DNA of 64,000 nt from Sphagnum magellanicum. Taxonomy: Eukaryota; Streptophyta; Sphagnopsida; Sphagnales; Sphagnaceae. Below the pieces are notes generated by a model that made no database searches, had not been told where the DNA came from, and saw nothing but the letters and a program-made list of their open reading frames with translations. The first letter of the stretch is position 1; each line of letters opens with the position of its first letter. The stretch covers positions 33,222,001-33,286,000 of the forward strand of contig CM038908.1 in NCBI GenBank assembly GCA_021904315.1, written 5' to 3'. This document shows positions 1 through 64,000 of the stretch, piece after piece. The translations under genes were made by a program, and so were the position numbers.

Positions 1-410
1 GACAAATGATGGAGGCTTGAGCATATCATCCAACGTGTGCTTGGTATTTTCAAAAAACTCTTGATGAGTAGGGTGCACGAACTTGGTTTGAAACTGTTTG
101 GAGCCATGGTGTGGAAACTATTGGTTATTGAACCATTTTTTCAATGAAAATTAAATAAAATTGAAATTGAAAAGTTTATTGGAATTTGGGGGTGTTCTTT
201 ATGTTGTTGGAAAAGCCTTTAGCAAGTCAAATTTAATAGAGTTTATTTCACAATTTTCAAAGCTAAGGTGTGATTGATTTTTGAATGAATTTTGTTGCTA
301 GAAATTTAAACAAATTACAAAATTTGAGTTTGGAAGGAAAACTTAGTGGAGCGCTCAATGTCTTCACACTTGGGCCAACAACACAAGCTATATTAGTAGG
401 GATAATACAA
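1..410 (+). repeat. Dispersed repeat R, copy 1 (cut by window edge)
   Basis: Non-coding repeat shared with 26,880-27,110, 27,590-28,015 and 38,885-39,310, all in the same orientation. Shared landmarks in order are a GAGTAG-GTGCA word, GTTGTTGGAAAAGCCTTTAG, a run of AAATTTAAACAAATTACAAA type, TTTGGAAGGAAAA and ACACTTGGGCCAA. The left end lies outside the window. I see no terminal inverted repeats and no protein, so the class is unknown; it could be a MITE remnant, a SINE-like unit or part of a larger element. Confidence 0.7.
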
Positions 411-2236
411 AGCATATGGGGCACCATGGAGGCCATGGCTAAGTCACCAATTTTGATCTCAGTTTCATGTTTTTAAATGTGGTAAAAAAATGAAGAATTG
501 CAATGGAGAAAGAGGATGGGCAATGCCAATTTGGCATTAAAAAAAAATTAAAGACAAAGAAAAAATTCTCCTTTTTTATTTTGTCAAAAACATACCTCAA
601 TTAATTTCACAACAAAAAAAAAACATTTTTCACCTCCATTTGCAAAATGATTCGATGATTGCATTAATGTCACCTTGGTTCTATTCATGAAATTCATACA
701 AACCCTTGAACAATACCTAAATTCATTCTACCAAAAAATATTATGGTGAATAATTAGATAATGCATAAATAAACTAAATGTAACAAAAAATTTAATGAAA
801 ATGTGAAAAAGAGATTAACTTCAAATCAACCAAATTTGTTTCCCCAAAATTATTAGGTAGAATTTCAAAAAAATTTGTTATTGCCCTAAACTTTCCTCAC
901 ATGTGTGATCCCACCTATTTTGGTACTTTGGCCCTAACACAACGCCTGGTCTATTGCCAAATTATTTTAAGAAGAATAAATCAATGAGCCACAAGTGAAT
1001 GGGCTTGGAACCAACACCCAACATGTAAGCACATGTCATCACCTCCACATTAAGTTTTTAATTTACATTATCAAGTGAGCAAATGACAACCTTTAAAATA
1101 AATGAAGATGCAATGTGATGTTTCCCCAATGGCCAATGGGCATAGTTAGCTTAGCATAGAGGGCCATCTTCAATTACCTCTCATTATATGGGGTAATGTT
1201 TTTTCTTCACTTTTGGGATTTAGCCCATGTGGCCACTTGTGCTTTTGCTTTGGTATTCAAATGCCTAATAATCATCAATTATAAGAACTGTTCCCAACCC
1301 CACAATGTTCATTTCAAATTTACTAGCTATTAGTTAAATTATGGGGTGAAGTTTCTAGCTCTTGTTTAATTTTACAGGTGAAAATTTTAGGATTTGTAAT
1401 TAGAGCTTTCTTTGGTTTTTCTGCAAGAGCACTTAAGATTTTTTGATGAGGTGTAATTTGTTCAAATTGGAATCTAACAACTACTTATGGCATGGATTTG
1501 TTTTTTAACAATTATTAAGGATCAAAATATAATAATAACTAAGTACATGTTGCAAATCCAACCATAAACACAAGCATGCAAAATGCAAAGCAATCATACA
1601 CACATGAGAAATGAACCCCAAAAGTTAGCATTTCTAATAACAATGCATTCAAATTTCAAAAAACTAAATCAAAGTGAGAAGTAGACCTAAACAATTAAAG
1701 GGGAGTTGAACCTGTAAAACTAGCCTTTTTAACTCAACTAACTTCCAATTTCAAGTTCACTTAACCAACAAAATAAAAAATTGAAAAATTGTGAAGAAGG
1801 GAAAGACCATGTAGGTTCCAAAAATGCCAACAACCGCAAACATGAAAACAAAGGGTTTGTTTGATCATCCAACCATGGAATTCAACACAACATTGAAAAT
1901 CTTTAAATTTTTTTTAAAAAATCCATACTATTTTGTTAAAGTTTGTGTAAAATTTTGTCAAAAATATGTTATTTTCAAAGTTTTCCAAGTCCTTTTGCAA
2001 GTCCTTTTACACTATTTTTGAAGGTCCAAATCTCATATTTTGGACATTTGTAAAGTAAGATATTAGATTTGATAATGTGAAAAAAAATTAACTTATTTTC
2101 AAATTGAATTTTTTAAAAACAAGTTGGTGTAAAAACCACATAATTAAATAGTGGTTATGACTAGTTTTGGTTCCTATTAGCATGATTGCACCCTATAACA
2201 ATAATGGTGTCAAGCAACTTTCCATTGTTCAATGCA
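411..2236. other. AT-rich intergenic stretch
   Basis: Only short open frames of biased AT-rich composition. I see no conserved protein motif, RNA gene or clear repeat structure here. It lies downstream of the C-terminal end of the decayed hAT transposase on the minus strand and may include that element's 3' flank. Confidence 0.5.
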
Positions 2237-3179
2237 CTACTTGTAAGAGAAATTTGTATAATATAATATCATTGTGCACACATTTGGATACTTGTTGGCA
2301 AAAACAATTTTCCAAAATTTGAACTTCGTAAAGGCCAAAGTAAAAAAACATTTCTCATTTTCCACATTATTTACTACATACACCATAACAAGTTCAACCA
2401 ATTTGACATGCATAGGAAAGTTACAAATCAATATGTGAGATGTTGTCACATGTGCCACATTATGGTTAAAGGATTTAGGTCAAAAAGGGCAATCATGCAT
2501 GCTTTTGCATTTGATTTCATAATTAACTCGAACATGCTCTATTGGTAGTCAAGATGGTAACATTAAGGAGTTCATTCACCTAAACCTCCTTCTCATTCAA
2601 GCACAAGGTCTTGCTCCCACGAAAGTTGTTTTAAAAACCTACATGCGATTAACAAACAGAATGTCACAATCTAGTTGGAACCACTAGTATTAAGGACACA
2701 CAATCCTTAAAACATCCATGATGGCATTGGCTAGAAACCTAATTTCTAATTCATTAATTATTGCTTCTCCAACCCTTGCAATATATCTATAACAAATGCA
2801 TTGGGGATGGAAATATAACTTATGCATTGGTTCTTCACCAATGTTTTCACAATAGAATACATATGCTCTACGATAAAAGAAGCCACCATTGTGTCCAAAT
2901 CCTAATGCACTACCCAAATGTGTTAGCCAAAAACCTCAAATCTAATTACCTAACTATAGTATATTCAAATTTGGTATCCATCATATTTGGATGCTTTCAT
3001 GCTTGCACTCAAGTAATGCTTTGAAAGCCCAAAAGTTATATGTAATAAACTTTAAAATAAGATCACAATTGCCACAAGATCACACACAAATACATCTAGC
3101 ATTTGAGCAAATTTGATCAATGCATGCATAAATTCCAACAATGGCAAAATACATGCAAGGCCAAGCAAAATCTACAAGT

Positions 3180-4617
3180 CTAATAGATGTTCATAGTTCA
3201 ATTTTGTTTGTTAATTTGTAGGGTTGTTCAATGTCATTTTCATTAACAAAATTTTATATTCTAGCATCATTATTTTTTTAGGGTTCAACATTGAAATCCC
3301 TTTAACACTACTATAAAAACATGGTTCTTCTACTAATAACATCATGACTAATTTGACTATAGAGTCAAATCTATTTGTTTGAAATGATTGATCTAATGTT
3401 TGATTTGACTAAAGTCAAAATTAGGTATGTTTGTTTCAATTGAATAATAAGTTATTTTGTCAAAATGAACAATGTGTTGAACACATGTTGTATGTGGCAC
3501 CCATGTGGAACTATTTGATTTGACTAATGTAACTAATGTGACTAAAATTAGTCATTTAAATATGATTGATTATGAATGCAATGTTATTTTTGATGATGTG
3601 AAAATACTAAAATAATTTTGAAAAATATTATTTAATTTTTCTGAATTTAATTACTAAAAAATAGAAAGTAAATTGTGAATGTCATGTTTTCATTTGTTGC
3701 TTTTAATTATTCACATAAAAATAAGGAATGACATTTGAAATATAACATAATGACATGTGAAAAATGGAAGATGAAGAAAAAATATTTATTTTTAAAATTA
3801 ATGTGCATGTGAAACTTGAATTTTTTTCTTTTTTCTTTTTGAAATTTAAATCAATAAAAATAGGTTACAAAACTTCTATTGAAACATTAAATACATGTGA
3901 ATTTAATTTTAAAATTTCAAAAGTGAAATTGATTTCACTATGAAATTTCTTAAAATAAAACTTAATATAATTATTGTAGTTGAATTTTTTCAAAAATGAA
4001 AATATAAAAATTAATGCAATTTTTTACCATTTGGAATTTTAGAAATTATGAAATTCAATTAAATGATGATTGAAATAAATTTTATTTTTAATCAAAAGGA
4101 ATTATCAAATTAGAAATGAAATCAATTGAATTATGACATTAAAAATGTACATGTGTAAACACTTTCAACATGAAATTATCTAATTTTTATATAATAAAGT
4201 TATAATGCATGATATTAAAAAAATTGGTGTGTTCATATATCTTACAACAACCAATTATATCACCACATGATGTGGTGAATGAATGGTAAAGGCTTTGGGT
4301 TGTGGCCAAGGAAATGAAGGTCCAAAATTATTTTGGACATGTGTTTATGACATCATCATGATGAAACCCACTTGTCAAACTCCAAAAAAAATCAATAATA
4401 TAATATCCTTTTGGATTCATCCATAGTTCAATCTTTCAAAATTTTATTATTTTAAAATATATATGTTAATTGTTTTATTTAAATATTTTTTGGTTAATTA
4501 TTAATTTAAGTAATTTCAATCAATCTAAATAACCACGTCAACTAATAATTTTAATCATTTAAAATAATCATTGTAGTCAAAAAATTAGTTAAGTTTCTGG
4601 CATAAATGATTGGTCCA
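3180..4617. other. AT-rich insertion or remodelled middle of the hAT element
   Basis: About 1.4 kb of strongly AT-rich DNA sits exactly where the middle of the hAT transposase should be. Transposase homology stops near 3.17 kb and resumes at 4.62 kb. The left part contains CACTACTATAAAA at about 3,308, reminiscent of a CACTA start, but I find no matching right terminus. It may be a separate insertion or diverged element sequence. Confidence 0.4.
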
Positions 4618-4885
4618 TTATAATTGAGAACAATTTTGTCCTTTGTTTGTTTTAATGGGAATTTCAATCATAAAAACCAACATAAAAACACATTTATGTA
4701 GTAATGTAATTTTCACATTTTGGAGAATCTTATTCACTTTTGTTTTCATGAATTCCACAAGTTTTGTGAACTCTAAATGTTTTTTACATGAATGTGCAAA
4801 ATAAGCACAAAAGTCTATAACAAATTCTCCAAGTGCTTCACCAAAGGAAGTGTGGATAAGGTTTGCATTGCTAGATTTGTGCAAT

Positions 4886-5593
4886 CTTATTATATATTAA
4901 AGCAACAGTGGTGTCTATGTATCTGTTTGTGTGGGCAGTGCCTGGAAAATTCTTCCACTCACTGCCCGTTCCCTGTGGAGCTTCCCCAGATGTAACTTCC
5001 CCATATGTAACTAACTCCAAAGGAAAAAAAAATCAAGGGCAATCTGATTTTTTGAGGCGCTTCCCCACATGTAACTTCCCCAGATGTAACTGACTCCAGA
5101 GAAAAAAGAAATCAGGGGCAGTCTGATTTTTTGAGGCAAAAGATTTGGTAGACCAGAAAAAAATATTTAGGCCTTGGACAGCCCAGAATCTTTTTTTTTT
5201 TTTTTTTTTTTTTGTATTGACCAAGACTACCTTTTTTTTTCTTTTAGCTATTGTCCATCCCAATTAAGGGGACGGATGAAATGTTCGTCCGGCTTGATGA
5301 CGGGACGGATTTAAGGGAAGACCAGAAAAAAAATATTTAGGCCTTGGACAGCCCAGAATCAATTTTTTTTTTTTTTTGTATTGACCAAGACTACCTTTTT
5401 TTTCTTTTAGCTACTATCCATCCCAATTAAGGGGATGGATGAAATGTCTGTCCGGCTTGATGACGGGACGGATTTTGGGGAAGCTTTTTTTTTTTTAGCT
5501 ACTGTCCTTCCCGATTAAGGGGATGGATGAAATGTCCCCCGGTTTCTTTAAACTTAGTTTGTGTTTTAGAAACTTTTAACTTTTTTATTTTGG
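4886..5593 (+). mobile_element. Helitron-like non-autonomous element, copy 1 (rearranged)
   Basis: The 5' end (TCTTAT then ATATTAAAGCAACAGTGG) and the internal tandem modules (AACTTCCCCAGATGTAAC, GGCAGTCTGATTTTTTGAGG, TTTAGGCCTTGGACAGCCCA, GGGACGGATT) match the copy at 47,113-47,858. It sits inside the hAT transposase, and the two hAT halves join in frame if it is removed together with one copy of TGTGCAAT. That octamer lies on both sides (4,878-4,885 and 5,594-5,601). The expected 3' hairpin and CTAG end are absent; instead the last 50 bp or so are the reverse complement of the corresponding segment of the 47-kb copy. Confidence 0.75.
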
Positions 5594-6130
5594 TGTGCAA
5601 TGGGTTATAATGGATCCCCATAGAATGTGGAACATAGTCATCCCAAATTTGTTTTGTAACACCCAACTTGGTGCTTTGACGTACATTCACACCATCAACC
5701 CCAAAGTTGATGAATTTGTTAGTATTTTTTTTTTTTTGGGCAAGCTTTCTTTTATCATTAATGCCTCCATAATCACTTTGGTTAAAGTGTCATCTTAGAT
5801 CCTTCCAACACATGATCTAAAGAGATCAAAATAGGGATCCTTACCTATTTCTTCACAACATAGTAATGGATAAATAATCAAGATTATTTATCAAATGCAA
5901 TTTGATTTCATCACAACTAAAAACAATGTATTGTGCAACCCCAACTACCACCATTGTTGCCATCATTGCCTCATGGTGCATGAATTTTACAATTGTCCAC
6001 TTGAACTATTGGTCCAATTTTTCTTCTGGTTTCTTGGAATTACCAAAAATTCATGTAACAGCCTCAAGGATGGGATCACCCTGTTGCAACAAATGTAAAA
6101 CAACAAACTACATTACCTTCCTAACCTTTT

Positions 6131-7779
6131 TTCTTGTTATCTCATTTGTTAAAAGCACAACAACAATTTGATGATTATGATTAGCAAGTTCAACATGGTT
6201 CTTACATGTTTACTAGTTTTTGTCCTTTTTAGCTTTCTTGTGCCTTATTGCTTACAAAGTGAATCCCATTTAAAAACAAATATTTTGTCATTTCCTTCCA
6301 CCTACATACAAATTTTGCACCTAATATGTGCAAGCAATTAATTCCCCTACAACCAACTCCACCTGTGGTAATTTAACATCCTCAATTTGTTGGAACTTCT
6401 TATTCCTATCATATTTCCTTTTTTTAGACATTGGGTTGTGTGGGGTGGGCAAATTCACTTCAAGGGGTGGAAGTTCATTCAAGCACACAATATCTAAATC
6501 AAGTTCAGGATTTGGAAGATCATAACTACAAGATGATTAAAAAGGTTGAAAATGAGATGAAGAGGCAACATTTGGATCAAGCAAAACAAGAGGCTTAGTG
6601 ACAATAAGGTTTTTACTAGAATCCAAAAAATTGAAATTGTAAGATTATGAAAGTTAGGGTGCCATAATGAAGTGTGAAAAAAAATAAAATGAGACAATTA
6701 ACTAAACCTAAACTTTTACCTTTTTCACAAAACTTAAATGATAAACATACAACATGAAGAAGTTGGATACAAATGATAGGATGAACATTGGACAAGCTTA
6801 TATAATGTGCATTGCAAATTAAAACAAAACACACAACTTCAAAATCAAGGGACAAAAAAATAGTACTCACCTTAACATTGAAACTTGAAACAAGTTATTT
6901 CACATCAAAAGTTTCATATTTTAAATTCTTTCAAATTGCTCCCAAATCTTTCTAGAATTTGACCAAATGATTCCAAAATTTAGAATCCTTACACATCACA
7001 CAACTAATTGCACATAATCAATCAACATTAAGCACAACAAAATAACATAATTAAAATAGATCAAACTTTAAAACGTCATTCAAGGGCTTAAACTTCAACC
7101 TCCCATTTTTTAATCACTAACTCAATTTGCTATGGCAAACACGATATCAATGATTGCAAGACAAACATTAACAATATAAGTGACAATAATTTGAAAAACA
7201 CAAAGGCAAAAGCTTTAAGGTTTACTTGATCTAAACGATGGCAAGAACAACACATAAATGAAAGCAAAATGAAAGCTTGTATTTCTACATTTTCATTTTG
7301 AACTTCAGCAATAGGAACTTGTGTTTTGAATTGTTACAACACCATTGAGCAAGGAAATCCAACATTCAACTTAACCCACCAAAAGCACAATGGAAAAAAC
7401 ATCTAACTAAACATTCACATGCATTCTAATAGTAAACTAACAAGTATTTGAATGAATTAAACACATTGGAGACTTCTAGGAATGTAGAATAAAAATTTGG
7501 CAAGTGAAATAAAAAAGGGACAACCTTCAAGTGATAGTTTCTTTGAAGGAAAAATATGAGATAAACAACTTGAAGAGCAAAAAGGGGAATGATGATGACG
7601 ACAAAAGTAACCCGATTTGGGTCAATTTGGCTCTTAAGGGTTTAAACCATGGCTACTTAGAAAATGAGGTCTTGAACCATGTTCAAAACCAACAAAAGTT
7701 ACATAGGGGACGTTCAGACCAGGTTCCCAAAAGCCGCCCCTTTTGGCTCTTTATCATATAAGTGCGGGAAAAGCCCACA
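6131..7779. other. AT-rich intergenic stretch
   Basis: May include remnants of the N-terminal region of the hAT element near its left end, but I cannot identify a motif past about 6.13 kb. The remaining short frames are low-complexity. No gene is supported. Confidence 0.45.
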
Positions 7780-8040
7780 AATTTCAAATTCGAACAATTT
7801 GAGATGTCAAACCGTCCGTAGTCATCACCTCGACCAAATGCTACCGTGAGCGGGGATCTCGCGACCCCGCGCCTGCCGTGACTGTGACCGACACCGGGGC
7901 GTCTGGAAACACGAGGGTGGGGCCGGTGGGTCCCACTGCGTCCATTTAACGCTACTATGCCCACCGGCAACATCCGGTCATCGGGCCCCTCTGCGTCCAT
8001 TTAACGCTACTAGGCCCAGTGGCAACATCCAGTCATCCTG
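7780..8040. repeat. GC-rich island with a 55-bp direct duplication
   Basis: An abrupt GC- and CpG-rich block (about 7.80-8.04 kb) in otherwise AT-rich DNA. It contains two near-identical units beginning CTGCGTCCATTTAACGCTAC at 7,936 and 7,991, each ending in a GGCAACATCC-GTCATC run. A minus-strand frame of about 105 codons crosses it but has no recognisable domain. It could be an orphan promoter/CpG island, the end of a GC-rich mobile element, or captured DNA. Confidence 0.6.
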
Positions 8041-9780
8041 TCAGCCTTTACCGTTAGCAAGGTAACATTTTCCCAGGAGGTAAATAGTAAATAGCTTGCC
8101 AGTTTTGTCTTTCTTTCTTCTGTTTCTTTTGTGTGAGGAGAAAGAAACAGGACAAGAACTCGAGAACGTGTAACTTATGTAACTTAAAATTCCCAAAGCC
8201 ATCGCTTCTATTACCTTTAATCCTTTAATTATTGAAATGAATTTTTGTGAAAACAAGAAGTTAAGGCAGTGATTTATTTTTAAATGAAAATTTTCACCTT
8301 TTTCTTTTTGAAAAGGAATATTCTTTTAAAGATTCCCTTCTATAAAAAATATTATGCCGAAAATTGGCACAACTGCCTAAAAACATGAAAAGGTGCTTAA
8401 GATATTTCTTCTTTCATATTTTGAATATCACCAAATATAGCTAAATATTCTTATGAAATTATTGCCACTTGAGCAACATCACAAAATTGAAAAAAAGACG
8501 CTGAGTTGAGAGGTCTTGATCATATTTATGGCAGGCAGCCTATCAACTAAATAATTTCAGTAATCATATGACAATAACTATCATAGTACCTAGACTACCA
8601 GAATAAGTTCATGAAAAATTAACAGTATCAAACTCCAAACCTGAATTGATTTTTTGAAAGAAAATATTCATTTTGTCAATGTGAAAGCTGACCTAGGCGA
8701 CCATATTTCACACGGGGATTCTTTTTTGGGGGTTTAGGGTTTAACCCTTAAACCCTAAATCCTAAACCCTAACCCTTCCAGCTTTGTTGCCTCTGCCCCT
8801 CAAGGAGAGACTGCTGATGAGTTGCTTCTTGTTCTTGCAACATTCCCATTGATGATCCCTTGCACAATGAACCCTCGAAGAGCCAAAGCCTCATGTAACT
8901 CAAAATTGTTTTCTACACAAATGCTTGATATAAACGTTCGTAGAGCACTTATAATAACAAAAGAAAATATTTGGTGGCTTAACCAAAACATTGGATTTTA
9001 CTTGGACTGGGTGAACCAAATTCGCAAAAAACATAACAAGTCTTATTATATGCCTATTTTCATGATAAATGTTGAGTATACCATTTACCAGGCTGATGCC
9101 CAAAAATAAGTAGATAAATAAAGAAATACATCTTGCTATTTGAATACCTATAAAAACATCCTCATAATTGTTTGTTTGGGACAAAAGAGGGCATCAAAAA
9201 CAAAAAACAAAAAGAACCCCACCCTCCCCTCCCCCGTCCCCCTTGTAATATAATTAACTAATTTTCAAGATTTCATGTTCAAAATAGAATATTCGAAAAT
9301 AACTCAAAAGATTCTTTATTTTCCTTCCATTAAAATAATAATAAAACGAGAAAATTTTAGCATTTCAATTTTCTACTATAATATAATTATTAGTGTCAAA
9401 GCTGCCAAGCAGCATTTGTTCGGTGTGAAATTTCATCTAAATGCGAAAATTTTTAAAAAGAGGAATATCCTGTTGCAATATTCTTTTCTTCTGAACAAAA
9501 TCGTCAAATTTTCCCCCAAAAAATGTTTTTTTGAAAAACTTTCGCCACATTTGGACTCTGACTTTAGTTTGTTAGCAAATTTTTAACTAGTTTTAAAAAT
9601 ATTTAGACAGGTTTTGAGAATCTATCGCCATTTAATGCTAAATCCCTCTTGGGATGCTAGCCAGTGACACAATATCAGAAAATTGAAAAACAAATAAAAA
9701 TGTACCACATATATGTAGATATACATGTAGGGTTTACTGGTACCTACCTACGAATTAGTTCCCGAAGTTCCTATACTTGT
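8041..9780. other. Intergenic stretch upstream of the HIT4-like gene
   Basis: Mostly AT-rich. A short telomere-like cluster lies at about 8,730-8,780 (GTTTAGGG followed by several CCCTAAA words). A 63-codon minus-strand frame at 8,800-8,991 has protein-like composition but I recognise no family. No gene is supported. Confidence 0.5.
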
Positions 9781-10652
9781 TCCCTATTCTTGGCTGTCCT
9801 GTTCTCCAGAAACCCTAAGGGAAAGAAGAGAAAGGCTTTGTAAGGGCCTCAGGCAGGCGTGGGACGAAAAGGCGGTGTGAGGAGGATTCAGAGCTTCATC
9901 CTCTGTTGTTGCGGAGAGGGAAGAGATCAACACGGTGAGCATATCATCATCATCAGCAGCTTCGTTCATCGTTTTGCACTGCTGGATTTCCAGGCAGAAG
10001 CCCAAAGAGCTAAACCTTGTTTCTACGCTAAAAAAGATTGTACAAAAATTGTGGAGGTTTTATCAGTCCTCTGTGTGTCTGTGTCTGTCTCTCGGTTCTG
10101 AAACTCTTCTCTGTTTCTGACATTCTCTGTATATCGTAGAGCTATACAGATAGAGAGAGAGGGCTTTTGTGTGTTTCTGTGCTCGTGCCCCATCGGTTTG
10201 GAAAGTATGTGTGTATTTTTATGTTTTGATTCTGGATTCACCGTGGAGCGAGAAGGGAAGAATTGCATTATCTGTTTGTAAGGCAGATTGTTTGCTCTTA
10301 GATAGGAAGCTTGCACCGGTTTCGTTTTTTTTTTTTTTTAAAAATTTATTGGCAAGCAGAGTTGTGTTTACCATTTTATTTTTCTTGTGGGATTTGTAGG
10401 ATGTGTGTGCTGTCAGTATAGTGTGTCTGGAAGTGTTTGCCCTCTTCCTCCGAGAGAGAGAGAGAGAGAGAGAAGAGGAAGAAGAAATACAAATCGACGA
10501 CGTAACAAGGTCCTCCCTCGTTCCAGAAGAGTTTCCCGTGTGGTTTTTGGGATCTCAGCAAGCACACAGCAATTCGAGGGAACAAAAGGGCACGGATTCA
10601 GAGTCCGGGAAGGACTAAACAGGGAGCCTGGATGCCACAACCAGGGCACAGC
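9781..10652 (+). promoter_or_regulatory. Promoter-proximal region and 5' leader of the HIT4-like gene
   Basis: Base composition shifts away from AT-rich near 9.78 kb. A pyrimidine/purine-rich leader includes a (GA)n tract at 10,452-10,473, of the GAGA type common in plant 5' leaders. A plausible leader intron runs from a consensus-like donor (CACG/GTGAGC, intron start 9,935) to a pyrimidine-rich acceptor ending TTTGTAG at 10,399. Neither the transcription start nor this intron can be confirmed from sequence alone. Confidence 0.4.
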
Positions 10653-13600
10653 ATGGCGTCCACGTCCAAGAGGCGAGTGTCCTCGCGCGCCAAGCCCACT
10701 GTGGTCGACACCGAAGTGGAAGAGCCTGGAAGCATGGTAAGGTTTTTGCCCCTCTTAAACCTATCCTGCGAGAGAGCTAGTTCACTGCTCAGAATGTCTC
10801 TCAAGAGTAAGAGGCTCGACCATAGGTTAAGAAGAAAGGAAAGGCAATGCTTGTGGTCGTATCTACCTCATGGTGTAGTGTTGTTCTTCCATGTTCATAC
10901 TGGATTTGTTGGAATGTTGGCAGTCAATGCTGTGGAAGGAAGCATTCCCTGTGGGCACTGAGGTATGTGAACTTCCCAGCTGTGGTGATTGTGTGTAGGA
11001 ATCGTTTTGTTTTCCCAGTGATAATATTTGCCTTTCAGCTTTGTATGACAGGTTGCATTTTTGCATACTTTTGTTTCCCAAGCTTTTGTTGTTGTTGTGG
11101 AGATTTTCTCCACAATCTTGTAGAGAAAACTTGTTTCCCAAACTTTTGCTATGATGAAGAGAAGAGAACATCTGTTTGTCATGGTGCTGCAGTGGGACCA
11201 ATATGACAAGGTTTATGAAATCGACTGGGACTTTTCTAACCTTGAGGTGTGCATATACGGTACTCCTCTGTAGTCAGATTGATATCTAGTTCTCTGCTGC
11301 TCTAGAATCTTGTTGAATGCATTGTTTATGGTGACCTCTACCCCACTCCTGCGTTTTTTTTCTTGATCACACATTTGAAACTCAGTTTCCTCTTGGTAGT
11401 GCAACTTCATAATGCAGACTTGTTGTTGGATTTAACTGTGTATGTTTTGTGGTATAGGAAGCATTTGAGGAGGGAGGCAAACTCCATGGCAAGCGTGTTT
11501 ACCTTTTTGGATGCACTGAGCGTAAGTTCCTTTGTCTCAACTATGAGATAGATGTGTTTTTCAACCAAATAACCTCAGAGCTTCTTCACTATTGAGTTCC
11601 CTGTCTGATGGTCGGGTGTGAATTGTGACTGTGATTACAGCCCAGCTCATACACTTTAAAGATGCTTCAAGAGTTATTCACATCCCTGCAGTTGTGGCGG
11701 TAAGTATTACTACCTGGTTGTAATTGAACCCTTTGGTTGGCATATTCAATGCTGTCTCCCCAAGTCTGTCCACTCTCTTGCACTGCAATGTTATGTTTTT
11801 GAACAGCCAAGGCTTCAAGCATATGTTATTGACTTTGCTGTTCACTTTGTGAGGTTTGAGCTCTGAACCCATATTTGTTTTGCAGGTGACATCACCATTT
11901 CCACCATCTGACAAAATAGGGATCAAGTCTGTACAAAGGGAGGATGAATTGATTGTGCCTATGAAGGAGATGAAGATGGGTTGGGTGCCCTATCTACCAC
12001 CACAAGTCCGAGAGTATGTGCAAATATCTACACCTATCTATTTCTTTCTGTGGTACCATGGAGGTGGCCCTATTTGTTTTGTGGTTCTGAGGGTTACTTG
12101 TTCCTATGCCTGCTACTGCAGCAACAGTGCAGTGGAGCGCTTCAAGGCCCAAGTTTTCACCCTGAAGTGCACACAGCGAAGGTGAGTTTGCTTTTTGTCT
12201 CTTCCACAAAACTACTCTTCTACCTGGTTTTTGCCAAGTAGCCTGTACTTTTTCTTTAAAAAGGTATATATTTTACAAGGTTGAACAGTTGCCATCTGCA
12301 TTCCAGGTAAGTTTATGTTTGCCACTGAGTCTTGTCATGAGATGTTAATAGGAATCTATGGCTTTATAAAATGTGGTTGTCCTGTGCGAATATATGAAAC
12401 TGTGAGCCAAGACAGCTGAATTTTCAACCCTAAACTGCAATACAGGGCTGCTCTCAAGCAATTGAAACAGGAAAGGATCAAGAAGTACGAGTACTGTCTA
12501 CCTTGTGAGTCATGCTACATTTCTCAGTTTCATCATCAATGCAATAGATTAGTGATGAGCAATTGTTCCTCCCCATTGGATCTGTACATAATATAATTTT
12601 TTGATGTTATTTCCCTTATGTGTAGAAGCAATTCGTGACACTAACTTATGCAGACACGTTTGCAGTGAATCTTGTAGCAGAGACTCATTTGGAGTTCTTA
12701 ATCGACTATGTTTTTTCTGTAGTGTACTGGCTGGCAGTGCTAGCTGTGCAGAGAAGGAATTATAGAACCCTGAACCTTGACTTCTGCTGTGGTGTGTTTC
12801 AGATATTTACTCACCTTTGAAGGAGGATGAGACAATTGATGAGACTGTGGTGAACATCATGTATCCTATGGAGGATGATGCCAAGCCTCCAGTAACCACT
12901 CTATCTTAGCCATTCAATATCCCTCAACCCTCATTCAAGGAGCAGTGGCTCTCTTCTTGTTGGATTTTTTTTTAAACCACAATATGATTATCTTCCATTT
13001 CTGTCCAGACATTTTGGTCCTTGGTGGTGATTGTTAAGGTGCATTGCTATAGCTAAAGTTATATGTGGGTGTACAGCTCCTGGACAGTTATGAAGTTTGG
13101 TTTGAGTCTTGATGGTGTATGGGAGTCAGTTAGGTGACATGGCTTATGTGACAGGGAACACACTGTTGCAATGGTTGGCATTGATGCATAGTTGAGACTG
13201 AGACTAATATTGTCACATCGTTGCTTTTGGGCAGGTTGTCACAGAGTTTGATTGGCAGTTTGATGAAGTTGAGGTACAGACTGAAAGTATCCATTTCTTG
13301 TGGAAGGACTGCAAATACATTCACATCTGTGTCCCATGGTTTTGAAAGCTTGACACACTCTGTATTCTCATTTTTGTTTCTTACACTGCTGGCTCAAATC
13401 ACTCAAGCTTGAAGCATGTGATACTTGATTTAGTCTTAGTGTTTGATTTCTGTTCATTTTGCAGGAGTTCACAGACAATTTGATCAAGGATGAGGAGCTG
13501 CCTGCAGGGGAGAAGGAAAAATTCCAGGTTCAAAAGTTCACACGACCCAGACTTTCTCTTTAGGGAATTCAATGTAGTATAAAGTGTTTGTACATGGGCA

Positions 13601-14790
13601 AGTTAAAATGAAGCTTACCTTAACAGTCTTGTTGCAGCTTGAACAAGGATACTATGGACCTGTTTCATATGTCTCTTAGAGTGCTAGCTGACATCATGAC
13701 TGGGTCTCCCAGTTGGTCTGGCAATGAAACAGATACTCAGGATAAGGATTATTCTCTACTTGTCTATACCCACCATTACAGCTGATGAAGTCCTGCTGCA
13801 AGTCAGTGGGGAGTAATGGTAGCTAAGTCACTGCTATTCATAGTGCAGATTGTGGTCTGATACTTTTGTGAGTGGCACTCACAAGGTGCATCATTCTTGT
13901 CATCTCCAAGTGTTACTGTGGATTTTTCTCTGCAATGTCATAGACATATGGTGCAGAGCTCTAAAGCTTAGATGGCAGCTGTGTCTTCAAATGCTGCTCT
14001 AATTGCTGCTGTTTCTCAGCAGTGTGTGGAATCTGTTACTAGATGTGTTCTCTCTTGTATGGCGTGTGTTTGTAGCCTTTTGATATGCACTAATCATTAT
14101 ATCTTGTAGTAGTTAGTTGTCTCTTAACGGTGGTTCATTGTTTCAATATGATGCAGAAATATCTCAAAGATGCTGTGGCAGTAGAAAAGAAGAAAGTCCG
14201 AGAGGTAAACTGTCCATCTTCTGTGTTCCATACTTGGTGATGCTCATTCTTGACTGGTTCTGGGAAGTTTTTTTGTTATATGCCTTTTTGGAGCTTGTTT
14301 GGAGAATGTCATTTAGTACATTCCTGATATGTTTTCATTCTTGCAATTCTTTGTGTCAGGCAAAATTGGCACGGAAGAAAGCTCTTGATGATATGAGCAA
14401 GGAAGTAAAAGAAGGGTTTGAAAGTATGAGGTTTTATAAATTTTACCCTGTCAAAAGTGAACATGCACCTGATATCACAGAAGTGAAGGTGAGCATTGTT
14501 ATCATTAGTTCTGTTTATGATTTTTCCCCCCCTCAGTGCATCACTCTCTTTCAAGATGTTCTGTGCTGTTTGGTTCATTTGTGTCTTTGTTTTTATTCTG
14601 AAGCACTTGACAATTTGACAGTCATTTGTGAATGAATGTTTGGTGTGCTGAGTAGGAATCTGGTTTTTCTGTACTTGATCGGTTGCACTCCAAGTTATTC
14701 CCCTGCATTGAATCCACATCAATTGACCTTGTCCTGTCACAGGCTGCCTTCATTAACAGGTATTATGGGAGGGCAACAGAAGTCTTGTAG
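10653..14790 (+). CDS. HIT4: HEAT INTOLERANT 4 (HIT4)-like protein, 13 coding exons
   Basis: Coding exons: 10653-10736, 11193-11246, 11458-11521, 11641-11699, 11886-12013, 12128-12181, 12446-12504, 12803-12891, 13235-13273, 13465-13527, 14157-14204, 14360-14488, 14743-14790. They join in frame to 305 residues with GT-AG borders. Recognition rests on WDQYDKVYEIDWDF (29-42), YLFGCTEPQL (61-70), FPPSDKIG (92-99), KKYEYCLPY, FDWQFDEVEEFTD, a charged coil rich in KK/AR, FYKFYPV and the C-terminal FINRYYG (293-299). In Arabidopsis HIT4 is a nuclear protein needed for heat-induced chromocentre decondensation and release of transcriptional silencing. The N-terminus (SKRRVSSRAK) is short and basic, suiting nuclear import, and shorter than I recall for Arabidopsis HIT4. 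ATG 10,653 is preferred for its AUGGCG context; in-frame ATG 10,632 would add 7 residues. The assignment is from memory of the family. Confidence 0.85.
13560..13905 (+). repeat. Dispersed intronic repeat, copy A (HIT4-like intron 10)
   Basis: This stretch of the intron between coding exons 10 and 11 is similar over about 340 bp to 35,870-36,225 in the GTG gene. Shared landmarks in order: GTTTGTACA-GG-CAAGTTAAAATGAA, AACTTGAA/GCTTGAAC, GAGTGCTGGCTGA-like, a TGACAGAAAC/TGAAACAGA region, GCTGATGAAGTC-like, AGTGGGGAG, TCACTGC, GGTCTGATACTTTTGTG-like, and ACTCACAAGGT. No coding capacity or terminal repeats are visible. Confidence 0.7.
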
Positions 14791-16150
14791 CTTCAACTTT
14801 CACATCAACACATTAGCTTGCTAGTGTTGGATGGGTTGCAAACCTCAAAAAGGTCCCATCTTTCTACAACTAAAAACTTTTCAGTTGTTTCATTGTTACC
14901 AAATGCTCCAGTTTTTGTAGCCTTTCACAGCATTTTCTATTTGTAGCTATTCTTCGTGTTGTGGCACTTTTGCCTCTTGTACGCATGGAGTGTGCAATAG
15001 GATTCTCAGAATTCTAAAACTTGAGTTTGATTGTTCCAGTGCCAAAGGTGTCTACAATTTCTGTGGTGAGATGTATGTGAATGCCTAAATTGTGCACAAA
15101 ATGATAAAAAATGCAGCCTATTTTTCTTCAATAAAGAAAAGTGGGTGGGGATCCCCGTTACATTTCCTCCTGGCCATGTGTTTTGCCAATATTTCAGAGT
15201 AACAAAACTGATTAGCAGGTTGGGTTGGTGGCATGTTACACCCAAAAAAATGGCTTCTGAAAAGGAGAGTTTCATCGCAATGTAATGCAACAAGCATAGA
15301 ATGGAAGTTTAGTGTCTTGTTTGCAGGCTATAATTATCACTCTAAGACATGTTTTGAAAGTGTTTGATTGAAGCAGAAATTTTGATGGAATTGGCTGTCA
15401 AATTGCTGAGTCTGTCATTGATCAATTATTTCAAGTCAGCAGTTGGATGGCCTCCAAACATTCTACTTTTTCAAGCTTAAGTTGGAAAGACATTTTGGAG
15501 AAAAATGACAGAAGAATGTTAGAAAAAAACAAACCCATATCATCAAATCCCTAATTCAAACCCTAAATTCAAATCTTAGAATGCAAACCATAAAATCAAA
15601 ACTTTAATTTAAAACTTGAATGTGGTGTTCACTGATAGATTGTGCATGGTGTGCAATGGTGGGACCCACTGGTAATGCCAACTTGTCAAATTCAACCAAA
15701 GTGAAATTGGTCAAAGTCTTGACATTGCTCACATAGTAATTAACACAACTTGAATTACCATGCCTAAATACATTGATTGACCACCTTCCAATTCATTGGC
15801 ATTGAACATGTGAGATGAATTGGCAGCAACAATTGTAATTGCAAAAGTAAATTGTTTCTATTTATCCATGTTTATAAACATTTTTTGCATCATCTCATCA
15901 TCATTTGAGGACAAGGAGCTATAATTATTTCATATAAAGCTAAACCCATGGCTTAAAGATGAAGCCATGATTTCCAAGTGAAAAAATCTTTCCACAGGTG
16001 AGACATAAAAAAGAAAAAATAAATGGGAAACATTTGCACTTATATAGGTCCCCATTGATAAAACAAAGCTTATGGGTTTAAAGCAAAGGTTATGAATTAC
16101 CCTTTTGCAAAAGATTAAAATGTTGGATTATGCTTTTGATTTTGGTTTAG
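14791..16150. other. 3' flank of the HIT4-like gene
   Basis: The 3' UTR presumably lies in the first few hundred bases. Beyond that the sequence becomes AT-rich, with a few CCCTAAA-like words at 15,550-15,600. I see no further gene. Confidence 0.5.
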
Positions 16151-16770
16151 GAGTGGGGATTAGGGGTTTGGATTATGATTTTGGTAGCCCTTATATACAT
16201 TTAGGTAGGCCTTATATAACCTAGGTAGACCCAAATAGCCCCAAACATAACCCCTTAAGCATCTCTTAACTTAAGGAGTTCCTAAATAGTATCCTAAGTA
16301 AGCCTTATGTAACCCCTTAAATGGTCCCTACAAATTCCCTAACCAAAGCAGCCCTTAGGTAATCCTAAGTAATATCCCCCTAAATAACCTACTAGGTAGC
16401 CTCTGAATAGCCCCCCTATGTAACCTTGTAAGAAGTCATTACGTAGTCTTCTAAATAACTCCCAAGGTAGCCCTTAAATAGCCCCTTGGGTAATCTTTAA
16501 ATAGCTTCTTATGTAACCCCATAAGTATCCCCTAACATAAAAAGTTTGTAGGTAATCTTGTAAATAGCCCCTAGGTAGCCCCTAACTAGAAATCCCTAGG
16601 TATCACCTGAATAATCCCCTCAGAAATCTTTAAATAGCTCTCTAGGTAGCCCCTAAATAGCCCATGGGTAGATAGGTAACCCCTAGGTAAATAGGTAGCT
16701 AACTAATGCATAGATAAGAAGGTAAGGAAGTCTAACATAGTCAGCCCCATACTAGATAGCTCCCTGTTAG
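16150..16770. repeat. Degenerate TAGGTAGCCCCTAAATAGCCCC array
   Basis: About 0.6 kb made of diverged short units built from CCTAGGTAGCCCC, CTAAATAGCCCC, AAGTAACCCC and similar words. Unit length varies around 10-20 bp. The composition contrasts sharply with both flanks. It is probably an old microsatellite-derived array; no transposon ends are visible. Confidence 0.75.
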
Positions 16771-17578
16771 GTACCCTCTTAGTCCAAGGCCATGAAGGTA
16801 GATCTAGTGTGGTTAGAAAGTGACTATGGTAATCAAAATTGAGGATTTTATCTTGTGTTTTGAAGACTGGTCCTGTAGCACTTTATGGATAGCTCAAAAA
16901 GAGAGGATGAATAGAACAATTAGGATCAAAGTGAGGCTGAAAGTGAACAGATAACTTTAATGTTGAAATTGAAAATTACTTTACGGATAAATTTAATGTT
17001 CTGTTAACAACTTAACACTACTACTCAATGATTCACAAATGTCAAACATAATAACTAATAAACTTATCAAAAACTTTAAATTTTATTTCATTTTATACAA
17101 AAGGTTACAATTTTAAAAAATTTATTCATCATTTCACCTATGTTATGAAAATATCATACATTTGTTGCAATGACAAGAGAAACAAGGAACTAATATATAT
17201 GGGCAAGTTTTCCAAATTTCTTGTATGGTTATCCATACGTAGATTCTTGAAACAATTCCAAAGACAATTCATATCTACCTTGTCATTTCCTTCAAGCATA
17301 ACTACTATCTCTTTACTTTCCTCCACGAACATGGATATGAGAATGCAAATTAACATGTGCCTTTTCATGTCCATGATACTTATATTAATTCAAATTATAT
17401 TATATTATATTTGAGATCAATATAAGTAATGAACTATTTTGAAACCACATGAAAACATAAGAGAAAAATGGTTGATTTTCCAGTACAGAAAAGCAACATG
17501 AAGCCCCAGTGATTTAAAACTAACATGGTGACAAAATATCACTTATTTATCATATTTTGTTTAAATTTTTTATAAATA
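16771..17578. other. AT-rich intergenic stretch
   Basis: No conserved coding, RNA or repeat structure seen; short overlapping frames around 17.14-17.41 kb on both strands look like chance. Confidence 0.45.
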
Positions 17579-18037
17579 TCTTATTACATATATTAAAGCA
17601 AGGATGGCCGCCGACAATGGTCCCGGACGGACAGTGGCTACGGAAACTACTAAATATAAGTCGAAGGGTGGGACAATGTGTCATCCGTCCCGTCATCCAG
17701 CCGTATGGATGAACTCCCTCTATTTACAGCAAAGCCGCTCGAATCGTCATCCGTCCCGTCATCCAGCCGAATGGATGAAATCCGTCTATTTACAGCAACA
17801 AGAGCCGCAGCAGCAGTTGCAGTAAAGGAAGAAAGTTCCTTCCCCTGTCTCCGGACGGGCAGTAGTTAAAGGACAGGAAGAAAGTAACTTCCCCTGACTC
17901 CGGACAGGGTAAAGAACCGGAGTGGAAAATGGGAAGGACCGGGGGAGGGTCGACGGGGTAAAGAACCGAAGTGGAAAATGGGAAGGACCGAGGGGGGTAT
18001 ATAACACACCTGTGCATTATGCACGGGCCCACACTAG
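17579..18037 (+). mobile_element. Non-autonomous Helitron, copy 2
   Basis: It begins with TC after an A (TCTTATTACATATATTAAAG), like the copies at 4.9 and 47.1 kb. It ends with a short hairpin (GTGCA-TTA-TGCAC), then GGGCCCACA and a terminal CTAG followed by T. This is the Helitron signature: 5'-TC, 3' hairpin plus CTRR, insertion between A and T, no target duplication. The interior is GC-rich with direct repeats: TCATCCGTCCCGTCATCCAG recurs with a 66-bp period (17,681 and 17,747), and an AAGAACCG-AGTGGAAAATGG module is doubled near 17.91-17.99 kb. No Rep/helicase coding sequence is present. Confidence 0.8.
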
Positions 18038-18474
18038 TATATAATTACAACAGTGGTGTCTGTCTGTGCGTCCGACGACGGTTCCGCGTTTTAATTGACT
18101 GGCGGAACCAGCCCGGACAGTCGGATTCCGAGACCGGAAACCGGCCCGGACAGTCGGATTCTGCAAACTAAAAATCCCCCACAAAAAATCGTTTGTGCCT
18201 CTTGCCGCGTCGTGCAAAAAATCGTTTGTGCCTCTTGCCGCGTCGTGCGTGAAAACCAAGAGGCGGAATCTGCAATGCATGTATCCTGAAGGACAAGTTT
18301 TCCCTGGGGCCAGTGCATTCTCCATGCTGAGAAGTTATGACAGGAGTTATTGAATGGGAGTTCTCTCTCTCTGGGCAGAGAAGAAAAATACATGGGAAAT
18401 TGCTGAGAATTTGAATAAAGCTTAACAGAGCGTTTGGGGTGGCTAGAGTGGCATAGCCACGGGTTACCCACTAG
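18038..18474 (+). mobile_element. Non-autonomous Helitron, copy 3, abutting copy 2
   Basis: It starts directly after copy 2 with ACAACAGTGGTGTCTGTCTG, the internal 5' motif of copies 1 and 4, but its extreme 5' bases differ from the TCTTAT start. It ends with a strong hairpin (GTGGCTA, 8-base loop, TAGCCAC), then GGGTTACCCA and CTAG before T. An exact 33-bp direct duplication beginning CAAAAAATCGTTTGTGCCTC lies at 18,182 and 18,215. No protein is encoded. The head-to-tail join with copy 2 suggests insertion at, or generation from, the end of the first element. Confidence 0.75.
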
Positions 18475-19536
18475 TATAAGTAGTTGAAACTAGAGGTTAC
18501 ACCAAGTCATCATAAGCTTATCACCCTCAAAGAAAGATGAATGGGCCATTTTGCGATTCATCTTGCCACAAAATGGCTTGTTGCAAGAAAGAATAAGGTC
18601 CAACAATTACATCTCTCAGCATGATCTAAACACAAATTGGACACAGGTCCAACATTTGTGCATTCAATGATCCCATTAGATCCTAATTTAAGACTTTGAT
18701 CTAGACCAAAAGAATGGATATTGGAGAACTCAAATCTTGGGATCTGCAACCATTTCACGGGTCAGACAATTCTTTTTACCCTATGACTTTCTTATCAATC
18801 CTTTTGCAAGTTGCACGTGACCAGTGATGTGTGATGCAGCCCCGTACAAAGGCACCTTACACATATACAGATGTGCCTTACAAATTGTAAAGGCACCTCC
18901 ATAGATGTGTAAGTAAGGCACCTCGCTACCGGGCTGCCTCAATCTTTATGCTAGGAGAAGACAGAAGCAAACCAAAAGTCTCCAATGATGTTCTATCATA
19001 CATGGTTATGGACTAGGTGAGAATGCAGAAGTTACTGCAAGTAGTTGAGGTGTATGTACACTGAGACTATTCACAGTAGCCTGTGTGTTTGAGCCAGTTG
19101 TGAGAATAACCATCCTTGTGAGAATCAAGATGCTGTCTTTTCATCCACAGAGAGCAGTCATGAAATCTTCATCTAAAAGCAAAGGGTTACAGAATCATTG
19201 GGCAAATGAGAGGCCAGGCTGGTACCTTGTGCTACCTAGTAGGTTGCTAATGAAATTGAGTCTGAAGCATCGGTTGTAACTTGTGACCTGACAGCCAATC
19301 AGAGAATTGAGATTCTCAAAAGGGGACTTATGTTCAAATGATTTGGAAAAATAAGGCAACTAATTGCTGAACAAACCTGTGGTTATACTCTTGGACAGTT
19401 GCCAAAAAGGCAGAGATATAGAAGCATCCAAAATGTACAAGTCAAGGAAACAGCAGAAAAAAAATTGAAATAGAGGAAGGGCAAACAAAATTCAAGGCGC
19501 TGCTGGATGAAAGAAAAGGCCCCACAAATTTTACAG
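18475..19536. other. 3' flank of the HflX gene, with one MITE
   Basis: Apart from the foldback element at 18,836-18,937, I see nothing gene-like. The 3' UTR of the minus-strand HflX gene presumably lies just below 19,537. Confidence 0.5.
18836..18937. mobile_element. 102-bp foldback MITE
   Basis: The whole segment is close to its own reverse complement: it starts GCAGCCCCGTA, ends TACCGGGCTGC, and pairs through GGCACCTTACACAT / TGTGTAAGTAAGGCACC to a central TACAAATTGTA. This gives a nearly full-length hairpin with terminal inverted repeats and no coding space, as expected of a very short MITE. No convincing target-site duplication is seen, so the parent superfamily is not assigned. Confidence 0.8.
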
Positions 19537-22500
19537 TCATAGAATAGGCTGCCGAAGAGGGAGTAGTTGCTTTGATAGTGGTAATGGCACATGTGCTCGT
19601 ATTAATGTTCCCTTGTCCCTGTAATCCTGCAATCATATATATCACTTTCTCCCATTATCTCACCGCCTATCCCCATTTAACAGACCCATGCCTGGAAAGA
19701 ATTGAGATTATTGTTGATCCTAAACCATAAACCCTATTGTTCATGGATTTCTCTGGTGTTGGTTTTCTCTTATCATATCCTAAACCTAAACCCTAAATCT
19801 GGCCACTTGAAACTCTAAAAACTCAAGCATGTAAGTTTCAAACATAATGCAAGGTGCTCATGGATTTGTCTAGTGTCTGTCTCTTGTATCAGAATTTTCC
19901 AACCCATAAAGCATTATGAATTTCAGCAAGACTTCATCAAATTTTTTACTGACCTCAAGCTCCACGATTCCTAGTCGGTGAATGAGGTTAATCAGCTCAC
20001 CCTGCCCATATGGCACCACTGCCTCTACACGCACCATTGACTCCTGAAGAAATTCCATCACCACGTCATATAGTATAATATCTGTTACATTCAAGTTTTT
20101 ATGCTAAGCTTCCGATGCACAAGATGGAATTCCAAGTCTTCTAGTTCACAGAGATGGGTATTGACTATGGAAGCACTGATTTCTTCGAGGATTTAGATGA
20201 TCAAAGATGATGTATCTTTGCTCTGCAAGATGAAGAATATGTAAAGCTTTACCTTGATCTTCTGTTCAACTGCTGCATAAAACCCTGACATACCCTCTCC
20301 TGTCAAAGCCGACATGCACACTATGTTGTTGCCACGGCGAGCTGCTTCAGCTCTTAAAGCCTCTGGGTCTTCTGCCCTATCAACCTATATATAAAAGACC
20401 CAAAAAAGGAAAAAAACACCCACACAGGAAAGATAGACAAAAACAAATCAGGGACCTCTGCAGGAAAAGTGCTAAAAGAGTTTAAGAGAGAATTGATCAT
20501 CAACCAAAACTGGCAATTTTCAATTTAGGGTTGATGCGACAGTTGTTACCTTGTTCCAGACACAAAGGAGAGGAATATGGTTGACATCAAGCTCTGCGAG
20601 CACATTATCTACAGCTTCTCTTTGCTGTGATGCCATCGGATGACTGCACCATCACAGCACTTCACCATCAGAATCAACAATTTTGCTCTATTCAACACAA
20701 GAATTGAGCTTGAAGAATGGTGTCCAAACAGCAAGAAAGTGCAATCATACTTGCTAAGAGGGGGGGAAAGAGAAAAAGAAAGGGTACCTGACGTCTATAA
20801 CATGTACGAGTAGAGAGGAGTCACTAATCTCTTCCAGTGTTGCCCTAAATGCTGCCACCTGCCATTGATTTTACATGATTAAAGGTCAAGATTCTGTCAA
20901 CAACGTTGCATATCTACAGAAAGGCAGAAGTGGAATGAGACATGAAAATATTCAAACCACCAGGGTAAACCCCAAGCCTTGAGCCATTTACCAGGGGGTA
21001 CCTCAGAAACTATAATATTCCAAAATCAGATTGCAATGATATGAGGCTGGTCTACATTTTGCATTCAATGTTGTATCTTAATTTCAGCATCATCCAAAAT
21101 CATGAGGTTGAGCAAATGAGAGAAATGGTGAGAGTGAATTGTAACCTACAAGTTGAGTGGGAAGTTTTTGAATAAACCCAACTGTATCTGTAAACAAGCA
21201 CTCTTTCCCATTTGGCAGCTGCACAACCCAAGCATCTTCAACCCTATTAATCTATTATGACTTTGGCATCCACACTGTCTGCCTCCTGTAGCTTTCAACC
21301 AAGCAAGGTGGATTTTGTAGCTTACTAAAGCTGCACTTCTAGATGTCTGAAGTCAAGGAATTGGTGAGGAAGTTTGCTGCATTAAGAAATTGCATGGAAC
21401 TGTGCACATCTCTCCCCATTGTCATTTACCCTTTGGATTCAATTCTACCCAATTGGGAAAACTAGGGCATTCTTTGGCTAAATACCTCAACACGTCGGGT
21501 GGTAGGATCTAGAGTGGCAAACAGTCGGTCTTCTGCCAACACCCCAGCTCCACTCAGCCTATTCAGCAACGTACTTTTGCCTGCGTTTGTATACCCCACC
21601 TGCAACTCATTTGCAAATGAACAAGCTGTAAGACACCTCAATCAGTGCCATTGTTGTGACAGTGTCTGATAAAAACCTCCAGGGTGATATCCAGGGTTTC
21701 ATAAATAAAATGTTTGTTCAGAAATCAAGGGGAAAATTTTGAGTGCACAGAAAGAATACCAGGGACACAACTGGTATAGGGACAGAGGCACGGCGGTCCC
21801 GATACTGCTGCCGGTGTCCCCGCACTGATTCCAATTCCCTCTTTAGTTGTGCAATCTGTGTACAAAGAGAAACACACACACACACACACACACATGGGAG
21901 TCTGTTAACAATAGCTGTACAAATCATGCAACTAGCGACTCTAAAGATTATGTGCATGAGTGTTGAGAATAAAAGGAAAAATGGATTTAGGTTACAGGGG
22001 TTGAAAGAGTAAGAAGAAGATGACACCTGATGTGTGAGTGTGTTAAAAGACATTGCTGGGATTCATCATGACAAACCTGTGTTCTCAGAATACGCTTATC
22101 AACTTCAATTTGTTTTTCTCCCATACCCTTCACCAAACCACCTGCTTGGCGCTCTAAATGTGTCCACATCCGTGTTAGTCGTGGTAATTGATACTCTGTT
22201 TGTGCCAGCTCTACCTGTACAAGACACACCCATTATCCATGAAGTTGCAGAGAAATCTTCACAAGGTAACACCGCAATTGAGCGCAGTCATAGCCTCATG
22301 AGAGTCACTCACAAGGAGTAAGACCATTGTTTTCACATTCATTACAAAGAATAGAAGTGATGAGCTGCCATGACTTCCCACTGAATTTCATCAGCTCCTG
22401 ATGGTGGGTGTGGATGAGTGTTCTAATAATCTGCTCAAAGCTTCTGGCAAACAATGATACACAATATCTGCATCCTGAGATCTGTCACATGTCTGGAAGC

Positions 22501-24795
22501 CACAGGAAGACTCATTCATGATGTCAGATTGCACTCAAAGCTCATGCCAAAGAAGCAAGATTAAGCTAAATGACCACATGAAACTGCAGTAGAAAAATGA
22601 GAGTGTACAGGTGAAATCTGCAAAAGGAAAAGAGAGTGGGTGCCATTCCAGACCTGTAAGGTGGCTTCCCTTGTAGCAGCACGTTGGCTGAAGATATCAA
22701 GAATCAAAGCGGTTCGATCACAAACCCGCACATCCTCTCCAAATGCCTTCCCCAAACTCCGAAGTTGCCTGCCAAGATCTCAATTCACAAAATCACTATC
22801 TCCAAAGACTGGGGGGAACTAATGCTGAAACTTGGACAAAACTTTTGCCAACACCAGTCAGTCCCCAAATCCAAACCTGAATTAATATGGTGGCTTTACA
22901 GAAACACACACAATCCAACAATTTTTTTTGTCAAGCTGGATTTCCAATTCTTGTATCTAAATTGACCATGTGTTTTGGATTGCTTAACAACATGTCAGCG
23001 AAGACCATTAAGAAGAAGAAGAAGAAGAAGAAGAAGTGTGCTGAGAAAGTGGAAAGAAAAAACTGGCAGAGTCTCCAATGAACTCACCCTGGTGAAAGCT
23101 CATCATCAAAGACCACAGTCTCTACTTTCAGTGCACGGATTGCTGTTGCCACTTCTGAGACTTTTCCTGCCCCTATATAAGTTTTCGGACTTGGATGCTC
23201 CAACCTGCGGATTGCACGATGTTACTATCAAGCATGATCTATCCAAGCTAAAAAAAAAAGGGAAATAGGTAAGATCCCACATTCATTTTTCTGCAAGTTT
23301 AGTTTTTTCCCTCTCTTACATTGTCAAGAAACTGTACAAGCACCTATCTTCAAAACTAGTTGTGTAAAAGCTACCACCCAAAGTCATTCAAACTCTCTTC
23401 AAGTCTTGTGGATGAAGCATACACATGAGATGCATTTTGAAAAAGAAAAGACCCAAACAGAAACAAAAAAAAGCTTCATCATATGTAAAACAAAGTCCCA
23501 AAAAAACACCAGACTTACTTTTGATAAGTAGAGCCAACAACAGCAAGACCTGCAGTGTCAGCTAATTGAGAAAGCTCCTCCAGTGACTCAGTTATACTGA
23601 AAAGCGTTTTCCCTGCTGCTGCTCCCTTCCTCTCAATGCCCACCAAGTATGCCCTTTCCTCAAAAACCTGGACCATCATCATATCACAAACAAAATTCTC
23701 TCTGAGGAGCAAAACCCCAACTCTTGCCATTTTGATGCCCTAAAATCTTAAAAAGATCACAAAATCTTGTCACTGCACAATGCACCTTCATTCCCCACCA
23801 GTTGCTCACCTGTTTTTGGCATGGAGAAAACTATGATGGCACCATCCACATGATGATGATCATCATCATATCATTATCATCACCATGCAAATTCTAGTGC
23901 TTGTTGATTCCTTTCTACTTAAGAGATGGATTGGGGGGGGGGGGGGATGAGGGGGGCCAGTCTGAGCTCAGGTCCAATTTGTTACCTCTCGACCATTCTG
24001 GAACCGAATTCGCTTATTTAGGTCTTCTTCAACCCAAACATCTGCTGCTGCTGCATCTGGAGAAATCCAGGTGGTTGTGGTTGTATCCTTTTGCTTGCTC
24101 CAGTAATCACTACCCCAATCCTCTTCTCCTTCTCCTTCTTCTTCCTCAAAATTTTCATGCCCATCATGCTCCTCCTCCATTGTTCCTAGTACCTCATCCC
24201 CTATCTTGTTGTCAAGCTCTTCAATTTCTGACCAATGTCCAAGATGACCATTAGTAGTAGTAGAAGAAGAAGAGTTCATTGATATACGAAGAATGGAGTC
24301 TGTGCCAAGATCATGATGATGGAGTCTGTCTGGCTTCTTCAACGATTCCAGTTCAAATCCTCTACTGCTACTACTGCTACTACTACTACTTCTACTTCTA
24401 ATTCTTGTTGTTTTCTCCCATTTCTCGAACTTCATTTGCCTTTGGGTAAACGCGAGTCCCTTGGATACTAAGAGTATTGGGTTATAAGCATTATTGCAGA
24501 TTCCTAACTTAATCATGAACTTGCTGCTGCTACAACAACAACTACTACTACTACGAAACAGGAACCTATTTTTTTGGCAACCCAAGTTCGAGAAATTGAA
24601 GGCTTTCAAACTTCCATTCGACAAGCTTCTTCCTGGACAGCAGCAGCAAGAGGAGGATTCAACAACATGAGCTGCGGCCCTCGACCTAATCAACCCAAGC
24701 TGCGATCTACATGGCTGCTGCATATACTTCCCTGCTGCTGATGATGATGGCGCTTTGGAGGAGCACAGATTCCACGACGAAACTGACACTGCCAT
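19537..24795 (-). CDS. HflX: HflX-type GTPase, probably plastid-targeted, 13 exons
   Basis: Exons (5' to 3', minus strand): 24795-23986, 23667-23519, 23204-23088, 22768-22654, 22214-22077, 21855-21760, 21599-21486, 21218-21150, 20858-20788, 20643-20550, 20384-20253, 20043-19954, 19626-19537; they join in frame to 694 residues. An HflX N-terminal domain contains TYIGAGKV and a coiled linker ending [14 protein letters not shown], followed by the GTPase domain: G1 GYTNAGKST (477-485), G2 TLDPTTR (504-510), G3 DTVGF (524), G4 NKVD (590-593), G5 SALTGEG (616-622), then the C-terminal subdomain with [12 protein letters not shown] and [10 protein letters not shown]. HflX binds ribosomes and splits or rescues them in bacteria; plant copies are nuclear-encoded. 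The first 200 or so residues are Ser-rich with polyserine and few acids, like a transit peptide plus linker, then turn acidic. ATG 24,795 precedes [10 protein letters not shown]. Confidence 0.9.
21872..21894. repeat. (CA)n microsatellite in an HflX intron
   Basis: Eleven or so uninterrupted CA dinucleotides just upstream of exon 6 on the minus strand. A (GAA)n tract at about 23,008-23,036 and a run of 14 G at 23,933-23,946 lie in other introns of the same gene. Confidence 0.9.
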
Positions 24796-24939
24796 CACTC
24801 TCCAAAGATGCAATTTCCGCTTCGAGCAAATGCACGGACAACAAACACAACTGAGAAACCAACTCTCTGTGAGAGCGAGAGAGAAAGTGTGTGTGTCCCT
24901 CACCAAAGCAAGCAAGACCCAAACCTCTTCCAAGGTAGG

Positions 24940-25620
24940 TAGGTGGGTCCCAAAGCTCAAAAGGAGAAAATGAGAATAGAGAGGTGAATAAGTCACTAGA
25001 TGGCTACTTTGCAACGTACATAGATGCATGTGGTAGGTATGTATGTAAAGCAAGGTAAGTCGGTAGGTAGTTTGCTTTACAAGTCCTTCCCAAAGCTCAA
25101 AAGGGCGAAAATGAAGGTAGGTAGGTAAGTAAGGCACTAGATGACCACTTCCAAAACAAATAGATGCATGTGATAAGTAAACAGGTAAGTCTAGATAGAT
25201 AGGTAAGTAGGTAAGTTTATGTAGGTAAATAAATAAGGCACTAGATGGCTACTTGCAAGGTAGATGGACGCAGTAAGTAGGTAAAGCAAGGTAGGTAGGT
25301 CCAAGTTCCTCCCCAAGCTCAAAAGGAGAAAATGAAGGTAGGTAGGTAAGTAACGCTCTAATTAATTACATGCAAGGTAAATAAATGCATGTGGTAGGTA
25401 AGAAAGTAAGGCACTAGATGACTACTTGCAAGGTAGGTAGGTACAAGTCCCTCCCTTGAGTACAAGCTCAAATGAAGGTAGGTTGGTAAGTAAGGCACTA
25501 GATAATTACCTGCAAGGTAAATAAATGCATATGGTAGGTAAGTGGATAAAGCAATTCGTGGCTACCAACAAGGTAGGTATAAGACACATGTGGCTTGGTG
25601 GTACTTGGTTCATAGCTAGT
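24940..25620. repeat. Degenerate tandem array over the HflX 5' flank
   Basis: Four or more diverged units of roughly 100-200 bp. Each has CCCAAGCTCAAAAGGAGAAAATGA-like sequence, then GGTAGGTAGGTAAGTAAGGC, ACTAGATG-CTACTTGCAAGG, and ATAAATGCATGTGGTAGGTA. Unit starts are near 24,947, 25,085, 25,305 and 25,445. The array begins about 150 bp upstream of the HflX ATG, so it probably overlaps the leader or promoter. The unit combines a TAGGTA microsatellite with a longer unique part. Confidence 0.75.
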
Positions 25621-26879
25621 CACCATAACCATCCATGGTTAGTATCTTGACATTCTAATCCGCTATCAGGTTGGGACTTACAAGTTAAACTTACAACCCA
25701 TAACCTTAGACCTCGGTTTCATTAATGACCTACTAGTTTGCACTAGGCAGGTATCACCTTGGGCTCTCATTGGCCCAATGATTTGTAACCCTTTGTTTCT
25801 TGGATGAAGATTTCATAACTGTTTTTTTTTTTTAGCATGGATGAAAATAAAACATCTTCACTCTCACAAGGGATGGTTATGTCTGGTAGCTGGCTTGAGT
25901 ACCTACATTTGCATGCCTAGAATATTCATTCATTCATTCATCCCCAGTTACCTTGTTTACTCTGGTTAGTTGACATTGGGTTTCACCTTGCTGACTTAGC
26001 ATGTAAATTTTGGTTTAATTAACTTATGGGTAAGTTCCTCATCTTTTTATGAACCTTAAACACAAGGTGACATCCTCTTTGTTGAGGCAGAAATTTTATT
26101 GAGGGTAGTAAAGGTGGCCTCCACATACACTAGAACAATTCCACCAGTTCTTCACACACTGTTTAAACCACTACCTACTTGCTCTAAACACCAAAATTAA
26201 TTTGTGTTAATACCAGATATGTACTAATTGTATTAATTAATGCTGACAAAACTAAGAAATATTTCAAGACTTACTTCACGGCTGGATATGTTATTAGTTT
26301 TGTTGGCATGCCAAATAAGTTTTGAAATATTTCTTAATTTCATCTTTGACGTTGAGACAATAAAGTTATTCATAAGGTTCTCCCCAGTCTGATCCCCCTT
26401 TCGATCCTTAGTTTTCTGTTCCATGCCCAGTTTGTACCTATCTACCGAGTAACCCTAAGTGGGGATGAAAACACCAAATTGGAAACAACTATAGACTAAT
26501 TCATTTTTAACTCAATTCACAAACAAAAACTAAAAAAGACACAAGTTGGTGAAATTTCTTTCCTTGCAGAATATGCATCACCTACTATCATCCGGATAAT
26601 TTTCTTTTTCCTGGATATTGGATTTTCAGACCCCTGAAAAAATTTCCAGTATTTTCTTTTGAGAGTTAATTAGAGACGTGGCTTTCTGGCACCAACCCAA
26701 AAGCACCTTTCAAGTTTTTCTTAATAAATAAATAAATAATGTTTTTCTAGGCATCAACTTAATGGGTATTAGGCCTAGTCCCACTTTAGCAAACTTGCCA
26801 CAAGTGGGAGGACATGTGGGAAGGCATTTTGAGAGCGAGAGGCACAGCAGAGGAAGTTAGTGTCACATTCAAATTTGGC
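25621..26879. other. Intergenic stretch between HflX and R copy 2
   Basis: Moderately AT-rich, with no conserved frame, RNA gene or clear repeat. A short minus-strand frame at 26,233-26,424 has no recognisable family. Confidence 0.45.
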
Positions 26880-27110
26880 AGGAATTGGAATGTACCTTTG
26901 GTGTTGTTGGAAACATCTTGATGAGCAAGGATTTAATGAAATTTATTTGGTAAGATTTGGATTCAGAAGGTGGGAGATATTGATTTTTTAAGTGATTTCT
27001 GCCGCTGAAAATTCAAATAAATTCCAAAAAACCAGGTTTTGGAAGGAAAAAATCAGTTGAGGACGTGGTAACACTTGGGCCACACTAGTTAATATGAAGA
27101 GCACACTGTA
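26880..27110 (+). repeat. Dispersed repeat R, copy 2
   Basis: Shares with the other R copies the ordered words TTGTTGGAAA, GATGAGCAAGGATTTAATGA, GTGGGAGATATTGA, AAATTCAAATAAATTCCAAA, TTTTGGAAGGAAAAAATCAG and ACACTTGGGCCA. Same orientation as copies 1, 3 and 4; shorter at its left end. Confidence 0.7.
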
Positions 27111-27589
27111 CTACTTACTATATTGGCTAATTTCTTATGTCAGCTTGCTTGCTTCCCAAATGTTCTTTTGTAGCTTTCTCACTTTTCACATTCACCAACC
27201 TAAACTGATGTTATTGGTTCATCACATCAAGAACAATATCATCTTTTTGTGAGCATTGAAGAAGATGAATTTGTTTTGTCATCCGATTCATGCCTTCTGA
27301 GCTGATGTTGAATGCCAAGATTGAAGAGCTCAAGTTTATCTTGTCACCTTATTTATAAAATGGGAAAATAAATACCTCCACTTTCATGGTTTTCATTTGT
27401 TCTCTGCTTATGCTTCTAGACTTTGTGATAATTGTGCATGTTTTGCATAATCAGAGAATATTGCAATGAACAGGGTCTTCAAAATGATGGCAAAATTACT
27501 CACTCAAAATATTCATGGCCGTAAAGCACTCAACGAATATCTCCAGTCTATTTGGAAGGTACCTTATGTTCATGAATATTTATATGTAT
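27111..27589. other. Spacer between R copies 2 and 3
   Basis: About 480 bp with no frame, motif or repeat that I can recognise. Confidence 0.4.
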
Positions 27590-28015
27590 TAAGATTGTTT
27601 GTTTGTTTGTTTTGTTTGTCATGTTCAAATCTGTGAAACCATAATGACCCCACCGTGTTCTTCATATTATTGGAAAGTCATTGACCAATAAGGGTGCACA
27701 AAAAGGTGGTTTCATAGTGTTTAAACATGTGATGCAAGAGTTATTAAATATTGAACAATTTTGTCAAACAAAACTTAAGGATATCAAAAATAAAAATTTC
27801 AGAAAAATTGCAAAATTTTCTTGATATTGTTGAAAAGCCCTCAATGAGTTAGACTTCTTGGAAATGATTTGTAATTTTAGACTTAAAGTGGGAGGTGATA
27901 TCAAATTTTGAATATTTTTTGTCATTGGAAGTTAATTTAAAATTAAATAATTATTCACAAGTGCATTCTATTGTCAAGGTCCTATTCACACTTGTTCCAA
28001 TGACATAAGTCACAC
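27590..28015 (+). repeat. Dispersed repeat R, copy 3
   Basis: Begins with GATTGTTTGTTTG...TTTTGTTTGTCA as copy 4 does. It continues through CTTGATATTGTTGAAAAGCC, GAGTTAGACTTCTTGGAAATGA, TTTAGACTTAAAGTGGGAGG, TTTTTGTCATTGGAAGTT and TTCACACTTGTTCCAATGAC. With copy 4 it defines the longest version of the unit, about 425 bp. Confidence 0.75.
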
Positions 28016-29629
28016 TCATTCCTTCTCAAAAGAAAAAGTAGAAGGATCTTACACCTCCTCCTCCTTGTGAGAGAGAAGAATCTTACAACTATAATTACCT
28101 CTCTTAAAGAGTAGGTGTTCTCATCTTACACTCTATGATCTACATGTGTTTAATACATGTTTAACCTTTGCTTGGGACCTTAGGATGGTAAAGTCTATGG
28201 GTGGGGAGTGGGAACATTCCCAAATGTAGGCCACAACTAGCTATCCCCTTGACCTAGGCCCCTTAGTTTGAGCAATGAGAATGCCCCTTACCTCAGGCAT
28301 TTAGTATTGACCTTACACTTAACCCTAAAGGATGAAATGGACATTATTTACATTCTTTTGTCAAAATTTAAACAATTGTCATCTATGGAAGACATAACTT
28401 TATTCAACTTTTATTTATTTATTTTAAAATCATGTGTCTAAAGAAGACTACTTTAAATTTTTTTTTAAAAGGGCCCATTCAAGCAATGATAGTCCATAAG
28501 TATACTTAGCCAAATTTGGCAATATTCAAATTATGAATGTAACAAATCTTAAGCACCCTTTCATATTGTAGGTAGTTGTGTGATTTTTAGTGATTTCTTT
28601 GATTTTTTCGTTTGGCGAATTGTTTAAAAAGAAAGAAGAGGAATATGTGATAAAATATCCTTTTTTCAAAATATGTTTTGCAAAATGGTGAAAATTCACC
28701 GCCAAAAAAAATCATTGAGAATCATTGTTTATAAAATTTGTGTAATAATTGCAATGGTACCTATAAATGCAAAAAGGAAGTTACATTTCATACAATTTCA
28801 TAACCTCAGCTACCCTTTAGGTTATCAATGCCTAATGCAATATCGATTATATGGCCTTAAGTTGGAGTTTATTAACCATGTCCATATACACAATTAGTAT
28901 ATAATATAGTGTATTACTGTAGTTCCTTTTTAGGTTTAGTGGTAATTAAGTGATTTTTGGAAATGTCAAAGAAATTTTAAATTATTTGATTAAAATGTCA
29001 AAACTTAAGGAAATTACAAGGGACAATAAAAATTTTAAAAATTGGGGGAAACTAAGGAGCTTCTTGATTCAAGCCAATCCACCATCATTGTAGAGTAGGT
29101 ATGCAATAATGGACAATTATTTTTTTATCCTATATTTTGGTGAAACCTTTTATGTCTCCTCATTTTTGCAAAAAGAAATAATAAAAGATGTTGTGAAAAA
29201 GGTCTTACTATGTCAGAGTTCCAAAGTCAAGAGAACCTGCCAAAAACGATGCATATATTTATTGCCGAAATTTCAGAAATTTTCATGAAACTTCAATAGC
29301 TTCATTAGATTTTTTTTGGGGGATTCCTGCCTAGTTCTGGCGACCAGTAGGAACTCATTGTCTAAATATGGCAACATGTGACTTTTTCCCCTCAAATTAT
29401 GGCGACTTTTGCGGTTAGTTTTTTTCCCAAAAAAAAGCCCTTTATCAATCATGTCTAGCACTGGTTTTTTCTCTTTTTTGGGGGGTTTATTTGGTCGCCA
29501 CACAGAGAAAATTCGCCAAAAGAAAAAAAACATTGTGTATCCACCCCCAAAAATAGAAATTAGAAATCATTAAATCGTTTTTTCAAAAATTTGAAAGTAA
29601 GAAATAATCGGCCGAAATAATCTGGCTAC
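28016..29629. other. AT-rich intergenic stretch upstream of the GTG gene
   Basis: No conserved coding or RNA gene seen. Several poly-A/T tracts and short chance frames on both strands. Confidence 0.5.
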
Positions 29630-30761
29630 ACACGCTCACGAACATAGGGAGAACAGAAGGGGGTCGGGACGGGGACGGGTCCTGCATGGAAAGGCCAACT
29701 GGCCCGTGTCGCGGAGGAGAGCCCGGGGCGGGCGGAGGGAGCCAGGAAAGGACGACAATCATTCCTTCCGTGTTTGCGCTTTTGGGTTGCCAATGTCCAT
29801 GACATTTTTGGATTGCAGTCGAGGAGGAGCGTCGAATCTGCAGGTGGTAGCATGATTTGATGCTCTTATTTGGGGCTGCGCGCGTTTTTTTGACCCAATA
29901 AGTGAGCAATTTGGTTCACATTTGAGAGGGGTTTGGATGCTCCTTCTATTATGAGTGTGCGACTCTCTCTCTCTCTCTCTTTATTACCCATTTTTGGCTT
30001 GTCAAAAACTCTCTCCTCTCCCAGCTTTGTAACGGGAATGTTCTCGCAGTTTTTGTAGATCTGTGCTCGGAAACACAATGTATGCAGCAGCCATTATGAT
30101 GTTTGGTACTGATTTTCTTTGAGCGATTTTGCTTTTTGTTTGCTTCTTTCTTTTTCCCATGTCTTCTCATCAAGTTTCCACTGCGAGTGTGTGCCAAGAT
30201 GGTTTGTGTTCAGAGTCTCGTAATTTGAGTACGTGACCCTACGACCACGAACACCAAGAAATGCAGTGTTTTGGTGTGAGATGACGACGATCTCGGGATG
30301 GTGAAAATTTCGAGCTGTGTAATGTAAAGGAAGGAACGAACGAACGAGGAAACAAAAGGAGCTGCTGCTGCTGCAGCTGGCGCAAGAGAAGCAGAACTAG
30401 ATCGAGGAACAAGCAAGCAAGCCAGCAAGAACTTTGTAGATCCTCGCGTTTGAAGCGGAGGATGTAGAGAAGATCGGACTTCTCGAAGAAGGAATCTCGC
30501 AGCAAGAGATGGATGATGGGAGGAGAAGAAGGCTTAGTTTAGGTCGTATGGCTTGAAAGAAGAGGAAGAAGCTCTTGATTGTCGAGGAAGTTCTGGGGTT
30601 ATCTGGCGCCCAGACACACAGTGTGTTGCACGGGGGATATATAGTTTTGCAACAATTCTGATGCGAAAGGAAAGGGGGATTCCGAGCGAGCGAACGAGCG
30701 AAAGGATCATCTAATGGTACAATCTGGGTACTAATTTGTAACAAGAATTTTGGCAAACAAG
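29630..30761 (+). promoter_or_regulatory. GC-rich promoter/leader region of the GTG gene
   Basis: A CpG-rich block at 29,630-29,890 gives way to a long leader-like region with a (CT)n tract at 29,963-29,980 and purine-rich, GAAGAGGAAG-type sequence up to the ATG. Several ATG triplets precede the chosen start without long frames, so uORFs or a leader intron are possible. Minus-strand frames of 70-137 codons here lack domains and look like shadows of GC-rich leader DNA. Confidence 0.45.
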
Positions 30762-33700
30762 ATGAGGGCACGTTTGGTGATATATGAGAGCTTTGTGGTC
30801 GGGGGATCAATTGGAGCTCTCGGCTGTATAGGCTTGTGGTTCTTGAACAAGAAATTGTACAAGGATTATGAGGAGAAACGAGTTCTAGTGCAGATCCTAT
30901 TCAGTGCGGTATTCTCGTTTTCATGCAATCTTTTGCAACTGGTGCTGTTTGAGATTCTCCCTGTTCTCTCTGAACAGTAAGTCCTTTATTTTCCTCCAAA
31001 CATGTTGTGCATGTGGGAAATTTCATTCTAGGAGGCCAACAACAACTGTGATTGGTTTTGTAGGTTTTGTGTTCTCAAAAGAATTGCACAAGAATTTCAT
31101 GCAGAACAACATAGCAGCCTAAAACAATTTGCAAAGTCTTCTTTTTCATAGTCTTTTTCTGTAGACAGACATGCACTAGAACAGAAAGTGGTAGCGACTG
31201 ACTGGAAGAGCAAATGAAGCCACCCAAAGGATCATCATTGCTACGAATTTTTGCTAGGAGTGATGGTTTTTGGGAGAGAAAGATACTGACTACCTGATGT
31301 CATGGCAACTGGCAGAGCACGCAGGATCAATTGGAAGATAGACTTGTTTTGTCTCATTGGGCTCCTTGTCTTTGTGTTGCCGTATTATCACTGCTACCTT
31401 ATGCTCCGCAACAATGGTATGTGCTTTTTTTCCCCCAGCTCTTCCACAAATTGCCCTTTTCATTTGTCATCAGTCAATTCACACATCTTCTTGTTCTTGA
31501 ATGTCCATATCTTGCTGTGATAGTGACACCAAACAGACAGAAATTGCAACCCTAGACATCTATTTGGGAAATTCCTGCATGTGTTGGTCTTGACTGATTG
31601 CTGACTCAGATGTTTTTACCTGTTATGGAACTGTCTTGATTCTGATATGGAAATGAGGCCACTTTTGTTTGCGTACATCTTTTGGAGATTTAAGAGTTTT
31701 TGTAGTTTGTATGTGAAAGAAGTTTGTTCTCGGATTACCCACACTACCTTGGTCAAGGTGCTGCTTGTACAGTCATGGATAGATCTTGGATGCTACACTG
31801 TTTTGTCAAGGCCAGCTATGATGCCACCACCTATTCTGCACTGCAAGCATGTGTGCAAAGATTGGACATTGTGGGACATGCAACTTGTTCTCACAATTAC
31901 CCAAATTGAGTGGTTTGCAGGGATGCGGCAGAAAAGAGCTATGTTGAGTGCTGTGTTGTTTCTGTCAGTTTTTCTTTATGCTTTTTGGCGCATGGGAATT
32001 CACCTTCCAATGCTCTCCCCTGACAAAGGTTTTTTCACCTTTCTGAAGCTCCAATTGTTGTGTTTCTGTCTAGGATCTTCCTTTCGTTATTCAATGTATG
32101 AGATGAGCAGTTGCAAAACTGGATGCCTGGGGGTAGAGTTGGTCATGTCAGGGCACTAGTAGTTTTGTCTGATGAAGTCATGCAAGTCTGCTTCCTTCTG
32201 ATTATAACTTTTGCTGACTAATGCATCTCTCTAATCCTCAGGTTTTTTTACAATGGCTCAACTTGTGAGCAGAGTTGGAGTCATTGGGGTTTCCTTGATG
32301 GCAATCTTGGCTGGTTTTGGAGCTGTCAATCTGCCCTATGGGTATCTCACACTCTTTATCAGGTACAGATGTTGGTTCTCAGTTGCAGTAAAGGTCATGT
32401 CATGTTTGTCTTTAGCTGATTCCAGCTGGCCAACACTTTCTGTTTGTGTGGCACTCTAGAGAATTGTTTCAAAGGGCTCTAATTTTCATCTGAAAGATTC
32501 CATCAGCACTTGTGAAGTGATGATAATTTGGCAGCAGGGTTACACCCTTGGCATTGCTGCAGATAAGATTCTGTCTCTTCATCAAACGTACAGTGTCAAG
32601 GGCACCCCACACAAGGGAGTCCTATCTGGGTATAAATTTATAGGTGTTGATTGGTGTGTTGACAGAGAGATTGATGAAGCAGAAATTTCTGCACTCGAGA
32701 GGAGGTTATTGTATGCACAGGAAATGGTGGTAGCAAAGAAAAAGAAGATAAATCAGGCACGAATTGACTTGCAACGTCTAAACGGAGGCTACCAAGAGGT
32801 GAACTCTCTGATTTCTACTTATCAATTTATTGACTTCTTCAGCAATGCTGGAATGTACCATGATGTGAGAGACCCAGTATTCTGTATGTTCAACATATGG
32901 TGCAAGTTTGGCAAAGGAGATTGTTGGTTTAATTAGGGGTTCTTGGGGCACAGGCAGAAGATCCAAAGTCATTCATGACTCGGTGGATAGGAACTGTGGT
33001 ACGAACTGCACAAGAAGATGAGCGGGAACAAGGTGCTTATTGTTCCTTTCTAAGTCTAGACCATCATTTTTGTCAACCTGACCTCAGTTATATAGCTTAC
33101 TTTCCTTGCTTTCAGAGGTAACAGGAAATGAAGTTTGTCTGAAAATCTCCTCATCCTTTAAATCTCTTGTTCAAATACTTGGGGAAGTTGCTCTTATCCT
33201 CTTCACAAGAGGAGCAGCACCATCATTTTTGGAATTGAATCCTGTTGATGTATGATCCATGTAGAGATACGGGTGATGGAGGAAGAAGTGAAGGCATTGG
33301 ATGAGATGACAAAACAGCTTTTCCTTGAGGTGTATGAACTGCGCCAGGCTAAGGTCAGCTTCACTCTGGCCTACATAGGCATTTGTGGTTTGCAGGGAGA
33401 ATGATCAAAGAGTGGTCAAGTTGAACCAGGGCTAAACTATGGTTGAGAGTCAAAGCCAGCACTGCAGTTGTGTGAAAGAGTGTTCTTGTTTGGGAGTTGT
33501 AAGAGATACCTCATTGTATTGTGGCTGGGCTCTACCTTAAGTTGAGGGGCATTGGGGGGTCAGTGACACATGGATGAGAGCAATTTTTTTCTCCTCTCTT
33601 TAGGTCCTTGTGGCAGGAGCTATCTAGTACAGGCTTCATTATTTCATGCCAATTGTTCTGTTATGGTTGTGGTTGAAGGAAGTGGCAGCATTCTCAAGGA

Positions 33701-36700
33701 CATGGCGGGGACACATGCAAAACTTTTTGGGATATGTGTGCTCTTTGTATTGTGTTTACAAGATGTACAAGGTCAGTACTCTCCCTGGACCATCAATTTT
33801 TCTTGGGCCATGGGATATTTGCTGTTTGAAGTACAAATTCTGATTTTCAGGTCTATCTTGTTGCTGGAGATCAAGGCTTCAGGATCAGTTTTGCATCCCT
33901 CAAGAGAGCCCTTACATTCTACATCTTTGTGAAGGGTCAAGTGAAGGCAGTGTCTGGTCTTGTCACAAGAACTTTGGAGCTACAATTGATATATTGACCA
34001 GGGAGAGAGAGAATTTTTTTCTGGAGGTATTCAATAGTATTCATTCTTTTATGACCATTGTTGAAAATTCTTACATGAAGCAACCTGGTTGTCATTTATT
34101 TTCTTTTTTTTTGCAGTCACTGGAAAGTGTTGTTTACAAAGTTTACAATGAGGTATGCCCTTGGCAACTCTGCACATGATTCTGAGCTGTGACTTCTGGG
34201 GGTGATTGAGTCCTACTGCTGCCAGTTAAGACACTGCAAGAGTCATCCTATAATTCGGGCCACTTGTATTGCATCAGTTGTGATAAAATGAAATGAGTGT
34301 TCGTCATGATTCAGAGGACATGATTATGGCTGTCATGTGGTTCAAGGCACTTGAGTTAACAGTACTCTCCAAATTTTGGTGCTTTAGTCTTGTTTTTCCT
34401 GTGTACAACAAAAATTAAGAGTGAATTTAGAGTATAAAGCTGGAGCAGCACCTACAAACCTAGGGTCCCTACTGAACTTGGTTTTCATATGGGCAGTGTA
34501 GGATTGAGTGTGTGATGCCCACAAGGTGTTAGAGATGACATCTTTGAATGGTACAAAAGAGATTTTTTTTTGTACATTCAGGTTACAAAAGTGTGTGGTG
34601 TTGATGTTGCTTCAGGTATGGCTGTATACTTCAGTGGTCAATCATTTCTAATCAACCCTGTTGTTTTGACTCAGTGCTTTGGTGTGTTGCTTGTTACTGC
34701 AGTCCTCTACTGGCAGTGTGGACCCCATCACTCATACTCTCAGCCTGTTTCTACAGTATTTTGATATTGACATAAATGTCACTCTTTGGTCTCAGGTTTG
34801 TCGATCATTTTCCAACTATTCATTGTTATTGTGTCAAGTGTTCATGGTTCATATTGTTGTCCATTCCTATTTGGTAGTTCTTCTTGAGATTGGAGTCCTG
34901 ATCTTTGCCACTACCAGCAATATTTCTGGAGTTTATGACTTTTAGGTTACCTATAACCTAGTAGTTTTCATTCTGGGACTCTGGGACTCTGCTGTAGGTA
35001 GTATTAGTTCTCACAACCCCAACATGTGCCGGTAAAACCTAATTTAAATCACCCTTCTCTTAAGGTAAGGTCCATTATGTATCTTTTAGCATCATCTCAA
35101 CTAGAACAATTGAACATAGAGGTCTGTGCAGAGTACCACTTTGTGTTCTTCAAGCAGAAAGGCAACCATGGCTCTGCATCACTGATACTTGTCTTGTTGG
35201 TGATGTAAATCTGATATCATTCCTTTTTTCTTTGTCTCTTGTGGCTTGCTTAAATTTCACAGTATATTTCTCTCCTCTTCATTGGCATGCTGATTGCAAT
35301 TTCTCTTCGAGGTTTCCTCTCAAATCTCATGAAGGTTTGATCTCAAACCTGGCCTATTTACCTTGTGCTGTTGGAAGTAGGGCTTTTGGACTTGAACACA
35401 ATTACTTCCATCACTGAAGTAAGATATCACCTCATGGACTGGTCTGTGCAGTTCTTACCTTGTGCTGTTGGAAGTAGGGCTTCTGGTCTTGAACAGAATT
35501 ACTTCCATCACTGAAGTAAGGGTTGATCTTATGATTTGTGCAGTTCTTTTTTGCGGTGTCTGGAGGTGGGAACAACTCATCCAGCAATGTGGTCCTCTTC
35601 CTGTCAGAGATAATGGGAATGTACTTTGTGTCATCCATCCTTCTTATCAGAAAAAGCCTGGCTACAAAACACAGGTGCTCAATGATAACTCTACTGTTAT
35701 AACCTCCATGGAAAAGTTGCAGAAATACTCATTGTCAAACACAGATTTTGATAGATCCTGAGATGTTAAGAAGTGGTCCTCAATAGAGTTTTTGTAACAG
35801 AAGTGATAGAAGAGACCAATTTGTCATACAATTAGGCTGCACAACAGAGCAATTTTATGAAGCACTACCCTCAATGTAGACCCTTTGGCTTAGATGCTTG
35901 TTTGTACAGGGACAAGTTAAAATGAATTGAAGGTAAGCTTAACAAACTTGAATGAGAATACTGTTGCCTATTTTAATTAGCTATGATTCTTGAGTGCTGG
36001 CTGATATCATAACTGAATCATCCTATTACTTCTGGAGGTGTGACAGAAACTGAGGTAGCAGATTGCCCTAAGTTTTGAGCAGATGACTATATATCTGTGC
36101 CCACTGTTAGGATCAGATGAAGTTGGTGGGGAGCACTACTAGCAGCTAGTCACTGCAATTTATTATTGAGGTAACGGTCTGCTACTTTGTGCGTGATACT
36201 CACAAGGTTATGACTTCCCTCATTTTTGTTGAGGAGGTTTTGGGTTGGCTGGAACCGACACATCACCTCAATAATGTTTGCCTTACTTTTTTGGAGGAGT
36301 TTTTCACAGCAATCACATTGGTATATTTTATGAAAAAACTTCTGTAGTCAGGACTTTGTCAACAAATCACAACTGATACCTCAGTTTTTAAGTCTCAGTT
36401 TCAATTTGTCATATTTGGATCTGTGCTGAAAGTTCTGTTTGCTCATCCATCCCTGGGTAGTTAAACCACCTATGGCTATAACTGCCCACTGCCAGCCCTT
36501 TTGTTGGGAACTGTCAATTTGCCTCAATACAGTTAAAGGGCTACCATAGTCCTTATCTGCCCTATTATACCACTCGGTTCTATTGTCTATCTGTAAGGAT
36601 GGGTTTCTGCATATCCCCTATAACAATCTACTGTCACTGTATGCAGGATTATCATCACAGATGTGTTGGGTGGCGATATTCAATTCGACTTTTATCAGCG

Positions 36701-36800
36701 TTGGTTTGATGCCATTTTTGTTGCAAGTGCTCTTCTTTCACTATTACTTCTATCTGCTCATTACACATCCCGGCGTGTGGACAAACATCCCATTGATTGA
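30762..36800 (+). CDS. GTG: GTG/GPHR-family multi-pass membrane protein, 13 exons
   Basis: Exons: 30762-30976, 31316-31416, 31921-32028, 32242-32362, 32666-32798, 32954-33032, 33265-33353, 33679-33771, 34117-34152, 34703-34795, 35263-35334, 35544-35674, 36647-36800, joining in frame to 474 residues; I recall Arabidopsis GTG1 as 468. Diagnostic stretches include [78 protein letters not shown], the charged central loop (about 182-282) with EVYELRQAK, then [29 protein letters not shown] and the end [18 protein letters not shown]. The family (GTG1/GTG2 in plants, Golgi pH regulator GPHR in animals) has eight or nine membrane spans; roles reported include Golgi anion conductance, growth, and a debated ABA/G-protein function. 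Exon 3 uses a weak donor (AAAG/GTTTTT). Introns resemble HIT4-like ones in size; the last is about 970 bp. Confidence 0.93.
35360..35541 (+). repeat. 97-bp tandem duplication carrying a 3' splice site
   Basis: In GTG intron 11, a unit with ACCTTGTGCTGTTGGAAGTA, TTGAACA-AATTACTTCCATC and ACTGAAGTAAG occurs at 35,360 and 35,457. Each copy is followed by a TGTGCAGTTCTT acceptor: a decoy CAG at 35,449-35,451 and the real one at 35,541-35,543 before exon 12. The copies differ at several positions, so the duplication is not very recent. Confidence 0.8.
35870..36225 (+). repeat. Dispersed intronic repeat, copy B (GTG intron 12)
   Basis: Similar in order and orientation to 13,560-13,905 in the HIT4-like gene: GTTTGTACAGGGACAAGTTA, AACTTGAATGAG, GAGTGCTGGCTGATATCATA, TGACAGAAACTGAGG, GATGAAGTTGGTGGGGAGCA, AGTCACTGCA, GGTCTGCTACTTTGTGCGTG and ACTCACAAGGTT. 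No coding capacity is seen. Confidence 0.7.
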
Positions 36801-38884
36801 TTCCTCATAGGTCTTGTCCCAACCCTACTACACAATACTTGTGTCATTCTGTTATTGTCACTCAATGTCCTGTATATTGCTCTTGATGTATTTTCTGACC
36901 TCAAAGCTCAGCAGGAAGAACAAGAAAACCCTCCTCAATGCCAGCATTAATTCTGCCTAGGCCTGCAGAGAATTTTACAAAGCTGTTGGGTGTGATACAA
37001 TTACACTCCTGTTCTTAGCCCCATGATTCTTTTTGTATGATGGACAGTTCATTCATATACTAGACTAAATAGAAGGAACTGAAGCCTCTAATTCTTTCTT
37101 ATCCTTGATGTGTTCGCAACCAAGAAAGTTACGTCACATTGTAAACAAATTATGCTAGTATTGCAGGCACAATTTGTGTTTTCCCACCACTTTTTGTTAT
37201 GTTTGATATATGTTGTGTGGGGATGCTATCTATTTGGAAGATGGCTGGGTGTGTGAACACCATCACAGCTAAGGATGTTTTTCAGGCACATGTGCAAGGC
37301 ATAGAGCAAGGCGTATGCCTGAAGTCACACTTTATTGCCACCTCGGATATTTTGATAGTACTTGTACTTCCACTCTCAGTTGCTATAGATTATCTGTTCA
37401 TTGGTAAGCTCAAAACCTTACACCACAGTTTAGTTAGAATGGTACCCATAATCTAGAGCATTTCATAGTAGGAACTCCAGTGAACTTGCATGATAAAACT
37501 TGGTGAGTGCATATTGAATGAGGGTAGATAGTCTGTAAGCTAAAAGATGCTTCCATCTTACATGACCTGACCATGGCAACCCATCTCTACTTTGTCTGTT
37601 GAATGCAAGGAAAGCTAGTGCAGTGAGAACATGATGTGCAAGCATACACGAGAGAGCTAGGTGGATTTGAAGAAGATTACAATGGTCAATTCCATAGGAT
37701 TGTGTTATGATTACTTGTCAGGGGATTTCCAGTCTAATGCACATGAGAGTGTCACGTTGCAGTAGTGGTAAGGATTGGTCCGGCCAATGACAAATTGGGA
37801 ACTTTAGTGACAGCAATGTTGTTGAGGTAGGCCTGCCACCCCCATTCTTCAAATTACATATAGAGACCTCCAAGGTAAAATATGTACTGATTGGAAAGAG
37901 AGAATCATTGTTGAGACTCAAATCTGCTGGATATGAACCTGTAGGCAACAGAGTTGAAGAGAAAGTGGATCATACATTTTTGCAATAAATAGTGAATTCA
38001 TAGATTATATGTAAGGTCATCCATCCCAATACTATTCAGTTGAAGTGGGCTCAACTTTGAGAGCTCTTATGGAATCTTGCTAAATTGAAACCTTCTTTTG
38101 ATTAGTTTTCAAAGATGAAAATCACTCTAAATTCAATATGTTTTGATCTATTGATACAAAAATTATGAAACAAATGATGTGCACATTGCCTTATCAAGGG
38201 CTTTCAGGTGTAACCAAGAGTAGAGTTGGGGGGTTTTGCAGTTTGGGAGGGTTATGGATTGATCACATTCAAACAAAGAAACACATATCTTAATACATAA
38301 ATTCTGAAGGAAATCATTCTAAAGAGCAGGCTAGGTGTTCAGGGGAGGGCTATCTTTGATTTGAAATCTTGAATGTCAATAGTGGATACCCTTAAATCTA
38401 AGAAATCTGCAAGGGTGGCCACTTTATTTGCCACAAGAATCAAGTAGCTAATTGAAAATAATATGGATTCAAGTCAAGCATGGATTCATTGTCTTGAACG
38501 ATGGAACCCTGCCAAACTTCATAAAAAGAAAGCACCCAAGAAATGAAGAGAAAAAGAAACAAAGGGCAAAGACCAAAGTCCAAGCAAGCAAACAGCCCAA
38601 AAGAGGCGTGTCACAAGGAAGTAAGGGAACCACTAAGCACCAAAACCTCCACCAGTCACAGGAAGCATATAAACTAAAGAAAGGGGAGGTAAGCCTGATA
38701 ACACTCCAAGCCTAAAAGAACCCTCCCCTGCAGTAATAGCCTGCCTCAAGATGGAGGCGGCCTGTGCTCTCTGTAAAGCCACCGACACTCTGTCTACGAA
38801 AGGAACCTAAAACTGCGCTACATAAGGATGCAGCAAAATCCAGGTGGATATACCAAAGTTGTCTTGCCCATCTGTCTATGAAGC
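36801..38884. other. 3' flank of GTG and intergenic DNA
   Basis: The 3' UTR presumably lies within the first few hundred bases. Short frames at 37.20-37.46 and 38.45-38.72 kb have no recognisable domains. I see no gene or clear repeat. Confidence 0.45.
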
Positions 38885-39310
38885 AAGATTGTTTGTTTGT
38901 TTTGTTTGTCACATTGAAATCTCCCAAACCAAGGTGCTTTTTGCCATGCTCTTTGATACAGCTGGAAAGCCTTCAGTGAGTAGAGGTGCATCAAGTTGGT
39001 TTGATAATGTTTCGACCTACAATGGAGAAGTTATTGAAGATTGAATCATTTTTTCACTAAAAAATTCATTTAAATCAAAACTAAAATTCATAGAGGAATT
39101 TGGGTGTGTGCTTGATATTGTTGAAAGGCCTTTAGTGAGTAAGATTTAATGAAGATGACTTGAAAATTTTTAGACCTAAAGTGTAGGAGATATTAAATTT
39201 GACTAGTTTTTGTCATTCAAAATTCAATTAAATTGCAAAAAATGATTTTGGAAGGAAAAATTAGTTGGATAACCAATTCACACTTGAGTCAATGACACAA
39301 CCTAGACTAA
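38885..39310 (+). repeat. Dispersed repeat R, copy 4
   Basis: Begins GATTGTTTGTTTGTTTTG as copy 3. It shares TCAGTGAGTAGAGGTGCATC with copy 1, and GTGCTTGATATTGTTGAAAG, GCCTTTAGTGAGTAAG, TTTAGACCTAAAGTG, AGATATTAAATTTGA, TTTTGGAAGGAAAAATTAG and TCACACTTGAGTCAATGACA with the others. It is the most complete and least diverged-looking copy. Confidence 0.75.
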
Positions 39311-40980
39311 TAATTCTGAATTTAACCCTTAATTGACATTTTATCAAAACATTTGAAGTGGGAGGAGGGAGTGTCCACTAGTCAATGTGTAAATGTCTAA
39401 ATTTTAAATTTTCGACTTAATAAAGTTGTAAGGGATTTCAAGTTGAATCTTTTGATAGCCAAAAAGGAATTGAATCAAGGAATGGGAAAAAACACATATT
39501 TAATTAATTTAGAACTTTACAAAAGTCCGAAAATTCAAACAATAACTTTACAATGTTAATTTTTTTCAAACTTTCAATTATAAATGACCTAGTGGCCACC
39601 AAGACCACAAGGAAAAGCTCTAAAAAAATGCAATTTGCATGTAGTGTTTACAAATTGAACTTTAAAGACACCATGGCAAGTTCTTTTAAAGAAAGTTTCC
39701 ATAGATCACACTAAAATTTTAACAAACTTTATTAAATTTATAGATAAAAATTAAATCTAATAGCCACCAAGTTGTGAAAACAAATAATATTGATTTTTTG
39801 AAGAGTTTTGAAACAAAAAAAATCCACTATTAATAAAAAAAATTCCTAAAAAGTCTAAACATTTTAAACTTGAAGGATAAATTGAAAGATAATGTCAAAT
39901 CCTTGTAGTATTACAAAACTTGTTATTGTCCATGGTCAAATATGCAATAACATCGGCACCATCTTGAAATAAAAAATTGAGTGATCAACATCATTTTCTC
40001 CCTTTTAGAGTTGCAAACAACATGTGCAATTTGTGAATAACGGTCCAAACCAACTACAAACAAAAGTCAATACTAGAAAACAAGGGCAAATGAAACAAAT
40101 TATAACAAAAAAATGACTTGCAGAATGAAATGGTTCAAACTACATACCTAAGGGGGCTAGTTATTGCGAACATCACCATTATCATTATCCATATACTAGA
40201 TGAACCAATAATAATTTTTTGAAGAGGAACTTAAACAAGGCTTAGAATATTTGACCATACAATCATAGTGAACTTCAACCATCTTGGCTAATGGTAATTC
40301 AAGAAAGGGTGGCCACAAACAAAATGTGAGGTCTAACCATTGCACATTGTTCTTTGACAACATCTATCCCCTAAATGATTCAAGAAAAAATCCACTCCAC
40401 TTTGGATTCCAAAGTGCCTTGTTGGATTCATCATTAACTAGTGATGTTTGATCATCCTTCCCATAAGGTCGTCCACAACAACCATAATACACTCATTTCA
40501 AATCCTTCAAATAATAATGGGATTCAGGTGAAATTTCACTAGACATCTTAGAGCATTGTCCACATCCCCAAATGAAAACTAGATCTAATAAATTTTTAGG
40601 AATGAGCATGGGAAGAACTTCTAACACATCTTCAAGCTTCATACAAAACCAAATTACAATGTAAAAGTAATTAAACACCTTAAAGAGGAAATGTTCCACT
40701 CCAACTTTCATTTCCACTTTGCTCATGTTAATATTTCTTCCAAAGATTCATGCATTCCCATTTCAAACAATAGAATGCAAGAAATAACACAACACACTAT
40801 CGACATTGAAAATTAACAATTTGCAAACATAGATGTGAACTCATCATTGAAATATGTTTCGAAACCTTGAAATACAAGAACAACAAGATGTTTCAACAAA
40901 AAAACGTACATGGTCCATCTTAATATTAAAAACATTAATGAGTTGAAGAGCAAATAAAGAATCTATCTGAAACTAACAAA
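39311..40980. other. AT-rich flank of the 41-45 kb decayed element
   Basis: Two isolated GGCC-type words occur near 39,590 (CCTAGTGGCCACCA) and 39,758 (AATAGCCACCAAG). A minus-strand frame at 40,493-40,726 may be an outlying part of the neighbouring element, but no domain is recognised. Confidence 0.4.
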
Positions 40981-43900
40981 GAAAACACCTTGTGGCCACT
41001 AGGCGATTTATTGAAGATAAAATAAGAAAAGACAATAATTCGATCCAAAAAATATTGAACTACATGCCCTACAAAGTTTATGTTCCCTCTTTTTATTCAT
41101 TTTATATATTCAATATTATAAGCCAAAATTTTATTTAACTACATTAATTAAGAAAATTCACTATAAAAAAAATATGCCCAACAAATTTTTGTTGGCTTCA
41201 ATTACAATTTAAACATATTATTTTAATTGATAAACAAATTAGAAACTAGTTAAAAACTATTATAGTAAGAACAATAGTAAACATATTACAAATTTTTTTT
41301 AGTTTTGCTTTTGTACAATATGTTGGTTCACAACTAACATTACAATCTTCAAATAACATATTGTAATAAGGATTGCTATGACTTATGCTTCTAATAATCC
41401 CAAAAGGATTATGTCTAATGTAAGTCTAAACATTAAATCTAGATGAATGAAATGAGACCAAGTAAGGAAGAACAATGGAAAACAAGTAATCTCCATTGCT
41501 ACACAAACCCTCAAATGATTCCAAAAATATAGCACCACACAAATCATTATATATAAATTTATATGGCATATCATCTACAAGCAAAATGTTCCCAACATGG
41601 GTGTTGGGAAATTTTGAGAAGAAAACATCAAGGTTTTGTTGGAATATAGGCTTTTTGATATTAACGGCAAGAAAATGATCATTTTTTTAGCATGGCTCTT
41701 GTCCAAAAACCCTTGAAGGATCCAAAGAAATATGTGTTTTTTCTTTAATTTTGTCCGAATATTCGTTGATGTTGTAACATCATGTTGTAGTCCAAATATA
41801 AACTTCAAATCAAACTAAACAACTTATTAAGAAAATTTTCAATCCAAGCTTGAATGTAAGTAATGAACTAGTCAACATTTATGTACAAAACCCAGTAGCC
41901 CGTTTCGCCACCGAGACCCCACTAAGGTCAAAAATCATATGCAAACGATTCACCTCAACAAGTACTTTGGACTAAAGTTGATCTTAGAAGTGAAGACCCA
42001 AAGTTGATGGGACATCATATAGAACTATTTTTGAACACGAAGAAACTTCCTTTGCATCCCCACGAAGAACAATAGGAGTCTAAAGCCACCAAAAAGATGA
42101 AAACAAATGTACTATAATTTTTAAAACTATGATTTTCACAAACAAATTCAAAATTAGAGCATGAAGATGGTATCAACAATTTCAAGAGAACTACTCACCT
42201 AATCATCAGTTTTTTCATTGCTAATGGTGAATTAAATGAGCCATAATCCAAGCTCGCATGTTCTTCAACATCATCTATGTTTCCATGAATAGAATTGTCA
42301 CTCATCAAAAAAACATCTTCCCCTCTACTCCTATCAAAGCCTAGCTCATCACTTACATCAGCACCACCCATTTGCACACCTTCTATGATGCAAAAAACTT
42401 CTTCATTTGCACTAGTTGCAACATTTCTTGTAGGCACACCAGAGAACATCCGAAGACACACAAAAGCAATGATCTCATTGTGATTCCCCTCAAGATTATG
42501 AAGGATGATCTCTAGAACTTTACAATTTTGTTTTTGCGTTTTCAACAAAATATGACTTTACCAAATTAAAAATCAATAATATACAAAATGGATAGAAACA
42601 AAAACACACAAATAGACATATTAGGCAAACATATGTCACAACTCCTCCCCCAAAGATGCTCAGGCAAACCATGCCGCTACTTAAAATGGGCTCCAAAAAA
42701 ATTTCACGGGCCTTTAGGCAAATCTCATTTCTATCAAGCCAATGATCCTCCACAAAAGTGGACATGATGTTCTCAATGATTAACGAAAGTTTCTTGCTCC
42801 TCATAATATCAACCTACATTAATTTCCTGACCCTTCCAACAAAAAGGTACACATAATAATGTACAAGCTCCCTCATGAGGCCTAAGAGTGACACTAAAAC
42901 CTCTTTTGTTCTTGCCATGTACTGTCCAAACTTCAACTACATCTTCATGATATAGGTTGATTTCATGGTGGTTGTGAAAAAGAACTTGAAAAACTCCCGA
43001 TCACAAAAGTAGATGACAACCTTCAAAGTTACCTTTGCATTGAACAAAATGTTTAAAAACTACTACTAGTTTAAACCTTTCCACACTATAGGAACCTCTT
43101 TTATTGTGTGCGTGGTCGGGACTACAACGGAAGTGTTGGTAACGTCATCTTGCAAAACCAAAGTGGATTCTGTTTTGTCAATAACATCAAAAAGCTCTAC
43201 CATGTCATTGACCATGTCATACATGTGATGGGTGTTGAAAAGAATGGACTCTACTACTATTCCCTCTAGAGCAATGCTCTCAATCCACCTTTTCAATGTA
43301 GTTTTGAAACCTGCATATAGTGCCTTGTCAAAGGGATTCAATCTCATTTTTTTTTGTATAAAACACTTCATTGAGCTTGAAATCCAAATTGAAAAGAGCA
43401 ATTTGTCAAGCTTCTACTTCCCCTTCTTCTTGCTCCAGGCTTCATCAAAATATGGTTTCTAATTAGTCGCAATTGGTTTTGGAAATCTGAAATGAATCAT
43501 AGTTTCATTTCAAATGACGACCTTTCTTTTCAAAAGCTTGGTAAACTCATGCATCAACTTTAAGTCAGGTCGTCCTCCCCCCTTGGTTAGATGATCATGG
43601 ATAGTGATGGTTTTTGCAAGAAAACCTCATGCTAGTCTCTCCAATTGCTTTTCCTTTATGTTCGAAAGATAACCAAACATTGATTTTCCAATCAATGTTG
43701 GAAGACGAATCGACACATTTCCACTCCCATCCAAAATGTTGCAATTCTCCCATTTAACAAGAACCATCTGCCACATGTGGAAAACCAGGTTTGAAAGAAG
43801 AAGAATACTCATGCATTCCTTGGTATATTCGATGTTGAACACATGCTTCAACATCTCCTTATATTGTTATATGGTAAAACACATAAAAAAAAGAATTCCC

Positions 43901-45430
43901 AAATCAATCTCTAACACTAAAATGACTTATAGAAAAAGGAGAGAAGTTACCTTGTATTTTTCATTGTGATGTAAAAAGCCATCTACATCTAGTACATTGG
44001 CCTATCATATGATAGTTAAATCCAATAAGCATGTGTCAAGCTCTCGTGATATGACAGTTTTGTGGACAAATTACAATCCTTGTTGTTTAAAATTTTGGGC
44101 ATCTTCACGATTTTCACAAAATCCAACTCCCACACAACAACGATCTCGAATGTACTAAACTTGTTTAAAACATCTTGTCTTGTGTTGGGGTCCTCCACTA
44201 GCATAAAAACACTATCAATAATCGGATGAATAATGAAATTTTTTTAATGTTATAATGTAAAACAAATGAAACTAATATTTGTAACCACAATCATGTGTTG
44301 CCTACTAACGATCAGTTATAAGTTGTGAATGTCCTCCCACTTCTTAAGACAATGTGGAATTTGGCCTCTAGGTCCTCCAGAATTGTGAATATTGGAACCT
44401 TTGTGTCAAATTTGTTGTAAACAATAATTCGTGTCTTGATTTCATTTACATGTTCTCCAAAAAAAGGATGGTAAACGATTTCCAAGGATGGCCTTTTAAA
44501 TCGGTTAACGGGTAGCTTCACATCCTTAATTGGGGTGAAATCAAGTGGAAATAATTTTGCATACTCTTCACCAATTGTTGTGTCCTTTATGCGACATTCA
44601 ATAGGATCAAAGCCATTAACCTCTTTTCCATTAAAATTTTCCCTAATATTTTCTTTTTTTTCTCCGCATTTGTAGCCTCCTTATGTGGCCACTTTGCAAC
44701 CTACTTTCCATTGGAGCTCTCCACCATTATTGTAGTGTGTTAAAATCCTCCTTATAAATCTCTTGTAATTTCTTCCCTTTCCAATTCTATGAGTTCTTTG
44801 AACTCAATCCACTTTAAGAAGACAACCATTACATCAAGATCTGGAAAATCTTTCACTTTGAAACCTTTGTTTACATTGGTTGGAGCAAGCGTATCATTCA
44901 GTTTTTTCACTGGGAACACAAAGTCCAACTTGTTGTTTTTTGCGTGGATCCTAAATAAACAAGATGACTTCATTTAGTGACGATGCCACACCATTGCAAG
45001 GATTGGCATTCTTCTCATTATGTCTTCCATCCATTTTTCACAAAATGGAAATTGAACGGTGAATCTAAACCCACCAACCTAATCGCCCATGCAAAAATTG
45101 ATTCCCAAAGCTCCCAAATTCCAAAAGTTACCTCCAGATGGTGTATGTGAAACCTGATATTTTTTCCCACCATCTTTACAAGAAAAGGTGGGATATATTT
45201 GCAATCAAAGTAATTTTATTATTGAATATCTTTGCTTTGATGCAAAAAGTTGCTTAACAGTTGCTAGGTAATTTTTTGCTTGTCTTTGACACAAAAAATC
45301 ACTTGGGGGTTGGTAAGCAATTTTTCGTTTTGTTTACATGCAAAAATTGCCTAGTGGCCATGTGAAGAATTGCCAAGCAATTTTTTGCTTCGTTTACATG
45401 TGAAAAATCGCCTAATGATTTTTCTCTCTG
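40981..45430 (-). pseudogene. Unclassified decayed element 1 with palindromic borders
   Basis: A chain of coding-like segments lies on the minus strand with protein-like composition (45.1-44.75, 44.65-44.31, 44.20-44.02, 43.85-43.07 and 42.80-42.20 kb), with pieces such as VKDFPDLDVMVVFLKWIEFK, EIVYHPFFGEHVNEIKTR, VVWELDFVKIVKMPK and FDKALYAGFKTTLKRWIES. I recognise no family. Its upstream side carries a block of short inverted-repeat units (45,240-45,428, such as AAAAATTGCCTAGTGGCCA and GCCAAGCAATTTTTTGC), and its downstream side has TTGTGGCCACTAGGCGATTT at about 40,989. It has several breaks and looks dead. The shared border motif suggests kinship with the element at 57-62 kb; protein similarity between the two is not evident to me. 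Confidence 0.5.
45240..45428. repeat. Block of GGCC-type short inverted repeats (element 1, upstream side)
   Basis: Four units at about 50-55 bp spacing, each a GCAATTTTTTGC-like arm opposite AAAAATTGCC with a CTAGTGGCCA or diverged centre. Spaced by CGTTTACATG-type linkers. Same design as the block at 56,917-57,280. Confidence 0.65.
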
Positions 45431-47112
45431 GTCACTTTGATTATTGTTTCATTTATTCTCACTAATGTTTTTGGAATTTACGAGTTTTGAAGTATTTACA
45501 AGCTTGTGCCAACCATGTCGACTTTGACTTTGCCTTTAGATATTGTTATATGAATGAATATTCACCTACGAGAAATTATCATTGGTGGTTTAAAACTTGA
45601 ATTCCAGTGTGTTGATGTATTCATTGGACAAAATGTTATTCACAATCACAATGAAGGAAACAGAAGAGAGATGTTTTGTGAGAACAAGGTTTCACATAAA
45701 TTATGTGTTGGAGGCTCCTAATCCCATATTGATATTTTGTATTCCTATCATGTGTACATGTACACCTATGGACTTAAAGTGCAATTTAAATTCAAAGACA
45801 AAAGAAGAATTGAATTAAATGTAAGAGACAAAAAAATTTAATTTAAATTAAATTAAACCTTTGGAACATAGAAACATTCAATTGAGCTTTGAGTAATAAT
45901 GAAAAATACACAAAAGGAAAAATGGAGAGACAAAAACAGAGAGCCAAAGATTTGTCAGAGATTTTTTTCTTTCAAAGGCATAAAAAGAGAAACAAAGATA
46001 TAGAGAGTTATTACTCCTTTGCGATTAATTTGAAAAAAACTTATTGGGAAAAATTGTTCTACTTACTCTCTTTGAGGAGGAGAATAGTTCATTCGAAAGG
46101 TTTACCTAACTTATTTACAAAAAGACAAACATAAAGACACATAGAAAAAGATAGAGATAGAAAGGATTTTTAGTGTGTAGAAATAAACACAAAATACAAC
46201 CAAATAGAATATTGGACATAGACATATAAAAGAGGTAGACAAACAGAAAGTATTTTTAGTTTTTTTTGGAAATCAAAATAGAATAAAAAAATTTATACTT
46301 ATGTTTTGAAACAATCATAGAAAAAAAATCTACTTGTGTTTGAAACCAAACATAAAATGCACAAATTTGGCTTGTGCTTGGAAATTGACACCAAAAAAAA
46401 ATCTTTCTTTAATTTGGAAATTAAAAATTAAAAAATATTTTTGTTTTGAAATTAACATAGAAACAAGAGAAATAGAAACAAAGAAATATAAATTCTTTAC
46501 GTGTTTGGAATTATATATATATTGGAAATTGATTAAAAAATAAATAAAATTTATGTGTTTATAATGAAACAAACAAATAAGTATTTTTGTTTTTGTTTTG
46601 AGATTGTCTCACAAAAACAATTTGGAATCAAACAATGAAATGAAAAATAAAAAAATGAGAATGAAAGAAATGAGAAAAACAAAAATCAAAGGAAGAAATG
46701 AAAGACACAAAAATCAAGGAAAGAAATGAGAACCTAAGGAGAATTGACAAGGAAATGTAGGTTGTGGTTGTGGTTTGTAACTTTAAGAGATGTTGTATGT
46801 CATGAACGTGTTGCAAGTTTTACGTCATAGGCACATTGGAGATGGAAAAACACACTGAGAGTGATAGAAAAGTTCTACACTTTTGCCTTTGCCTTCACTT
46901 TCATTTTCACCTTTCAAATGGAAACCAATAAAGACGAACACAAGAAAACTTCTTCATAACAAAAAAAAAAGACAAACAAAAACAAAAAGAAAGAGACACC
47001 AAGATAGACAAATAGATAGCAAATAAAGAGCTAAAGAGAGAGAGAGAGAGAAGCAAAACGAAAAAACATAACGAAAAAAATGGAGATAAAACTAATGTGA
47101 AAACAAAGGGAA
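45431..47112. other. AT-rich, purine-rich intergenic stretch
   Basis: Long A- and AG-rich runs (for example 46.58-46.75 and 46.95-47.10 kb, including a GAGAGAGAGAGAGAG run at 47,033-47,052) produce chance frames on both strands. No gene is supported. Confidence 0.5.
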
Positions 47113-47858
47113 TCTTATATATTAAAGCAACAGTGGTGTCTGTCTGTCCGGGCAATGCCTGGAAAATTCTTCCAGTCATAACTTCCCCAGATGTAACTGA
47201 CTCCAGAGAAAAAAAAATCAGGGGCAGTCTGATTTTTTGAGGAGCTTCCCCAGATGTAACTGACTCCAGATAAAAAAAAAATCAGGGGCAGTCTGATTTT
47301 TTGAGGCAAAAGATTTGGTAGACCAAAAAAAAATATTTAGGCCTTGGACAGCCCAAAATTTTATTTTTTTGTTTTTTTGTATTGACCAAGATTACCTTTT
47401 TTTTTCTTTTAACTACTGTCCGTCCCGATTAAGGGGACGGATGAAATGTCCGTTCGGCTTGATGACAAGACGGATTTAGGGGAAGACCAGAAAAAAAATA
47501 TTTAGGCCTTGGACAGCCCAGAATCAATTTTTATTTTTTTTGTATTGACCAAAACTACCTTTTTTTTCTTTTAGCTACTGTCCGTCCCAATTAAGGGGAT
47601 GGATGAAATGTCCGTCCGGCTTGATGACGGGACGGATTTTGGGGAAGCTTTTTTTCTTTTAGCTACTGTTCGTCCCAATTAAGGGGATGGATGAAATGTC
47701 CGTCCGGCTGGATGATCACAAAATAATAATAAAAACAGAAAACAAATAAAAATAAAAAAATAAAAAAGTTAAAAGTTTCTAAAAAAAATTAAAACGCTAA
47801 CCAAGTTTAAAGAAATCGAGGAACTTCACAGTGGCCAAAGGTCATGGGCACCCACTAG
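47113..47858 (+). mobile_element. Non-autonomous Helitron, copy 4
   Basis: Starts TCTTATATATTAAAGCAACA after an A. It ends with an imperfect hairpin (GTGGCC-AAA-GGTCAT), GGGCACCCA and CTAG followed by T. Internal tandem modules: CCCAGATGTAACTGACTCCA with GGCAGTCTGATTTTTTGAGG (two copies), TTTAGGCCTTGGACAGCCCA (two copies), and CTACTGTCCGTCCC with ATGAAATGTCCGTCCGGCT (three copies). No coding sequence for Rep/helicase. It is the intact reference for copy 1 at 4.9-5.6 kb. Confidence 0.8.
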
Positions 47859-49905
47859 TATGAATGAAAGAAGTAGAGTGACAAACAAGGCGAGAAATAT
47901 ATATATATAATTTTTTTAGTCATTTATTTTGACCTTTTTTTATTTCAAAGTTTATTAAACTTGAGAAAAAAATTGATCATTTGTCCAAAGATTCTAAAAT
48001 CATTTGTAAGGTTTGTCCTCATTTTATGTCTTGCATATGGTAAGTTGTCCCTAGTTTTGTATGTTGTCCTAGGTTTAACGTACCATTCGGTTATGATTTT
48101 TGACATTTCTTATTGATTTTTATGTACAAAGGCCTGACATAGATAATCTTTTTCTCACAAGACCCAAGCATGACCCTGCCCTAAACTATGCTTCAAGCAA
48201 GGAAACTTCAAGAATATCTTCAACAAAACAAATGTTAAGGCTTTCTATTGACACCAAAGTAATGTTACTTATCCATAAGCAATTTTCAAGTTGCCTACAT
48301 CCATACAAGGTTCGTCTGGCAAAAAAAATAAAATCCTTTCTACACACTTATCCATGTTTGCATTAAGGGCCAATCCCTTCATTGCAACTTTTTCTTTTCT
48401 TTTTTGAAGTATGTTGAAACATCCTACAAATAGGTCTTGCCTCACTTAACCCCATCCCATCATAACCATAAACATATTGTTAGTGGGGAAGTGAAGAAAA
48501 CAAGGTTTTTTAAACAGTCCCAACTTGTTATTGATGTCATACAAGATGCAAAAATAGACTCAAAATATTTTACATAAGTCAGAATGGAACCAATGTTCAA
48601 ACTAGAGTATTGTTCCAAAGAAGAAAACATTGATTTTTGCTACAATACCCCCTTGACATACCTTTTTTGAAGCTACCACAACTACACAACAAAGCAACTA
48701 CACCTTAACTTTGCCCTTGAACTTACACCGTTGTATGCTAGACTATTCTTTCTTTTCAATGCTTTGGAACTTGTGCTTTGCAACCTATGCTTCACATTAT
48801 GCTATCCAACACCAAATTTTGGAAAGAAAAAACTTTACGAGTAGGCAATTTGCATATTGCTCTTTGGTAAGTTCTACCTTACCTATGTTTTTAAAGCATT
48901 TGCTACTCCTTTTTTTTCTGAACCTTGTGGCAATAGTAAAATTAATGTATGCCCTTATTTAATGTGCCCATAATTCTTTTTGAGAAATTACAATGTTGTC
49001 ATTCTTCAAAAATTCAACCACTTCCTTGTTTCTTTCTCCCCAAAATTTATTACCCTATGTTGTCACTCTCAAGTTTTATCTTGATTCTCAAATAGTCACT
49101 GTCTTGAATTTCTAGCCATCCAAATCTAGACTAGATGGATTAGGTTTGATGGTCCATGAGTGGATGAAAACTTTCTTCATTTCACTCCTTATATATGTTC
49201 TTTTTGGGCAACAACATATCCAACCCAAAAGTGTTTGTCTTGATGGGCAATCACCAATTTCTTTTGTCTCTGAAATATGAAGCCCATGCTTCCATCTTTT
49301 TCTTTTTCTTTCTCATGTAGAATTCCTATTCGGTGTATGGGTAATCCATTAAATGTTTGTATTTTAAACCTTCAATGAAAATATCATTTAGTGTGATCTT
49401 TTGAAAGGTATAAATAACATATTATGGTGAACATATGATGTGTCTATATGTGTGTACATTAGATGTATAATATTTCATAGTGTATTTTTGGGGCCTTTAT
49501 ATATATAATCTGGTATGCATTGTCAAGTGTATCCATTTCCCTTCTTTGTTAAAGAGGGAATTTTATGCTCTATTATTGGCCATGTTTTGAAAGAAAGAAA
49601 AAAAAAAGGGGGAAAAAAAAAACAAAACAAAGATGGAGAAAAAAACTTGAAAGACAATGAAATGAAATGAGAATGAGATGTGGAGATAAACCTTAAATTA
49701 AGTCATGAACTTTAATTGCTTTGTTAATTTTTATTCGTCTTATTTTTCATCCATGGTTTTCATATTTGGTTTCCAATACTTCCCATACATGTTTTATATG
49801 TATTTGCCTTATCCATATATGAAAAATATTTGAAATCGATTTTATTGAAAAAATATTCTAACTTGTTTTTCTTGGTAAAAATGTATTTGATTCAATTTGA
49901 ACCCC
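47859..49905. other. AT-rich intergenic stretch
   Basis: Plus-strand frames at 48.10-48.37 and 48.71-48.96 kb look protein-like in places (PDIDNLFLTRPKHDPALNY) but match no family I know. A poly-purine run lies at about 49,590-49,640. No gene is supported. Confidence 0.4.
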
Positions 49906-52015
49906 TAAATTGTGAACCTTGTGAGGAAAAAAATTAACCTTAAAATTTGTGAAACTCTAACCTTAAATTCATGAAACTATAAACCTTTAAATTCATTACA
50001 CTTTACACCTTAAACCTTAAACCCCTAAACCCTACATTGAAAACCCTAAACCTTAGTATTTTATTCCAAAACTAAAAACCTTAAACCCCAAACCCTTAAA
50101 CTTGAACCGCTAAGTTGTAAACCTTATAAAACAAATTTAACCCTAAAATTCATGAGACTATAAACCTTAAAATTGATGAAACTTTCAGCCTTAAAATTCA
50201 TTACATTCTAAATCCAAAACCCTATAATTACATTTTAAAATTAAAAACCCTAAATGGGTGAACATCATTTAAGGTGTATCACACATGATGAAAAAGGCCT
50301 AGTCCTTACTACAATTCTTTTTTACCCTATAATTTGATCCCCATAGAAAATAATGAGTCAAAAGTTATTAAATTTTTTAGAAAGATTATATACTAGATCA
50401 TTACAATTCTAGATTCCATCATAATCACCCATAAATGTGTTTTTACATGGTAAAAAAAAATCTAGGTAAAAAAGACAAAAAATGGTGACAATGTGACAAG
50501 ATTTTGGTACACCTCAAAAAATTTAGACCCAAACCTTAAACCCTTAAACTTGAACCCCTAAGTTGTAAACTTTATAAGGAAAAATTTAACCCTAAAATTC
50601 ATAATACTATAAACCTTTAAATTCTTGAGATTCTAAACCTTTACATTCATGAGACTCTCAACCTTAAAATTCATGAATCTCTCAACCCTAAAATTCATTA
50701 CACTCTAAACCTTAAACTTAAACCCTAAATCTTAAACTCAAAATCTTAAATCTTAAAATCTTAAACCCTAAACCCTAAACTCAAAACCTTAAACCCTAAA
50801 CCCTAAACTCAAAACCTTAAACCCTAAACCCTAAACTCAAAACCTTAAACCCCAATAAATAATGTTAAACCATAAACTCAAAAACTTAAAACCTTAAACC
50901 CCAATAAATAATGTTAAACCATAAACTCAAAAACTTTAAACTTTAAACCCTAACATTCAAAATCCTAAACCTTAATATTTTGTTCTAAAATTGCAAACCC
51001 TAACACTCAAAACCTTAAACTTTAAACCTTAAACCCTAATATTCTATTCTAAAATTGAAAACCCTAACATTCAAAACCTTAAACTTTAAACCCTAAACCC
51101 TAATATTCTATTCTAAAATTGAAAACCCTAACATTCAAAACCTTAAACTTTAAACCCTAAACCCTAATATTCTATTCTAAAATTGAAAACCTAAGCATCT
51201 AAACTTTAAACCCCTAAAACCCTAAACCCTACATTGAAAACCCTTAGACCCTCCATTGAAAACCCCAAACCTTAAATTTTAAACCTTAGTAATTAACTTA
51301 AAAACTTAAACCTTGAACCTTGCTACTGAATTCTAAACCATAAACACTTGAATTATAAAATTCCCTCAAATTCAATTCGAAACCTTAAACCTTAAACCCG
51401 AACATTCTAAATTGAAAGCCTTAAACCCCTAAACCTTAAATTGAAAACCCTGAACCATTAACCCTATTATTCTATTCTAAAATTGAAATCATAAAACCCT
51501 AAACCCTAAACTCTAAAGCCAAACCTTAAACTTTAGACCCCTAAACCCTTCATCGAAAACCCTAGACCATAAACCTTAATATTCAATTCTAAAACTTGAA
51601 CCCTAAACCCTAGTATTCAATTCTAAAACTTAAACCTTGAACCGTGAACCTTACTATTAAATTATAAACCATAAACACTTGAATTGAAAGCTCCCTTGAA
51701 TTCAACTTGAAACTTGTAACTTGAAACCTTAACCTCAAAAACCCTAAACCCTAATATTCAATTCTAAAACTTAAACCTTGAACCTTGAACCTTATTATTG
51801 AATTCTAAACCATAAAAACTTGAATCATAAAGTTCCCTTGAATTCAACTTGAAACCTTAAACCTTGACCTCAAAACCTTAAACCCTAAACTAAAAACCTT
51901 AAACCCCTAAACTTTAAAACCTCAAAATTGCAAACCTTGAACTTTAAAGTCATGAACCTTAACATTAAATTGTAAACCTTAATTTTTTAACTCTAAACAT
52001 TAAACCTTAAACCGC
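49906..52015. repeat. 2.1-kb telomere-like (CCCTAAA-derived) degenerate array
   Basis: The whole stretch consists of diverged AACCCTAAA, AACCTTAAA, AACTTTAAA and AAACTCAAA words. It has local higher-order periods: about 28 bp around 50,755-50,850 (AAACCCTAAACCCTAAACTC repeated) and 63 bp around 50,985-51,190 (CCCTAATATTCTATTCTAAA repeated three to four times). Perfect plant telomere words occur in it but never in long pure runs. Unique-looking AT-rich DNA on both sides shows it is interstitial, not a chromosome end. Confidence 0.9.
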
Positions 52016-53477
52016 ACATTTTGAATAATTTTGGGGAATTCTTTCTTTATTTTCATCTAACAAACTTTTGAGAAACACATAAAATGGGTTTTGCACACAA
52101 ATGTTTTCACATAAAAATATTAATTATCAAAAGATATTAATTTATGAATAATTTTGTTACTTTTCACAAATTTATGCTCATTTGAATGAAAAACTTTATT
52201 GAAATATTTCTTGTGAAAACATATGAGTGGGACTTTTCATACGGAACTAAAATGATACAATTAATTCATATTCAATATACATAATTAGTAGAAAAACAAG
52301 TTTTTCTTACCAAGAATCTCAAATTTTGACTAAAATTTTAAAATTATTATTGATTTGTTTTAAATAATATTAATATAACAAAATCCACACATCTTTGTCA
52401 TCAATCCATCATCACTAGTAGTGCAAAGCAATGGTGCGGAGCTCAAGTTCAATATATATTAGTAGAAAAACATGTTTCTTTGACCAAAAACTTTTGTTAA
52501 AGAAAACCCTTTTTAAATAGCCATAAACCTTAAACCCCTAATCTTGTGACATATGTCTTTTGTGAATTAAGAAGACTTAATCATATATCTATTTACTTGA
52601 TAGGTAGGTATGTACCTATCTACTTAGTTGGTAATAGGTGTAACATATTTAATAGCGATAGTAGGTAGTAGGCACATAGCTAAAATTGGTACCTACTTAC
52701 AAGGATAGGTACAAGTTCCCTACCTCTTATTTACATACTATAAATAGGCTAGTAAGGAGGTACATACCTTGTTGTGCATTCCTAAGTTGGCGCCAACAAT
52801 TATTGTTGTCACCATACTTACAACACAAATAGGACATGGTGGCCATTAGGGGTTAACTTAGAAAAGAGAGGAAGCCTTGGATAATTTAATATGTGCATCT
52901 TATAGCAATCCTACAACTTGAACCATGTGACTAGGTAAAACCATGGTAAAGTAGACATAAAAAGTAATCTATTCCAAATTCAATTTAAAAAAAGAACAAG
53001 CTATATCATGAACATTTTTAAAATGCTAGTACTATTTTTAAAATTATGGATATACATTTACAAGACTTTCTCATTCTTTTCTACAAATGTTAAAAGATAT
53101 AAAAAGTCCCACAATTTGTGAGAATTCAAAGGAAACACTTGATTTGTCATAATCTAACCAAATTCATGTCTAAATGTTATTTCCTAACAAAATATTACAT
53201 GGGGTCCCCCCAACTACAAGATTGAAGCCCTCATACCTCTTCATCGAGTTAAGGAGCAAGTCTCCTCGTTTGAGAACTTGCACGTTATTATAATATTTGA
53301 CTTAGATCTCTACTCTTTTTGTTAGCATCACCAAGCCATTATGCAATGACAAGTACCTTCATTCATTTACCCATTAACCACCATTTGGACCTTGATGCCA
53401 AACTTATAGAAGACAATTTTGTGCACCCCTTATGCTTGAGAAGAGTAACAATATTTTGATCTCTGTTGGATAAAATG
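52016..53477. other. AT-rich stretch with a TAGGTA cluster
   Basis: A degenerate cluster of TAGGTA, GTACCTA and related words lies at about 52,590-52,780, resembling the arrays at 16.2-16.7 and 24.9-25.6 kb. No gene seen elsewhere in this stretch. Confidence 0.55.
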
Positions 53478-53610
53478 CCTTCAACACAAAAAAACGAAAT
53501 GCAACAATATGCATAGAAAAATTGTTTCCCAATGCTAGTGCCTAATTTTTAGCATCAAGGAACAAATTTTTTGTGCATATTGTTGCATTCCTTTTTTTTG
53601 AGTTGAAAAC
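53478..53610. repeat. Long imperfect hairpin with arms of about 59 nt
   Basis: The left arm (53,478-53,536; GAAATGCAACAATATGCATA then ATTGTTTCC) pairs with the right arm (53,551-53,610; AACAAATTTTTTGTGCATAT then TGTTGCATTCC). A short loop contains a second small stem (ATGCT / AGCAT). Arm mismatches are scattered. It fits either a small MITE or a microRNA-precursor-like fold; no expression can be inferred from sequence. Confidence 0.65.
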
Positions 53611-54420
53611 ATTAGTGTTGATACATATTTAGATATATATACACACAACATACTATATATATATAAACAAACAAACATATATATAGACATATACAAACCA
53701 TTTAATAATGCAAATAATTTGGTTTTTATTTTTATTTTTTATAAACTAAAAACACAATCACAATTTATGTCCATTCCTAAATGAAAAGTCATAATTATTG
53801 TCATAATCAATATTAATTTCATTTCAAACATATACGATCCATTTCTCTGTTTCACAAAAATAAGAAATGCAAAGTTTTGCATCATTAAATACATAAACCC
53901 TATAGTCAAAAAACATTAAAAGTAAAAGCCAATTAACTAAATAAACCAAGTCTACTACATATTTTAGTTTGAAATTCATATATGAATTATGTTTTTAAGA
54001 AAATTAAAAACACACAAACTCATTCTCACATGAAGAAAAATACACACCCACACAAACAAAAGTAAACACTTACACACAAAAATACACACCCACACAAACA
54101 AAAATAAACACTTACACACAAAAATACACACCCTCACAAAAAAAACACACGCCCATATCTAAACAAATATTATCTTGAAAATTCTCATATGGACCAAACA
54201 CCAAAATATTTATGATGTACATGTCATGACCTGCAATTTTATGTATTCTTTTCAACACACACTTACGTACTTAATAAATAATTTATTTTACCCCTATAAA
54301 CAATAAAAAATGCAAACAAATCCACATACATCCACATACATATATATGCATACAAGCATACCTATATATACACACATATACATACATACATACATACATA
54401 CATAAATAATGTATATATTA
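53611..54420. repeat. Simple and tandem repeats (ATAT/ACAC-rich)
   Basis: A 42-bp tandem repeat of about three units starts at 54,041, 54,083 and 54,125 (TACACACCCACACAAACAAA in each, the third diverged). (CATA)n and (TATA) tracts lie at 53,640-53,690 and 54,320-54,410. No gene seen. Confidence 0.8.
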
Positions 54421-56900
54421 TATCAAACCTTCAATAAGAGTGTACATATGGATATGTCTCTATATACTTGGATGTCATATACTCAAATTAAAGTTTATTA
54501 TTTAATATTTCATAAAGAAATATTTGTCAATGATTAATTAATTATTAATTACTATGTAACATACTTAATTACTATGAAATAATTAGTTAAACTAAATTGG
54601 CATCTATTCATATGAATTCATTAATCAAATTTAAGAATTATTTTCTAAATTAATTCAAGAATGTAAAAAATCAGATAATTAATTATCTAAATTAAATAAC
54701 TGAATAATTGTCTGAATTTTATTACACAATTCAAATAATCATTCTAAATAATTAGTTCACTTATTCTTCTAGTATTTTAATTCCTACCTAACTATTTACC
54801 TACTTATGGCTATGTATTGACCTACCTAGGTACTTATATATTTGTTCCAAAATTATATCAATATGCCACGTGGCAACCCTATGGGTGAACATATTCATAG
54901 AATATGTTCAATACTTGATAAGCACTAAAATATATATTTTTCCAATATAGATGACATTTTTTAAAAGGGCCAAAATTTGTTAAATTTTGAGGGAACAACA
55001 TTCAAATTGCCAAATTTTGTAGAAAAATGGGAAAAAAGGCCATTTCTTGTGAGAAAATGTAGAACACTTGACAATTTCTTGCATAATCATACATAATATG
55101 TAGCAAAATCTATCTAAACCATTCTTTTGAAAATTTCCAATTTTCGATGTCACAAATTTTATTTTTTGGAATTTCCATGTATTGGGGTTGAAGTTGTAGT
55201 TAAAACATAAATTTATAAGTGGCATTCCAATGTATTATTGTTCCATCATTATTTTGAGAGTGGAGACTCCACTCTCAATTATCACCCTTATTGTTACAAG
55301 AAAGGCAAGGGTCTTATAGAAACAACATTCCATAATGTTTTCTTGCAATGACAAAAATTTCTTAGGTAAACATTCAAGGTTGGCTTTAATGTGCACTACA
55401 AGAGCAAAAATGCAAGTTGAAGACAATGATATACAACAAAAGCATGTAGATTATTCTACCATTCGACAACTATTGCTTCTCCAAAATATGTTACAAGGGA
55501 AGCGAAATAGTGATTTCGTCCCTCCACCTGATCAAAAAGGTTTCAAAAGTTGTTCGGCACACCAGAACATCGAACATTTGTGTTTTTAGGAATTAGGTTC
55601 CACATTTGACCTCGTTCTACCTTGCTAGTTTTCATCATATTTTTAATTTGCAACTTGATATTCATCTTTTTTTCTATTCCATCTTGTATGTCTTTTGTTA
55701 GTGATCATGCACCTTCAATTCTTTTGTTGAACATTGTAATCATCTTGCCATTTTCCTCAACGAAAATGTTCTCAACAGGTAGGGGTCACCGAACTATTGC
55801 ATGTGTGGAATAGAATGCTCGTTTTGCTTAAACCCAACAATAGGGAATGCGCATAACATTACACTCCTCTAAATACATCTCCTTGTTTTTTTCAAATTTT
55901 GCATCAATCTCCTTTTGAGATCACGAATATTAATAAGTGGTTCAACCTAATTGTCATTATGTTCAACTGTTCAATTCAACCCAATGAAAACCTTTCAATT
56001 AAATTGCAATGGATTAGGGTTTAGGGATTCGGGCTATTACATTGTTTTTGTGTGCAATTGCATCCTACAATAGTCTCTAAGCTTCAGAAAACATCATCAT
56101 TTAAGATAATTGAATGTGGCACAGATATTAACATTCTAAAATTAGATTGGATTTCATAAAAACCTTAATAATATTTTTAAATGACTGTTTGGTTTCTAGA
56201 ATCAGGATGTCACCTAAAAGTTGTGGCAACAATTCAAAGGAACAGATTGGACAACTCCACCTTTAGGAAAAAATAATTCAAAATATGCAAGGTACAAATT
56301 TAAAAAGTCTTGTTCATGAAGGTCCGATAGACAATACATGGTTCAAAATCTTCAAAATTGGGGAACAACTTCAAATGGACTTCTCATCTATTATTCAAAA
56401 ATGATAACCTACTTACATTGAAGTATGTGCTTTTGGAATTCACCACCACCACTTAAATAGTCACATTTTTTCTTATTGTTGGATACTTTGTTTTTTGAAC
56501 TTTTATCATATTCAACTATGAATTTTACAGTGTGATTTAGAATCTCATGAAGCTTGTCTCTCCTAATCCAAACAAACAAGACCACTTACTACTATACAAG
56601 GAATACATTATGAGTGTCGTTTAATTATATTTATTTGAAATATGTAAATTAGAAATTGAAAATTTAGTTGTAACATAATTTACATGATTATATCTATAGT
56701 AGGCACTGCACATACGATATTACAAGATCATTTTGTTAAGTTCCTTGAATCAACATGCATTAGTGCACAATGAAGGAATGTATATAAATAGGGTCAAGAC
56801 CCTTTTCCTAACTAAAGAGGTGAAAATATATTATTTATGTTTTTCTTTTTTTTATTTTAAAAATTTTCTTTTTTTCTCATGTTTGTCCTCAACAATTGGG
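54421..56900. other. AT-rich stretch before element 2
   Basis: A plus-strand frame at 55,335-55,589 has protein-like composition (VDYSTIRQLLLLQNMLQGKR) and could be an outlying part of the element at 57-62 kb, but I recognise no family. The rest shows no gene, RNA or clear repeat. Confidence 0.4.
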
Positions 56901-56916
56901 CTCCATGTTGAAAGAT

Positions 56917-57280
56917 GAAAAAATGCTTAGTGGCCACTAATCATTTTTTCGATTTAGAAAAATGAAAAAAAAAATGGTAGCTGCTAAGCATTTTTTCCAT
57001 TTTGAGAATTGAAAAAACACCTGGTGGCCATCATTTTTTTTTCATCATTAATAGTAGAAAAAATTCCTAATGGCCGCTAGGCATTTTTTCATCTTTCTAA
57101 GTGGGGGAAAACATTTGGCAGTTGCTAGGCATTTTTTCGCTTTTAACTGATGTAAGAATGCCTAGCAATCACCAGACATTTGTATAGTGTAGGAAGATGT
57201 AAAACCTCATGGCAGTCACCAAGAGTTTTTTTTGCATAAACATATGAAATATTCCCTAGTGGCTATCAATCGTCCTTTTT
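56917..57280. repeat. Array of about eight GGCC-type palindromes, spacing about 48 bp
   Basis: Each unit is a short inverted repeat of the form GAAAAAATGC-TAGTGGCCACTA-GCATTTTTTC. The first (56,917-56,950) is almost perfect; those centred near 56,984, 57,027, 57,074, 57,122, 57,168, 57,214 and 57,262 are progressively diverged. Spacing between centres is regular at about 43-50 bp, so this is an ordered array of hairpins rather than chance palindromes. It sits directly upstream of the decayed coding region at 57.6-61 kb. Confidence 0.8.
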
Positions 57281-57599
57281 GCACAGAACAATGAGAAAAC
57301 TCTTGTCCTCCTACATGGAAGACATGTTGTCACCTTTCTGCACGAAAAAAACACGTAGCTATCTGATATGTTTTCAGTGAATCAACGAGGTGGAAGCCAT
57401 TCGGAGTGGGGAATTTGACTTGAGGGACAATCCTTGCACTTTCCTAATATAAATGTTAAAATTGTTTGGGCACAAATCAGGCACTTGGCTTATGTTTAAA
57501 AGTTTGATTTCAATTTCATGTTCTTTCAGGTTTTCCCAAAATATGGTTGACATAACCATATTTGGGAGTAGCATTAGCATTTGGAATTTGTGAAATAAT

Positions 57600-60500
57600 G
57601 AAAGGGTGATGATAGGAAGTGGAACTTGTAGAGATCCATTTCTTATTATGAAATATGATGCTTCAAGGGGAGAGACTTGCATAGTGGTTTTAATTGAAAC
57701 TATGTTTGAATCCTTTGAAGATCGTAAACTTTTTATTTTGATGCTAGCTGTTAGATATTTTGGGTTAGCCATTGGAATGGAAATATTTTGGCCTTTTAAG
57801 GATTTATCCTTGGATGACGCAATGACTACCACAGGGTTACAACAATGTTATGTTTCCATGGATGGTTGTAATGATCTAGGGAAGAAAATATTTTCATGCC
57901 TTGACAAGGATTTGCTTGAAGCCATTTTTGAGAATGTTGACAAAGTTGAGGAATCCGGAGACATGGGAGATGGTTTTTGTGACAAGGAAATTAATTCAGA
58001 AATGAATTATACCTCTGATGAGTGTGTGAAATGCTTCACTGGGGGGTCTAGATTTGATTATAACAATGAATAAGGAAGTGAAGATGAAACTACGACAAGA
58101 TATGATGATAGAGAAAATGAAGATATTTTAAAAGAAAATTGGGAGCAAGAGGAGCAAGCAAATAGGCAATGAGATGAGGACAAACATGGTGAAGGATATG
58201 TGGACAATAAGGGTGCGGGTAATTCAAATATTGTAGGAAGATGTAGGTTTCAATAGAGAGGAGTTGAATGCAATCTTTTAGATGATGATGGCGTTATCAC
58301 TGCAAAAGGTCGGATTATAACTTGCGACCTTATGGAGTTCTTGATGATAAGCTTGGTGAGGATCATGTTGGGTTGTGTATTTTCTATTGTCCTAGTATTG
58401 TGTCAACAGTCACGACAATTTGGAAATGGCCATTATCTTTAATTATTTTTTATGGTTATTCTCTACAATGGCATCTTGTGATGCATAATGAAGGCCATGT
58501 TCTAGATGCTAATGAAATGGGAATAGTTGGAGTGAAGAAAAAACAATATATTTTTCATAAGAGGAAATGAGGCTCATGTGATTATGAAGGTGCAACTTCT
58601 AAGATTGAGAAGGTTTTTTCTAAGGAGTATGTGCAAAATGTGAATGTGTTGATGTGTTGTGGGATGAATTGTTGCCAACATTTCCCTTGTGAAAAGACAT
58701 TGTTCTTGAGGCAAGAGTTTTGGAGCTTGTCATTTGAGGACTAGAGAGCCTATGGATAAAATATTCCAAAAAGGTTGCATATGAAAGGAAACATCATGCA
58801 ATGAAAATGCAAGGTGTGGATATTTGCGAAACTATTTGGTAAATATCGTTGGTGTATCCATGTCAACATATATGTTGTATAAATCTACTAGCAAATGAGG
58901 TTGTTGATTTCTACCACATGGTAATAAGGGTACACATAAGTTACAAATGTGAACAAAAGAATTGGAATCAAATGTTCAATCACTGATCAACTTGTTTGTG
59001 GGTACATTGTTGCATCAAATGAAGGGCATTGGAAATGGTAGACAAGATGTGCAACATTTATTGCCTAAATCTTGGAAGAGTTTTCAAAAGCGAAGCGATC
59101 AAATAATTGAATTGATGGATTCTCATTTGGATTGGTTGTGATTGCATATTTGGAGACATTCGGTTGTTTGGGCATCCATTTTCTTAAAGCTTAATTCGAT
59201 TTAAGCTCTTGTTTACGTTGTTACAAATAAGCAAGGAGTTAAACATTGGAGGTATTTCGCAATCTACTATGAGTTAATTGAGGAAAAGACACCATTTAAA
59301 TGTAGATGTGTGAAAACAAAAGCTAGTTTTCTCAAAATGTTCTATTTGTAAATCTCGCAAAGATTTAATATCCAAATTGGGAAAGCATAGCAATGATGTA
59401 ATTGGATATGAAGTGAAGCTAAGAAAAAACATCTTGCACTAAAAGTCATGTAGAAATTTATATCATACATGGAAAACAAAATCTATTTGATCAAAGGAAG
59501 AATTCCTATGCGTTATCCATGACAAAATGGATCATGTGAAAATTGTTCTTCCAAGGCTCCAAGTGTGAAACATAATTATTTTTGATCTTAGAAAATTGCT
59601 TATTATTCTTACAAGTATAATAGCCCATGGACACATGGATGAAAGATATGTTCAATATTCGAATGAGTTGTGGCCAAACAATCCAATTTCACAATTGGCT
59701 TTTTGTTGCAACTCTTTTGCACTTTAAAAGTAACCTTGGTGTTAAAGTCAAAACTATTGTTTAAAGAACCCCCACATAACTCATTCTTTATGCTTCTTTT
59801 GCAAGGAAAATCATGTTGTGTACATGATTTATGCACATTAAAAAATGTTTTTGGTACAAAGCCATTGTCAAAAAATTTGTTGTTCCAAATGGATAACTAC
59901 ATGAAAGACAACAAAAATTGGCATTTTTTGGCATTTCTTTCATTGTTAAATGTGAAGGATGTGTTTGAAGAAGTGAAATTGGGATTTCTTGTCGTTGGCC
60001 ATACACATGAAGATATTGACAAATGTTTTGGGTATCTATCAAAAAAATTAAGAGAACAAAAATTATGTTTTGGCTAATTTGATGTTTGGCGTTCATGGTT
60101 TCCTATGAACGATCATTTATTCCTTAGTTTATTCAAGAGATTCCATATTTTAAATCTTGGGTAGTAGGTTGTTTGAAGGATGGCTTTGAGACTTTGGTAG
60201 GGCACACTGATATGCATTTTTTGAGATTTTTTGTTGATTCATCGAGCTGGCCTTGGATGTAATACAAAGTTTCTCCCATAGATCCTATTTGGAGTCTTGC
60301 AAATGCGCCTTTAATTAGAATGTGGAAACCTAATCCTAATGGGTCACCAAATTTGCTTATGAATGTCCCTAGCCTTGCTCCTTACTGCGCCATTTGGGAC
60401 ATTGATCCTTTGAAATTTGTTGAAAGACAAAAGCTCATTAGTGTTGAACTATCCAAATATGTGGATTTTTGGAAGGTGAGCATTGCACAAAGTGCAACTT

Positions 60501-61000
60501 ATGAATGAAGATGAAGCCATATGTTGAGTATTGAGAAGATATTTTGTTACACTTGTTTAGACCTTTACCCCATCAAAATGCCACCCTTTTGGATTGTGTT
60601 TGCCTTTTAAGCAATTGGAAATCTAACTACTTTAAGGCTTTGTTGTCAACCACTGTTGTTGGTGTTGATATAGAAGACCCAATACTATGCCCTTATTGTG
60701 GGCCAAAAAAATGAGGCTTTCAATTGCATACACCCCATTTAAAGATTTTAATGGTGGGGATTTTGTTCTTGTCAAACTTCATGATCTTTGGCCTTGTTCC
60801 TATTTGGATGGGAATAACAAAATGTGATGTTGTGAAAGATGAGGAAAATGCATTTTTCAAAGTGGTGAGGGTTCAATGGTGGTTTCTTATGAAAAAATGC
60901 ACAAATATCGATGAACGACATCTATATCAAGATTGCTGGAATCGAAAGTGGAAATGTAATTTTGCAAATCCAGAATAGTGGCTTGACATTTCATCTGTTT
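57600..61000 (+). pseudogene. Unclassified decayed element 2 (VGHTHEDID-domain protein)
   Basis: Successive plus-strand coding-like segments form one decayed gene. An acidic N-terminal part lies at 57.6-58.07 kb (GLQQCYVSMDGCNDLGKKIF). The segment at 59.67-60.08 kb has FQMDNYMKDNKNWHFLAFLS and LGFLVVGHTHEDIDKCFGYL. The end at 60.32-60.98 kb contains FKVVRVQWWF and DERHLYQDCWN. The QxDN...NKN..H.LAFLS...VGHTHEDID pattern is, from memory, that of the DUF7869 family found in repeated genes of plants and other eukaryotes, probably mobile-element proteins of unsettled class. The gene is broken in several places. GGCC-type repeats lie on both sides (56.9-57.3 and 61.2-62.2 kb). Confidence 0.65.
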
Positions 61001-61179
61001 AAAAAAAATATCAAACAAGAATCAAATTTCTATTCTTGCTACTTGTTTTAGTAGGGCTAAAGTAAATCTTAATGTTGCAAGTGCATTTAACAATGTGTGA
61101 AGGATGTTTTGGACATGGATGAAATTGTGTTTCTAATTTTTCAGAGCCTTTTATATGATTAAATTCATTTCAATGTTTT

Positions 61180-62180
61180 TTAATCAATTTATTCATGGTA
61201 CGAAATTATTCTTGTCTATTCTTGGACATTATTGATCAATAATCTTTTAAAATTTGTTACATTTGAACCCTAATCCTTAGTGGCCACTAGGCATCCTTTT
61301 TTTTCATTCTTGGCATATATAACCTTGAATTTATTAATGATTGTGATATGTTTTTGTATTTGATGAGGTGTATTGTTTAATCAATTTGTTCATCACAAAA
61401 AAATTTGTGTACATTCTTGGATAGTCATAATCAATGATCTTTGTTGTTACACCTTAACCTTAATCCTTAATGGTCACCACTCTTGTATTTATTGTTTTTT
61501 GGCATTAAATTTAAATGTATTATGAATGTTTTTATTTTTGGGTTCTTTTGTTTTTGATGTGGCATATTTTAAAGCAATGCTTTGGTCCTAGAAAATTATA
61601 TGTGTATATCTTTAAACAATCATGGTCAATGATTTTATTTATTTATACCTTAACCCTCATCCTTGGTGGCTATTTATTGTCTATTTTTTCTTTCATGGCA
61701 TAAAGTCCGAAAATTAATTTTAAAATTATTTATCATAAAAAATTGTTTGTGTATATTCTTAGATAGTCGTTATCAATAATTTTATATTTCAACCTTAACC
61801 CTAATCCCTAATGGCCACTAGGTGTTTATTTTTTTCTTTCATGCCATTGAACTACTTGGAATTATTAATGAAATTTTTGTTATTGTATGAACAACAACTT
61901 TGGATCCATAAACATTATTGTGATTTACGAATTGGTTCATGTTGTGATTAGTTCTTTGTAATTTAGTAAATAAAATTTCTATTTTTCATGGATAGGAGCA
62001 TAATTCGACTTCCAATTTTGATGATGAATAACCTATAATTTCCACTTGGTGGGCACAAGGCAAAAAAAATCTTTTGAGACAAAAAATTGTTTACATAGGT
62101 GTTATATTTTTGAATGATTCATGTTTTTACTTGAATATAAGGTTACATTTGTTGTATTTGGTGGCCACTAGGTAGAGTTC
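61180..62180. repeat. Tandem array of about 185-bp units, each with a GGCC palindrome
   Basis: Units run through TTAATCAATTTGTTCATCAC, ATTCTTGGATAGTCATAATC, AATCTTT, an AACCTTAACCCTAATCC telomere-like word, and AGTGGCCACTAGGCATC followed by TTTTTTTCATTCTTGGCAT. The palindrome recurs near 61,280, 61,470, 61,660 and 61,815, with further copies near 62,050 and 62,165. Spacing (about 150-190 bp in the first four) differs from the 48-bp array on the other side of element 2, though the core motif is the same. Confidence 0.7.
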
Positions 62181-62199
62181 ATACCATTGACCAAATTGG

Positions 62200-62880
62200 G
62201 TAAAATTATAAATTAACAATTTAGTCCTAAATTAATTAAATTAAAAAAAAATCACCATTGAAAAAAACAAGTCTATTAATTATGGGCAACTTTCAAATTT
62301 TCATGTTTTTAGAAAATTTGATCAAGCTATCATGCTTCATTGATGATAAAAATTATAGGGTAGTAAAAAGGGATCAATATGGGGTTGGTGAAAAAAAGAT
62401 TTGTTCCATTCAAACTTGGGATGAGAGAAAAAAAATGATAAAAAATACACATTCATTTGGCATCTACACAATCAAAAAAAGGTAACCTTTTGTGATATTT
62501 TTGCAAAATTTTACTACTTGAAATTATCATCTTTTCCGTAGTGCAAAACTATTGAACATAGAAAACATATATACATGAAGCTAGGTTGGTTGGTCGTCAT
62601 TCTTAACATAAATTACCACTATTTACATCTAGATTGATTGCTAGTAATGTAGAGTTTTGTTGTTTATGACTATACGTCACTTCTTCAAGTGACCAAATGT
62701 CAATTGACCATAAACGGTGACATGTCACAAAACTTCAAAACAACTAGTTGAAATTAATTTATTATATCAAGTGTGCAGCTAATATTTTACACCTTCCCTC
62801 ACACCTTATTCTTATGTTTGCATAATTTTACAATTGACTAATTCATGTTCAAAATATTCAAACTTGAAATCACTCCAACA
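62200..62880. other. AT-rich spacer
   Basis: A 75-codon plus-strand frame at 62,258-62,485 (DDKNYRVVKRDQYGVGEKKI) has protein-like composition but no recognised family. Otherwise nothing is seen. Confidence 0.35.
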
Positions 62881-64000
62881 ACTTGTTGTAGACCTTCAAA
62901 CTTTGTTCTTCCCAAAGGTTTGGTGAAAAATCTACTTGTTATTGGCAACATGGAACATGCTTGATGTCAATTTCTTTTGATAATACTTTTTCACATACAA
63001 AGTGGTAGTGACATTCAATATATTTTGTTTAGGCGTGGAAAACTCGATTCTTGGCCATCTTGATGTTATTAACGATGTCACAAAAAAAGTTTTATCTATA
63101 TATTCAATTTCAATTGGAAACTTTTTTAACCAAACACCCTCTTTAATGCCCTCCATTAATGTGCAGTACTCAGCTTCAGCTCAAGACAAAGCTATTATAG
63201 GATTGTCTCCTTCCACACAATGACATTGGGGAAATTCCAATTTTTAGAAGATAACCACTAGTCAACCTTCTAAGTTTTGTATCCCTAACCCAATCAGTGT
63301 CCACAAAAGCTTCTAACTTAATGTTATTCCCTTTCTTAAAGAAAATTCCATGTAAATCATGACGAACTAAATGTTTCCTTCATTGTGCCAAAATTAAAAG
63401 TTGGGTTAGTTTCGCACTTAGTCATGATTAAACTTTTTAAAAGGTTATTAATCTTCTTGTACTAGGCTCAAGAAGCTTGACGAAATCCATAGAACACTTT
63501 ATTAAGTTTACAAATTAGTTGTTCATATCCAAATTTTATGAAGCCTTCAGGTTGTTTCATGTATACCTCTTCTTTTTATCATTGTTCAAAAACATTGTTT
63601 TGACATCCATATGTGAGATTTTCCAACCAAAGTGATTAATGAGAACTATCACACTTCTTATTGTGCTCCATTTGATTATTGGAGCAAAAGTTTCTTGAAA
63701 ATCCAAGCCTTCCTTTTGTTCAAACCCTCTAGCAACTAGCTTAACCTTATATTTTGATGGTTTGCTTGTGGAGTCATTCTTCACCTTGAAGGTCCACTTG
63801 GCTGTTATTGGCCTCTTTCCTACAAGCAATTTAGTTAATTGCCATGTCTAGTTGTGTGAGATGGAATTCATTTCATCAACCATTGCCATTCGCCATCTAT
63901 TATCCACTATTGCTTTAAAAAAAGTGGTTGGTTCCCATACACGATCAATAATTCTTACAATGAAATCATCAAACCACCTAGGCATCACGGTCGTTCATTT
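62880..64000 (-). mobile_element. Ty1/copia retrotransposon fossil (pol region, runs off window)
   Basis: Minus-strand pol remnants lie in the copia order. The upstream edge of the reverse transcriptase domain reaches the window end, followed by the RT core near 63.83-63.56 kb (KWTFKVK, LVARGFEQKEG, FAPI, HMDVKTMFLN), then a shrunken middle and RNase H-like sequence near 63.22-62.88 kb (GIKEGVWLKKF and downstream). It is broken, with several interruptions, and clearly old. No LTR is identified inside the window; the 5' part lies beyond position 64,000. Confidence 0.85.

Follow-up and report, generated by a model that had tools for sequence, protein, structure and literature searches.

A regular palindrome array in Sphagnum magellanicum belongs to an old, decayed and apparently undescribed DNA-transposon family

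The palindromes studied here form a real array, and they belong to an old, repeated and decayed DNA-transposon family that is apparently undescribed. The window, by which we mean the whole 64-kb stretch of DNA analyzed (C2:33,222,001-33,286,000 of a 439-Mb genome), holds one copy of the element spanning 39,490-62,248, or 22.8 kb, including at least one nested repeat. The copies form a repeated family with a common terminal repeat, and the same palindromic core is found upstream of two genes and near both ends. On balance, we favor the reading that the array (array 2 below) is one of two operator-like arrays of a large, decayed terminal-inverted-repeat DNA transposon carrying two divergent genes, a DUF7869 gene and a second gene, here called gene M.

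Array 2 consists of eight GGCC-centred units starting at 56917, 56964, 57011, 57057, 57105, 57152, 57199 and 57246, with spacings of 47, 47, 46, 48, 47, 47 and 47 bp. Their site-model scores were, in order, 38.0, 19.5, 23.2, 40.2, 24.7, 22.6, 13.6 and 16.8; seven of the eight thus score at or above the threshold of 14, and not one such site appeared in any of 200 first-order shuffles of 56,400-57,900. Because the site model was made from the fetched loci and the window itself, its scores are only relative; the pattern counts given below, with palindromes read backwards as controls, are independent of it. An ordered, regularly spaced array of eight such units had been predicted from the letters of the window, and this was borne out.

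The second array is also real but more decayed. Of the five places scored in array 1, only that at 45244 passes (18.8), while two fall just below the threshold (45293, 13.0; 45341, 12.4) and the two others fail. The original prediction had described the two arrays as nearly identical in design, which is right for the core palindrome and wrong for the unit as a whole: array 1 (85 sites) and array 2 (132 sites) have one consensus core in common, though spacer, period and gene differ. Both arrays do adjoin decayed coding sequence, as had been noted, array 1 lying beside gene M and array 2 beside the DUF7869 gene.

Table 1. Features of the element copy in the window (window coordinates; a dot marks features without strand)
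Feature	Position	Strand	Basis or remark
Left terminal repeat, outer class, AAACACATATTTAATTAATTT	39490..39510	+	1 mismatch to TAACACATATTTAATTAATTT; listed left end at C2:33261491
Lone palindrome site, ~1.5 kb inside left end	40979..41012	.	score 38
Gene M, decayed	41429..44973	-	broken open pieces; tblastn, codon-position counts
Gene M pieces	44755-44973, 44315-44680, 44019-44243, 43630-43866, 43069-43413	-	
Gene M pieces, rest	42812-43000, 42523-42813, 42198-42557, 41578-41814, 41429-41686	-	
Array 1, decayed palindrome units ~49 bp apart	45244..45435	.	upstream of gene M
Nested repeat, foreign to element	47115..47701	.	second copy at 4890-5537
Telomere-like AAACCCT repeats, degenerate, mid-element	49784..52013	.	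34 AAACCCT words in 50,001-52,000
Stretches homologous to left part of DUF7869 module in L014 and L027	52820..54398	+	
Array 2, eight GGCC-centred palindromes, spacing 46-48 bp	56917..57279	.	site model
DUF7869 gene, decayed	57594..60975	+	pieces 57594-58070, 58289-58567, 59667-60074, 60263-60505, 60715-60975
DUF7869 domain (PF25273)	59835..60062	+	motifs DNYMKDNKN and VGHTHEDID
Right subterminal repeats, palindromes at 61267, 61457, 61653, 61798 and 62148	61267..62181	.	2 of 5 pass threshold
Right terminal repeat, last bases eroded in window copy	62221..62248	-	homology end in five copies compared; listed right end

Read from left to right, the window copy (Table 1) comprises the left end, gene M on the minus strand, array 1, the telomere-like repeats, array 2, the DUF7869 gene on the plus strand and the right end with its palindromes. 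The arrays had been thought to mark element borders. They do not: measured from array 2, the left end of the window copy is 17.4 kb away and the right end 5.0 kb, and a border at the array was rejected because homology continues for kilobases past it on both sides. The telomere-like AAACCCT region is dense in five other loci as well (L016, L018, L019, L024 and L026), pointing to a transposon subfamily with telomere-like DNA. The nested repeat and its second copy in the window share 85% identity over 648 columns and have internal tandem units of ~163 bp. Elsewhere in the window, a Copia-type reverse transcriptase fragment (PF07727, E 1.5e-22) lies just beyond the right end of the element, at 63,560-63,847 on the minus strand. 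A dispersed repeat of ~350 bp is present at least three times (65-398, 27,599-27,955 and 38,889-39,312, the last just left of the element), and the longest listed open frame of the window (23,968-25,137, minus strand, 389 aa) matched no Pfam family at E 0.01 or better.

Across the genome, the palindrome is common. The 18-bp form GCCTAGTGGCCACTAGGC, with up to three mismatches, occurs at 532 places, compared to 8 for its backwards-read control; longer patterns of 24 and 26 bp occur at 72 and 60 places, respectively, compared to 0 in each control. In 32 fetched loci plus the window (325,028 bases), many of the loci having been picked for carrying arrays, the site model found 280 sites at threshold 14, 267 at 16 and 248 at 18, compared to 0, 1 and 0 in shuffles.

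The 24-bp and 26-bp matches listed (for the latter, 100 of 120) gave 63 stringent clusters, and their position relative to the two genes is far from even. Among the matches listed, 33 of the 63 clusters lie 1.6-4.2 kb upstream of a match to gene M (16) or DUF7869 (17), and two lie downstream of one, within 6 kb. Counting either side, 38 clusters have a listed match to one of the genes within 6 kb and 25 have none; in five of these 25 (L009, L014, L022, L026 and L027), pieces of the DUF7869 gene were present when the DNA was read. Against the 150 scored DUF7869 matches, of 259 candidates, 18 of the 63 clusters are within 5 kb of a match, where 0.34% would be expected per cluster; 17 of these lie 2.6-4.2 kb upstream and one 1.7 kb downstream. 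A further 23 clusters, counted apart from the 63, were found among 100 listed matches to the 18-bp pattern. Four of them are within 5 kb of a listed DUF7869 match, all 1.65-1.89 kb downstream, which is where the right-end sites are.

Direct reading of 20 array loci (L009-L028) gave a clearer picture, with one of the two genes downstream and pointing away from the array in 18. In seven (L010, L015, L016, L017, L021, L024 and L025), the gene is gene M, recognized by tblastn with the window gene (pieces 41578-41814 and 41429-41686 matched L024 only), and the arrays are counterparts of array 1. In the other 11 it is the DUF7869 gene, found by tblastn with four of the five window pieces in ten loci (L009, L011, L014, L018, L019, L022, L023, L026, L027 and L028) and by DNA homology in L020. 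Several arrays without a DUF7869 gene therefore carry gene M instead. The remaining two loci, L012 and L013, have arrays and neither gene, and are near-copies of each other. The proposed tie between arrays and DUF7869-type genes thus holds. The accompanying check, whether arrays lie mostly away from such genes, gave a mixed answer: the 25 clusters with no listed gene within 6 kb count against the tie, and the five with DUF7869 pieces and the 18 loci with one gene or the other count for it.

The gene beside array 2 is a clear member of the DUF7869 family (PF25273; E 2.7e-24, 86.2 bits against a curated cut-off of 26). Of its 259 candidates in the genome, 150 were scored, and among these 150 stretches 18 are free of stops, many of them short. 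Gene M is multicopy as well (152 matches, 197 candidates), and it matched no Pfam family above that family's cut-off. Stops are now present in most of the listed matches to the genes. Even so, substitutions by codon position number 646/532/771 for the DUF7869 gene (p 3e-10) and 332/259/416 for gene M (p 1e-8), both p values treating pairs that share the window copy as independent. Both genes thus show traces of past protein-level selection, and both, judging by these counts, would once have made protein. Among 29 open pieces from the window and the loci scanned with Pfam, only DUF7869, in the element, and the reverse transcriptase, outside it, exceeded the curated cut-offs; the remaining matches were weak and under cut-off, and matches in decayed exons may have been missed.

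Acidic motifs, DN(x)4DNKN and HTHEDID, recur in the DUF7869 copies read, which invites, from sequence at least, a reading of the protein as a transposase. Other approaches added little to this. A fold prediction of the domain from five sequences was unusable (pLDDT 37.6), PDB sequence searches returned nothing meaningful (best E 1.1 and 0.18), and no relatives were confirmed in viral contigs or in bacterial and archaeal genomes. In the open-licence full texts searched, we found no paper with DUF7869, PF25273 or GHTHEDID and none pairing a transposase with HTHEDID. As far as this literature and the Pfam searches reach, the element is repeated, decayed and undescribed, in keeping with the original prediction.

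The ends fit a DNA transposon. On the right, homology stops at one point in five aligned copies (~62,248 in the window), the outer flanks differ in most copies, and the last 22 bp recur inverted at the left as TAACACATATTTAATTAATTTA. This 22-bp terminal repeat, with up to two mismatches, is found at 117+149 places, compared to 7+4 in the control. Dispersed copies with common inverted ends, a feature of class II elements, were found as end pairs on C8, C13, C15, C10 and C11. Those on C13 (10.7 kb) and C15 (9.9 kb) enclose an array and a DUF7869 gene; that on C8 (11.0 kb) encloses a DUF7869 gene, with no stringent array inside among the matches listed. Among 40 of the 172 candidate right ends, 19 have a same-strand DUF7869 match 2.0-4.4 kb inside, and none of the 40 has a listed match within 6 kb on the wrong side.

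The left ends are more complicated. Of 123 candidates, 40 were listed, and the extent of their match separates these into two classes. Among the matches listed, gene M lies inside 8 of the 13 outer-class ends and outside none, and it lies outside 16 of the 27 inner-class ends and inside none; no gene M is found within 30 kb of the other 5 outer-class and 11 inner-class ends. In the window copy, the left end at 39,490 is of the outer class and every other left-end match has at least 6 mismatches in 21, and it is for this reason that we take the copy to extend from there to 62,248. Two kinds of left flank, X and Y, are shared among the inner left ends, and the end pairs on C13, C8, C15 and C11 have inner left ends of this type; many copies therefore look composite, as does part of the left structure. 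A first candidate for the left boundary ('TTCACC') was discarded, since it proved to be an insertion in one copy.

On C19, the right flank is also common to four copies. Three copies of the DUF7869 module on C19 (at 602,553, 682,262 and 769,685), ~80-90 kb apart, have both flanks in common, which suggests segmental duplication. On C2, four inner left ends lie within ~120 kb (3,844,305 to 3,971,253) in what appears to be a local expansion, and gene M matches lie 8.7-9.0 kb upstream of three of the four. It had been proposed that ends be located from target duplications; in eleven pairs of ends, many of them eroded or composite, no target-site duplication was recognized.

Do the two genes belong to one element? 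Of the 152 gene M matches, not all of which were listed, 109 places were used, most second pieces of one copy having been left out by hand. Among these, 34 are within 40 kb of a DUF7869 match, where ~2.7% would be expected. Among the matches listed, 28 of the 34 neighbouring pairs are divergent, with gene M upstream and on the other strand (p 3.6e-12 against 25%), or 27 of 33 with the pieces of one copy merged. The median distance between the genes is 15.7 kb, similar to the 16.7 kb in the window. The best-surviving alternative is a pair of separate transposon families, one with gene M and the other with the DUF7869 gene, that have ends and binding sites in common and frequently land side by side. 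Two observations are readily explained in this way: many copies have a further internal left-end class between the two genes, and inverted terminal repeats can flank the DUF7869 module by itself. We nevertheless consider separate families rather unlikely, given the one fixed divergent order in 28 of the 34 pairs (among the matches listed) and the window copy itself, in which both genes lie between the outer left end and the right end and the only internal left ends at up to 6 mismatches are chance-like matches with 6.

Taking the single two-gene element as our preferred reading, one can go a step further and tentatively envision DUF7869 as the transposase of an undescribed eukaryotic DNA-transposon superfamily, with two divergent genes each behind its own array of palindromic operators and, in one subfamily, a telomere-like centre. 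Many copies also have the terminal repeat once more internally, which may give the DUF7869 half ends of its own. This fuller scheme is a possibility that we would not yet put on a level with the two-gene element itself.

What might the palindromes do? The 248 sites at threshold 18 have a palindromic core, in whose columns most of the variation is by transitions. Sites at the right end retain the core in another context, with ACCCTAATCC before it. The commonest spacing is 45, 46, 47, 48, 49, 50 or 54-57 bp, depending on the copy, and is near constant within an array; strict helical phasing was discarded as an explanation, given that periods differ between copies. Within 13 arrays, the core carries 0.03-0.11 transversions per site and the spacer 0.16-0.40, with overall identity little different (0.52-0.65 and 0.38-0.63, respectively). 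Such a pattern would fit a core that was maintained as long as the arrays were alive. Between copies, on the other hand, cores show no greater conservation than the remainder of the element and in fact change faster, with 0.258 compared to 0.101 transitions and 0.065 compared to 0.038 transversions per site (0.104 transversions in the spacer). Our reading is that putatively methylated cytosines decayed after silencing, and the comparison is no proof of constraint.

These numbers also bear on whether the arrays are ordinary satellite-like tandem repeats, grown by slippage within the element and with no binding function. A period that is near constant within an array and differs between copies (45 to 57 bp) is what slippage might leave behind, and the faster decay of cores than of flanks between copies fits as well. 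The excess of spacer over core transversions within the 13 arrays does not, and neither does the recurrence of the same core in front of two different genes and, in other contexts, as single sites close to either end; we judge this explanation improbable. About equally improbable is that a host transcription factor binds the sites, the element having borrowed a host promoter switch. Sites upstream of both genes would suit such a factor, but it is hard to see what it would do at those in the right subterminal repeats and close to the left end. Finally, it is very unlikely that the palindromes act as RNA or extruded-DNA hairpins, such as small-RNA precursors or terminators of element transcripts, in spite of their near-perfect inverted repeats and the covariation of outer arm pairs 1-4 and 7 (z 2.3 to 8.8), which we ascribe to array lineages: core pairs 8-17 are paired no more often than independence predicts (z -1.1 to 2.1; 248 sites), so that changes on one side go uncompensated, and the arrays lie upstream of the recognized coding pieces, not after them. 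The hairpin structure originally proposed for the units thus finds no support in the core from the test of half-site covariation, which argues for a dyad there instead.

It seems more plausible that the palindromes served as docking sites for one of the element's own proteins, and they probably did. The arrays had been put forward as recognition sites for a multimeric DNA-binding protein at element borders; symmetric sites in several settings do look protein-bound, and it is the position at borders that fails. Nothing seen pointed to a replication initiator as the binder. We imagine that an element-encoded protein, as a dimer or multimer, would bind the palindromic core in front of each gene and close to the ends. 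In the former position it would set the expression of both promoters, and binding at arrays and ends together might fold the ~20-kb element so that its distant ends meet. The DUF7869 protein may be the transposase and the gene M product the binding protein, or the reverse, and movement would be by cut-and-paste. Such a scheme is modelled by analogy on the division of labour between TNPA and transposase in En/Spm.

With this element, DUF7869, a domain of unknown function, gains a concrete setting in a mobile element, as well as a partner gene. The layout, with many repeats of one symmetric site in front of two divergent genes and close to either end of a ~20-kb transposon, would also make a natural system for studying how so large a cut-and-paste element pairs its ends and keeps its own expression in check.

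Among known systems, MuDR has two genes with separate promoters, as this element has two genes. Those of MuDR are convergent, with promoters in the long terminal repeats; here, the genes are divergent, and Pfam found no MULE domain in the pieces scanned. Nor did any marker domain of hAT, Helitron or LTR elements exceed its cut-off in the element pieces scanned. The P element (PMC7776569) is 2.9 kb long, with 31-bp ends, 10-bp transposase sites near the ends and 8-bp duplications. It shares with our element terminal inverted repeats and internal sites for the element's own protein, the latter putative here. An RNase H-type transposase like that of the P element is proposed for DUF7869 as an analogy, any sequence relation having been assessed by Pfam scans alone.

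A further likeness in overall plan is to CACTA (En/Spm) elements. Tgmt of soybean is 20.5 kb, and in En/Spm one product is the transposase, while TNPA binds the repeats, acts as a regulator and is required for movement (PMC2613891). Similar size, terminal inverted repeats and repeated subterminal motifs are common to both; here the repeated motifs are palindromes near both ends and in two internal arrays, candidate binding sites by their sequence. However, the terminal repeat starts TAACACAT, not CACTA, and the ends read TAACACATATTTAATTAATTTA. Pfam detected neither a tnp2 nor a TNPA-type domain in the pieces scanned, where decayed exons may hide one, and the 3-bp duplication was not seen in the eleven end pairs, many of them eroded or composite. 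The genes here are divergent, and the arrays lie upstream of them, kilobases from the ends, rather than being subterminal. The element is therefore not CACTA by its ends or by the domains found, and it fits no family nameable by Pfam besides DUF7869; it is best described as a DNA transposon, possibly the representative of a new superfamily.
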